DNA of 38,499 nt, from IMG/VR virus record IMGVR_UViG_3300024999_000225, positions 1 to 38,499 of that record. One strand, given 5' to 3'. Position numbers and translations under genes: made by a program. The first letter of the stretch is position 1. Every line of letters starts with the position of its first letter. The DNA is from a virus. Below are positions 1-38,499 of this stretch, one piece after another. A model generated the notes under the pieces. It saw only the letters and a list, made by a program, of their open reading frames with translations. It was not told where the DNA came from and did not search any database.

Positions 1-342
1 ACAAAAGATACTCTAAGTGATTTTTCAGGTGGAGAATTTAAAACTTCAGAATATCATAATGAAGATTTAAGATACCCACAAAATATTATTAATATAAAAT
101 CAACTGAAAAAGAATGTAATCAAATATATAGAGTTCATCCTACACAAAAACCGATTGCTTTATGTGAATATTTAGTAAAAACTTACACAAATGAGAATGA
201 TTTAGTATTAGACAATTGTATGGGCAGTTTTACAACAGCAGTTTCTTGTATAAATACTAATAGGAGTTATATAGGATTCGAGTTGGATGAGAAGTATTTT
301 GAATTGGGTCAAAAAAGATTAGAAGATTTAGATACTGTATAA
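1..342 (+). CDS. DNA methyltransferase (N4-cytosine/N6-adenine type), C-terminal part
   Basis: The open frame enters from the left edge and gives 113 C-terminal residues. A HPTQKP motif (about residue 48) is followed by DNCMGSFTTA, which fits the SAM-binding FxGxG motif that comes last in circularly ordered beta-class or DAM-type methylases, and then by IGFELDEKYFELGQKRL, the acidic loop and following helix. These features are characteristic of the N6_N4_Mtase family, which methylates adenine N6 or cytosine N4 in DNA. The catalytic DPPY-type motif would lie upstream of the window, so target base and specificity cannot be judged. The usual glycines of motif I are partly replaced (CMGSF). No restriction enzyme follows, so an orphan or anti-restriction role is plausible. 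Confidence 0.85.
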   Translation, partial: TKDTLSDFSGGEFKTSEYHNEDLRYPQNIINIKSTEKECNQIYRVHPTQKPIALCEYLVKTYTNENDLVLDNCMGSFTTAVSCINTNRSYIGFELDEKYFELGQKRLEDLDTV

Positions 343-432
343 ATAAATATAATGAAAGATTTAGAGGTTGTCCATTGGGCAACTTCTTTTATTATGTCTA
401 GATTTTTAGATTCATTGAAGGGAGGTGAGAGG

Positions 433-597
433 ATGGAATTATACAATTGTTTTTCACAAAGATTAGCAGGTTTTATTCTAATGAATGGATTTCCAATGCA
501 CAGTATTAGAATTGATGCAAAAAATGATGGAAGAAATGTTTATTTATTCAGAGATGGAGAATTACTTAGAAATATTATCAAGAATTATAAAAAATAA
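433..597 (+). CDS. DUF5659-like small protein
   Basis: This encodes 54 residues starting at MELYN. The ATG at 433 is preceded by GGAGGTGAG at good spacing. An in-frame ATG at 352 exists but has no ribosome site. The pattern RLAGFILMNGFPMHS, then NVYLFRDGELLRNIIKNY, matches the small DUF5659-type domain common in Bacillota phages and plasmids; function is unknown. A paralogue lies at 3009-3224 with the same LAGF-M-GF and N-(I/V)-(F/Y)-LF signatures. It sits between the methylase and the Rha-like regulator and probably shares their transcript. Confidence 0.7.
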   Translation: MELYNCFSQRLAGFILMNGFPMHSIRIDAKNDGRNVYLFRDGELLRNIIKNYKK

Positions 598-624
598 ATT
601 TAAAGAAAGAAGGTTGTATTAAAA

Positions 625-1674
625 ATGGAAAATAATAATAATAATAATAATGAGTTATCAGTATTCGAGGAAGAGTTTGGTCTAACTGTAAATGAAGATG
701 GAAATGTAACGGTGGGTAGTAAATTTGTTGCTGAGAAATATGGTAAAAGACATGACAACGTATTAGTAAAAATAGATGGATTTATTCAAACTATTCCAGA
801 ATTAGGTCTCCTTAATTTTAAGGAAACCCAAAGTATTGATAAACAAAACAAACAATCATATAGAGAGTATATTATGGATAGAGCTGGATTCGCAATATTG
901 GTAAATAAGTTTTCTGGAGATGACGCTTTAAAATTCACTTTTGAATATACAAAAGCATTTGAAGCAATGGCAGAAAAATTAGAATATAGAAGACAACAAA
1001 GTACAGAAATGATTATTGCGTTGACCGAAAAGGATAATAAAATTGCTCGTAAGAAAATACTTGAATCACATTTTGGAAAACGCAAAACAGTTTCTACTTT
1101 TAAATATTGTAACTACGAAGAACTTCCCAGTCTTTTGGGATTATTTGAAGAATATGTTGCACAAATTAGATATACAGAACTTAAGAGAAAAGAATATAGT
1201 AGATTGGTTGATGGATTAACAAAGAACCGCAATGGGGTAAATACTTCAGATAAGATGTACATGTTGAAGACAACTGCTTATAGTTACTATATTCAAGAAT
1301 ATGACAAGAAGAAAAATTCTAGTGAGAACAAATCATATGGTCAAACAATCAGATATAAAAATGGAATCATAGATAAACAAACACAAATAATCAATGAGAA
1401 AGATGAATCTCTAAATAACTTGGAAAATACAATTGCTTATCTTAATCCTGATATTGAAGATTTTACAATGGTTCCCAAACATCCATTCTCAACAAATTAC
1501 ATGACAAAAACAATAGTTGATGATTATGGAAAACTAAGAAAAGTAACTTCAGACGAATATAGAAATTGGCAAAACAGTTTTCCTAATTATATTATTGCAA
1601 ATGAAGATCATATTGATTGGGATAGAAAAATTTATCTATGGCTAAGATTTGATGCTTTAGAGCGTTTATCATAA
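625..1674 (+). CDS. Rha-family phage regulatory protein
   Basis: This is a 349-residue protein. Residues of about 15-115 match the pRha domain: a short strand with VTVGSKFVAEKYGKRHDNVL, then a region ending in YIMDRAGFAILVNKFSGDDAL and EYTKAFEAM. Rha-type proteins are phage-encoded DNA-binding regulators, first noted in phages P22 and phi80, that interfere with growth in some hosts. The C-terminal 230 residues are not recognised; they are charged and include a Lys/Arg-rich stretch at about 185-205. The N-terminus carries a run of seven Asn encoded by an AAT repeat (about 631-651), a likely slippage site. A possible ribosome site, AGAAAGAAGG, precedes the ATG. A terminator follows at 1701-1727. 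Confidence 0.8.
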   Translation: MENNNNNNNELSVFEEEFGLTVNEDGNVTVGSKFVAEKYGKRHDNVLVKIDGFIQTIPELGLLNFKETQSIDKQNKQSYREYIMDRAGFAILVNKFSGDDALKFTFEYTKAFEAMAEKLEYRRQQSTEMIIALTEKDNKIARKKILESHFGKRKTVSTFKYCNYEELPSLLGLFEEYVAQIRYTELKRKEYSRLVDGLTKNRNGVNTSDKMYMLKTTAYSYYIQEYDKKKNSSENKSYGQTIRYKNGIIDKQTQIINEKDESLNNLENTIAYLNPDIEDFTMVPKHPFSTNYMTKTIVDDYGKLRKVTSDEYRNWQNSFPNYIIANEDHIDWDRKIYLWLRFDALERLS

Positions 1675-1700
1675 TTAATTTTATATTTTCAATAGACGAA

Positions 1701-1727
1701 AGAACATTTTGTAAGATGTTCTTTTTT
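1701..1727 (+). terminator. Rho-independent terminator after the Rha-like gene
   Basis: AGAACAT (1701-1707) pairs with ATGTTCT (1716-1722), and the stem can extend inward. A run of T follows at 1722-1727. It ends the left-edge operon and separates it from the homing endonuclease. Confidence 0.75.
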
Positions 1728-1743
1728 GTGTTGGAAAACACGA

Positions 1744-1800
1744 ATAAACAGGATAGGGTAGCTCCTGATAAAATGCAAGCCTTAGCATTTTCCTGTTTAT
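1744..1800 (+). other. Nested stem-loop upstream of the GIY-YIG gene
   Basis: ATAAACAGGA (1744-1753) is perfectly complementary to TCCTGTTTAT (1791-1800). Inside it, AAAATGC (1770-1776) pairs with GCATTTT (1785-1791), which shares one base with the outer stem. The loop holds a GGGTAGCTCCTG segment. There is no T run, so this is probably not a terminator. It ends 40 bases before the endonuclease start codon and may be a structured leader or a boundary of the inserted element. I do not recognise it as a known ribozyme or riboswitch. Confidence 0.55.
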
Positions 1801-1840
1801 AAAAATCAAGGTAAATAAATAAGAAAAGGCGGTATTTAAA

Positions 1841-2776
1841 ATGATAATTTACAAAGCAACAAATTTGGTTAATGGGAAAAATTATGTAGGTCAAACAACA
1901 AGAACATTAGAAAAAAGAAAGCGAGAACATTTAACAGATTATAAAAATGATAAGAAAACAAAGTCTAAATATTTTTATCGCTCCTTAAATAAATATGGAG
2001 AAGATTCATTTGTATGGGAAAGTATTGATACTGCGAAAACACAAGATGAATTAAATATTAAAGAAAAGTTTTGGATAAAAGAGTTAAATTCTATCTCACC
2101 AAATGGATACAATTTAACTAATGGAGGAGAATTCGGGAAAATATATGGGGAAGCAGAAATAAGAAGAGTAAAAAACAGTAAGGAAACAAATATTGAAAGA
2201 TTTGGGAGAAAAGTTATCAACATTAATACAAAAGAGATATATAGAACTGCCACAGATGCATCATTAGTAGCAGGTGTATCAAGGGAGGCTATAGCATATT
2301 GTTGTAAAGGTGTTTTTAAAAAAGCAGGAGAATATACATATGCATATCTTGAAGATTATGAAGAAAATAAGGAATATTATAATAACTACATATGGGAAAA
2401 TTATCACAGTGAAAAAGTTATTAATTTATCAAATGGGAAAATTTATAAAAGTATGATTGAAGCAGAACAAGACTTAGGGATAGCATATCAAATGATATCT
2501 AACTGTTGTAGAAAAGCTCAGAAAAGTGCTGGTGGTTATTTTTGGGCTTATTACGATAAGTATAATAGCGACAATGAATATAAGGATTATTACACAGAAT
2601 TGATAAAAAATTTTAAAGGTAAAAATAAAAAAGTAATTAATTTGGATACTTTTGAATGTTTTAATAGTATTGCTGACGCAAGTAAAAAATATAATACAGA
2701 TCCATCATCTATTATGAGAGTATGTCAAGGTAAAAACAATACTGGTGGCGGGTTCAAATGGGTATATATTTTATGA
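1841..2776 (+). CDS. GIY-YIG homing endonuclease with NUMOD1-like repeats
   Basis: This is a 311-residue protein. Residues 1-95 form a GIY-YIG nuclease domain: MIIYKATNLVNGKNYVGQT holds the two strands and the conserved GxT, followed by R..EH and a final NGYNLTNGG. The rest is three repeats of about 55 residues. Each starts with a (K)VIN(L/I) strand ending in an I(Y/F)-like position, continues through a helix-turn-helix-like A(S)..(A)GVS..AI...C(C/Q)KG, and ends in G..(W/Y)AY, as in NUMOD1-type DNA-binding modules of intron or freestanding homing endonucleases. It likely makes a site-specific break in an allele lacking the element. The ribosome site AAAAGGCGG resembles that of the second endonuclease gene at 5767. 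No group I intron core was recognised around it, so it is probably freestanding. Confidence 0.9.
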   Translation: MIIYKATNLVNGKNYVGQTTRTLEKRKREHLTDYKNDKKTKSKYFYRSLNKYGEDSFVWESIDTAKTQDELNIKEKFWIKELNSISPNGYNLTNGGEFGKIYGEAEIRRVKNSKETNIERFGRKVININTKEIYRTATDASLVAGVSREAIAYCCKGVFKKAGEYTYAYLEDYEENKEYYNNYIWENYHSEKVINLSNGKIYKSMIEAEQDLGIAYQMISNCCRKAQKSAGGYFWAYYDKYNSDNEYKDYYTELIKNFKGKNKKVINLDTFECFNSIADASKKYNTDPSSIMRVCQGKNNTGGGFKWVYIL

Positions 2777-2780
2777 CAAT

Positions 2781-2924
2781 ATGATTAAGAGTTTCCAAGA
2801 TCAATTAGCAAGATTTTATGGTGCTAATGATAATAATGTGCAGATTAGAGAAGCAACAATAAATAAAGTTGTAAAGTCGTATAGTGAGGGGAAAATTTAT
2901 TATATTATCAAGAATGTAGAGTAA
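2781..2924 (+). CDS. Small ORF or gene remnant after the homing endonuclease
   Basis: This open frame of 47 codons starts at MIKSFQDQ and ends IYYIIKNVE, four bases after the endonuclease stop. No ribosome site precedes the ATG, so it may be translated by coupling, or it may be the 3' remnant of a gene interrupted when the endonuclease arrived. The composition looks like real coding sequence (amphipathic, strand-rich end). No family was recognised. Confidence 0.35.
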   Translation: MIKSFQDQLARFYGANDNNVQIREATINKVVKSYSEGKIYYIIKNVE

Positions 2925-3008
2925 TAAATAATATTTTTATCTAAGGGGTTGTCCTAGTGATAACTCCTTTAATAAGTGTTCACAAATAAATTAAAAAGGA
3001 ATGATTTT

Positions 3009-3224
3009 ATGACAAATCAAGTTATAAATACAAATAAAACCCCAATAGAACTTAAAACTTTCTATATCAAAAGCATGAAACTAGCTGGTTTTCTTATGAT
3101 GAAAGGGTTTGTCCTACATGGAGTAAAACCAGAAATCAATAACTCAAACAGAAATATTTTTTTATTCACAAATAGTCCTCAATTATTAAAAGCAATTGAA
3201 CAATACAAACAAATCAAGAAGTAA
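3009..3224 (+). CDS. DUF5659-like small protein (paralogue of 433-597)
   Basis: This encodes 71 residues from MTNQVINTN. The ATG at 3009 follows AAAAGGA at good spacing; an in-frame GTG at 2976 lacks a ribosome site. The core reads KLAGFLMMKGFVLHGVKP, then NIFLFTNSPQLLKAIEQY, and aligns over its length with the 433-597 product. The family is small and of unknown function, and is often found beside replication or partition genes of mobile elements. It lies directly before the iteron-like region and the Rep-like gene. Confidence 0.7.
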   Translation: MTNQVINTNKTPIELKTFYIKSMKLAGFLMMKGFVLHGVKPEINNSNRNIFLFTNSPQLLKAIEQYKQIKK

Positions 3225-3412
3225 AAATATTCAACTACATATTTTATGTAGTCTAAACTTAGTTACTTAACCAAAAGAACAGTAAAAATATTTGACTACC
3301 ACTTTTATGTAGTTCAATACTTCCAATTTACTGTATTCGACTACACAAAACAGGTAGTCAAATGAGGTGTAATAAGAGTAACTAAGTAATAATAAGAGAG
3401 AATAATATTCTC
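3221..3412. repeat. Iteron-like region upstream of the Rep-like gene (candidate origin or operator)
   Basis: Three palindromes of the form ACTAC-N9-GTAGT occur with identical spacing, at 3234-3252, 3295-3313 and 3340-3358. The first two sit in longer direct repeats that begin GTAAAAATATT (3221 and 3282). An 11-base inverted repeat brackets two of them: ACTTAGTTACT (3257-3267) and AGTAACTAAGT (3377-3387). A perfect palindrome GAGAATAATATTCTC follows at 3398-3412, and a short GC stem TCGCG-AAA-CGCGA lies just beyond, at about 3418. The arrangement fits a binding array for a dimeric initiator or repressor. Its position just before the Rep-like gene suggests replication control. Confidence 0.65.
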
Positions 3413-3491
3413 ATGTCTCGCGAAACGCGATTCATAATTTTTCTCTTCTAATGATTTTTATAAACAAATTAAAGAAAGAGGTTTTTAACAA

Positions 3492-5045
3492 ATGATAGAA
3501 AAACAAACAATAAATAATAAAGGTATATTTTGCAAATTACCAAATGAATTATTTTATTTTCCTGAAAAGAATCAAGATTCAGATCCTAAGAAGAGGAAAT
3601 TTAGTATCTTGGAAAATACCAAATCAGATAAGAGTAAATTCAATTATAAATCATTGTTTATTCTGGATTTCATTTATATGAATAAGAATATGAGAAATAT
3701 TACAAATTTCTATCTTAAAGATATGATTATAGATTGTGGCTATAAATATAATACTAGAACTGGTGAATCTGTTGACCAATTCAAACAAATGCTTTCTAAA
3801 CTGCAAGAGTTAAAATTAATTAGTTCTAGTGTTAATTTTGCAGATGTAAAAGTTAATGAAAGACTATCATGCACATTGAATATTGATTTAGATAACCAAT
3901 TCTTTATGCTTTATGATTGTGATAAAGATAAAATACTTAACCAAACCATAGATAAAACTGATAATATGAATCTCCTTGTTTATTTTTGTTACTTGAATTG
4001 TAAGATGTATAAACGTCCAAAGGGAGATGAGGTTGAAAAATCAGGTGGTAGAACTGAGGTGTGTTGGCCTCCATATAAAACAATCAATAAGGAATTAGGT
4101 TTTGTGGATGATTCAATCAATAAGTACAATAAAATATTAGTAGAGTTAGATTTAATAAGGATTGGAAATGCTGGATTATGGTATTATATTGACGATATTA
4201 ATAAATCTCTTAAAGAAAGTTGTAATATTTATACTTTATATACCAATGAAGAGGATTCACAACATAATATAAAAGAAGGTATTAAATATTGGAAACAATT
4301 GGATACAAATAGAAATAGAGTATTTAAGGGTACTAGGGAATATGAGAACAATAATCGTAAATTAAATGGTGAATTAGGTTCAATCATCAAGAAAGAAAAT
4401 TTAGGTACTGCCACAGCAGAAGATATTATTAGGAAAAGTGAGATATTAGAATCCACTAAACCTGATGAAGATAAATATAAAATAATGTCAATATTTGAAT
4501 CTAATGAAGGAGAATTATTGTCTAATATATTTGAAGGAAAGAATATTAAAATTTCTGAGAAATATAGCACATTGGAAAAATCTTTAGGACTTTTAGATAT
4601 TGAAGAATTTACTGATGAAGGCGAATATCAATTAGCAGAAGGTATTGAGTATGCGGATTATAAATGGGTAATGATTAATTATAAGGAGAATGAACATCAA
4701 AAGTTTGTTGATTGGGTTGCTAAGAAAAAGATAGATGTATTTGAAGTTATTGATAATTCTTTTGTAAAAGTTGATAAAGGTAGAGGATTACAGAATAATA
4801 AGAGAAAAGTGATTGCAGAAGAATCTGTAATTGTAACTGTTGATGTAAATGATGCTCCTGATATATTTGAAGATTGGTTTGACGAAGACAATTGTGACAA
4901 TAATGAATTAACTGATGAAGAATACCAAGCGAAACAAGAATGTATTGAGTTAAATCGTGCTCAAATACCTGAAGATGTGTTGAGAGAAATAGAAGAAGAT
5001 ATGTACAATAGGAATAAAGAAAGTATTTTTGAGTTGTTTATTTAG
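3492..5045 (+). CDS. Putative plasmid replication initiator (two winged-helix-like segments)
   Basis: This is a 517-residue protein. The N-terminus GIFCKLPNELFY resembles the opening of RepA_N-type initiators. Two segments look like winged helices: about residues 50-115 (KSLFILDFIYMNKN..NFYLKDMIIDCG..LSKLQELKLISS) and about 150-240 (LVYFCYLNCKMY..YKTINKELGFVDDSINKYNKILVELDLIRIGN). Tandem winged helices are usual in plasmid Rep proteins. The C-terminal 200 residues are acidic and not recognised. It directly follows the ACTAC-N9-GTAGT array, its likely binding site. It could instead be a large transcription regulator; a homology search would decide. The ribosome site is the GAAAGAGG before the ATG. 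Confidence 0.5.
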   Translation: MIEKQTINNKGIFCKLPNELFYFPEKNQDSDPKKRKFSILENTKSDKSKFNYKSLFILDFIYMNKNMRNITNFYLKDMIIDCGYKYNTRTGESVDQFKQMLSKLQELKLISSSVNFADVKVNERLSCTLNIDLDNQFFMLYDCDKDKILNQTIDKTDNMNLLVYFCYLNCKMYKRPKGDEVEKSGGRTEVCWPPYKTINKELGFVDDSINKYNKILVELDLIRIGNAGLWYYIDDINKSLKESCNIYTLYTNEEDSQHNIKEGIKYWKQLDTNRNRVFKGTREYENNNRKLNGELGSIIKKENLGTATAEDIIRKSEILESTKPDEDKYKIMSIFESNEGELLSNIFEGKNIKISEKYSTLEKSLGLLDIEEFTDEGEYQLAEGIEYADYKWVMINYKENEHQKFVDWVAKKKIDVFEVIDNSFVKVDKGRGLQNNKRKVIAEESVIVTVDVNDAPDIFEDWFDEDNCDNNELTDEEYQAKQECIELNRAQIPEDVLREIEEDMYNRNKESIFELFI

Positions 5046-5067
5046 AACCAATAAATAAACACCACAC

Positions 5068-5097
5068 TTGACACAACTATAAAAATAATGTTATAAT
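5068..5097 (+). promoter_or_regulatory. Strong sigma-A-like promoter
   Basis: There is a perfect TTGACA at 5068-5073, an 18-base spacer and a perfect TATAAT at 5092-5097 with an extended TGT just before it. Transcription would start near 5104. No open frame of useful size lies downstream until 5767, so the first product is probably RNA. Confidence 0.75.
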
Positions 5098-5460
5098 ACA
5101 AATGTAGATGATTCATTATTATTTTATTATTTTTCATTTCATTTACAACTCTCTTTCATCCTCAGAGGGAGTTCTAATTTTATTAGGATTTCCTCTATTT
5201 TAAATAGATTACAAATGAAATAATTTAATATTATATTGTATTAAGGGGGTAATTTATTTTACTCTCTATTTTTGTGTCTATTTTTATAAAAATAATTGTA
5301 AGCGAATAATATGATAATCAAATTCCAGACGATGTGAAAATAACACAAAAAGAAAGGAAGATTTGGCTGTACACACCAAAACTTCCTTTGAAGCAGAGAA
5401 TTTAGAAAATAGAAAAATAGAATTTGATAGGAACATTGGGAGTGGTTTGATAGAAGTTGG

Positions 5461-5490
5461 TAGATATTGATAGATATTGATAGATATTGA
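5461..5490. repeat. Three tandem copies of a 10-base unit
   Basis: The unit TAGATATTGA is repeated exactly three times. The block is flanked by GATAGAAGTTG before and GATAAAAGTTG after, a second nested repeat. The spacing of about one helical turn suggests side-by-side protein binding. Confidence 0.8.
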
Positions 5491-5537
5491 TAAAAGTTGA
5501 GTTAGAGAAAATTAACTCGGTTTATTGTAACATGTTT

Positions 5538-5591
5538 GGGGGTTGTAGGCAAGGGTGGGGAAGTGGGAATGGGATTGTAGGGTTGTAGGGG
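5538..5591 (+). other. G-rich tract with quadruplex potential
   Basis: Seven runs of three to five G lie within 54 bases (5538-5542, 5553-5555, 5557-5560, 5565-5567, 5571-5573, 5580-5582, 5588-5591), in an otherwise very AT-rich element. Loops are short. It directly precedes the terminator hairpin. Confidence 0.6.
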
Positions 5592-5615
5592 AAGTCTGAT
5601 GAGGCTTCTCTTTTT
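5591..5615 (+). terminator. Rho-independent terminator
   Basis: GAAGTC (5591-5596) pairs with GGCTTC (5603-5608, one G-U), with the six-base loop TGATGA, followed by CTC and TTTTT. It would end the RNA started at about 5104. Confidence 0.6.
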
Positions 5616-5685
5616 GGGTTTGTGGGATTTAAGTGAATTTAATATGGTTCTTTGAGATGATTCGAAGCGTTTCAAGGGTAAAAAG

Positions 5686-5723
5686 AGAGTTCTTTAGATT
5701 GATCTTTACAATCTGAGGACTCT
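5686..5723 (+). other. Hairpin in the leader of the second endonuclease gene
   Basis: AGAGTTC (5686-5692) pairs with GGACTCT (5717-5723), and inside it TAGATTG (5695-5701) pairs with CAATCTG (5709-5715). No T run follows. Like the nested stem at 1744-1800, it lies about 40 bases before a homing endonuclease start codon. Confidence 0.5.
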
Positions 5724-5766
5724 TATTCCAGTTTGTGCTTTATTAAAGAAAGGCGGTTTTATTATT

Positions 5767-7302
5767 ATGGGATTGTTAACAAAAGAGGTCTGGGTAGGAA
5801 TAGGAGCAACTAATATAAAGTGGTATGAAGACAAAGGATATGAGATACCAAGATATATAGATAATAGAGGAAGAATAAAAGTAAAACATGGTACTAGTAT
5901 TTTAGTTAAAGTTGAAGATTTACAAAAAACATCAAAAATATTAGTAGATGTTCAATGTGATGAATGTGGAGAAATATTAAAAAATATAAATTGGTATGCT
6001 TATAGTAAAAATATAGAAAAATATAATAAATATTATTGTATAAAATGTGTATATAATTTATTTGGCAGAAATAATGCAATTAAATCACATCTAGAAAAAG
6101 GTTTGTCATTTTATAATTGGTGCTATGAAAATTTATCTAAAGAATTAGCAGATTGGGTATTATCAAGATGGGATTACGAATTAAACATCGATAAAAACGG
6201 CAATGTAATAGATCCAAAGAATGTAAATCATGGTTCTGATGGAGTTAATGGTAAAAATAAAAGAGGTTATTGGTTTAAGTGTTTAGAACACCCCGAACAT
6301 GGTTCGGAATTAAAAAATATTTGTCGTTTTACATATTATTTCAAAGGGTTTATGGGAAGCGTAGAATGTATTCAGTGCAACGTGATCGCATTAACACACC
6401 CTCACCTAGTAAAGTATTTTATTAACAAAGAAGACGCATCAAAATATTCTTTTGGTTCAAATGAGAAAATAATGATGAGATGTCCTGATTGCAATAGTGA
6501 AAGATTACTGCCAATATGCGACTTATCAGTAAAAGGATTCTCTTGCAAAGAATGTTCAGATGGTATCCCTTATAGTGAAAAATTTACAGCAAATTTTTTA
6601 AAACAATTGTTAAATAAAGATTTTACAATACAATTATCAAAAAAATATTTTAAATGGTGTAAAGATTATAAATATGATAATTATATAGAAAAAATAAATT
6701 GTATTATTGAAACACATGGACTTCAACATTATGAAGACCGTATAACTAGGTGGACATTTTTAGAAGAAACAGAAGAAAATGATTTTAACAAAGAATGGCT
6801 TGCTAGGAAGAATAATATTAAAAATTACATAATATTAGATTGTAGAAAAAGTGATATGACTTGGATTAAAAATAGTATTATGAATAGTAGATTGCCTATT
6901 CTCTTAGGATTTGTAGAAAAAGATATTGATTGGCTAAAATGTCACGAATATGCTTGTAATAGTTTAGTTAAAAAAGTATGTGAGACTTGGAATAGCGGAA
7001 TAAGGAACGTACACAAAATTTCTGAAGAAGTAAAATTAGGATCACAAACAGTTATAAAATATCTAAAACAAGGGGTAGAGTTAGGATGGTGTAATTATGA
7101 CCCAGATTGTATTAAAATAATATGCTTGACTACCGGAGAAATTTTTGATTCAAAAAAAGAAGCAAGTAATAAATATAATTTAAAAATTAGTAATTATATA
7201 ATTGGTTGTTGTAACTGCAATTTAGAATCAGCAGGGAAACTTCCAGATGGAACTAAATTAAAATGGATGTACTATGATGAATATATAAAACAAAACATAT
7301 AA
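5767..7302 (+). CDS. Putative freestanding homing endonuclease (zinc ribbons, nuclease-like core, NUMOD1-like tail)
   Basis: This is a 511-residue protein. CxxC pairs mark zinc ribbons at about residues 60-98 (CDECGE..CIKC), 175-213 (CLEH..CIQC) and 239-265 (CPDC..CKEC). Then comes IPYSEKFTANFLKQLL..F and YDNYIEKINCIIETHGLQHY (about 320-335), which resembles the D/E..E..H/Q core of Vsr-like or PD-(D/E)xK nucleases found in phage homing enzymes. The last 55 residues (ICLTTGEIFDSKKEASNKYN..GCCNCNLESAG..WMYYDEY) match the NUMOD1-like repeats of the GIY-YIG protein at 1841. The order fits a freestanding homing endonuclease; the exact nuclease family is inferred. The ribosome site is AAAGGCGG, nearly identical to that of the GIY-YIG gene. 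Confidence 0.7.
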   Translation: MGLLTKEVWVGIGATNIKWYEDKGYEIPRYIDNRGRIKVKHGTSILVKVEDLQKTSKILVDVQCDECGEILKNINWYAYSKNIEKYNKYYCIKCVYNLFGRNNAIKSHLEKGLSFYNWCYENLSKELADWVLSRWDYELNIDKNGNVIDPKNVNHGSDGVNGKNKRGYWFKCLEHPEHGSELKNICRFTYYFKGFMGSVECIQCNVIALTHPHLVKYFINKEDASKYSFGSNEKIMMRCPDCNSERLLPICDLSVKGFSCKECSDGIPYSEKFTANFLKQLLNKDFTIQLSKKYFKWCKDYKYDNYIEKINCIIETHGLQHYEDRITRWTFLEETEENDFNKEWLARKNNIKNYIILDCRKSDMTWIKNSIMNSRLPILLGFVEKDIDWLKCHEYACNSLVKKVCETWNSGIRNVHKISEEVKLGSQTVIKYLKQGVELGWCNYDPDCIKIICLTTGEIFDSKKEASNKYNLKISNYIIGCCNCNLESAGKLPDGTKLKWMYYDEYIKQNI

Positions 7303-7310
7303 ATAATACT

Positions 7311-7350
7311 AATAGAGGCATCTACTTAATTGTAGATACCTCTATTTTTT
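7311..7350. terminator. Bidirectional terminator between convergent genes
   Basis: AATAGAGGCATCTAC (7311-7325) pairs with GTAGATACCTCTATT (7332-7346), with one C-A mismatch. T follows on the plus strand, and A-rich sequence on the other side gives Ts for the minus strand. It serves the genes ending at 7302 and 7357. Confidence 0.85.
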
Positions 7351-7356
7351 ACATTT

Positions 7357-8826
7357 TTACTTTACTTCTTCTCTACCAATTTCCTCTAAACTCTTACCTT
7401 CCAAAATATATTCAATAAATACCTTATTGACCCAAGTAGCCGATGAAGATGTGTTTATGATACGAAATCCTTCCCGCATAATTTTTCGGAAAATCGGATT
7501 TTCCTTGTCCAAGAAACTACCTCTCCAACCTTTGTATTCCACTATATCATTAAATTTATTAAGAATACTTAGTATTTCTTCTCGACTCTTACCTTGCAAT
7601 TTGGTACTCAATTTAAAATAACCATTCCAACTGAGTGCCTCCATTGCCAGATTATGCTTGCGAAGTTCCACTCTCTCAGTAAGGTCTTTACTAGCCATGA
7701 ATTTTGGGAAGGTAAAAATTAAGGAGTCTATAAATAATGTGAGATAATTACTTAGTTCCTCAACATCTAGTTTTGTCTTAGGATCGTAATTATCCTTAAT
7801 ATTCTTTGAAAGTACGCCAAAACTAATAATATTCTCTGAGGTAGCCTTAATTGCTGTAGAAATTACCTCTACTTTAAGATCAGATTTCTTCATAACATCT
7901 CTACATAATTTGTTTGTATAGTCTTCCACGTTTAAAAATTCCCCTCTTGATTTTGAAATTTTCAACCCTTTTAGACAATATTCGCTAAAAAGCGACTTTG
8001 CATCGTCATCATTAAGCGTTTCAATTATAACACTTATATAGTAATCAGCAGGGTTAGGTACAGCCTCTGGATTACGCTTATACAGTTTCGCCCAGCGTGA
8101 GAAGGCATTTAGACGGTGATTTCCATCCAAAATTTGTAATTTCTGATTTATAGAACCTGATATTGTGTGATCATCTTCATTGAAATTAACATCATATCCA
8201 TCACTCGGATTAAGGTTAAGGGTAATGAATCCCCCATGCATCCTGTCGTGCAACAGGCTGTCAAGGATCAATTTTATCTGTTTTTCACTTTTTACTGCCA
8301 CTAATTCATTCTTACTATTAGTCTTCCAACCGCGCTGTAAATCCCCCACATATGTCGCAATTTGTCGATCTAGGAGATTTCCAAGAAACTCAGCACTGGC
8401 AACGGTTTGGAACTTACATGACTCTTTGTTTCGACATATTTCGGTAGTATTCTCGAACGACCACTCATCAGAACTATTCATTTGACTCAATCTCTTTCTA
8501 ACATCCCGTTTAAGTTTATTAATTTCCTTTTTCTTTAAGAGTTCATCTCTTTCAGAATTAAACTCTTTTTTTGGAATTTGTGTGTTTTCATTTGACTCTT
8601 CCATTTTTGTCATTTCACTCATACTTGGGAATGGTGGTTTATCATCTTCACCGCTGAAATCAGTTTTATCTTCTCGATAGACTTGATCAGTTTCATTAAT
8701 TTTACGTTCTTCTTCCCATTCTGATGCAACTGCCATTTCTTCTTTTGCCTTTTCTAGTTCTTGTACAACTAATTCTTCTACTTGTGGCTGTGGTTGTAAT
8801 GCGAGTATTTTGTTTCTTTTTGCCAT
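7357..8826 (-). CDS. DGQHR/DndB-like domain protein
   Basis: This encodes 489 residues from MAKRNK, whose ATG follows GGGAGG eight bases upstream. A second in-frame start at 8883 (MIINMVN) also has a ribosome site (AAAGGTGG), so two forms are possible. The first 150 residues are acidic and Lys-rich and look disordered. The central region holds ILDGNHRLNAF with the DGxHR signature (residues 234-238) and a preceding segment AEFLGNLLDRQIATYVGDLQRGW, as in DGQHR/DndB-type proteins related to the ParB fold. DndB regulates DNA phosphorothioation, but no dnd genes are visible, so the role here is open; a nucleotide- or DNA-binding protein on a mobile element is likely. The C-terminal half is helical. 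Confidence 0.65.
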   Translation of the reverse strand: MAKRNKILALQPQPQVEELVVQELEKAKEEMAVASEWEEERKINETDQVYREDKTDFSGEDDKPPFPSMSEMTKMEESNENTQIPKKEFNSERDELLKKKEINKLKRDVRKRLSQMNSSDEWSFENTTEICRNKESCKFQTVASAEFLGNLLDRQIATYVGDLQRGWKTNSKNELVAVKSEKQIKLILDSLLHDRMHGGFITLNLNPSDGYDVNFNEDDHTISGSINQKLQILDGNHRLNAFSRWAKLYKRNPEAVPNPADYYISVIIETLNDDDAKSLFSEYCLKGLKISKSRGEFLNVEDYTNKLCRDVMKKSDLKVEVISTAIKATSENIISFGVLSKNIKDNYDPKTKLDVEELSNYLTLFIDSLIFTFPKFMASKDLTERVELRKHNLAMEALSWNGYFKLSTKLQGKSREEILSILNKFNDIVEYKGWRGSFLDKENPIFRKIMREGFRIINTSSSATWVNKVFIEYILEGKSLEEIGREEVK

Positions 8827-8904
8827 GTCATTATCCTCCCTTAAATTTTCATCAACTAATTTATTCACCATGTTAATAATCATAACAAAATCCACCTTTC
8901 TACC

Positions 8905-8933
8905 ATTATAATCATACTATTTTAAAAAAGCAA
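8905..8933 (-). promoter_or_regulatory. Promoter of the DGQHR gene
   Basis: Read on the minus strand: TTGCTT (8933-8928), a 17-base spacer, TATAAT (8910-8905). Transcription would start near 8898, just before the AAAGGTGG ribosome site of the longer form, leaving that form with almost no leader. Confidence 0.6.
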
Positions 8934-8966
8934 ATAAAATGACTGATTTATGATAATTTTATTAAA

Positions 8967-8995
8967 AAATAAAAGAGTAAGGTTGAACTTACTCT
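8967..8995 (-). terminator. Terminator overlapping the end of the ATPase gene
   Basis: On the minus strand AGAGTAAG (8995-8988) pairs with CTTACTCT (8981-8974) around a six-base loop, followed by TTTTATTTTTT. The stem covers the stop codon of the ATPase gene. Confidence 0.75.
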
Positions 8996-11313
8996 CCCTT
9001 TCTACTCTTAAATCTCTTTTCGGGAGGCAATTGCATCTTGCAAATAAATGGCACAGCATTTTCTCCACCACTTCTAATGATATTTATTGCATGCCAACGT
9101 TTCAATTTCAGGCAATCCTCCAAAGTAAACGGATAAACTTCTTCCTTTAAACTTATCCATGTTAATTTACTCGTAGGATATAGATGATAATGTGGAAGTG
9201 CATTCCTGATTGCTTTTTGTAAATTATTTGGAATTTGTTCCCAGTAATGGAATGTCCAAAAATAACCTATCTTCCACTTACGACTTTCAACCGCAGCAGC
9301 CTCCCATATTGAAGCAGAACGTAAAAACTGATGAGGTTCGTCTAACATGATATAAAAAGGAAATTCTGCATCTGCCCCATATATTTTCTTTCTTAGTCTC
9401 ATAGCAATATCAATCTTAGAACATAGTAAATTAATAATTACATCTATTGCCGATTTATCTAAATCGTCACTAGGTACATCAAATACAATAATTTTCTTTT
9501 GTGACATTAGTTGAACCATATCTAAACTATTATTAGAATTTACACAATTTGCTAAATGAGGGTCTGATAATATCCTATTTAATCTATTGTAAATAGGAGA
9601 TAATATCTTGCCTTTCATACCATCACTCATGCCTTCAAATTCTTTTAAGGTTGCTTTATTTAATCCTTCGTCCATATTATCAATAACTTGTTTAAGATAA
9701 ATTTTATCATTAAATATCTTAATAATTTCTGATACTTTTCCAGTAGTCATTCCAATTATAGATGCTCTTAAAAATCTCTCAGTTTGTCCGGTTGTGTCAT
9801 CACTTACACCAAAGAAATCTATAGCAGTTCCAGCTAATCTGGCCTTTGTACTAGAATCATGCAATGTTTCACACCAATCTAATGAAAATGCTTGTTGACC
9901 TAAATCTATTCTAATAAAATCCTCCTTCTTAACAATTCCTGCCTTAACAGCAAATTCTATTTGGTCTCCAATTTCACGCTTATTAGGGTCAATTGCTAGA
10001 CCTCCATAGCCCTTCAAATATGCCCCTATGAGCCAGTTAGAAACGAGCCCCTTACTCTTACCTTGCCCCATACCTCCGATCCCTACATTCGGCAAACATG
10101 CTTCATCTGGATCATTTACAGGTTGATATACTTTAATAGTTCTGCCCTTGAATGTTGCATCACCTAATTCAATCCCCTTTGATTCATCTAATAATCTATT
10201 GTTTACTTCGACTTCTGCTAATTCAACTCTTTCAATCTCAGGATATTTTTCTTGAAGTTCTCTGCCAGGAATTTGAACAATTTTAGATATTTCTGCCGAT
10301 GACATAATATTAAAATTCAATTTAATTCTTGGTGGTTTATGAGTATTTATAATCCTTAATACTTCATTTGCTTTTTTACCTTTTAATTGACAAGGTGCTA
10401 ACTCATTATCTAAACTTATGTCATGAAAACTACTTGCTATTGTCCTTGCTATTGTATTCGCCCTTGCAGATTCTTCTGATTCGGCGATAACCCAAAGATA
10501 AGTTCTCATAGATGATTTATTTCTTTTCTCTTTTGTAGAATTTGATAAATTTTCAATTGTGTATTTCTGTCCTTCTGGATCGGAAGGTTTTTTAGCATAG
10601 ATATTTTGACTATTTCCATCACTAATTAAATCACTTAAACCAGTAATTGCTTCTCTAATTATTTCAGTCAATCCAATAGCAATTGTAAAAGCAATATTCT
10701 TAAATGATTGATTCCATTTTCTAGGAGCATTTCCACTTCTTAATTTATCCCATGCTTCATCTAATTCGCCTTGCCATGCTAATTGATAGATTGGGTCAAG
10801 ATAACAAAATAATCTTGCTTTTTCATTTTCTCCTATTAATCTTCCTGCTTCAATTAAGGATATAAGTGGAAGGTTGTCCTTTGAATCAGTGTGAAGTGAA
10901 TATAAGTCATGCTTACTGTAAACTAATTCATAAACAACAGACTTATTAGAATCAAATTCTTCTACAATATCCACTTTATCAATTGTAGTCTTGTCCCATA
11001 TAGATGTTAACCTTCTGTAAATAAGAGGGGCAATAGTTTCAGGCACACTGATATAAAATGTTACATTATTTTCTTTGAAGTCGATTTCAAATGATGCTCT
11101 TTCCTGCATCTTGTATCCTCTTGGCAAGATTGCTTTTCTGATTATTCTATCAATTGGAAGTTTAAACTGATCTGCAATAGTTTTAACAAAATCTTCTGTA
11201 CGATAATTTCTAGCAGAAGAATCAGGTTTAATTTTAAATCTTACATATTTAGGGTCAACAATAGTAAACCAATTAATATTTTTGATAGTAGTAATTTTTT
11301 CAGCAAAAATCAT
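8989..11313 (-). CDS. TraG/VirD4- or VirB4-like ATPase
   Basis: This encodes 774 residues from MIFAEKITT. The ATG overlaps the stop of the upstream peptidase gene (ATGA), and AGGAGTGA precedes it; the frame also runs further up, into the peptidase gene. Walker A is GGMGQGKS at residues 413-420, and Walker B is FYIMLDEPHQF with the Asp near residue 658. Between them lies LAIDPNKRE, typical of the FtsK/VirB4/TraG superfamily, followed by an arginine-rich, Trp-rich C-terminal section. The first 400 residues are mixed alpha/beta without predicted membrane spans and are not recognised. Such ATPases power DNA or protein transfer at the membrane. No relaxase is seen in the window. Neighbours (M23 peptidase, small membrane proteins) support a transfer or secretion machine. 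Confidence 0.75.
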   Translation of the reverse strand: MIFAEKITTIKNINWFTIVDPKYVRFKIKPDSSARNYRTEDFVKTIADQFKLPIDRIIRKAILPRGYKMQERASFEIDFKENNVTFYISVPETIAPLIYRRLTSIWDKTTIDKVDIVEEFDSNKSVVYELVYSKHDLYSLHTDSKDNLPLISLIEAGRLIGENEKARLFCYLDPIYQLAWQGELDEAWDKLRSGNAPRKWNQSFKNIAFTIAIGLTEIIREAITGLSDLISDGNSQNIYAKKPSDPEGQKYTIENLSNSTKEKRNKSSMRTYLWVIAESEESARANTIARTIASSFHDISLDNELAPCQLKGKKANEVLRIINTHKPPRIKLNFNIMSSAEISKIVQIPGRELQEKYPEIERVELAEVEVNNRLLDESKGIELGDATFKGRTIKVYQPVNDPDEACLPNVGIGGMGQGKSKGLVSNWLIGAYLKGYGGLAIDPNKREIGDQIEFAVKAGIVKKEDFIRIDLGQQAFSLDWCETLHDSSTKARLAGTAIDFFGVSDDTTGQTERFLRASIIGMTTGKVSEIIKIFNDKIYLKQVIDNMDEGLNKATLKEFEGMSDGMKGKILSPIYNRLNRILSDPHLANCVNSNNSLDMVQLMSQKKIIVFDVPSDDLDKSAIDVIINLLCSKIDIAMRLRKKIYGADAEFPFYIMLDEPHQFLRSASIWEAAAVESRKWKIGYFWTFHYWEQIPNNLQKAIRNALPHYHLYPTSKLTWISLKEEVYPFTLEDCLKLKRWHAINIIRSGGENAVPFICKMQLPPEKRFKSRKGE

Positions 11314-11954
11314 TGTATGATCACTCCTAACATTTTTAATATGATATAAAAGGCAAAAGTCCAATAAACTCCTTTTACAGCTCTTTTAGAACCAAATATT
11401 GCAAGCAATGCAAATATCATAGCAACCAATAGTGCATAATCACTATTTTGCACTATCCAATGAAAAAAATCAGATATAAATGATAAAAACTTATTGAATA
11501 TGCTTTGTTTTCCTTCCTCTAATAAATCTGTACCAGAAGTAGTTAGTATATGCCATGTTTTTTCCCAGAATCCTGTTTCAGTTGCTTTTTGAAAATAATT
11601 ACTCGGATCTTGATATTGACCGTTAGATATTAAGCCAACGTGGATATGTGGGCCTGTTGACCTTCCAGAATTTCCGGTTAATCCTAATGTTTCTCCAACT
11701 CTAACATGTTGACCGTATGTTACATTTACTTGAGATAAATGACCATAAACCAATTCTTTGCCATTATCTAACTTAACTCCAATGCCATTTCCAATAATAT
11801 TATCATGAATTATTCTACTAATGATTCCATCTGTTAAAGATTGGGCTGGAGTAGACATAGGGCTTCCAATATCTACTCCAGAGTGAGGAACCTTGTGAAC
11901 ATTATCAATTGCTCCAAATTTTGCAGTGATAGGATATTGCAAGAATTTAATCAT
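11310..11954 (-). CDS. M23-family peptidase with C-terminal membrane segments
   Basis: This is a 214-residue protein. The metallopeptidase signature is complete: HSGVD (H24, D28), YGH (H72) and GPHIH (H103, H105). The domain has the usual order for M23 lysostaphin/LytM enzymes, which cut cell-wall cross-bridges. No N-terminal signal peptide is present. Instead, two hydrophobic segments (about 172-190 and 196-213) end the protein, so topology is unusual and the catalytic domain may be exported as an N-out domain. The ribosome site is AAAGGAG. It is translationally coupled to the ATPase gene by ATGA overlap and sits 14 bases after the upstream membrane gene. It likely opens peptidoglycan for the transfer apparatus. 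Confidence 0.85.
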   Translation of the reverse strand: MIKFLQYPITAKFGAIDNVHKVPHSGVDIGSPMSTPAQSLTDGIISRIIHDNIIGNGIGVKLDNGKELVYGHLSQVNVTYGQHVRVGETLGLTGNSGRSTGPHIHVGLISNGQYQDPSNYFQKATETGFWEKTWHILTTSGTDLLEEGKQSIFNKFLSFISDFFHWIVQNSDYALLVAMIFALLAIFGSKRAVKGVYWTFAFYIILKMLGVIIQ

Positions 11955-11968
11955 AATGATTATCTCCT

Positions 11969-12445
11969 TTATCTAGGAACTGCTATTTGAACTGAACTAA
12001 AAGCATTATGAATTGCAACAAAAAATGTAGGAATGATAAACATGCTTATATAACCAATAACTGCAAATTTTAATTTTTGTTTCCACCCAGGAGAACCAAT
12101 AATCATTTCTACCATTCCCCATATCGATACAATAATTCCTACTGGTAATGCTAAATCTTGAACCATTGTGATAATAGGCCATAATGAAATAATTAGATTT
12201 GCTGTACCAACTGGATTACCTACAGGGTTTGCTAATGTTGGTACGGGTGAAACTACTGCCAAAACAGGAGATGCTAAATTAATTACACTTAAAACAACAG
12301 AGGTCGGAACTAGATAATTTTTGAATATTTTTTCTACCTTTTTACCTGCTTCAATCCATTGATTTACTAATACTTCTTTTTTAAGTGCTACCAATGGATG
12401 AACACATGGAGGATTTAAAACAGATCCATTAATTCTAACAATCAT
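11969..12445 (-). CDS. Small membrane protein, pilin- or VirB2-like in size and layout
   Basis: This encodes 158 residues from MIVRINGSV, whose ATG follows AAAGGAGG at ideal spacing; the frame is open further up without a better start. Hydrophobic segments lie at about residues 45-65 and 84-118 (with PVG repeats: LANPVGNPVGTANLIISLWPIIT), and at about 130-148. It is followed in the same operon by the M23 peptidase and the ATPase. The order of membrane protein, hydrolase and ATPase resembles minimal type IV secretion modules, where a small protein with two or three membrane spans forms the pilus or channel base. Sequence identity to VirB2/TrbC is not obvious. Confidence 0.6.
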   Translation of the reverse strand: MIVRINGSVLNPPCVHPLVALKKEVLVNQWIEAGKKVEKIFKNYLVPTSVVLSVINLASPVLAVVSPVPTLANPVGNPVGTANLIISLWPIITMVQDLALPVGIIVSIWGMVEMIIGSPGWKQKLKFAVIGYISMFIIPTFFVAIHNAFSSVQIAVPR

Positions 12446-12525
12446 TTTTAATAAACCTCCTTTTAGATGTATAAGTATTTGAGTTTGTGGTAATACTAAA
12501 GTCATATTGGAAGGAGATGATTTTC

Positions 12526-12603
12526 ATGACACCTGCACTCATAAAAATACTCATTGGATTTGGTTTAGTGGCGTTCCATTATTTACCGATAGTCTCTAAA
12601 TAG
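12526..12603 (+). CDS. Small hydrophobic peptide (25 residues), possible type I toxin or leader
   Basis: The ATG at 12526 follows GGAAGGAGATGA, a strong ribosome site. The peptide begins MTPALIKILIGFGLVAFHYL and ends PIVSK, a single membrane-span-like segment with a Lys end. It is the only plus-strand gene in this minus-strand block and has its own terminator at 12684-12708. Short membrane peptides of this design are known as type I toxins (TxpA, Fst, BsrG types) on plasmids of Bacillota, but this one matches none I know. An antisense partner is not evident. Confidence 0.45.
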   Translation: MTPALIKILIGFGLVAFHYLPIVSK

Positions 12604-12683
12604 ATGGTACTTGCATAATAAAATATATGTGTGCATAAATATGATTCATCATATTAAATGAGATTAGTCTACCCTTTCCCCAA

Positions 12684-12708
12684 ATCCCCTTATTGGGGAT
12701 ATTTTTTT
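12684..12708 (+). terminator. Terminator of the short hydrophobic peptide
   Basis: ATCCCC (12684-12689) pairs with GGGGAT (12695-12700) around a five-base loop, then ATTTTTTT. It is strong on the plus strand only. Confidence 0.8.
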
Positions 12709-12710
12709 GC

Positions 12711-12935
12711 TCATTTTCTCTTTTTAATTGCTTCTTTAGTTAGCACAATCATTTCTGGTATACTTTTGAACATTGATTTAAGAACAAAGAATGCTCCAAA
12801 GATAAACATTCCACATCCTACTAAACCAATAACAGCTCCTAAAATTAATGAAAATGGAGTAATTAATTCAGAACCAATACCGATAATAAAAGTACCTGAA
12901 ACCATAATTACCATTGCTTTCGTGTCTTTCCTCAT
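12711..12935 (-). CDS. Small membrane protein
   Basis: This encodes 74 residues from MRKDTKAMV. The chosen ATG lies nine bases after AAGGAGG; an ATG three codons earlier overlaps the ribosome site. Two hydrophobic segments (AMVIMVSGTFIIGIGS and LILGAVIGLVGCGMFIFGAFFVL) form a hairpin, and the C-terminal tail is basic (KEAIKKRK). No family was recognised. It is in line with the pilin-like and transfer genes downstream and may be part of that apparatus. Confidence 0.65.
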   Translation of the reverse strand: MRKDTKAMVIMVSGTFIIGIGSELITPFSLILGAVIGLVGCGMFIFGAFFVLKSMFKSIPEMIVLTKEAIKKRK

Positions 12936-12959
12936 AAATCTCATCCTCCTTCCTTAATC

Positions 12960-13262
12960 TCATCCCTCCATCCTTCTCGGATAAATTCCATCCTCATCCT
13001 TACCATCCCAACTAGGCCATGCTACAGAAATACTGCTATCCTCTAAATTAACTTGAATTGGAAATCTCTGTAAACATTTAGGACAATAATTCAAAACATG
13101 AATAAATCCATTACTAGCATCTTTTGTAACAATTGAATTTTCATCTAAAGTTGAACATACAGTTTTACAAATCTCACAATTGAAAATTATAGTTTTAAGA
13201 CGCTTTTGAGTTCTCTTATAGAGAGGGTTGCTAGATTTTAAAATTGAATATAGTTTATTCAT
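12960..13262 (-). CDS. Small zinc-ribbon protein
   Basis: This encodes 100 residues from MNKLYSILK, whose ATG follows AAGGAGGAATTATCA. CEIC (about residue 31) and CPKC (about 63) form a four-Cys zinc site, with FNCEICKTVCSTL before and HVLNYCPKCLQRFPI after. Function is unknown. It lies between the small winged-helix cluster and the membrane proteins, with a 13-base gap to the gene upstream, so it is probably co-transcribed. Confidence 0.65.
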   Translation of the reverse strand: MNKLYSILKSSNPLYKRTQKRLKTIIFNCEICKTVCSTLDENSIVTKDASNGFIHVLNYCPKCLQRFPIQVNLEDSSISVAWPSWDGKDEDGIYPRRMEG

Positions 13263-13275
13263 TGATAATTCCTCC

Positions 13276-13503
13276 TTACTCATAAACAAAAATAAAATCA
13301 ACATAATCCAAACTTAACCTCAAAACATCTTCTACAGATTCCATATCACAAATTTCACTCAGATAATTCTTAGCAGAATAGTCTCTCTTGTTTCTAATCA
13401 AACATTTTGCAACTTCATCAGTAATAATAAAAACTGAATCAAAATCATCATTTCCTTCTTCACATATGATTCTACATTCAGGTTTTAGTGGTTTTGTTTT
13501 CAT
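13276..13503 (-). CDS. Hypothetical small acidic protein
   Basis: This is a 75-residue protein rich in Asp and Glu (CRIICEEGNDDFDSVFIITDEVAKCLI.., ending LDYVDFIFVYE). Its start overlaps the end of the winged-helix gene upstream by 26 bases, and AAAGGAG precedes it, so the two are likely coupled. No family was recognised. The pairing with a small DNA-binding protein could make it a co-regulator. Confidence 0.55.
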   Translation of the reverse strand: MKTKPLKPECRIICEEGNDDFDSVFIITDEVAKCLIRNKRDYSAKNYLSEICDMESVEDVLRLSLDYVDFIFVYE

Positions 13504-13732
13504 TAATTAAATCAACTCCTTTTTGTGTAATGTGAAATGAATTGGCATTCCTCTCTTTCCATCCATTTTTAACCATTCCAAGCATTAAAAGATGATTTAA
13601 ATTATTACGAACTCTTAGATGATTAATACCTATCCCAAGGGATATATTTCTGACAGTTCTGGAATTCATGGAATCAGTCAGATTTTCTGAAAACAAATGG
13701 TTTAAAATATCTATCTCTAACTTACTAAGCAT
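13478..13732 (-). CDS. Small winged-helix DNA-binding protein
   Basis: This is an 84-residue protein. LEIDILNHLFSE, then SRTVRNISLGIGINHLRVRNNLNHLLMLGMVKNGW, then ANSFHITQKGVDLI gives a helix-turn-helix followed by a wing, as in MarR/ArsR-like or plasmid copy-control regulators. It heads the operon running to 12711. It probably controls its own operon; the 250 bases upstream (13733-13985) hold the candidate target repeats and no gene. Confidence 0.65.
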   Translation of the reverse strand: MLSKLEIDILNHLFSENLTDSMNSRTVRNISLGIGINHLRVRNNLNHLLMLGMVKNGWKERNANSFHITQKGVDLINENKTTKT

Positions 13733-13859
13733 TTTAACTAATTCACCTCTCTTTACTTTGATAATGTGGAATAATGTATGTGACTGCTTGATAATGTTTC
13801 ATACCTCATCTTATTGAGTATTGATTGTACATAATGCGTGGTAGTTTATGGATATTAAA

Positions 13860-13932
13860 TACCCCATATATTCCTACATATTAACCTCAATCCTAACCCC
13901 AAATCCACTAATACCCCAAACAATACCCCATA
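13860..13932. repeat. TACCCCATA repeats downstream of parR
   Basis: TACCCCATA occurs at 13860-13868 and 13924-13932, with close variants TACCCCAAA at 13912-13920 and TAACCCCAAA at 13894-13903. The same nine bases recur upstream of parM at 15084-15128. Repeats on both sides of a ParM/ParR operon suggest a centromere-like site bound by ParR. The rest of 13733-13985 shows no gene. Confidence 0.65.
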
Positions 13933-13952
13933 CACATATAAACAAAACAAAA

Positions 13953-13980
13953 AAGATACAGTCTCGTCAGACCGTATCTT
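13953..13980 (-). terminator. Terminator of the parM-parR operon
   Basis: On the minus strand AAGATACGGTCT (13980-13969) pairs with AGACTGTATCTT (13964-13953), with one mismatch and a four-base loop, followed by TTTTTTG. It begins six bases after the parR stop. Confidence 0.85.
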
Positions 13981-13986
13981 AAATCA

Positions 13987-14232
13987 TTAAAGCATTATAT
14001 CATCCAAATCATCTTTTTCTACTTTTCTCTCAACTCTTTTTTCTACCAATTTATCTTGTTCAACTACAACATCTTTTATCTCATCATTGCTCAATTGCTT
14101 CTTTATCCACTTGCTAAAATTCTTAATTTCATTTGCTTTTTCATAAAGTAATAATTCATCTTCATCATCTAAATTAAAATAAACACCTTTTCTTTTTACT
14201 CTGCCTGTGAGTTCGCCAACTGACTTGCCCAT
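13987..14232 (-). CDS. ParR-like DNA-binding adaptor
   Basis: This is an 81-residue basic/acidic protein. RKGVYFNLDDEDELLLYEKANEIKNFSKWIKKQL has the strand-helix-helix pattern of ribbon-helix-helix proteins of the ParR type. The C-terminal 35 residues are charged (KLVEKRVERKVEKDDLDDIML), as in adaptors that touch the ParM filament. Its start lies 37 bases inside the end of the ParM gene, so translation is coupled. In type II partition systems ParR binds centromere repeats and loads them on ParM filaments. TACCCCATA repeats on both sides of the operon are its likely sites. Confidence 0.65.
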   Translation of the reverse strand: MGKSVGELTGRVKRKGVYFNLDDEDELLLYEKANEIKNFSKWIKKQLSNDEIKDVVVEQDKLVEKRVERKVEKDDLDDIML

Positions 14233-15047
14233 GCTTTCAGCCCCATTCGATGGTAGCCATTTGTATTGCTAAAAATTGGATTAGTAATTATCTCAACATT
14301 TTTATAAAATTGCTTAAATAAATCACCAAATTTTAAAGCTCCTCCCCCAGTTAATAAAAATTTATCTGAATCTTCGTAGTCCGTAAACTTTTCGCTTAAC
14401 TCTGAGATAATTTTCTGCACATATTGCTTATCGTCAATATAGTTGCCTTTTAATTTAATGCTCCCGAATTGAACAGTTCCACTATCTCTGGTTATAAACT
14501 TAGTTCCTTTTATCGTGGCATAATTTACGGTGAGTGATCCAAGATCAAGAATTCTCTTTTTCCCAATTGCTAAACTTTCATCTTTGTATAAAGCATATTG
14601 GAAAGAAGCAACCGCTTCAGGAACTAATTTAAGATTATTAATACTAAATTTCTTATGTTCTCCATTAATTTGAATATCATAATCACCATATAATAAATCT
14701 TCTAATGCTTTTTTAGTTGTAGTATTAAAATCTACTATAGGAACACCAGTCACGATTAATAAATCAGACTCATTCTCTACAATTGATAATCCTACTGCCG
14801 TAATAAACAATACACGTGTTTGATTGTGTATCTTTGATGCTGTATTCATGGATGTTGGGGCAAAAGATTCATCTTCCGCAAGTTGGCCTACAAAATATTT
14901 CTCTTTGTCATTAATAATGACTTCATACTCTCCTCCATCAGACATCTCTCTGTGATGCCAGTCACCAACTATAGATTTAAAAGATATACCATCTAGTAAC
15001 TTTGTTTCACTACGACCAGTATCTATAGGGATAATCTGAAATGCCAT
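14196..15047 (-). CDS. parM: ParM/StbA-like actin-family segregation ATPase
   Basis: This encodes 283 residues from MAFQIIPID; the ATG follows GGGAGGAATTAAA, and the longer frame upstream lacks a ribosome site. Actin-fold signatures are present in order: phosphate-1 PIDTGRSETKL (residues 7-17), a mid-protein VTGVP, phosphate-2 LDLGSLTVNYATIKG (about 165-180), and adenosine-binding LLTGGGALKFGDLF (about 229-242). The size is a little below R1 ParM (320). It polymerises with ATP to push plasmid copies apart. The gene partner is the ParR-like ORF overlapping its 3' end. A promoter at 15108-15136 carries a TATGGGGTA site in its spacer, implying autorepression. Confidence 0.85.
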   Translation of the reverse strand: MAFQIIPIDTGRSETKLLDGISFKSIVGDWHHREMSDGGEYEVIINDKEKYFVGQLAEDESFAPTSMNTASKIHNQTRVLFITAVGLSIVENESDLLIVTGVPIVDFNTTTKKALEDLLYGDYDIQINGEHKKFSINNLKLVPEAVASFQYALYKDESLAIGKKRILDLGSLTVNYATIKGTKFITRDSGTVQFGSIKLKGNYIDDKQYVQKIISELSEKFTDYEDSDKFLLTGGGALKFGDLFKQFYKNVEIITNPIFSNTNGYHRMGLKAWASQLANSQAE

Positions 15048-15068
15048 TTTAATTCCTCCCTCATATTT

Positions 15069-15136
15069 TACCCCACTATATAGTATGGGGTATTTACCTT
15101 TATTATGATTATACAGCAATACCCCATACTTTACAA
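15069..15136 (-). promoter_or_regulatory. parM promoter with TACCCCATA operators
   Basis: Read on the minus strand: TTGTAA (15136-15131), 17 bases, TATAAT (15113-15108). A copy of TATGGGGTA lies in the spacer (15128-15120). Downstream of the start an inverted pair follows: TACCCCA at 15069-15075 and TATGGGGTA at 15084-15092. Binding here by ParR would block transcription, as in other type II partition loci. Confidence 0.6.
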
Positions 15137-15199
15137 CAACTTTTATTACTATACTTGCCTAACCCAATTCCTCCTGATATAATACATATAAACACTGAC

Positions 15200-15262
15200 G
15201 TATACAAATGTTTACTTGTATACATGCGTATACTTAGCATTATAACCCACACAAATGTATAC
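15200..15262. promoter_or_regulatory. Four GTATAC palindromes (operator array)
   Basis: GTATAC occurs at 15200-15205, 15218-15223, 15228-15233 and 15257-15262; two copies extend to TGTATACAT. They lie between divergent parM and the coiled-coil gene, overlapping a possible plus-strand promoter (TTGTAT at 15217 and TATAAC at 15241). The likely ligand is the adjacent coiled-coil protein, acting as autorepressor. Confidence 0.65.
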
Positions 15263-15302
15263 ATTATCTTAACCATATAAATCACATCAAGGAGGAATTA
15301 CC

Positions 15303-16121
15303 ATGAATGAAAACGAAGACTTCAAAAAATCTCCATCATCACTTTCAATCAGACTAGACAATGAAGATGGTAAAAATGAATGGGCCTCACTCCAAACACG
15401 CACAGGTTTAACATCAAAGGATTTATTGTTAGATGTCATCAGATTAAAGAAAGATCAGTTAGAAGCAGAATCAGGTGGAATATCTGAACTTGTAACACCC
15501 CAAATGATAAAAGTAAAAGAACATACAGAGCGAATAATTCAAATGTTTGCAGAGATTACTAGAAGTGAAGCAGATCAAAAGAGATTCCATATGGAAACAG
15601 TTCAAACAATAACAGATGATTTTAAAATTACTATAGACAACCTAAGAGAAAGAATAGATATTGCTGAGAATAACAAAAAGGAATCTGACAAACTTAGAAA
15701 AGAATCAGAAGAAAATGCTGATAAATTATCCAAAAGGAATATTGAGTTAGAATCAACTTCGGCTAATTCAAACTATTTAATTGAGACACTAAGATTAGAA
15801 AACGATGATATGAAAACAAGGATTGGATTGGTGGATGAATTAGAATTTAAATATGATGAGTTAGAAGAATCTAATAAGTATCTTCAGCTTCAATTAAAAG
15901 AATCTGAGAATAAGTCTATATTCTTAGATGAAAAATTGATTGAATCAAAACAAGATCGATTGAATGAGATTAATGGATTAAGAGAAAGTCATGCGTTAGA
16001 ACTAAAAGCATTGAGGCAAGAATTAAGGGAAGAAAATGATAATAGAATCAATGAGATGAAAAAGGAAGCAGAAAGATTAATGGTCAAGGAGAAAATATGG
16101 TTGCCAGTAAGTGTTAGGTAA
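15303..16121 (+). CDS. Coiled-coil DNA-binding-like plasmid protein (KfrA-like layout)
   Basis: This is a 272-residue protein. The first 55 residues (SIRLDNEDGKNEWASLQTRTGLTSKDLLLDVIRLKKDQL) look like a short helix-turn-helix or ribbon-helix-helix DNA-binding head. The rest, from about 65 to 262, is almost uninterrupted coiled coil rich in Glu, Lys, Leu and Asn. A DNA-binding head with a long coiled-coil tail is the layout of KfrA-type plasmid proteins, which form filaments and aid stability, although no sequence match is claimed. It is divergent from parM, preceded by AAGGAGGAATTACC and by four GTATAC palindromes, and ends in a strong terminator. Confidence 0.6.
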   Translation: MNENEDFKKSPSSLSIRLDNEDGKNEWASLQTRTGLTSKDLLLDVIRLKKDQLEAESGGISELVTPQMIKVKEHTERIIQMFAEITRSEADQKRFHMETVQTITDDFKITIDNLRERIDIAENNKKESDKLRKESEENADKLSKRNIELESTSANSNYLIETLRLENDDMKTRIGLVDELEFKYDELEESNKYLQLQLKESENKSIFLDEKLIESKQDRLNEINGLRESHALELKALRQELREENDNRINEMKKEAERLMVKEKIWLPVSVR

Positions 16122-16144
16122 TATCAAAGTCTATAAAATAACCA

Positions 16145-16184
16145 AAGCACTATCCATTTTATTTTGGATAGTGCTTATTTTTTT
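16145..16184 (+). terminator. Terminator of the coiled-coil gene
   Basis: AAGCACTATCCA (16145-16156) pairs perfectly with TGGATAGTGCTT (16165-16176), then ATTTTTTT. This is a very strong rho-independent terminator that isolates the downstream replicon. Confidence 0.9.
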
Positions 16185-16206
16185 CGCTTTTATTATCCGG
16201 CCTAAG

Positions 16207-16305
16207 TTATCAACATGTGTACAATTATCGAAATTAGTAAAACTTACACACAAGGGAAAATATTTCTAAGAACTTATACACAGGCATGTCGATATGTAGT
16301 ATAAT
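16207..16305 (+). promoter_or_regulatory. DnaA-box cluster and candidate rep promoter
   Basis: TTATCAACA (16207-16215), TTACACACA (16244-16252) and TTATACACA (16274-16282) each match the DnaA box TTATNCACA with one or no change. A TATAAT at 16300-16305 could be the -10 of the Rep promoter. The third box lies about where its -35 would be, so DnaA could act on transcription as well as on strand opening. The leader from about 16312 to 16524 is non-coding. Confidence 0.6.
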
Positions 16306-16356
16306 CTTAGGGATAGGAATATTTAGTGAAGAAATTAATTAGATATACACGCATAG

Positions 16357-16459
16357 CAAAACCCTTGATATGTTCGGCAGCCAAACTGTTCACATCAAGG
16401 GTCAGGACAAGGGAAATTCAGTTATACAGGAGCAATAGGTTTCTTTTTGGAAACTCATT
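16357..16459 (-). ncRNA. Predicted antisense RNA opposite the rep leader
   Basis: A minus-strand promoter at 16466-16493 would start an RNA near 16459. About 60 bases on it meets a stem of ACCCTTGAT (16402-16394) with ATCAAGGGT (16369-16361), followed by TTTT, giving a product near 100 bases. It is complementary to the middle of the Rep mRNA leader. The leader also contains a hairpin (CTAGCA with TGCTAG, 16491-16509) just before the rep ribosome site. This is the layout of countertranscribed RNAs that limit copy number in plasmids of Bacillota. Confidence 0.55.
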
Positions 16460-16465
16460 TCCTTT

Positions 16466-16493
16466 ATTATAACATGTATTTTCAGTTTGTCTA
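16466..16493 (-). promoter_or_regulatory. Antisense promoter in the rep leader
   Basis: On the minus strand TAGACA (16493-16488), 16 bases, then TATAAT (16471-16466) preceded by TGT as an extended -10. It is close to consensus and directed away from the rep coding region. Confidence 0.6.
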
Positions 16494-16524
16494 GCATTGC
16501 TACTGCTAGGAAGAGGGAAATATT

Positions 16525-16917
16525 TTGTTTAGATTACCTAAACCTCAGAAAAATTTCATGGAAGTCCCAAATATTGTATTTGATGAATTGATACCTAGAA
16601 TTAGTAATCTATCGGCCCTGAAGTGCTATTTACTCATGCTAAGAAAATGTTGGGGTTTCTCGAAGATAGGTGATTGGATCAGTATATCTCAACTAATTAA
16701 ACTTACTGGATTATCTCGTCAATCTTGTATCTCAGGAATGAAATGGTTAGAAGATAATGGTTTAATATGGTTATCGAAGTCTGGTGTAAATGGGTCTATT
16801 AAGATAATGTATTTTTTGTGTAGTGAAGAGACTGAGGAAATTGAAAATATGGTAAAGGAGGGAATGATAAGTGCAGATAAATTATATGAAATGATGATGG
16901 AAGAAAGGAAATCGTAA
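16525..16917 (+). CDS. Small winged-helix replication protein (phage O/replisome-organiser N-domain type)
   Basis: This is a 130-residue protein starting at TTG (MFRLPKPQ) eight bases after AGGAAGAGGG; no ATG with a ribosome site is near. NFMEVPNIVFDELIPRISNLSALKCYLLMLRKCWGF, then ISISQLIKLTGLSRQSCISGMKWLEDNGLIWL, is the winged-helix pattern of phage replication protein O and replisome-organiser N-terminal domains. The usual C-terminal DnaD-like or helicase-loading domain is missing, so this is either a short initiator or a truncated one. DnaA boxes before and after, four iterons downstream and an antisense RNA over its leader mark it as the plasmid Rep. The rare start codon also keeps expression low. 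Confidence 0.65.
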   Translation: MFRLPKPQKNFMEVPNIVFDELIPRISNLSALKCYLLMLRKCWGFSKIGDWISISQLIKLTGLSRQSCISGMKWLEDNGLIWLSKSGVNGSIKIMYFLCSEETEEIENMVKEGMISADKLYEMMMEERKS

Positions 16918-16927
16918 ATGTCAACCA

Positions 16928-17099
16928 GTCTAAATTCTATACTGGTTTTACCCTACTTATCCACAGAAAACACCAGTCTAAATTCTTGACCCGTCTAAAT
17001 TCTATACCCGACCCGTATAGAATTTAGACCCACAAAAGAAACCTATACAAGTCTTATATATCTTACTATTATTACCAGTAATATGAAAAGTTATCCACA
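16928..17099. repeat. Iterons and DnaA boxes (candidate origin of replication)
   Basis: GTCTAAATTCTATAC is found at 16928-16942 and 16993-17007, as a shortened copy GTCTAAATTCT at 16976-16986, and inverted at 17015-17029. The last two full copies face each other across seven bases, forming a 15-pair perfect hairpin. The first copy lies in an AACCAGT/ACTGGTT stem (16924-16947) followed by TTTT, which could also terminate rep. Perfect DnaA boxes TTATCCACA lie at 16957-16965 and 17091-17099. Together with the boxes upstream of rep, this is the best origin candidate in the window. Confidence 0.7.
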
Positions 17100-17114
17100 G
17101 GGAGGAAAACAAAA

Positions 17115-17336
17115 ATGCAAAGACAAAGCACATGGGAACTAAAAGAATGCAAAGACTCCTACACAGAATTAATTGAGTCAGTCGAATCAACAGAAATTAT
17201 AGTAAGTAAAAGAATGAAAGTTATTGCTAAAGAAATATCTATTACATGTTTTATTGATCATATTAAACCTAATTTAGAGAATTTCAAGAATAGAGTTGTG
17301 AGAGAGAATAGGATTATGAATTATAAGGTTTCTTAA
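17115..17336 (+). CDS. Hypothetical small basic protein next to the origin
   Basis: This is a 73-residue protein with a strong ribosome site (GGGAGG) 16 bases after a DnaA box. The sequence is helical and charged (MQRQSTWELKECKDSYTELI.., FKNRVVRENRIMNYKVS). No family was recognised. Its position directly beside the iterons suggests a role in origin function or copy control. It converges with the DUF5662 gene only five bases away, with no terminator visible between them. Confidence 0.6.
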   Translation: MQRQSTWELKECKDSYTELIESVESTEIIVSKRMKVIAKEISITCFIDHIKPNLENFKNRVVRENRIMNYKVS

Positions 17337-17340
17337 ATAT

Positions 17341-17799
17341 CTACTCAAACAATTTAACTGTATTCTTAAAAATCCCTGCCATATCATTTGAATAACCAAA
17401 TCTATCTTGATTTTTATCAATACTAGTAAGAATATTACCATCATTATGTCTCATAGTAGATGCTTTCCAATCACAGATCATTTCAATTATATCAATCAAA
17501 TCCATATCTTTAATTCCATTGGGAAAATGCTCTGGGTGATGTCTTGAGTTAGCATAATGATGATCTAATGCAGGTTTCATCTCTTTAAGAAATTGGTAAT
17601 ATTCCTCACTTCCATATGTTGATTTTGAAAGTTTTGGAGTATATTCAGTGAATGTATCCACTTCTATATCTTCTAATTTTGAATTATCGTGATTAATTGC
17701 TCTTTCACCTAAAAATTTAATTACTTGATTCATGAATTTATTTACCAATTGTTTGTGTTTATATGTATCACACATTGTTTCGTATTTTGTCATTGTCAT
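17341..17799 (-). CDS. DUF5662 family protein
   Basis: This is a 152-residue protein. The typical family pattern is present: INHDNSKLEDIE with the HD-S-K start, TYGSEEYYQFL, HHYANSRHHPEHF, then DLIDIIEMICDWKASTMRHNDGNI and NQDRFGYS. The conserved His and Asp suggest a metal-binding, HD-like helical fold, and the family is frequent in phages and plasmids of Bacillota; its reaction is unknown. It is the last gene of the right-hand minus-strand block, downstream of nucleotide-metabolism genes. A role in nucleotide turnover is only a guess from context. Confidence 0.8.
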   Translation of the reverse strand: MTMTKYETMCDTYKHKQLVNKFMNQVIKFLGERAINHDNSKLEDIEVDTFTEYTPKLSKSTYGSEEYYQFLKEMKPALDHHYANSRHHPEHFPNGIKDMDLIDIIEMICDWKASTMRHNDGNILTSIDKNQDRFGYSNDMAGIFKNTVKLFE

Positions 17800-17838
17800 A
17801 TTAATTCCTCCTAAAATTTTAATATTTAGATAAGTATT

Positions 17839-18114
17839 TTACCCACCACACCTTGTACAAACCATTATTCTTTCAAAACTTTCCCTGCCAAAATGCTCAC
17901 CTCTTGATTCATTAACTTCCTTTAATTCACTTCTACAAATTTCACATAATCCTTCTGACTCACAATATTCCTTATTAATTTCAATTAATGTTGTTTTTAA
18001 AGAATCTTTATTTATGATATTACAAGGATCTATTAATCCATTAACCGCTTGTAAAAATACCGCACTTTCTATTGAGCAAAGCATAATGTCTTCGATATCT
18101 ATAGTATTATTCAT
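17839..18114 (-). CDS. Small zinc-ribbon protein
   Basis: This is a 91-residue protein. CEICRSEL (about residue 58) and CTRCGG at the very end give a CxxC..CxxC zinc site. The first half is helical and acidic (IDIEDIMLCSIESAVFLQAVNGLIDP). AGAAGGAG precedes the ATG. It has no assigned function. It lies between the deoxyribosyltransferase-like gene and the DUF5662 gene. Confidence 0.65.
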   Translation of the reverse strand: MNNTIDIEDIMLCSIESAVFLQAVNGLIDPCNIINKDSLKTTLIEINKEYCESEGLCEICRSELKEVNESRGEHFGRESFERIMVCTRCGG

Positions 18115-18153
18115 GTTTTAATCTCCTTCTAATTTTAATATTATTAGTTTTAT

Positions 18154-18585
18154 TTAATAACTAAAGTTATTTTGATCAAACATATTTCCTAACAATTCTA
18201 TTACATCATCAAGCGTCTCACAATAATTGCTAATACAACAATTAATATGAGGACTCCAGTGCCTTCCTTGCTCTCCGAATGCAATTACTGGTTTCCCTAA
18301 TTCTTTAAATCTTGTTAATTCAAATATTGTGCCAGGAGAAAAATCTATATCATTTATACATACCACACAAATATCTGATTTATTAATGTAATAATTATTT
18401 TGATCCACAATTACTTTTTCACTATATGTATGATTCATTTCCTTTAAGAAAGTTTTAACAGGATTGAATGTATAGATAAAACAACTTTCTGCCCACGCAT
18501 CTAATTTATCTCTCCATTCACTTGCTTTATGTAATTCATTATTCCTATGGTAGTGAGTCATGCAAGACGCCTCATAAATGTACAT
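18154..18585 (-). CDS. Nucleoside 2-deoxyribosyltransferase-like protein
   Basis: This is a 143-residue protein. MYIYEASCMT starts the Rossmann-like first strand. SDICVVCINDIDFSPGTIFELTRFKELGKPVIAF (about residues 70-103) is the hallmark of the family: the D-x-x-V strand, the acidic D..PGT.FE active-site loop with the catalytic Glu, and GKPVI. Family members move deoxyribose between bases or cleave nucleoside monophosphates, and serve base salvage or DNA modification. It lies one base after the guanylate-kinase-like gene in a nucleotide-metabolism operon. Confidence 0.8.
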   Translation of the reverse strand: MYIYEASCMTHYHRNNELHKASEWRDKLDAWAESCFIYTFNPVKTFLKEMNHTYSEKVIVDQNNYYINKSDICVVCINDIDFSPGTIFELTRFKELGKPVIAFGEQGRHWSPHINCCISNYCETLDDVIELLGNMFDQNNFSY

Positions 18586-18586
18586 T

Positions 18587-19105
18587 TTAACACTCTCCTT
18601 TAATTTTATTTAAAACTTCTTGTAAACAATCATTAACAGCAATATTTTCAACCACATAATCTACTTCTTTATCAATGAATTGAAATAATCCTTGATCTGA
18701 AAATATTCTTCTAAATACTTCCATAAGATTATCACCTCTATCTACCATGCGTTTTAATCTTACACGCTCTGGGACTTTGATATAGAATGATTTAATATGT
18801 AGGTCTTCAATCTTTAATAATTGCCTAAAGCCGTGGGGTTCAACCACACAAATTGAATTATCTAAACAATCTTCATGAGCAATTCCATAATACCATCCAT
18901 TATACATTGTATATTCTGCAAAGAAATTAATTTTTAAATGATATGAAAAATCTTCTTTTGATATATAGTGATAATCTACTCCATCAGTTTCTCCATCTCT
19001 CATTGGTCTTGTTGTATAGCTTACTATTTTTGAATATCCGCAATTAACTAATTGTTTTTCTACTGTTGATTTTCCACTGGCCGATTCACCTATTAAGATA
19101 ATCAT
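18587..19105 (-). CDS. Guanylate-kinase-like nucleoside monophosphate kinase
   Basis: This is a 172-residue protein. The P-loop is GESASGKST at residues 6-14. SYTTRPMRDGETDGVDYHYIS (about 29-49) is the guanylate-kinase GMP-binding region with the conserved R and Y. DFSYHLKINFFAEYTMYNGWYYGI continues as the substrate lid. It is a bit shorter than cellular Gmk (about 205), as in phage dNMP kinases. It would phosphorylate (d)GMP, or another dNMP, with ATP. Its start overlaps the stop of thyX by one base (TAATG), so the two are translated together. Confidence 0.85.
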   Translation of the reverse strand: MIILIGESASGKSTVEKQLVNCGYSKIVSYTTRPMRDGETDGVDYHYISKEDFSYHLKINFFAEYTMYNGWYYGIAHEDCLDNSICVVEPHGFRQLLKIEDLHIKSFYIKVPERVRLKRMVDRGDNLMEVFRRIFSDQGLFQFIDKEVDYVVENIAVNDCLQEVLNKIKGEC

Positions 19106-19860
19106 TATTTATTCAACCTCTCTAATAACATTTTTTTAGTAGGTTTCTTACCACAGCATTTATTCTCTTCTGGACACCATAAAAGGTATTCGCATTGAGG
19201 AACTAATTTATCTTCCAACTGAGGTAACGTTTTTAATACTGCTATTCTCATAAGGCTGGCTAATTGTTTATGAAATTCTTGCGTCCTTGTGCATAGTCGT
19301 TTATGCATGTAATGAATTAATGCTTCTATAGTAAATGCAATAGTATAAGATGTGTTGGTTGCTCTAGGTAAAACATAATTTGAATCTTCTGTAGCTTGTT
19401 TTTCTTTAATGCCTTGTAAAGTCAAGTAATTCTTAATCTTAGTTCTTGAGATATTAATATTTTTCATTATTGTTTCATATTCTTTTTTAGCGTCTTCATT
19501 ATTCATTATAGTTTCAGGAGTTGTATAATCAAAATTATCCATATCAACATATCTAAATGATTTTAGATTTTTGACTATATTATTTGGATTTTCATCATAT
19601 GTATTTTCATTTATTGGGAAATTTCTTACGCCTATTTCATGTCTTAATCCTTGTTCTGCAACCCCCCGATCAACACCCTCAATTTTAAATTTAATATATT
19701 CAGTTCTACTTCCGCTATAATGTTCGTCTTCAAAGCATTTATTACCTACTTTTTCAGCAAACTCAATGGGTGTATCGTAGCACTCACACGCAAATTTCCC
19801 CCATTCTTCAAATACTTTTTCAATTTGTTCAGGGTTTAATAAAGTTACTTTAATTGTCAA
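19105..19860 (-). CDS. ThyX-like flavin-dependent thymidylate synthase with variant motif
   Basis: This is a 251-residue protein with a TTG start after AAAGGAAG. HYSGSRTEYIKFKIEGVDRGVAEQGLRHEIGV matches the ThyX core, but the RHR signature reads RHE. After it, about 18 extra residues (FPINENTYDENPNNIVKN) precede SFRYVDMDNFDYTTPETI, which corresponds to the usual S-x-RYV. LPRATNTSYTIAFTIEALIHYMHKRLCTRTQEFHKQLASLMR is the C-terminal ThyX helix pair that binds FAD and dUMP. It would make dTMP from dUMP with folate and NADPH. The insertion and the R-to-E change could alter substrate, for example toward a modified pyrimidine. Confidence 0.75.
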   Translation of the reverse strand: MTIKVTLLNPEQIEKVFEEWGKFACECYDTPIEFAEKVGNKCFEDEHYSGSRTEYIKFKIEGVDRGVAEQGLRHEIGVRNFPINENTYDENPNNIVKNLKSFRYVDMDNFDYTTPETIMNNEDAKKEYETIMKNINISRTKIKNYLTLQGIKEKQATEDSNYVLPRATNTSYTIAFTIEALIHYMHKRLCTRTQEFHKQLASLMRIAVLKTLPQLEDKLVPQCEYLLWCPEENKCCGKKPTKKMLLERLNK

Positions 19861-19888
19861 TTATATCTTCCTTTCTATTTAAAATATA

Positions 19889-20380
19889 CTAAAACTTAAC
19901 CTTGTCATATTTATACTTCCCTCTATAAATACATCTATCAACATGACCACAAGTTTCACAACTTTTCTCAACAACTAATTTTAATTGATTGTGACATGAC
20001 ACAAAATTCTTCATCGGTTCTAACCCATTAGCTCTAATTTTTACTTCTTCGTCTGATATACCTCCTTGAATTTTTTCATTATCTTGATCTAACAACAATT
20101 GCTGATATACTTCTATTGTTTTCAAATATAAATCCGTGACATCGCCTATTTCTTTGTCATCATCAAATTTTACACGATAATAATCTACGTTTTTCCTTGT
20201 ACTCTTTTTGACAATTGTGCATTCTAATCCTCTGTATTCAAATACTGTTCCTGTATAAATTAGTATTTGATCAGAAACTTCAAACTTAGATTTGCTTTTT
20301 ATGTCACTTATCTCTTTATATTTATCTTCTTTCTTTTTTGCACTAGTTTGTGATAATAATGATTTACTTTTTACTGCCAT
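19889..20380 (-). CDS. Hypothetical protein with Cys cluster
   Basis: This encodes 163 residues from MAVKSKSLL; the ATG lies after GAGGTGAAAAGA, and a GTG three codons earlier is inside the ribosome site. The basic, Ser/Lys-rich N-terminus is followed by a small strand-rich domain (ILIYTGTVFEYRGLECTIVKKSTRKNVDYYRVKFDD) resembling an SH3-like or KOW-like barrel. A C-terminal CHNQLKLVVEKSCETCGHVDRC has several Cys that may bind metal. No family was recognised. A promoter lies upstream at 20434-20462, and a five-codon upstream ORF ends within its leader. Confidence 0.55.
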   Translation of the reverse strand: MAVKSKSLLSQTSAKKKEDKYKEISDIKSKSKFEVSDQILIYTGTVFEYRGLECTIVKKSTRKNVDYYRVKFDDDKEIGDVTDLYLKTIEVYQQLLLDQDNEKIQGGISDEEVKIRANGLEPMKNFVSCHNQLKLVVEKSCETCGHVDRCIYRGKYKYDKVKF

Positions 20381-20394
20381 TCTTTTCACCTCAA

Positions 20395-20412
20395 TTACAA
20401 TTTATTTTTCAT
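20395..20412 (-). CDS. Five-codon upstream ORF
   Basis: ATG AAA AAT AAA TTG TAA follows GAGGAATACAT, a usable ribosome site, and ends 14 bases before the next gene's start. It may tune translation of that gene by ribosome recycling. It could also be chance. Confidence 0.3.
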   Translation of the reverse strand: MKNKL

Positions 20413-20433
20413 ATGTATTCCTCGCCTACAAAC

Positions 20434-20462
20434 ATTATACATTAATCAATAAGAAAAGTAAA
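20434..20462 (-). promoter_or_regulatory. Promoter before the 163-residue protein gene
   Basis: On the minus strand TTTACT (20462-20457), 17 bases, TATAAT (20439-20434). The start point is near 20427. Confidence 0.5.
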
Positions 20463-20480
20463 TAATAATTATTTTTATAT

Positions 20481-20696
20481 TTAATACTGTACAAATCCAA
20501 TTCTATCAACATCATCTGTTCTCATAAATTCTTCAATGTCTTCCTCCTTAGTATCATCAGGAAATGAGCAATATTTATAATTATCACCTACCATATCTGA
20601 CATATTTTGAATATATTTAATTTCTTTTGCATTAAATATTAATAAAATAGGAATATTAGCAGAATCATAAATTACATCACCAATTTTTACCAACAT
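20481..20696 (-). CDS. Hypothetical small acidic protein
   Basis: This is a 71-residue protein with a strong ribosome site (GAGGAGG). A strand-rich start MLVKIGDVIYDSANIPILLIF is followed by an acidic helix (DDTKEEDIEEFMRTDD) and ends GFVQY. No family was recognised. It is not obviously coupled to its neighbours. Confidence 0.6.
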   Translation of the reverse strand: MLVKIGDVIYDSANIPILLIFNAKEIKYIQNMSDMVGDNYKYCSFPDDTKEEDIEEFMRTDDVDRIGFVQY

Positions 20697-20815
20697 TATG
20701 TATTCCTCCTCTAAATTTCCTTCTCTAAGACTTCATAAACTAATTCTTAACACAATTCCACCCTAATAAAATTCTAAACCATTCTATATGCCATTCTGTC
20801 GCTCTCAAATCGTTT

Positions 20816-20995
20816 CTACTTCATCAGGTCTGGTTCATTCAACAAGTCATAAGCAACTTTTATAATTTGCCTAAGAATAACATCGCATTCAGTAAAATCT
20901 TTTCCATCAAAATCTGAGATTAAAAATTCCATCATCCTATCATAGTGTTTTGATTCTAATTTCTTATTTGTAAGTTTTGTTTGAATTTGATTCAT
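20816..20995 (-). CDS. Hypothetical small protein
   Basis: This encodes 59 residues, MNQIQTKLTNKKLESKHYDR.. ending LLNEPDLMK, with AAAGGAG before the ATG. It is mostly helical with charged faces. No family was recognised. It fills the space between the 71-residue ORF and a non-coding gap. Confidence 0.55.
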   Translation of the reverse strand: MNQIQTKLTNKKLESKHYDRMMEFLISDFDGKDFTECDVILRQIIKVAYDLLNEPDLMK

Positions 20996-21000
20996 TTTTA

Positions 21001-21289
21001 ATCATTCTCCTTTTAATTTATCATTTAAATCATCTCTAAGCTCTTCAAAAACACAGACCTAAACAAGTATTCAAGTATCAAATTCTGACTTAACCTTGCT
21101 ATCATTCTGACGATTATGTAATAATACAGTTCTACAACCATTGCTATAAGCGACTTGTAGAGTGTGAAATTTTCAATTGAAATTTTATTCTCTTGATATA
21201 TCTACTTAGATTATCTTATTTCACTTTACCTATGATTAATGAAATAACGAACTATATTCTCACTGATTATTTAATTTTCATCATTTTAA
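21001..21289. other. Non-coding gap in the small-gene block
   Basis: This is about 290 bases without a convincing gene. Close to the next ORF's ribosome site an 18-codon open stretch on the minus strand reads VCVFEELRDDLNDKLKGE with no start codon, perhaps the tail of a decayed gene. A short palindrome TTTCAATTGAAA lies in the middle (about 21171). No promoter is clear. Confidence 0.4.
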
Positions 21290-21496
21290 TTAATCTTCTC
21301 TTTGTACAAAACTAGGTCTATGTTCAAATCTTCTAGAACTATAAGGATCATAACAACTGCATTTTCCACATGGACAATATTTATTTTCTTTTTTATTTAT
21401 GCAGTCTATTCTGCATCCAAAATAATCTTCTTGACTCTTTTTAAGTGTTTTCCAATTGATACAATCTGTACAGGTTACGCGAGTGTTTGAGTCCAT
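21290..21496 (-). CDS. Cys-rich small protein
   Basis: This is a 68-residue protein. CTDC, then CRIDC, then CPCGKCSC gives eight or nine Cys in 50 residues, a likely double metal site of the kind seen in small phage zinc proteins (CTDCINWKTL..). The C-terminus is basic and aromatic (YDPYSSRRFEHRPSF). TAAGGAGTGAA precedes the ATG. Function is unknown. Confidence 0.65.
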   Translation of the reverse strand: MDSNTRVTCTDCINWKTLKKSQEDYFGCRIDCINKKENKYCPCGKCSCYDPYSSRRFEHRPSFVQRED

Positions 21497-21523
21497 TTTG
21501 TTTTCACTCCTTAAATAATTTAT

Positions 21524-21712
21524 TTATTTTACTACTTTTAATTGCAAAGCTACTTGCTCTGCATGACCCATCATTTTGTATTTCTCAATATCAACTACTT
21601 TATAGTTTTTACTTTCATTTTTGATAATTACAGATTCTCCATTTTCATAACCTGAATTTGTAGTATATGCGGTTACTAATTCATCTTTTGAGTTGTAGAG
21701 TAGAATATCCAA
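21524..21712 (-). CDS. Hypothetical small protein (TTG start)
   Basis: This encodes 62 residues starting at TTG (MDILLYNSKDE), with AAAGGAG about ten bases upstream. The strand-rich, mildly basic sequence ends HAEQVALQLKVVK. It looks like a small beta-barrel, but no family was recognised. Confidence 0.55.
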   Translation of the reverse strand: MDILLYNSKDELVTAYTTNSGYENGESVIIKNESKNYKVVDIEKYKMMGHAEQVALQLKVVK

Positions 21713-21741
21713 TTAGTTTTTCTCCTTTAATTTAATTATGA

Positions 21742-21915
21742 TTATGATTCTAATAAACCATTTTCATCTTTAATTTTGCAGGAATAGCAAATATTTTTAC
21801 TGCATTCTGTACGATATGATCTTGATTGTAGTTCATTACATTCATGGCAAGTTAATTTAGATGATTTGATTCCATCTGGGATGATATTTCTGCCTGAGAT
21901 GTATTTGTATTTCAT
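21742..21915 (-). CDS. Small zinc-ribbon protein
   Basis: This is a 57-residue protein (MKYKYISGRNIIPDGIKSSK.., ends KDENGLLES). CHEC and later CSKNICYSC give a four-to-five Cys metal site. AAAAAGGAG precedes the ATG. It resembles the other zinc miniproteins of this block in size and spacing. Confidence 0.55.
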   Translation of the reverse strand: MKYKYISGRNIIPDGIKSSKLTCHECNELQSRSYRTECSKNICYSCKIKDENGLLES

Positions 21916-21964
21916 TTTGATTTCTCCTTTTTAAATTAGAATAGAATAAAATAAAATTTATCTT

Positions 21965-22120
21965 TTAACCAAGCATAATTTCTCTATATTGATCTGAAAA
22001 ATTAACTTGTTCAATTTCTATTGACTTCTCTACTTCTCCGTCAGTAATCCAAATATCATAATCAGTTTTTCCTTGTGAATCAAGTTTTTCTAACTCAATA
22101 ATTAAGTCCCTAAGTTTCAT
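21965..22120 (-). CDS. Hypothetical 51-residue protein
   Basis: It starts MKLRDLIIELEKLDSQGKTD, then YDIWITDGEVEKSIEI, ending YREIMLG. GAAAGGAGTTAAAC precedes the ATG. The pattern of a short helix and then strands with YDIWI is seen in small phage proteins. No family was named. Confidence 0.5.
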   Translation of the reverse strand: MKLRDLIIELEKLDSQGKTDYDIWITDGEVEKSIEIEQVNFSDQYREIMLG

Positions 22121-22165
22121 TTAGTTTAACTCCTTTCTAAAAGCATTCGAAATAGGTTCTTGATG

Positions 22166-22597
22166 CTAGTTTAATCTCATTCCCCAACATTTATATTCTT
22201 TTTTAGGTGATTCATTTCCATTTAATATTACATCAATGTAATTATCATCTAAAATTTCTGTAACAATTCCCATCTTATGATTGTAATAAACTTCATCATC
22301 AACTTTAAAATCAAAATTAGTTAAATAATAATTTAAATAATTAAATCTATCACAAAATTTATTTAATTCATCATATGTAATTATTTCACAACTTCTATTA
22401 AATGAAGCAAAAGAGAAAACAATTGTTGTTTGTGAAAGCTCAAATATAAATTTATCTAACTTACTCTCTGTCTCTTTTTTGATATCAATTATAGTTAAGT
22501 CAAACTTCTTTCTAAAGTTTTCCATTATGGTGAAAATAGAGTCTATTGATCTCATAGCATGATAATCATTATTCATTTCTATAGTTCCATTAAACAT
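22166..22597 (-). CDS. Hypothetical protein
   Basis: This is a 143-residue protein with AGAAAGGAAG before the ATG. The first 95 residues are alpha/beta (IDSIFTIMENFRKKFDLTIIDIKK, then TTIVFSFASF). The C-terminal 45 form a compact strand-rich module, FKVDDEVYYNHKMGIVTEILDDNYIDVILNG, which looks like a KOW/SH3-like barrel. No family was recognised. Confidence 0.6.
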   Translation of the reverse strand: MFNGTIEMNNDYHAMRSIDSIFTIMENFRKKFDLTIIDIKKETESKLDKFIFELSQTTIVFSFASFNRSCEIITYDELNKFCDRFNYLNYYLTNFDFKVDDEVYYNHKMGIVTEILDDNYIDVILNGNESPKKEYKCWGMRLN

Positions 22598-22631
22598 TTA
22601 CATCTTCCTTTCTTAATTTCAATTAAAATCA

Positions 22632-22793
22632 TTAACTTACTGGACTACTCCAAACCATTAAAAATTCAGTTAATAAATCTGTATTTTGTCTAATTTCTAC
22701 AGTTGCTCCACAATTTTTGCATTTAAAAGTATCATTATAACAATTTGTTAAACACCATTCCATATTATGATTTTTGCAATAATTACAAGTCAT
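22632..22793 (-). CDS. Small zinc-ribbon protein
   Basis: This is a 53-residue protein. CNYC near the start and CKNCGATVEI later form a zinc ribbon, with WCLTNC between, giving six Cys in all. A purine-rich AAAAGGAAAGTG sequence lies just before the ATG. It directly follows the larger Cys-rich gene at 22811. Confidence 0.55.
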   Translation of the reverse strand: MTCNYCKNHNMEWCLTNCYNDTFKCKNCGATVEIRQNTDLLTEFLMVWSSPVS

Positions 22794-22810
22794 TTATTCA
22801 CACTTTCCTT

Positions 22811-23503
22811 TTACAAAATAATCCCAACACTATAATCAGCATAGTAACTTGTAGTCCCTTGCCTATTATCTTCACACCATTTATCCAATAATTCTTGAAG
22901 ATCATTTTTATCTTCATCTGAAATATTATCCATTGCATCCTCATGTAAATCACTACAACTATCTTCAATAATATTAGATGCATCCATAGATAAATCAATT
23001 GATTGTGTACCATAAATTCGCAATTCTTCACGACTAATTAATTGGTCATTTTCGTCTTCTTTATCTTCTATCCATTCTTCTAAATCTTCAGTTATAATAT
23101 ATGTATCATAATTATCAATATAAATCATTTTATAATCATTTAATGCTTGTTCATAAGATATTTTCTTTGCTTTATTCCATATTTCTAAATCTTTTACATG
23201 TTGCTCTTGAATACGCTCTAAGTTTGACTGCTTACAATCACATCTATAATTTTGTCTCTCAAGAGTTTCATTGCAATGTAAACATTTATTTTGAACTCCA
23301 TTATAACAATGTCGGCATCCTATAATAGTTTGTTGCTTATATGGGAAATGAATTTTACTATTTTCACCTTTAAGACCAAATGGATTATCGTCTACTTGAA
23401 GTCCTGTGCCTCCACAATGAGAACAGATTACTTCATGTTCTTGTAAGTCTTTTTGAAGTTTTAGATTAAATGATACATCAATTTGTTCAGTTCTTATTGG
23501 CAT
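22811..23503 (-). CDS. Cys-rich protein with DnaJ-like zinc repeats
   Basis: This is a 230-residue protein. CSHCGGTG (about residue 27) is followed by CRHCYNG, CLHCNET and CDC, an array of CxxC pairs with the CxxCxG-like spacing of DnaJ zinc centres. The second half is acidic and helical (LEEWIEDKEDENDQLI.., EDKNDLQELLDKW). It has no J domain, so it is a zinc-binding protein of unknown role, perhaps a chaperone-like or nucleic-acid-binding adaptor. AGAAAGGAAA precedes the ATG. Confidence 0.65.
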   Translation of the reverse strand: MPIRTEQIDVSFNLKLQKDLQEHEVICSHCGGTGLQVDDNPFGLKGENSKIHFPYKQQTIIGCRHCYNGVQNKCLHCNETLERQNYRCDCKQSNLERIQEQHVKDLEIWNKAKKISYEQALNDYKMIYIDNYDTYIITEDLEEWIEDKEDENDQLISREELRIYGTQSIDLSMDASNIIEDSCSDLHEDAMDNISDEDKNDLQELLDKWCEDNRQGTTSYYADYSVGIIL

Positions 23504-23521
23504 TTTATTTTATTTCCTTTC

Positions 23522-23803
23522 TTAATAACCCTTGAAGCATTTCTTCAAAGCTAAAAGTTTTTCATGTTCTATGTCTACATCTTTTATATTAAATCTATTC
23601 TTAATTACATCTAACATTAGAAAAGAATGAGCAAGTTCTTCAGTTAAATCATTTATAGAGAATTTACTACTATTCCTAAGATATTTTGTTAATACTTTTG
23701 TAACTTCGCTCATTTCTTCTATTGTACAATATATCGCATCATTTATATCTCTTTCAGACTCTAATCTATTTTGTAATATTTTTAGTTCCTCTAACTGTTC
23801 CAA
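23522..23803 (-). CDS. MazG-like nucleotide pyrophosphohydrolase-family protein
   Basis: This is a 93-residue protein starting at TTG after AAAGGATG. The helices carry EEMSEVTKVLTKYLR and later LTEELAHSFLMLDVIKNRF, corresponding to the EExxE and ExxD-type metal motifs of the all-alpha MazG/dUTPase superfamily; the second motif is imperfect. Such enzymes hydrolyse (d)NTPs to monophosphates. It fits the surrounding nucleotide-metabolism genes. Confidence 0.65.
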   Translation of the reverse strand: MEQLEELKILQNRLESERDINDAIYCTIEEMSEVTKVLTKYLRNSSKFSINDLTEELAHSFLMLDVIKNRFNIKDVDIEHEKLLALKKCFKGY

Positions 23804-23818
23804 TTTATTTCACATCCT

Positions 23819-24259
23819 TTATAATAAAATCTCATAAACCGAAACATAAAACATATCAACCTTATAATCTGCATAAATTACAGTTCTCTTTTGAAAATAA
23901 ACTTTCATATCACTTTTATCTTTAGGAGTTAACCAATAATATTTTACGTGTTCACTGTATTTAGGGTCATTGATTCTATATTCTTGACCAGTTTTAACTT
24001 TTAAACTTTCTCTGACAACTTGATCTTTATCAAATTCGATAAATGCACCATAATCACCAATAACAATTCGATTATAACCATTTGAAATTAAAGTGCCATT
24101 AATGCTATGTATTTGGAAATTTAAGTCTCCATTTATATTTAATGTAGATGGCAAATTATCTAAGTATTTTTGTCTAACTTCTTCAGATAAAGATGATTTT
24201 AGTTTGCGATATTTATATTTTGCAGATAATTCTTCTTGGAATTGTAATAGATTTTCTAT
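23819..24259 (-). CDS. Hypothetical protein with likely non-canonical start
   Basis: This gene reads 146 residues if it starts at the ATA at 24259, which lies just after AGGAGGAGGGGTGA at normal spacing. The only ATG, GTG or TTG in frame is a TTG at 24154, without a ribosome site. That start would drop about 35 residues (..LLQFQEELSAKYKYRKLKS..) that look coding. The GTG inside the ribosome site is in another frame and soon hits a stop. The body (IHSINGTLISNGYNRIVIGDYGAFIEF..) is strand-rich and unrecognised. A sequencing indel is an alternative. Confidence 0.5.
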   Translation of the reverse strand: MENLLQFQEELSAKYKYRKLKSSLSEEVRQKYLDNLPSTLNINGDLNFQIHSINGTLISNGYNRIVIGDYGAFIEFDKDQVVRESLKVKTGQEYRINDPKYSEHVKYYWLTPKDKSDMKVYFQKRTVIYADYKVDMFYVSVYEILL

Positions 24260-24278
24260 ATGATTTTCACCCCTCCTC

Positions 24279-24479
24279 CTAATTGACTTTTATATTATCT
24301 AAAATATAATCAACCAAATCATAAACAAAATCTTCATCAATTTCTTCAAAATCATCTAATGTCATAGTTCCTACATGGAAAGCAGATTTAGTTCTCATAA
24401 GATTATAAATGTATGTACCATCTGGATAATTAAATCCAAAGTATTGTAATAGTTTTTGTGCCATTTCTTCTTTATCCAT
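24279..24479 (-). CDS. Hypothetical small acidic protein
   Basis: This encodes 66 residues starting MDKEEMAQKLLQYFGF and ending LVDYILDNIKVN, with AAGGAG before the ATG. It is helical and acidic (LDDFEEIDEDFVYD). No family was recognised. It is tightly spaced between neighbours. Confidence 0.55.
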   Translation of the reverse strand: MDKEEMAQKLLQYFGFNYPDGTYIYNLMRTKSAFHVGTMTLDDFEEIDEDFVYDLVDYILDNIKVN

Positions 24480-24492
24480 TATTCAATTCTCC

Positions 24493-24705
24493 TTATATTT
24501 CATCCCGAATGTGTCCTATAAAGTCTTCGATTTGACATTCATCGCATAATTCTATAAATCCATTGGATTGTTCACAAATAGTAATTTCACCACAATTGCA
24601 TTTTATTTTCTTATCACAATTTTCATTTGGATTAATGACTCCATCTTTATTTGGACAATAGAATTTGCAAAATTGCTCTTTTAGTTCTAATAATTTTCTT
24701 TCCAT
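24493..24705 (-). CDS. Small zinc-binding protein
   Basis: This is a 70-residue protein. Cys appears in CKFYC, C.KKIKCNC and CDEC, seven or more in total, so at least one metal site. The end is acidic (QIEDFIGHIRDEI). AAGGAGG precedes the ATG, and the gene starts immediately after the stop of its upstream neighbour. Confidence 0.6.
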   Translation of the reverse strand: MERKLLELKEQFCKFYCPNKDGVINPNENCDKKIKCNCGEITICEQSNGFIELCDECQIEDFIGHIRDEI

Positions 24706-25017
24706 TTAATCCTCCTTAATAAATTCTATAATATCCATCATGGCATATGTTCTGAGTACATCTTTTTCTACGTCCCATACTTCTAATAACCATTGATCTT
24801 CTGTATGGTAATCAGTTCTACCATAATAGATATTTTGAGGAATAATATTTCTGATTGAGATATTGCCTTGCCAGTTTTTATATTTAACTTTAAGTGAATT
24901 ACATGGACTATAATGAGGACATGAATCTTTATGATTTAATTCGCATCCTTCTCCAAAAGGTTCTTCCCAATCAGGTGAATAGCAAACCCCACTGTCAAAA
25001 TGTATACATGGTTTCAT
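24706..25017 (-). CDS. Cys/His-rich hypothetical protein
   Basis: This is a 103-residue protein. CIHFDSGVCY, CELNHKDSCPHYSPC give a Cys/His cluster of the CCCH kind in the first 40 residues, probably one metal site. The rest (WQGNISIRNIIPQNIYYGRTDYHTEDQWLLEVWDVEKD) is strand-rich and resembles small phage proteins with a WLLEVWD motif near residue 78. AAAAGGAG precedes the ATG. Confidence 0.6.
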   Translation of the reverse strand: MKPCIHFDSGVCYSPDWEEPFGEGCELNHKDSCPHYSPCNSLKVKYKNWQGNISIRNIIPQNIYYGRTDYHTEDQWLLEVWDVEKDVLRTYAMMDIIEFIKED

Positions 25018-25042
25018 AATTGTGCCAACTCCTTTTTCACTT

Positions 25043-25228
25043 TTAATCTATTTCCACTTTATCTTTCTCTTTACTATCTTCCGTGTTTTTACTACCACCT
25101 GTACTTAAACCAATCATTGCAGGAATTAACATTGCCCATAAGCAAGTTGGATCTTTGGTAATATAAATTCCTATTGATGTTGCGATTCCAGTCGATAACC
25201 ATGCAATACCATATGCTAAATATAACAT
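25043..25228 (-). CDS. Small membrane protein
   Basis: This encodes 61 residues from MLYLAYGIAW; the ATG lies after AAAGGAGTGAAACAA, and an ATG six codons upstream lacks its own site. Two hydrophobic segments (YGIAWLSTGIATSIGIYI and CLWAMLIPAMIGLS) flank a short TKDPT loop, and the tail is charged (GSKNTEDSKEKDKVEID). No family was recognised; it could be holin-like. Confidence 0.55.
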   Translation of the reverse strand: MLYLAYGIAWLSTGIATSIGIYITKDPTCLWAMLIPAMIGLSTGGSKNTEDSKEKDKVEID

Positions 25229-25252
25229 TTGTTTCACTCCTTTCAAATAAGA

Positions 25253-25480
25253 TTAAACTATAATATCATCGTGTAAATTAAATACATTTTCTCTTAAAAC
25301 TTCTAGTCTTTTAATAATTTCCTTATAATCTGTGTCAAAATTAATAAAGTTAGTTCGTGCATTTACTTCGTTTACATAATCAGGATTTTGAATATAACCT
25401 CCAAGATGCATTATTGATAATTCTATTCTTCTTATTTCATTGAATAATTCTTCTGATATTGTTCTGCTTAATGTTTTCAT
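25253..25480 (-). CDS. Hypothetical small helical protein
   Basis: This is a 75-residue protein, mostly helical, ending VLRENVFNLHDDIIV. GAAGGAG precedes the ATG. It lies six bases before the frame of the membrane-protein gene. No family was recognised. Confidence 0.5.
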   Translation of the reverse strand: MKTLSRTISEELFNEIRRIELSIMHLGGYIQNPDYVNEVNARTNFINFDTDYKEIIKRLEVLRENVFNLHDDIIV

Positions 25481-25622
25481 TTTGTTTATACTCCTTCTTT
25501 TTTAATATCCTTTGAACTACAAGGTTCGAGGGATATTGTGATTTTAAAATCATTGTGAGAGTAGGGTTACAGGGGTGGGATAAAATGTAATTAAGCACTT
25601 TATCCCATATATTTTAAAATTT
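25481..25622. other. Stem-loops in the gap after the Nudix gene
   Basis: GGGATAAA pairs with TTTATCCC across a 12-base loop at about 25577-25605, just past the Nudix stop on the minus strand. AATATCC and GGATATT form another stem (about 25504-25537). No strong T run follows either, so they may be weak terminators or RNA-processing sites. Confidence 0.35.
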
Positions 25623-26225
25623 TTACTTAATAAATTGTTCTACAGCAATTTTACTCCAAGATTCTAATTCTCCTTCAAAATTGAGTAAACTATCTTTAGA
25701 AATCCAATCACCAACCAATGTTTCAGTTTCTTTGACACTGACATCTAATCCGGCGACTTCAACAACATACACAAGGCCCAAATGAACGGAATCAACCTCC
25801 GTATTATTGGAGCAAATCATACCAATAAGATCAATAGATTTAATGCTTGATTTGATACTAATTTCCTCATCTAATTCACGCATCATGCCTGACTTGATAT
25901 AATCATTATCTGTACCATCTACGCGCTCCAGATGCCCTCCTACGCCTAGAGAATACTTTCCTGTGAGTCTTGCATCCCCTTCAAGTCTACGAGTAATAAA
26001 ATAGTTGTCATTACATTTTACTAAACAATAAGGAATGATTTGACGATGTTCAAAGTTTAATTCAGCATCATAGCGAGGAATAAATTTACCTACTGAATTA
26101 AAAATATCACTATATTTATTATCCTTATCTAACTCTACAAATGTACCAAAATCCTTTGTTAGTTCATTGCTTACTACAAATACTTCTACGTCACCATATT
26201 TAGCTTTTAATTGTTCTTTGTTCAT
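25623..26225 (-). CDS. Nudix hydrolase-like protein
   Basis: This is a 200-residue protein. GGHLERVDGTDNDYIKSGMMRELDEEISI (about residues 95-123) is a Nudix box with a stretched first half: GGH-E, a longer loop, then RELDEE with the catalytic Glu pair. The N-terminal domain ends in HRQIIPYCLVKCNDNYFITRR, typical of the strand leading to the Nudix fold, and TRR may contact phosphate. The family hydrolyses nucleoside diphosphates linked to another moiety; the substrate here is unknown. It lies between the ribonucleotide reductase and small genes, in line with nucleotide sanitation. AGAGGAAAATAGAA precedes the ATG. Confidence 0.7.
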   Translation of the reverse strand: MNKEQLKAKYGDVEVFVVSNELTKDFGTFVELDKDNKYSDIFNSVGKFIPRYDAELNFEHRQIIPYCLVKCNDNYFITRRLEGDARLTGKYSLGVGGHLERVDGTDNDYIKSGMMRELDEEISIKSSIKSIDLIGMICSNNTEVDSVHLGLVYVVEVAGLDVSVKETETLVGDWISKDSLLNFEGELESWSKIAVEQFIK

Positions 26226-26273
26226 TTCTATTTTCCTCTTTTCATTTTATTTATTTATTTTTAGATTTATAGA

Positions 26274-28517
26274 TTATGAGCATTTTGAATAACCACATGA
26301 TTTACAACAAATACACGAACCTTCATTAATTAATGGCTCTTTGCATTCAGGACAAGATTTTGAATCATTTACAACTTCTATACTTACTAAATCAGTTTTT
26401 ATTTCTGCTTTTGTGTTGATGTTCTCAAATTTATTCTCAACATCTTTTACTGCTTGCTTAAGAATATTGGCAATAGCATGAGGACAACTAGCACCTTTGC
26501 TAACTGGCTTTCCTTTGACTCTAGCATTTGTATATGAAGAACAAATATCTACACTTTCTAACTGATCAATAATGCTATCAATAGGAATACCTCCGCGCAA
26601 TGAAAGTGAAATTAATCTTGATACTGCTTCTTGATTGCTTTTACACGTACCACTACTTCCTTTATTAGTAAATGTTTGATTAATATTACCTTTTTCATCC
26701 CATGTTACAGTAACATACGCATTTCCACAACCACTGACAAATTTGTAGGTTCTGCTATCTGCTACAGACGGTGCTTTAATAACATGTCCCCGATCAATTA
26801 TTTCAATTACTTCTTCTATTGTATTGCTGTTTCCTGTACTTAATATTTGGTTTTCTCTACAACCATCGCGATAAACAGTGATTCCCTTAATTCCACTCTT
26901 GGCTGCCATTATATAAACATTGCCCACATCTTCTACTGTAGAATTACTTGGCATATTTACTGTTTTAGAAATACTTAAACTGACATATTTCTGGATTTGT
27001 GCTAATACTTTCACATGCCATTCGGGAGAAATATCATTTGCAGTTACAAATATATTTTGAATTTCTTTTGTAAAAATATCATCTAATCCTTGAATTGAAC
27101 CTCCATTATCATTGATTCTATTCAATATTACATCCGTAAACATATTATTCTTTTTTAGATAATCTTCAAATATATCATCTGCAACCATATATTCATCATT
27201 TTCTTTATCTCTACGTTTATAAACTAGAGCATATTCTGGTTCTATTCCTCCTGTAGTATTTGCTATAAACGCAATACTTCCATTAGGTGCAATACTTGTC
27301 ATGCTAGAGCATCTAACTTCAAGATTTTCTTCTTCCCATTTACTACCTTTCCAAGAAGGATAAATTCCTCTTTCTTTGGCTAATTTGATATTGTATTGCA
27401 ATGCGTTATAATTAATAAATCCATATAACTTATCAATAAAATCTAGACATTTTTGAGAATCATAGGGAATTTTTAACATATAAAGTAATTGTGCAAACCC
27501 CATTGTTCCTAGTCCAATAGGTCTAATTGCTTTGGTTACGTCTTCGATCTTCTTTAATGGTAATTTATTTACAGTAATCATATCATCTAAAAATCTAAAC
27601 GATAATTCTATATTTTCCTTCAAAATAGCCCAATTCACATCTTCTGATTCAAATACCTTTTTAAGATTAATTGATGCTAAATTACAACTAGAATATGGAA
27701 TGTTAATATATTCCATACAAGGATTTCCAAAAACTTCCATATGTAAATGAGGATTCATATTTCCACGGTTCATGTTTCCTTGCATAGAAAGTCCGGGTTC
27801 CGCTGTCTTCCACGCACTTAACATAATTTCATTCCATAGGTCAGTTGCTTTTACTGTTTGATAAACCTTATTATTAAATCTTAATTCCCAGTCTCTATTA
27901 TTTTCTACAGCATTTATAAATTCATCTGTGATACTAACAGAGATATTCATATTATTTAATTGAGTGATATCGTCTTTAGAATGAATAAAGTCAAAAATTT
28001 CTGGATGATCACAAGGTAAATCTATTTTTAAAGCTCCATTTCTTTTATTTCCTTGCTTAACTCGATTAACCACTTCATTGAAAACATTCATAAAACTAAT
28101 TACGCCTGATGCAGTTGAGCCAGAAGAATTACATAATGCACCTCTTGGACGAATCTTTCTCATAGAAAATCCTGCTCCACCAGACATTTGAAAAATCTTT
28201 GCACATTCTGCCACCGTTTGAAAAATACCTTCAATATTATCTTCAATATCTACTACAAAACAAGAACTTAAAGATTGAGAAGTAGTTCCTGCGTTGAAAA
28301 TACATGGACTAGAAGGAATAAACTCCATGCTATTAATTTTTTTATAAAATTGTTCTATGTAATAAGGAATATCCTTTTCATTTTCAGCTTGAGCTATACT
28401 TGTAGCTACCCTCATTGCTATATCAGACCATGTATGTTCGATTAATTTGCCTTCATTATCTCTTAATAGATATCTTTTTTCTAATAGTTTTTGTACATTA
28501 TCATTTATTTTAGTCAT
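26274..28517 (-). CDS. nrdJ: Class II (adenosylcobalamin-dependent) ribonucleotide reductase
   Basis: This is a 747-residue protein with an ideal ribosome site (GGAGGATACAT then ATG). Substrate-binding SGGAGFSMRKIRPRG and the catalytic N-C-E triad NPCME (Asn265, Cys267, Glu269) are present; NPCGE is usual, here Gly is Met. SIAPNGSIAFIANTTGGIEPEYALVYKRR is the phosphate-binding signature. The C-terminus has the B12-dependent extension, SGCGNAYVTVTWDE and a CPEC..CICC zinc finger ending CGYSKCS. It reduces ribonucleoside di- or triphosphates to deoxy forms without a separate radical subunit, so the element supplies its own dNTPs if the host provides B12. No intein is seen. Confidence 0.9.
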   Translation of the reverse strand: MTKINDNVQKLLEKRYLLRDNEGKLIEHTWSDIAMRVATSIAQAENEKDIPYYIEQFYKKINSMEFIPSSPCIFNAGTTSQSLSSCFVVDIEDNIEGIFQTVAECAKIFQMSGGAGFSMRKIRPRGALCNSSGSTASGVISFMNVFNEVVNRVKQGNKRNGALKIDLPCDHPEIFDFIHSKDDITQLNNMNISVSITDEFINAVENNRDWELRFNNKVYQTVKATDLWNEIMLSAWKTAEPGLSMQGNMNRGNMNPHLHMEVFGNPCMEYINIPYSSCNLASINLKKVFESEDVNWAILKENIELSFRFLDDMITVNKLPLKKIEDVTKAIRPIGLGTMGFAQLLYMLKIPYDSQKCLDFIDKLYGFINYNALQYNIKLAKERGIYPSWKGSKWEEENLEVRCSSMTSIAPNGSIAFIANTTGGIEPEYALVYKRRDKENDEYMVADDIFEDYLKKNNMFTDVILNRINDNGGSIQGLDDIFTKEIQNIFVTANDISPEWHVKVLAQIQKYVSLSISKTVNMPSNSTVEDVGNVYIMAAKSGIKGITVYRDGCRENQILSTGNSNTIEEVIEIIDRGHVIKAPSVADSRTYKFVSGCGNAYVTVTWDEKGNINQTFTNKGSSGTCKSNQEAVSRLISLSLRGGIPIDSIIDQLESVDICSSYTNARVKGKPVSKGASCPHAIANILKQAVKDVENKFENINTKAEIKTDLVSIEVVNDSKSCPECKEPLINEGSCICCKSCGYSKCS

Positions 28518-28595
28518 ATGTATCCTCCAATATATTTATTTTAATATTTATAGATATTATTTACCAATCCCATAAGCATCTTCTTTTGAATGACT

Positions 28596-28757
28596 CTACT
28601 TACCCCAATCATATAATACGCCACTTGCATCTACACTAACATTGTTTGCTAAAACTCTTAATTGCTCCCATTCTTCTTTATTTAAATTAGGGAATTTATT
28701 TAATAATACCTTTAACTCTCTTACTTCATCAAATATGTCCATACTACCATAATTAAT
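28596..28757 (-). CDS. Hypothetical small protein, probable AUU start
   Basis: From the ATT at 28757 this gives 53 residues, ..FDEVRELKVLLNKFPNLNKEEWEQLRVLANN.. ending LYDWGK. The site GGAGGTGATACAT precedes the ATT by the normal eight bases. The first ATG in frame (28742) is 23 bases away. Another in-frame GTG lies within the ribosome site itself. A paralogue at 29029 has the same LLN-(K/N)-(F/Y)-P-x-LN-x-x-x-x-(E/D)-x-LR-(V/I)-L-(A/S)-N pattern and again no ATG, supporting a real gene. It is helical with a Leu heptad. Function is unknown. Confidence 0.5.
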   Translation of the reverse strand: MNYGSMDIFDEVRELKVLLNKFPNLNKEEWEQLRVLANNVSVDASGVLYDWGK

Positions 28758-28781
28758 ATGTATCACCTCCCTTCAATTATT

Positions 28782-29039
28782 CTACTTCCAATGATTATTC
28801 TGTCTCAAAATCTCAACAACATCTTTAGCATAGTCTACATCAATATTAACAACAAAATATTTATTATCAGTCTTTTTATTGAATTTACATCTACTAACTC
28901 TGATATTTTTCAATATCCTTGCTAAGTCAATATTATCTTGTTCTGTAGCATGTTTAGCCATATCATCCTGTTTGATTACAAAGTATTGATTGAAATCTGC
29001 ACCATGAAGTGAAAAATTACCCATGATTCTATGTATCAC
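28782..29039 (-). CDS. Hypothetical small protein
   Basis: The frame gives 85 residues from the GTG at 29039 or 80 from the ATG at 29024 (MGNFSLHGADF). The GTG lies in the AAAGGAAGTGAT ribosome site, and the ATG is 16 bases after it, so the real start is uncertain. The body (DMAKHATEQDNIDLARILKNIRVSRCKFNKK..) has two strands near the end (NKYFVVNIDVDYAKDVVEIL). No family was recognised. Confidence 0.5.
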   Translation of the reverse strand: MIHRIMGNFSLHGADFNQYFVIKQDDMAKHATEQDNIDLARILKNIRVSRCKFNKKTDNKYFVVNIDVDYAKDVVEILRQNNHWK

Positions 29040-29214
29040 TTCCTTTGCTTTCTAAATATCCTGTTTTCTTTCTTTTGTCATATAAATAATTTCCTAATGA
29101 TGAACTGAGTAAATTACTAAGAATTCTCAATTCATCTAATTGCTTTATGTTTAAAACAGGATAATTATTTAATAATGACCTAATACTTTCAACTATATAA
29201 ATTTCTCTGATTAT
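29029..29214 (-). CDS. Hypothetical small protein, probable AUA or AUC start
   Basis: This open frame of 61 codons (IIREIYIVESIRSLLNNYPV.., ending GYLESKGSDT) has no ATG or GTG before the conserved region; the only TTG is codon 29. TGTAGGTGAT lies six bases before ATA and nine before ATC. The product aligns with the 28596-28757 protein around LLNN-YP-LN and LRILSNL. It overlaps the stop of the gene upstream by four bases. Its paralogy makes a real gene more likely than chance; the start is inferred. Confidence 0.45.
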   Translation of the reverse strand: MIREIYIVESIRSLLNNYPVLNIKQLDELRILSNLLSSSLGNYLYDKRKKTGYLESKGSDT

Positions 29215-29408
29215 ATATCACCTACATCTTCCTTTTCCTTCTTAATCAATTCATTTGGTGCTTGCCAGAACCATCTGTATCCACCACTTTCGGAGCAAAT
29301 ATTGTGAAATTTAATATAAATAGGATTACCAGAGCTTTTATTCAAAAATCTGTAACACTCATTACTCTTCTTACATTCGATATCAACACACAAGCAGAAA
29401 TCAAACAC
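29211..29408 (-). CDS. Cys-rich hypothetical small protein
   Basis: This is a 65-residue protein with a GTG start (MFDFCLCVDIECKKSNECYRF). CLC, ECKKSNEC and later ICSESGG hold five or six Cys, suggesting metal binding. KSSGNPIYIKFHNICSES and YRWFW form the C-terminal core. The ribosome site is modest (GAGGATGGGATGA). Function is unknown. Confidence 0.5.
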   Translation of the reverse strand: MFDFCLCVDIECKKSNECYRFLNKSSGNPIYIKFHNICSESGGYRWFWQAPNELIKKEKEDVGDI

Positions 29409-29415
29409 TGATTAA

Positions 29416-29625
29416 TCATCCCATCCTCTCTATCTCTTGTTCAAACCAATCTTTACCAATTGGAATCATAATTTCTCTTTTATAATAACCAATCTTTCCT
29501 GTGTCTTGCTCAAAGGAGTGCATGTAATTAATCTTATCTGTATAATTTGATTCATATTCTTCTTTGCTTACCTCTAACCACTTAGAACCATCCATTGCAT
29601 CTTTTAGAGTTTTAATATGTATCAC
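29416..29625 (-). CDS. Hypothetical small protein, start uncertain
   Basis: The product of 66 or more residues ends DWFEQEIERMG. From the GTG at 29625 it would read MIHIKTLKDAMDG..; that GTG is inside AGAGGTGAT, though AAGGA lies six bases further up. An ATT at 29616 lies at the ideal distance from GAGGTGATACAT, as in the gene at 28596. The first in-frame ATG is MDGSKWLE, ten codons on. SKWLEVSKEEYESNYTDKINYMHSFEQ is strand-rich and aromatic. No family was recognised. Confidence 0.5.
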   Translation of the reverse strand: MIHIKTLKDAMDGSKWLEVSKEEYESNYTDKINYMHSFEQDTGKIGYYKREIMIPIGKDWFEQEIERMG

Positions 29626-29641
29626 CTCTAATCCTTAATCT

Positions 29642-30097
29642 TTAATCCCAAAAATTCTCAATATTTAACTTTAGCAAATCGAATAGTTTATTCTTATCTT
29701 CTTCTCTATTCTGGTCTGCTAATTTGCCACATTCCCTATGTGCTGAAACAGTTTCATCATCTACATTGTATTCTAATTTATTACCAACTATTTTGAATAA
29801 TTCTACATCACCATATTTTTCTTCATATGGTTTTAATGCTTCTTTTAAATAATCATCTTTCATTAGTTTTTCACACAATAGTTTAATTTCATGAATTTGT
29901 TCTGCAACTTCTTCTGATTTGGCAGTCCATGAATCATCACTATTGAAGAATTTTTCCATGTTGTCAAATTTCTTATACCATATTGAATATATGTAATAGT
30001 GATCCCAATCTCTGTCATTGTAGATAGTTGGGAAGTATTTAATAAGATTATGGATACCTGTTTTTAAACTTCTTAGATGAGAGAATATTTTAATCAC
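29642..30097 (-). CDS. Hypothetical protein, start uncertain
   Basis: The protein of about 150 residues begins IKIFSHLRSLKTGIHNLIKYFPTIYNDRDWDHYYIYSIWYKKFDNM. The nominal GTG at 30097 is one base after AAAGGA, too close to serve. ATT (30094) or ATA (30088) lies at a better distance from AAAGGATGTGAT; no ATG follows until well inside. The tail is charged (EKYGDVELFKIVGNKLEYNVDD), and W/Y-rich helices dominate the first half. Function is unknown. A 14-base inverted repeat lies just upstream. Confidence 0.5.
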   Translation of the reverse strand: MIKIFSHLRSLKTGIHNLIKYFPTIYNDRDWDHYYIYSIWYKKFDNMEKFFNSDDSWTAKSEEVAEQIHEIKLLCEKLMKDDYLKEALKPYEEKYGDVELFKIVGNKLEYNVDDETVSAHRECGKLADQNREEDKNKLFDLLKLNIENFWD

Positions 30098-30107
30098 ATC
30101 CTTTGTA

Positions 30108-30157
30108 GCAAGAATTTGATTATATGTATGTGTAATAGTATGGAATCAAATTCTTGC
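30108..30157. repeat. Perfect 14-base inverted repeat
   Basis: GCAAGAATTTGATT (30108-30121) and AATCAAATTCTTGC (30144-30157) are exact complements across 22 bases. They lie between the 48-residue gene and the gene at 29642, 11 bases before its start region. This may be a regulatory stem in the mRNA or a protein-binding site; no T run follows on the minus strand. Confidence 0.7.
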
Positions 30158-30218
30158 AAATAATTATTTATGGATTTAAGAATAGGATAGGATTTAATAA
30201 GATATTATAGTTTAAGTA

Positions 30219-30365
30219 TTAACCAATCTTTTTGAGGTAGGTCGTGACTTTTGTGTCATTGTTTTTGCAGAACATGAAGTTTGATTTGTCGTTAGAATTG
30301 TACTCTTGGGAAGAGCATGTAATCCATTGTCCATCGATGCGATTAATTATTTTTGTGGGATTCAT
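30219..30365 (-). CDS. Hypothetical small protein (first gene of the right-arm operon)
   Basis: This encodes 48 residues, MNPTKIINRIDGQWITCSSQ.., with K and N-rich body (NNDTKVTTYLKKIG). It has the best ribosome site in this block (AAGGAGGTGAAAAC), and lies about 100 bases after the strong promoter at 30475-30504. Two Cys are present (positions 17 and 33). Function is unknown. Confidence 0.55.
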   Translation of the reverse strand: MNPTKIINRIDGQWITCSSQEYNSNDKSNFMFCKNNDTKVTTYLKKIG

Positions 30366-30474
30366 TTTTGTTTTCACCTCCTTAAATTAGTATAAGATTT
30401 ATGTAAGTTCACATGATTTTGATTTTGATTTTAGGTTGGATTTGTGTTTTGGGTTTAATTTGCCTCCTGTGAAT

Positions 30475-30504
30475 ATTATAGCATGGTGAGCAATGTATTG
30501 TCAA
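30475..30504 (-). promoter_or_regulatory. Strong promoter of the right-arm operon
   Basis: On the minus strand a perfect TTGACA (30504-30499), 18 bases, and a perfect TATAAT (30480-30475) preceded by TGC as an extended -10. It would transcribe from about 30468 into the small-gene block. It overlaps nothing, and it is one of the two best promoters seen here. Confidence 0.8.
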
Positions 30505-30531
30505 ATATATTTATTTATTAATTTGTTAAAT

Positions 30532-33500
30532 CTAATTCTTCTCCTCTTTCATATAATTCTGAAGCAATTGTTGCAAATGAGTCTGTTTAGTTGATACACT
30601 AGTGTGAGTAGTAGCGTATCTCAATGCTTTATTTTCAGCACATAACACACAATATTCCTTTGCTCTAGTTTGCATAGTATATACCATTTCTTTTGTAAGT
30701 AATTTATAATGGGTGTAATCCAAGGCTGCAATTACATATTTAATTCCCGATCCCTGACAATTAAATCCACGAAATCCATTTTGAAGAAACTTCCCACTAT
30801 TTGGCATCGTAAAACAATAACATTCAATTTCACCTTTGTCATTTATTTGCTCTATATCTTGAATTAAGCAGTTCTTATTTAAGAATTGAAGATATATTAT
30901 GTCGCTATCGTTTTTAATATTTTCGCAATAAGTCAAAAATTTATCTAATACCCATTTAGTTATTCCATTTCTATTTGTTGAACCATTTAGTCTCTTTTTA
31001 AATTGTATATCAAATGGCAAATTATGTTTCTTCATAATCTTTTTTAATACTTTACCAATATTTCTTATTGAATTCTGTTCACGAGATTTTGTTTCTATAT
31101 ATGCTAATTTTAATGCTTCTTGCTTATGATATGCGATAAATCTTATTAGATTATCAAATTTGATAGCTTCCTTTCTATAAATAAATAATTTGTTTGTTAA
31201 TGTGCCAAGATAAGCAGATTTACCATATTTTTTATAATCTTTAATAGAAGATAATATTCCTAAATTTAATAAAAGCAATTGTATTTCAACTATTAACTTT
31301 TTGTTATTAGACTGAGTAAGTTCAATCATATCAAAATTTCCTTCTTTAAGATGAACTCCTCCATCCTCAAACATGCCCCTAAGAAATGAGCAAATATTAT
31401 TTTTTGTTGATTGCTTTATCAAATTAGGTATGCTTTTATTATTGGGTTCTAACCCACCAAAATTCCTTAAGAATGATACAATATCTGTAGAATTTATTTC
31501 TGCCAAATATATATTTCCTACTTCACTATATCTCATATTGCAAGTGTAATTAAACAAATCTTTTACTATCTCAATAAAAGCTTCGACAACCTCTTTATCT
31601 GTTTTACCATAACACATATGTGCATGTCTAATAGTCCCATCTGCCACAATCATTCCTAATAATAATGCCAGTTTTTCATCTAATATTGTGGGTTTATCAT
31701 ATATTACAGACCTAATATCTAATGTATATTTGAAATACATATCAGGGATATCAATTACATCTCCAAAAACATTGGTATTCTGAGCAAGCACAACTTGATC
31801 ATTTGTGGTTAAATCCTTAAAATCTTTTCTTATGAGATAACCGTCTTCTGAAATAACATCGATTCCATGATCCAATGTAGCTGTCAAAGAATATCCATTA
31901 TTAGTTATTATTTCTTTGCACTCAACCTTGCCAACATTGTGTATTAAACTCGGTTTTTCCATCTCTAATCCATTATAGATATTACCATCGCCCATGTATT
32001 CATATGTCCCGATTTTCTCAACATCAATATAATCTTCCATAGTTTCTAGACCCTTATCAGTTAGGATATGGGTGTCTTTTGGTATGCATTTGTGCGTTGT
32101 CATTGCATAACCAAGACTTATATGTTTCATATGACTTTTAGGAATATATATATTCCCCTTATTGTTGAAATTGACAACCAATGTTCTTCTTATAACATCC
32201 ATACCTATGACTATACCTAAATCGCCATTATAAATTGGAATTTCTTCACCATTTTCATTTAGAGTCTCATAATTATTTTTATTGTTTAATACTTTATCTC
32301 CAACAAAAATAGAAAAAGGATGCTTTGAATTTTCTCCAACATCTATTTTTTCGCTAAATCCAGTATCAATAACAATTTCTTGTAGCAAGTTGTTTAGATA
32401 ATATGCACTTGCTTTCCCTCTTTCTTTCATTGGTACTACTACTTGGATATCAAAAATATCCTCTGTTTTTGGCAATAATTCTTTAAAATGTGCTACGACT
32501 CTTTTAGGAGTAGTATCTTTGTTTTTATATATATCTAGTTCAAAATCTTGTAACTCTCCTCTTACCTCCTTTCCCATAAAGTTTTTATCAATTATTTGTT
32601 TCCGATCTTTTATCTTTATGCTTTCGGTCACTATTGCTGATTTTTCTGCTTGCCTGTGGATTTTAGTTAATTCTACACACTTGATATATCCACTTTCTAT
32701 CATATCAAACATAATATTGCCTACGCCAATGGCCTCTAACTGATGTTTGTCTCCCAACATAACTAATTTTGATCCTGTCTCTATTGCTTGAATTAACTTA
32801 TAAAAAATATCTGCTCCACACATACTTAATTCGTCTAGAATGGTTATGTCTTTAGGTAGCTTGTTGCTTTTATTATAGACAAAACCAACTTTAGGATTGT
32901 ATCCTAATAATCTATGTATTGTATATCCATCTTCACCAGTAATTTCACTCAAATTACAAGATGCTCTACCAGATAATGCAGTTTGAGCAAAAGTGTAATT
33001 TTCTTTAAATACCTCAAGCATTCCTGCTACCGTAGACGATTTTCCATTTCCGGCTCCCCCAATTATCATTATAACTTGGTATTCTAATATTGCCTGAATA
33101 CCTTCAATTTGTTCATCTGTAAATTCCCAACCTTGCCTTATTTCTAGTCCTTTAATTTTTGTTCTCCAATCACCAATTCCAAATGTATTTTCTACTGAAT
33201 TTAATCTATGAAGTTCTTCTGCAATGTGTTTTTCTAACTTAAAATATTTCATTAAGCCTACTCTATCTTTATCTTCATTAGTCCAGATTATATTTTTATC
33301 ATTCATTTCTTTTAATGCTTCTGATAAAATTTCTTGTGGTAAATCAGCACTAATTGATCCATCTACTGCGTCTAGTAAATCATCTATATCTACCCATGTA
33401 TTGCCTTCATTAGCTTCTTCATATAGATAATATTTAATATATGCCTTTATCCTATTAATTGAATATTCACCCAAACCACCATTTAAGGCCATCTCATCTG

Positions 33501-34143
33501 CGGTTTCCCATCCTATTCCGTCCATTTCATCAATTAACAGATAGGGGTTTTCATTGATTTTAGCAATTACTGTATTAGGACTTCCAAAATAATCAACTAA
33601 TTTATCTATCATATGTTTGGTTAACCCATACTTATCTAATTCAACATATGCTTCAGAATAATCTTTTCCATTTTCATATTTTTCTATTAACTTTAATGCT
33701 GTAGGAACGGCAATTCCTTTAATGGTGCATAATGCCTTAACATCTTTGTTCTCTAATATTTCCATTGGATTTTCAAATGCTTTAAATATATCCACACACT
33801 GTTTCTCAGGTAATATTTTTTCTAGGAATTTATATTGATCAGCTTTATTAGTTAATTTTATATCTGTACACATAAATATTACTTGATATTGCAATCCGTA
33901 TTTTTCATGTGTTAATTCTCTTCCTGTTACAATATATATATCTTCATCGTTTATTTCACACATGTTGCCAGTTAAAGTAATCGTTCCCCACTTGTTTATT
34001 TGTGGATCTCCCTGCAAAACGTCCAATACAGTAACAATGATTATCCCAAAATCTCCATTGCCAATAATCTTATCTTGTGGAAATCTTTGTTTTGTTAAGC
34101 GGACTTTACACTTTACTAATATATCCTCATAATCTTCTTCCAA
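30532..34143 (-). CDS. RecD2-like DNA helicase precursor containing an intein
   Basis: This precursor of 1203 residues starts at TTG 34143 after AAAGGAGTGACACAT; a GTG three codons earlier is in the ribosome site. The host protein without the intein is about 760 residues. The N-terminal part has a helix-hairpin-helix segment (IKGIAVPTALKLIEKY.. and ENPYLLIDEMDGIGWETADEMAL). Walker A is IGGAGNGKSST near residue 365, Walker B DELSM near 436. After the intein come CQGSGIKYV (motif V) and YTMQTRAKEYCVL (motif VI). RecD2 unwinds DNA 5' to 3'. The intein sits inside motif V, TTHK-CQGSG, so splicing is required for activity. Downstream of dnaE in the replication block. Confidence 0.85.
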   Translation of the reverse strand: MEEDYEDILVKCKVRLTKQRFPQDKIIGNGDFGIIIVTVLDVLQGDPQINKWGTITLTGNMCEINDEDIYIVTGRELTHEKYGLQYQVIFMCTDIKLTNKADQYKFLEKILPEKQCVDIFKAFENPMEILENKDVKALCTIKGIAVPTALKLIEKYENGKDYSEAYVELDKYGLTKHMIDKLVDYFGSPNTVIAKINENPYLLIDEMDGIGWETADEMALNGGLGEYSINRIKAYIKYYLYEEANEGNTWVDIDDLLDAVDGSISADLPQEILSEALKEMNDKNIIWTNEDKDRVGLMKYFKLEKHIAEELHRLNSVENTFGIGDWRTKIKGLEIRQGWEFTDEQIEGIQAILEYQVIMIIGGAGNGKSSTVAGMLEVFKENYTFAQTALSGRASCNLSEITGEDGYTIHRLLGYNPKVGFVYNKSNKLPKDITILDELSMCGADIFYKLIQAIETGSKLVMLGDKHQLEAIGVGNIMFDMIESGYIKCVELTKIHRQAEKSAIVTESIKIKDRKQIIDKNFMGKEVRGELQDFELDIYKNKDTTPKRVVAHFKELLPKTEDIFDIQVVVPMKERGKASAYYLNNLLQEIVIDTGFSEKIDVGENSKHPFSIFVGDKVLNNKNNYETLNENGEEIPIYNGDLGIVIGMDVIRRTLVVNFNNKGNIYIPKSHMKHISLGYAMTTHKCIPKDTHILTDKGLETMEDYIDVEKIGTYEYMGDGNIYNGLEMEKPSLIHNVGKVECKEIITNNGYSLTATLDHGIDVISEDGYLIRKDFKDLTTNDQVVLAQNTNVFGDVIDIPDMYFKYTLDIRSVIYDKPTILDEKLALLLGMIVADGTIRHAHMCYGKTDKEVVEAFIEIVKDLFNYTCNMRYSEVGNIYLAEINSTDIVSFLRNFGGLEPNNKSIPNLIKQSTKNNICSFLRGMFEDGGVHLKEGNFDMIELTQSNNKKLIVEIQLLLLNLGILSSIKDYKKYGKSAYLGTLTNKLFIYRKEAIKFDNLIRFIAYHKQEALKLAYIETKSREQNSIRNIGKVLKKIMKKHNLPFDIQFKKRLNGSTNRNGITKWVLDKFLTYCENIKNDSDIIYLQFLNKNCLIQDIEQINDKGEIECYCFTMPNSGKFLQNGFRGFNCQGSGIKYVIAALDYTHYKLLTKEMVYTMQTRAKEYCVLCAENKALRYATTHTSVSTKQTHLQQLLQNYMKEEKN
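30760..32088 (-). mobile_element. LAGLIDADG intein (443 residues) in the helicase gene
   Basis: The intein runs from Cys at precursor residue 686 to Asn 1128. Block A is CIPKDTHILTDKGLETMEDY, block B includes TATLDHGIDVISEDGYL, and the endonuclease motifs are LLLGMIVADGT and LRGMFEDGGVHL (the first Asp replaced by Glu in motif two). Block F/G is FTMPNSGKFLQNGFRGFN before extein Cys+1. The penultimate residue is Phe, not the usual His, which may slow or alter Asn cyclisation. It interrupts the helicase at a conserved active-site motif, the usual choice for inteins, and can home by its endonuclease. Confidence 0.9.
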
Positions 34144-34161
34144 ATGTGTCACTCCTTTAAT

Positions 34162-37100
34162 TTATTCTACCAATTGCACTCTATCATTTTGAAGTATTAG
34201 TTCATTATCTTCTCTAACTTCTACAATTTTAGATAGAGCATGTTGGTAAATACTATTTTTGTATCTTTTTGGTTTAAAGATATCTCCTCTTCTGAAACCT
34301 GTGACCATGATCAAACTACCTCTAGAAAACCATCCATTCTCCAATACTACTTTTTTAATTTTACCATTTTCATCTGCTACTCCTACATCCTTCGATATAG
34401 TTTTATCATAAAAAGAAAATTGACCTGCGTAAAATTTTAATACTACAACCCCAGTAGGAGTTAATATAGTTACAGAATGTTTGTTTTTATCTCTATCCAA
34501 TACTGTCCCTACAATTCTATTTAATTGAAATTTCGGATATTGTAGTCCTTTGTATTTAGTAAATCCAATCACTACAGGATCTTCAGGCAGATCATTGAAA
34601 TCTACTACTCCATATTTTTCTTGATCAATTCCTGCAAGTTCGTGAACATTATAGTAATAATTCATGCTTGCCATTTCCCAAGAACTAATATTGCCTTGCA
34701 TATTCTCATTTTTAATATTTTGAAAAATATTATTCGTATATGTATTTACACATTCTTCTGTGTTTATCCATCTATTTAATTGAGTAATTTTACTCTTATA
34801 AATAAATTCAAAAGATCCTTTACGTGGAGTTCCTAATGCAATCAATAAATATCCTTCTTCATCATATTTATAATCTTTATTTTCCTCCATTTCATTAGCA
34901 AAATGTTCTAAGAAAAAACCATTTGCATAGTCGGTATCACTTTCATTTTCTTCATCGTGTATTTTATACCACACAATTGTCTTTGATTGTTCATCTTTTT
35001 GTTTTGGCATACCCATTAAATATTCTCTAAAATTATAGAATTTGATTTCCTCTTTTAAGTTGGAAGGTATAATTCCCATTTCTGCAATTTTTGAAATATC
35101 TTTAGAATTTAATTTTTGCTTTGAAGGATTCAATAGTCGCAAATAGTCTTCTAATATCTCTTCTCTTGGTTTATTTTCAATCTTATCAAATGCTCCTGCC
35201 TTAATTAGCATTATTGTTTGACCTTCTGCTACTAAAGACCTCATTTGTGTTTTGCCAGTTTTTAAAGCCACTTCTTTTTTTACTAATACCAATCTATCAT
35301 GAAAATCTTTTAAATTTGCATATGGTCTATTTTGCATTATTGTTTGTGCTGTTTCATTATTGATTTTCATAATTCCTTTGAATCCAAAGATAATTTCATT
35401 ATTTTCTTCATTCGGTAAAAATCCTTGTTCTGCTTTGTTTACATATGGCAATGATATGTTGATATTTTTAGCTTGCAATTTTCCTATTGCTTTTGCAATT
35501 TCTCCATAATTAGTGGTTCTTTCTTTTGCTTCAATATCAGAGTCTTCGCTCACTTCTCTATCAACTGCTCCTGACTCTACCATTAATACTGCTGTATTCC
35601 AATAAATAGGAGGATAATAATAGACTAGATTCAATTGCTGAATAAGAATGATTGTATATGCTACGGAATGCAAAATTGAGAAACTGTACCCCAATTGTAG
35701 AGCTATTTGCTCATTCCAGATATATTCTAATAAAATTTTAGGAGCATTGGCTTTTTCTCCCCATTCAAAAAACAGTGTTTTAGCATCATCAATTAGTTTT
35801 TGCTGTTTTTTCGCAACTCCTTTTCTCAATTTATTGCTCTCTATTACTCCAAAACCTGCAATATCTTTATCCATAGTTAATAGCATCATTTTTTCTTGAC
35901 TTGAACATACTCCATAATCTTGCAACAAATGTTTTTCCATTATATTGATTTGTTCTTTATTTAATCCAAACCTTTTCATATCCTTATACCATTCAGAAAT
36001 ATTATTTTTATATCTAACAAACTTTTCTAATGGTTGTTCTCCATTTTCCACCATTAACCTCATAACTGTATTTCCATTAGAAGCATCAATTAAATTTTGC
36101 GGTTGAATTAGTTTAATTGCTTGTTCGCCCACACTTGATTCGAATTGAAAACAGGAGAGTAATTCCCCTCTACATAGAATATCCCACATTTTTTTTGATT
36201 TGAAATCTATAACATCTGGATGTAGATATTTATTATATGTTTTTCTTAAACTTCCTTGCCATTCGATTTTTTTGTTTTTCACTAACATTTCCATGGTCAA
36301 CTGAAGCATCGATTCTGTTTTGGTATTTAGAAAATCATACTTTAGATTTGATACTTGTTCTGAGTCGTGTAATTCATATGCGGATATTAATTCTCCACTT
36401 GGACTTCTCATTACCGAATTATGCTTTGTAATTGGTTCATTCAATATAAGGACTCCACAAGCGTGGGTAGACCTTTTATTAATTAATCCTTCAATTCCTA
36501 GAATGACGTTTAATAAATTTTTATCTACATACTCGCTTACCATATTTCTAAATTCGGTTACAGCTTTTCTTCCATTGTCTGGATCTCCATAGAAACAATC
36601 ATGAATGCTCCATACTTTTCCTCTTTCTACAGGTACAAGACTACTCAGATACAACGCAACATCATTATTGATGTGCAACCCTCTACAGGCTGTTTGAATA
36701 GCTGATTTAGACGTTTCTGTACCAAATGTACATACTCTAATTGCATCTCCACCGATACTTTGATAATACTTCACTATCTTATCCATTACTACATCTTTTT
36801 TATGAGAACTATAGTCTATATCAATGTCAAAAATGTCTGGTCTTTCTGCAGACATGAATCTCCAATGAGGCATTTCTACACCTTGTTCTAATGGATTTAC
36901 TTGAGTAATGCCCAATAAATAATTGATAATATATCCATTAGCACTACCTCTCCCAGGCCCAACAAATGATTCGGCTTCTTCCCAAATAATATCTACATTT
37001 TTTTGCATAGTGTTTAGATATGCTCCCATTGGTTGATGTTTAGCCTTGCTTGCTCCTGTGATTTCTTTGCATTCAATATTAACTCTTTCTAATACATCGT

Positions 37101-38238
37101 CTAATTTTTCTTTTTTGATTTCTCTTTCTTCTATTCCTTTAAATGTTTGAGTAATCAAGAAAGTATGCTGACTCTCAATATCTTCATAAAGTTCTTTTAT
37201 ATATGGATATTTACTTAATATTTTTTGATTAACTGGATACCACTCTGATTTTTCAGGTAATTCCCTCAAAGGAATAATAGATTCAGCAAAAAAATCATAT
37301 CCAATAACCTTATCAGCAATTTCTTTAGTGTTTAATATTGCTTTTTCAATATCTTCAGTTTCTAAATAATCCATATTCTTAAATATCTCATCTATAGTGA
37401 AGAAATGAGTTGTGCTATAAAACATATCTACTTCACGATTGTTGTTTAAATCATCTTCTGAGGTTAAGAATGCCTTATGAATTTCTCTATCTTTGGCAGT
37501 TAGATAATGTGCATCAGTTGTCACTATCCATTTGATATTATATGCTTTTGCTATTCTTACTGCCATTTTATTAAAGTCTATTTGCTCCTGTTGTAAAGAG
37601 GGTTGGAGTTCGATGTAGAAATCTTCTCCAAATAAATCAAGACACCAATTTAAAAAATCATCTAGCTCATCTTTTATTTGTTCTTGAATCTCTTCATTTT
37701 CTTCCTGTAAGAGACTCAAAATCAAGTGTGGCAACATTCCTCCAAGACAGGCACTTGATGCTATCAAATGCCCTTTATTTTCTCCTAAAATTGATTCTAT
37801 ATCACTGTAGAAAGTAGGAACTCTTTCAACACCTTTATAACTGAATAATCTCGTCCATGCTCTAGTGGATAGTTCTCTCATTTGCTCATGACCTTCATTA
37901 TCCTTGGCTAAAATTAGAAAATGATAGAACTTAGGTTTTTTATTTTGATCCTTCATTTCTTCATACATTGTTTCTTCATCAACTAAATATATTTCATTTC
38001 CTAGAATTGGTTTAAAGTCCTTATGTATTTTGTCTTTAGATTTTAATTCCTTTATTGTATTTAAGAACTTAATGTGAGAGCTAATTGATTCATGCTCGGT
38101 TAAGGCCATTGCACGATTTCCCAGTGAATCAACATGTAGAATCATATCTTTAACTTTATTAACTGAATCGCGAAAGCGTAAATTCGAGTGTTCTCCATGA
38201 TTGTGTAAATGTACAAAATCTTGATCTAATATTATCAA
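34162..38238 (-). CDS. dnaE: DNA polymerase III alpha subunit (DnaE-like)
   Basis: This is a 1358-residue protein with a TTG start after GGAGGATTAAAT. The N-terminal PHP domain has HLHNHGEHS (residues 10-18) with MALTEHESIS following. Catalytic signatures are GPGRGSANGY near residue 428, RPDIFDIDID near 470 with two catalytic Asp, and YDFLNTKTES near 633 with the third. The thumb and fingers regions are long. A C-terminal section (VIGFTKYKGLQYPKFQLNRIVGTVLDRD.., TGVVVLKFYAGQF) resembles the OB-fold or tau-binding tail. There is no PolC-type internal exonuclease domain. It is the replicative polymerase of the element or a host-like copy. It ends 18 bases before the helicase start and begins 55 bases after recJ. 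Confidence 0.9.
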   Translation of the reverse strand: MIILDQDFVHLHNHGEHSNLRFRDSVNKVKDMILHVDSLGNRAMALTEHESISSHIKFLNTIKELKSKDKIHKDFKPILGNEIYLVDEETMYEEMKDQNKKPKFYHFLILAKDNEGHEQMRELSTRAWTRLFSYKGVERVPTFYSDIESILGENKGHLIASSACLGGMLPHLILSLLQEENEEIQEQIKDELDDFLNWCLDLFGEDFYIELQPSLQQEQIDFNKMAVRIAKAYNIKWIVTTDAHYLTAKDREIHKAFLTSEDDLNNNREVDMFYSTTHFFTIDEIFKNMDYLETEDIEKAILNTKEIADKVIGYDFFAESIIPLRELPEKSEWYPVNQKILSKYPYIKELYEDIESQHTFLITQTFKGIEEREIKKEKLDDVLERVNIECKEITGASKAKHQPMGAYLNTMQKNVDIIWEEAESFVGPGRGSANGYIINYLLGITQVNPLEQGVEMPHWRFMSAERPDIFDIDIDYSSHKKDVVMDKIVKYYQSIGGDAIRVCTFGTETSKSAIQTACRGLHINNDVALYLSSLVPVERGKVWSIHDCFYGDPDNGRKAVTEFRNMVSEYVDKNLLNVILGIEGLINKRSTHACGVLILNEPITKHNSVMRSPSGELISAYELHDSEQVSNLKYDFLNTKTESMLQLTMEMLVKNKKIEWQGSLRKTYNKYLHPDVIDFKSKKMWDILCRGELLSCFQFESSVGEQAIKLIQPQNLIDASNGNTVMRLMVENGEQPLEKFVRYKNNISEWYKDMKRFGLNKEQINIMEKHLLQDYGVCSSQEKMMLLTMDKDIAGFGVIESNKLRKGVAKKQQKLIDDAKTLFFEWGEKANAPKILLEYIWNEQIALQLGYSFSILHSVAYTIILIQQLNLVYYYPPIYWNTAVLMVESGAVDREVSEDSDIEAKERTTNYGEIAKAIGKLQAKNINISLPYVNKAEQGFLPNEENNEIIFGFKGIMKINNETAQTIMQNRPYANLKDFHDRLVLVKKEVALKTGKTQMRSLVAEGQTIMLIKAGAFDKIENKPREEILEDYLRLLNPSKQKLNSKDISKIAEMGIIPSNLKEEIKFYNFREYLMGMPKQKDEQSKTIVWYKIHDEENESDTDYANGFFLEHFANEMEENKDYKYDEEGYLLIALGTPRKGSFEFIYKSKITQLNRWINTEECVNTYTNNIFQNIKNENMQGNISSWEMASMNYYYNVHELAGIDQEKYGVVDFNDLPEDPVVIGFTKYKGLQYPKFQLNRIVGTVLDRDKNKHSVTILTPTGVVVLKFYAGQFSFYDKTISKDVGVADENGKIKKVVLENGWFSRGSLIMVTGFRRGDIFKPKRYKNSIYQHALSKIVEVREDNELILQNDRVQLVE

Positions 38239-38293
38239 ATTTAATCCTCCTTCTCTGCATCATTATATCATATAATAATATTTATTTATATAT

Positions 38294-38499
38294 TTAAAAC
38301 TTAAAATCTTTTTCTTTACTAACATTAAAATCGATGATCTCAATTTGGGGAAATTCATTTCCGTTCCATTTGTTCAATGTGAACTTTCCAATGATGTCTA
38401 ACTTAACTTTATTATTCTTTTTAGATAATCCAGTATGATTTTTCATAATCATCTTATTATACAATGCTTCTCCTGCGAACATTTTTATAAATACAATTT
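38294..38499 (-). CDS. RecJ-like exonuclease, C-terminal end
   Basis: The open frame runs off the right edge; 67 C-terminal residues are visible. KVKLDIIGKFTLNKWNGNEFPQIEIIDF matches the usual end of the RecJ OB/DHHA1 region, where a NEWNG..PQ..I.D pattern closes the protein. The DHH catalytic domain lies beyond the window. RecJ degrades single-stranded DNA 5' to 3' in repair and recombination. It would be the upstream partner of dnaE and the helicase in one replication operon. Confidence 0.7.
   Translation of the reverse strand, partial: IVFIKMFAGEALYNKMIMKNHTGLSKKNNKVKLDIIGKFTLNKWNGNEFPQIEIIDFNVSKEKDFKF

Follow-up and report, generated by a model that had tools for sequence, protein, structure and literature searches.

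The window, by which we mean the whole stretch of DNA analyzed, is an IMG/VR virus record of 38,499 bases with an AT content of 70.5%. The mobile element that carries the locus, a phage or a plasmid, belongs to the low-GC Bacillota. At positions 16525–16917 (plus strand) lies rep, which has a TTG start and encodes an O-type winged-helix initiator of 130 amino acids, assigned from Pfam, PHROG, an AlphaFold2 model, and comparison with relatives. In every family member read, the origin begins just 3' of the rep stop codon. A reading made earlier from the sequence alone (the sequence-only reading) had described an origin with an unusually short initiator. Its coordinates were right and its description fits, but the locus can now be placed more sharply, in the ori-lambda lineage rather than among generic replicons.

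Rep matches the Pfam family Phage_rep_O over residues 10–84 (31.1 bits, cut-off 28.7), and relatives use the corresponding codon as their start, whether ATG, GTG, or TTG. These results bear out the small winged-helix Rep with a TTG start that had been called from the letters. The comparison with phage O and DnaD profiles that the sequence-only reading had proposed places Rep with the former: PHROG O-like initiators match at 1.5e-13, and one PHROG DnaD-like profile follows weakly at 7e-5. No RepA_N or DnaD family model in Pfam or NCBIfam matched, and PDB comparison by sequence and by fold returned only generic winged helices. The AlphaFold2 model (17 sequences, pLDDT 85.7) consists of a winged helix plus two C-terminal helices, which form a conserved tail (residues 101–130).

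The Reps of relatives are 49–85% identical to the window Rep and about 128–134 amino acids long (about 150 in the distant relative L009). The same end point and the conserved tail recur at 15 or more related loci. Many of the more distant O-like proteins from the same search have 230–290 amino acids. The relatives come from viral contigs and from two Bacillota MAGs (L008 and L009); no further members turned up among other genomes from the classes of these two MAGs (394 for L008, 81 for L009), and a DNA search of the locus against 72,556 plasmids gave no match. Searching plasmids and phages with Rep by tblastn recovered only partial O N-termini, mostly from Acinetobacter, Pasteurella, and Neisseria. 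Judged from its profile matches, Rep is only the DNA-binding part of a lambda O-type protein; the earlier view of it as an N-terminal half thus holds, close relatives being equally short. Short O-like proteins of a further group that looks unrelated (125–153 amino acids; L028, L029, L030, L031, L032, L034, L040, L041, and L045) share a motif resembling ILGGLxDYREYED at the C terminus, with a TGTGGATAA box a short way downstream of the gene.

Four iterons follow rep. Iteron 1 (16928–16942, plus strand), iteron 3 (16993–17007, plus strand), and the inverted iteron 4 (17015–17029, minus strand) match GTCTAAATTCTATAC exactly, whereas iteron 2 (16976–16990, plus strand) carries two mismatches, so that three of the four copies originally counted are perfect. 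Each iteron is itself an inverted repeat with 5-base arms and a 5-base center such as GAATT or AATTC; the window type is a GTCTA-N5-TAGAC dyad. Iterons 3 and 4 also form the perfect 15-bp inverted repeat that the sequence-only reading had singled out as a hairpin. The repeat is real, but relatives keep only the dyad inside each iteron and do not keep the iteron 3/4 pairing as a hairpin. We therefore rejected a cruciform signal; on this comparison the hairpin is a by-product of dyad iterons. A small open reading frame that opens with ATGTCAACC at the rep stop codon and extends through iteron 1 is lost in L008 and variable in length, and was taken as chance.

Comparison among the loci shows that the iteron arms vary together with the recognition helix of Rep. 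The helices SRQSC and SKQSV occur with the arm GTCTA, SKPSV and SRPSV with GTAAA, SRPS(I/V)T with CGAAA, ARSSA with GTCCG, and SKNSV with GTGCA. Both a tree (support 95/91) and gene neighborhood place L021 with the CGAAA clade. Its PSV helix and GTAAA arm are like those of L006 and L014 of the other clade, a pairing that is expected if Rep reads the iterons.

DnaA boxes flank rep on both sides, as first proposed. Upstream is a DnaA-like cluster (16207–16282) with one-mismatch sites at 16207 (plus strand), 16216 (minus strand), and 16244 (plus strand) and an exact TTATNCACA at 16274. Downstream, two plus-strand copies of TTATNCACA are perfect: box A (16957–16965), between iterons 1 and 2, and box B (17091–17099), 3' of an AT-rich tract. 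Since one-mismatch sites are common, with 65 sites of at most one mismatch in the window against 73 expected, only the clustering and the conserved positions of the boxes count. Counted from the start of rep, boxes lie near +432 and +567 in all loci of the window's clade (8/8) and near +390 and +514 in most of clade B; the exact pattern was found at none of L009, L019, and L021. The predicted rep promoters of the window, L014, and L008 each overlap a box or lie next to one. Comparison of the loci establishes both these box positions and the recurrence of the antisense unit described below. DnaA is likely to be a helper in the window's clade and no defining part of the family. The sequence-only reading had named loss of iterons and boxes in relatives as evidence that would count against it; both are kept.

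Directly 3' of the last iteron lies a lambda-type element, ACAAAAGAAACCTATACAAG (17032–17051, plus strand), recognized by conservation and a pattern scan; its counterpart in lambda marks the side on which the melting region starts. It is followed by the AT-rich tract (17052–17090), a probable unwinding element on the basis of its sequence and conservation. DnaA boxes have a set polarity relative to DnaA-trios, as at oriC. A DnaA-trio reading of TTACTATTATTA (about 17066–17078) was rejected because this stretch lies 5' of the plus-strand box at 17091, in the wrong orientation. The AT-rich tract near box B shows neither the order nor the polarity of the box-spacer-trio layout described for the DnaA-trio unwinding system (PMC8287927).

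Relatives keep the block ACAAAAGAMACYNNTACAA beside the last iteron. This post-iteron block is the best conserved stretch, at 89% identity to five relatives, compared with 74% for rep and 38% for the leader. Conservation covers rep, the iterons, the post-iteron element, and the DnaA boxes but not the flanks; the conserved non-coding parts of the locus are the element, the iterons, and the boxes. We scanned 2.9 million viral contigs with the block written as the pattern ACACAAAANAMACYNNNACAA, and most of the matches listed were lambda-type origins. O-like genes were detected at these sites with a profile built from the window's Rep family, lambda O, and other O-like proteins. Among the matches listed, such a gene was present at 103 of 120 sites, with the element inside the reading frame in 103/103, although these 103 sites are not independent, because the collection is rich in lambdoid prophages. 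The reversed control pattern gave an O-like gene at none of 104 sites among the matches listed, and a first count of 80 sites each, likewise among the matches listed, had given 69 for the pattern and 0 for its reverse.

In lambda the post-iteron element is at 39119, directly 3' of iteron 4, and when translated it corresponds to TKDTITK, a linker that recurs in distant O-like proteins. Because the element lies outside the gene in the window's family, its conservation there is not due to coding. Being conserved where it is non-coding, the block, as the alignments indicate, acts as DNA, and the TKDTITK peptide would be at least partly its translation. Given the pattern-scan counts, the window origin is by homology a relative of ori-lambda, but one that lies beside, and not within, a gene of which only the DNA-binding domain is left. 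The post-iteron element resembles a 15-base unit in tandem, with ACAAAATACACCTAT twice plus part of a third in L019 and ACAAAAGACACTATT then ACAAAAGA in lambda; the melting region may accordingly hold a repeated recognition unit.

The textbook account of ori-lambda places this origin within the O gene and has it depend on O plus P. Sequence comparison demonstrates that the initiator domain and the origin element of the window are homologous to those of the lambda O-ori-P region (NC_001416, 38.3–40.3 kb). Lambda likewise has four iterons with inner dyad symmetry, the element ACAAAAGAMAC directly 3' of the last iteron and then AT-rich DNA, and, upstream of the initiator and facing away from it, a promoter for a short RNA with a terminator hairpin, the RNA being predicted in the window. 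The dyad symmetry of the lambda iterons is described in PMC6022878, and the pO promoter with its 77-nt OOP RNA at the corresponding place in PMC6022878 and PMC3985674. The two loci differ in that the window initiator has 130 amino acids instead of about 300 and lacks the O C-terminal domain, the window origin is 3' of the gene rather than inside it, no P gene was seen at the window locus, DnaA boxes are built into the window origin, and the window antisense RNA covers the rep leader itself and not cII. By gene layout, the locus therefore lacks the two features that define a canonical O-P replicon (an origin inside the gene; the C-terminal domain plus P). Adjacent to rep, the next open reading frame belongs to no family, is not conserved among relatives, and no P gene was seen. 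A 73-amino-acid open reading frame 3' of the origin was considered as a split-off O C-terminus and rejected, being present in few relatives and without a family. Iteron plasmids of the RK2, P1, F, and pSC101 type also combine iterons, an AT-rich tract, and DnaA boxes at one origin, but their initiators bind iterons as monomers, whereas the window iterons are dyads as in lambda, where the iterons bind O dimers (PMC5043065).

Transcription of rep is predicted to start from TACACA-17-TATAAT (16277–16305, plus strand), whose -35 lies within the DnaA box at 16274–16282; L014 has the same layout. On the minus strand, the promoter TAGACA-16-TGT-TATAAT (16466–16493) scores 11/12 and points into a terminator-like stem. 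The predicted antisense RNA of about 103 nt (16357–16459, minus strand) would start near 16459 and end in the hairpin 16401–16362 (dG -16.8) plus TTTT. The sequence-only reading had called both promoter and stem, and as sequence features they stand: none of 300 dinucleotide shuffles reached the promoter score and none of 60 the hairpin energy. A minus-strand promoter scoring at least 9, on a 12-point scale with an extra point for an extended -10, is present at 15 of 17 loci, where it ends 52–101 bp upstream of rep; no antisense unit was found at the other two, L007 and L009. The chance of the observed score in shuffles was below 0.02 in 14 of these 15 loci and 0.09 in L021. Terminator hairpins follow the promoters, predicting RNAs of about 70–108 nt in the relatives, with energies beyond 60 shuffles in 14/15 loci, though the independent cases are fewer than these counts, as several loci are near-identical. 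In sequence the leader shows no conservation (38%, compared with 74% for rep), but a promoter followed by a terminator is present again in most relatives.

The leader segment 16457–16521 (plus strand) can pair AUUUCCUUU (16457–16465) with GAGGGAAAU (16513–16521), enclosing CTAGCA..TGCTAG (16491–16509), and folds computed with the antisense target either free or blocked predict that it can fold the ribosome site away. Blocking the target lowers predicted ribosome-site accessibility in the window from 0.62 to 0.24, a change that none of 40 shuffles equaled. Accessibility falls in 12 of 14 loci, by more than in 95% of shuffles in 10 of them, and the mean drop is 0.17, compared with -0.03 for shuffles; at every locus except the window and L014, these calculations used an assumed leader start. 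In the clade B leaders, the fold predicted to mask the ribosome site doubles as a terminator-like stem whose end lies at -8. A stem of that kind is described for pT181 (PMC5703833). Rfam returned nothing for the leader region of the window or for six relatives. The antisense RNA probably limits the amount of initiator made, and copy-number control of the window origin, which the sequence-only reading had suggested, is predicted from this arrangement. The likeness to pT181 repC and pSK41 rep lies in an RNA of about 80–100 nt complementary to the rep leader (predicted here) and in the predicted induction of a fold masking the ribosome site, which is terminator-like as well in clade B. Their initiators and origins differ (rolling-circle repC, RepA_N), and we claim no sequence kinship. 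L003, L004, L005, L006, L008, and L012 additionally have a conserved plus-strand terminator, GTTAGTAG..CTACTAAC then a T-run, about 185–225 bases upstream of rep and upstream of the antisense unit. The stretch preceding it is common to these loci and absent from the window, and Rfam gave no match here. The terminator may act as an initial attenuator or may mark where the upstream gene ends.

Near rep is a gene for an actin-like partition protein (14196–15119, minus strand; Pfam ALP_N, PHROG 691). L005 has a PHROG 691 partition protein too, and some relatives have a ParA-family gene. DnaB-like helicases are encoded in 6 of 13 records, two of them over the Pfam cut-off; a weaker one, in L180, matches PHROG 19 at 2.5e-40. 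DnaC-like genes occur in two records. A terminase was found in 3 of 13 records, and a search of 13 records for Phage_portal gave 0. The carrier is probably a partitioned extrachromosomal replicon, a phage or phage-plasmid, of which the records are fragments.

We consider it likely that the locus is the origin of an extrachromosomal low-GC Bacillota element, of ori-lambda stock, at which a short Rep opens the origin and an antisense RNA limits Rep. A Rep dimer would bind each dyad iteron, and the resulting O-some-like complexes would bend the DNA, straining the lambda-type element and the AT-rich tract until they melt. In lambda, O melts the tract adjacent to the iterons (PMC7466680). DnaA at the flanking perfect boxes may aid opening or helicase delivery, standing in for P and for the C-terminal domain of lambda O. 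Either the element's own DnaB-like helicase, of the kind encoded in several relatives, or that of the host would then be loaded; its route could be DnaA with the host pathway, the element's DnaB-like helicase, or the conserved Rep tail. Pairing of the antisense RNA (about 100 nt) with the rep leader would leave the ribosome-binding site folded away, and the DnaA box over the rep promoter may couple Rep synthesis to host DnaA. Lambda-type origins need transcription (PMC5043065), and because a terminator was not seen in the interval from rep to the origin, the antisense RNA could also limit that transcription.

Three other explanations were weighed against this reading. The short protein might be a transcription regulator and the iterons its operators, the true initiator being encoded elsewhere, for example by the 517-amino-acid protein at 3492–5045. 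A fold search does return many winged-helix transcription regulators, and the 517-amino-acid protein weakly matches HTH_36 and an initiator profile. The sequence families that Rep matches are O-like initiators and not regulators, however; the iterons lie downstream of the gene and not at its promoter, and what comes right after them, a lambda-type element and an AT-rich tract, has the features of an origin. We regard a regulator as unlikely. Another possibility, that rep is short because a full-length O gene has decayed and the locus no longer functions, as the 230–350 amino acids of related O proteins might suggest, is very improbable: at least 15 related loci have a common end point and conserved tail, the iterons have kept pace with the recognition helix, and rep, iterons, element, and boxes are conserved where the flanks are not.

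It is also conceivable that the origin is real but DnaA is its main opener, with Rep only an organizer and the antisense RNA incidental or directed at another target, like OOP on cII. The constant positions of the perfect boxes in the window's clade speak for such an origin, and lambda OOP RNA is described as acting on cII with little effect on ori-lambda replication (PMC3985674). Against this, exact boxes are absent from some relatives, the window antisense RNA is wholly within the predicted rep leader, and its predicted effect on the ribosome site exceeds that in shuffles; we give this arrangement a low probability as well.

Returning to the reading that Rep opens an origin of ori-lambda stock, we tentatively raise a more specific proposal, which we hold to be possible but somewhat doubtful. 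The O DNA-binding domain alone may fire a natural lambda-type origin, with DnaA at the boxes within the origin and/or a self-locating DnaB-like helicase replacing the C-terminal recruiter and P, and a pO/OOP-type antisense RNA may control the initiator, perhaps in the older role of that RNA. For a lambda-type origin that lies beside its gene and lacks the C-terminal domain and P, no description was found in the portions of the open-access literature available. With the parts of O separated by nature, which part opens DNA and which recruits helicase can be asked directly. Within the Rep family, recognition helices and iterons come in naturally matched pairs that could serve small regulated replicons in low-GC Bacillota, and the family also allows the role of pO/OOP-type RNA at lambda-type origins to be tested.

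Elsewhere in the window, the plus-strand gene at 3492–5045, whose 517-amino-acid product has the weak HTH_36 and initiator-profile matches, possibly encodes a second initiator or a regulator. A TraG-like ATPase (8989–11954, minus strand) matches PHROG 5156, of unknown function, at 3.6e-167, adjoins an M23 peptidase, and has its closest relatives in Bacillus and Geobacillus phages; clade B has an ATPase and M23 peptidase pair (FtsK-like plus M23) near rep too. A RecD2-like helicase of 1206 amino acids (30532–34152, minus strand) contains an intein with a LAGLIDADG domain, and the regions 18154–28517 and 34162–38238 encode ThyX, a nucleoside deoxyribosyltransferase, a B12-dependent ribonucleotide reductase, and the element's own DNA polymerase III alpha.
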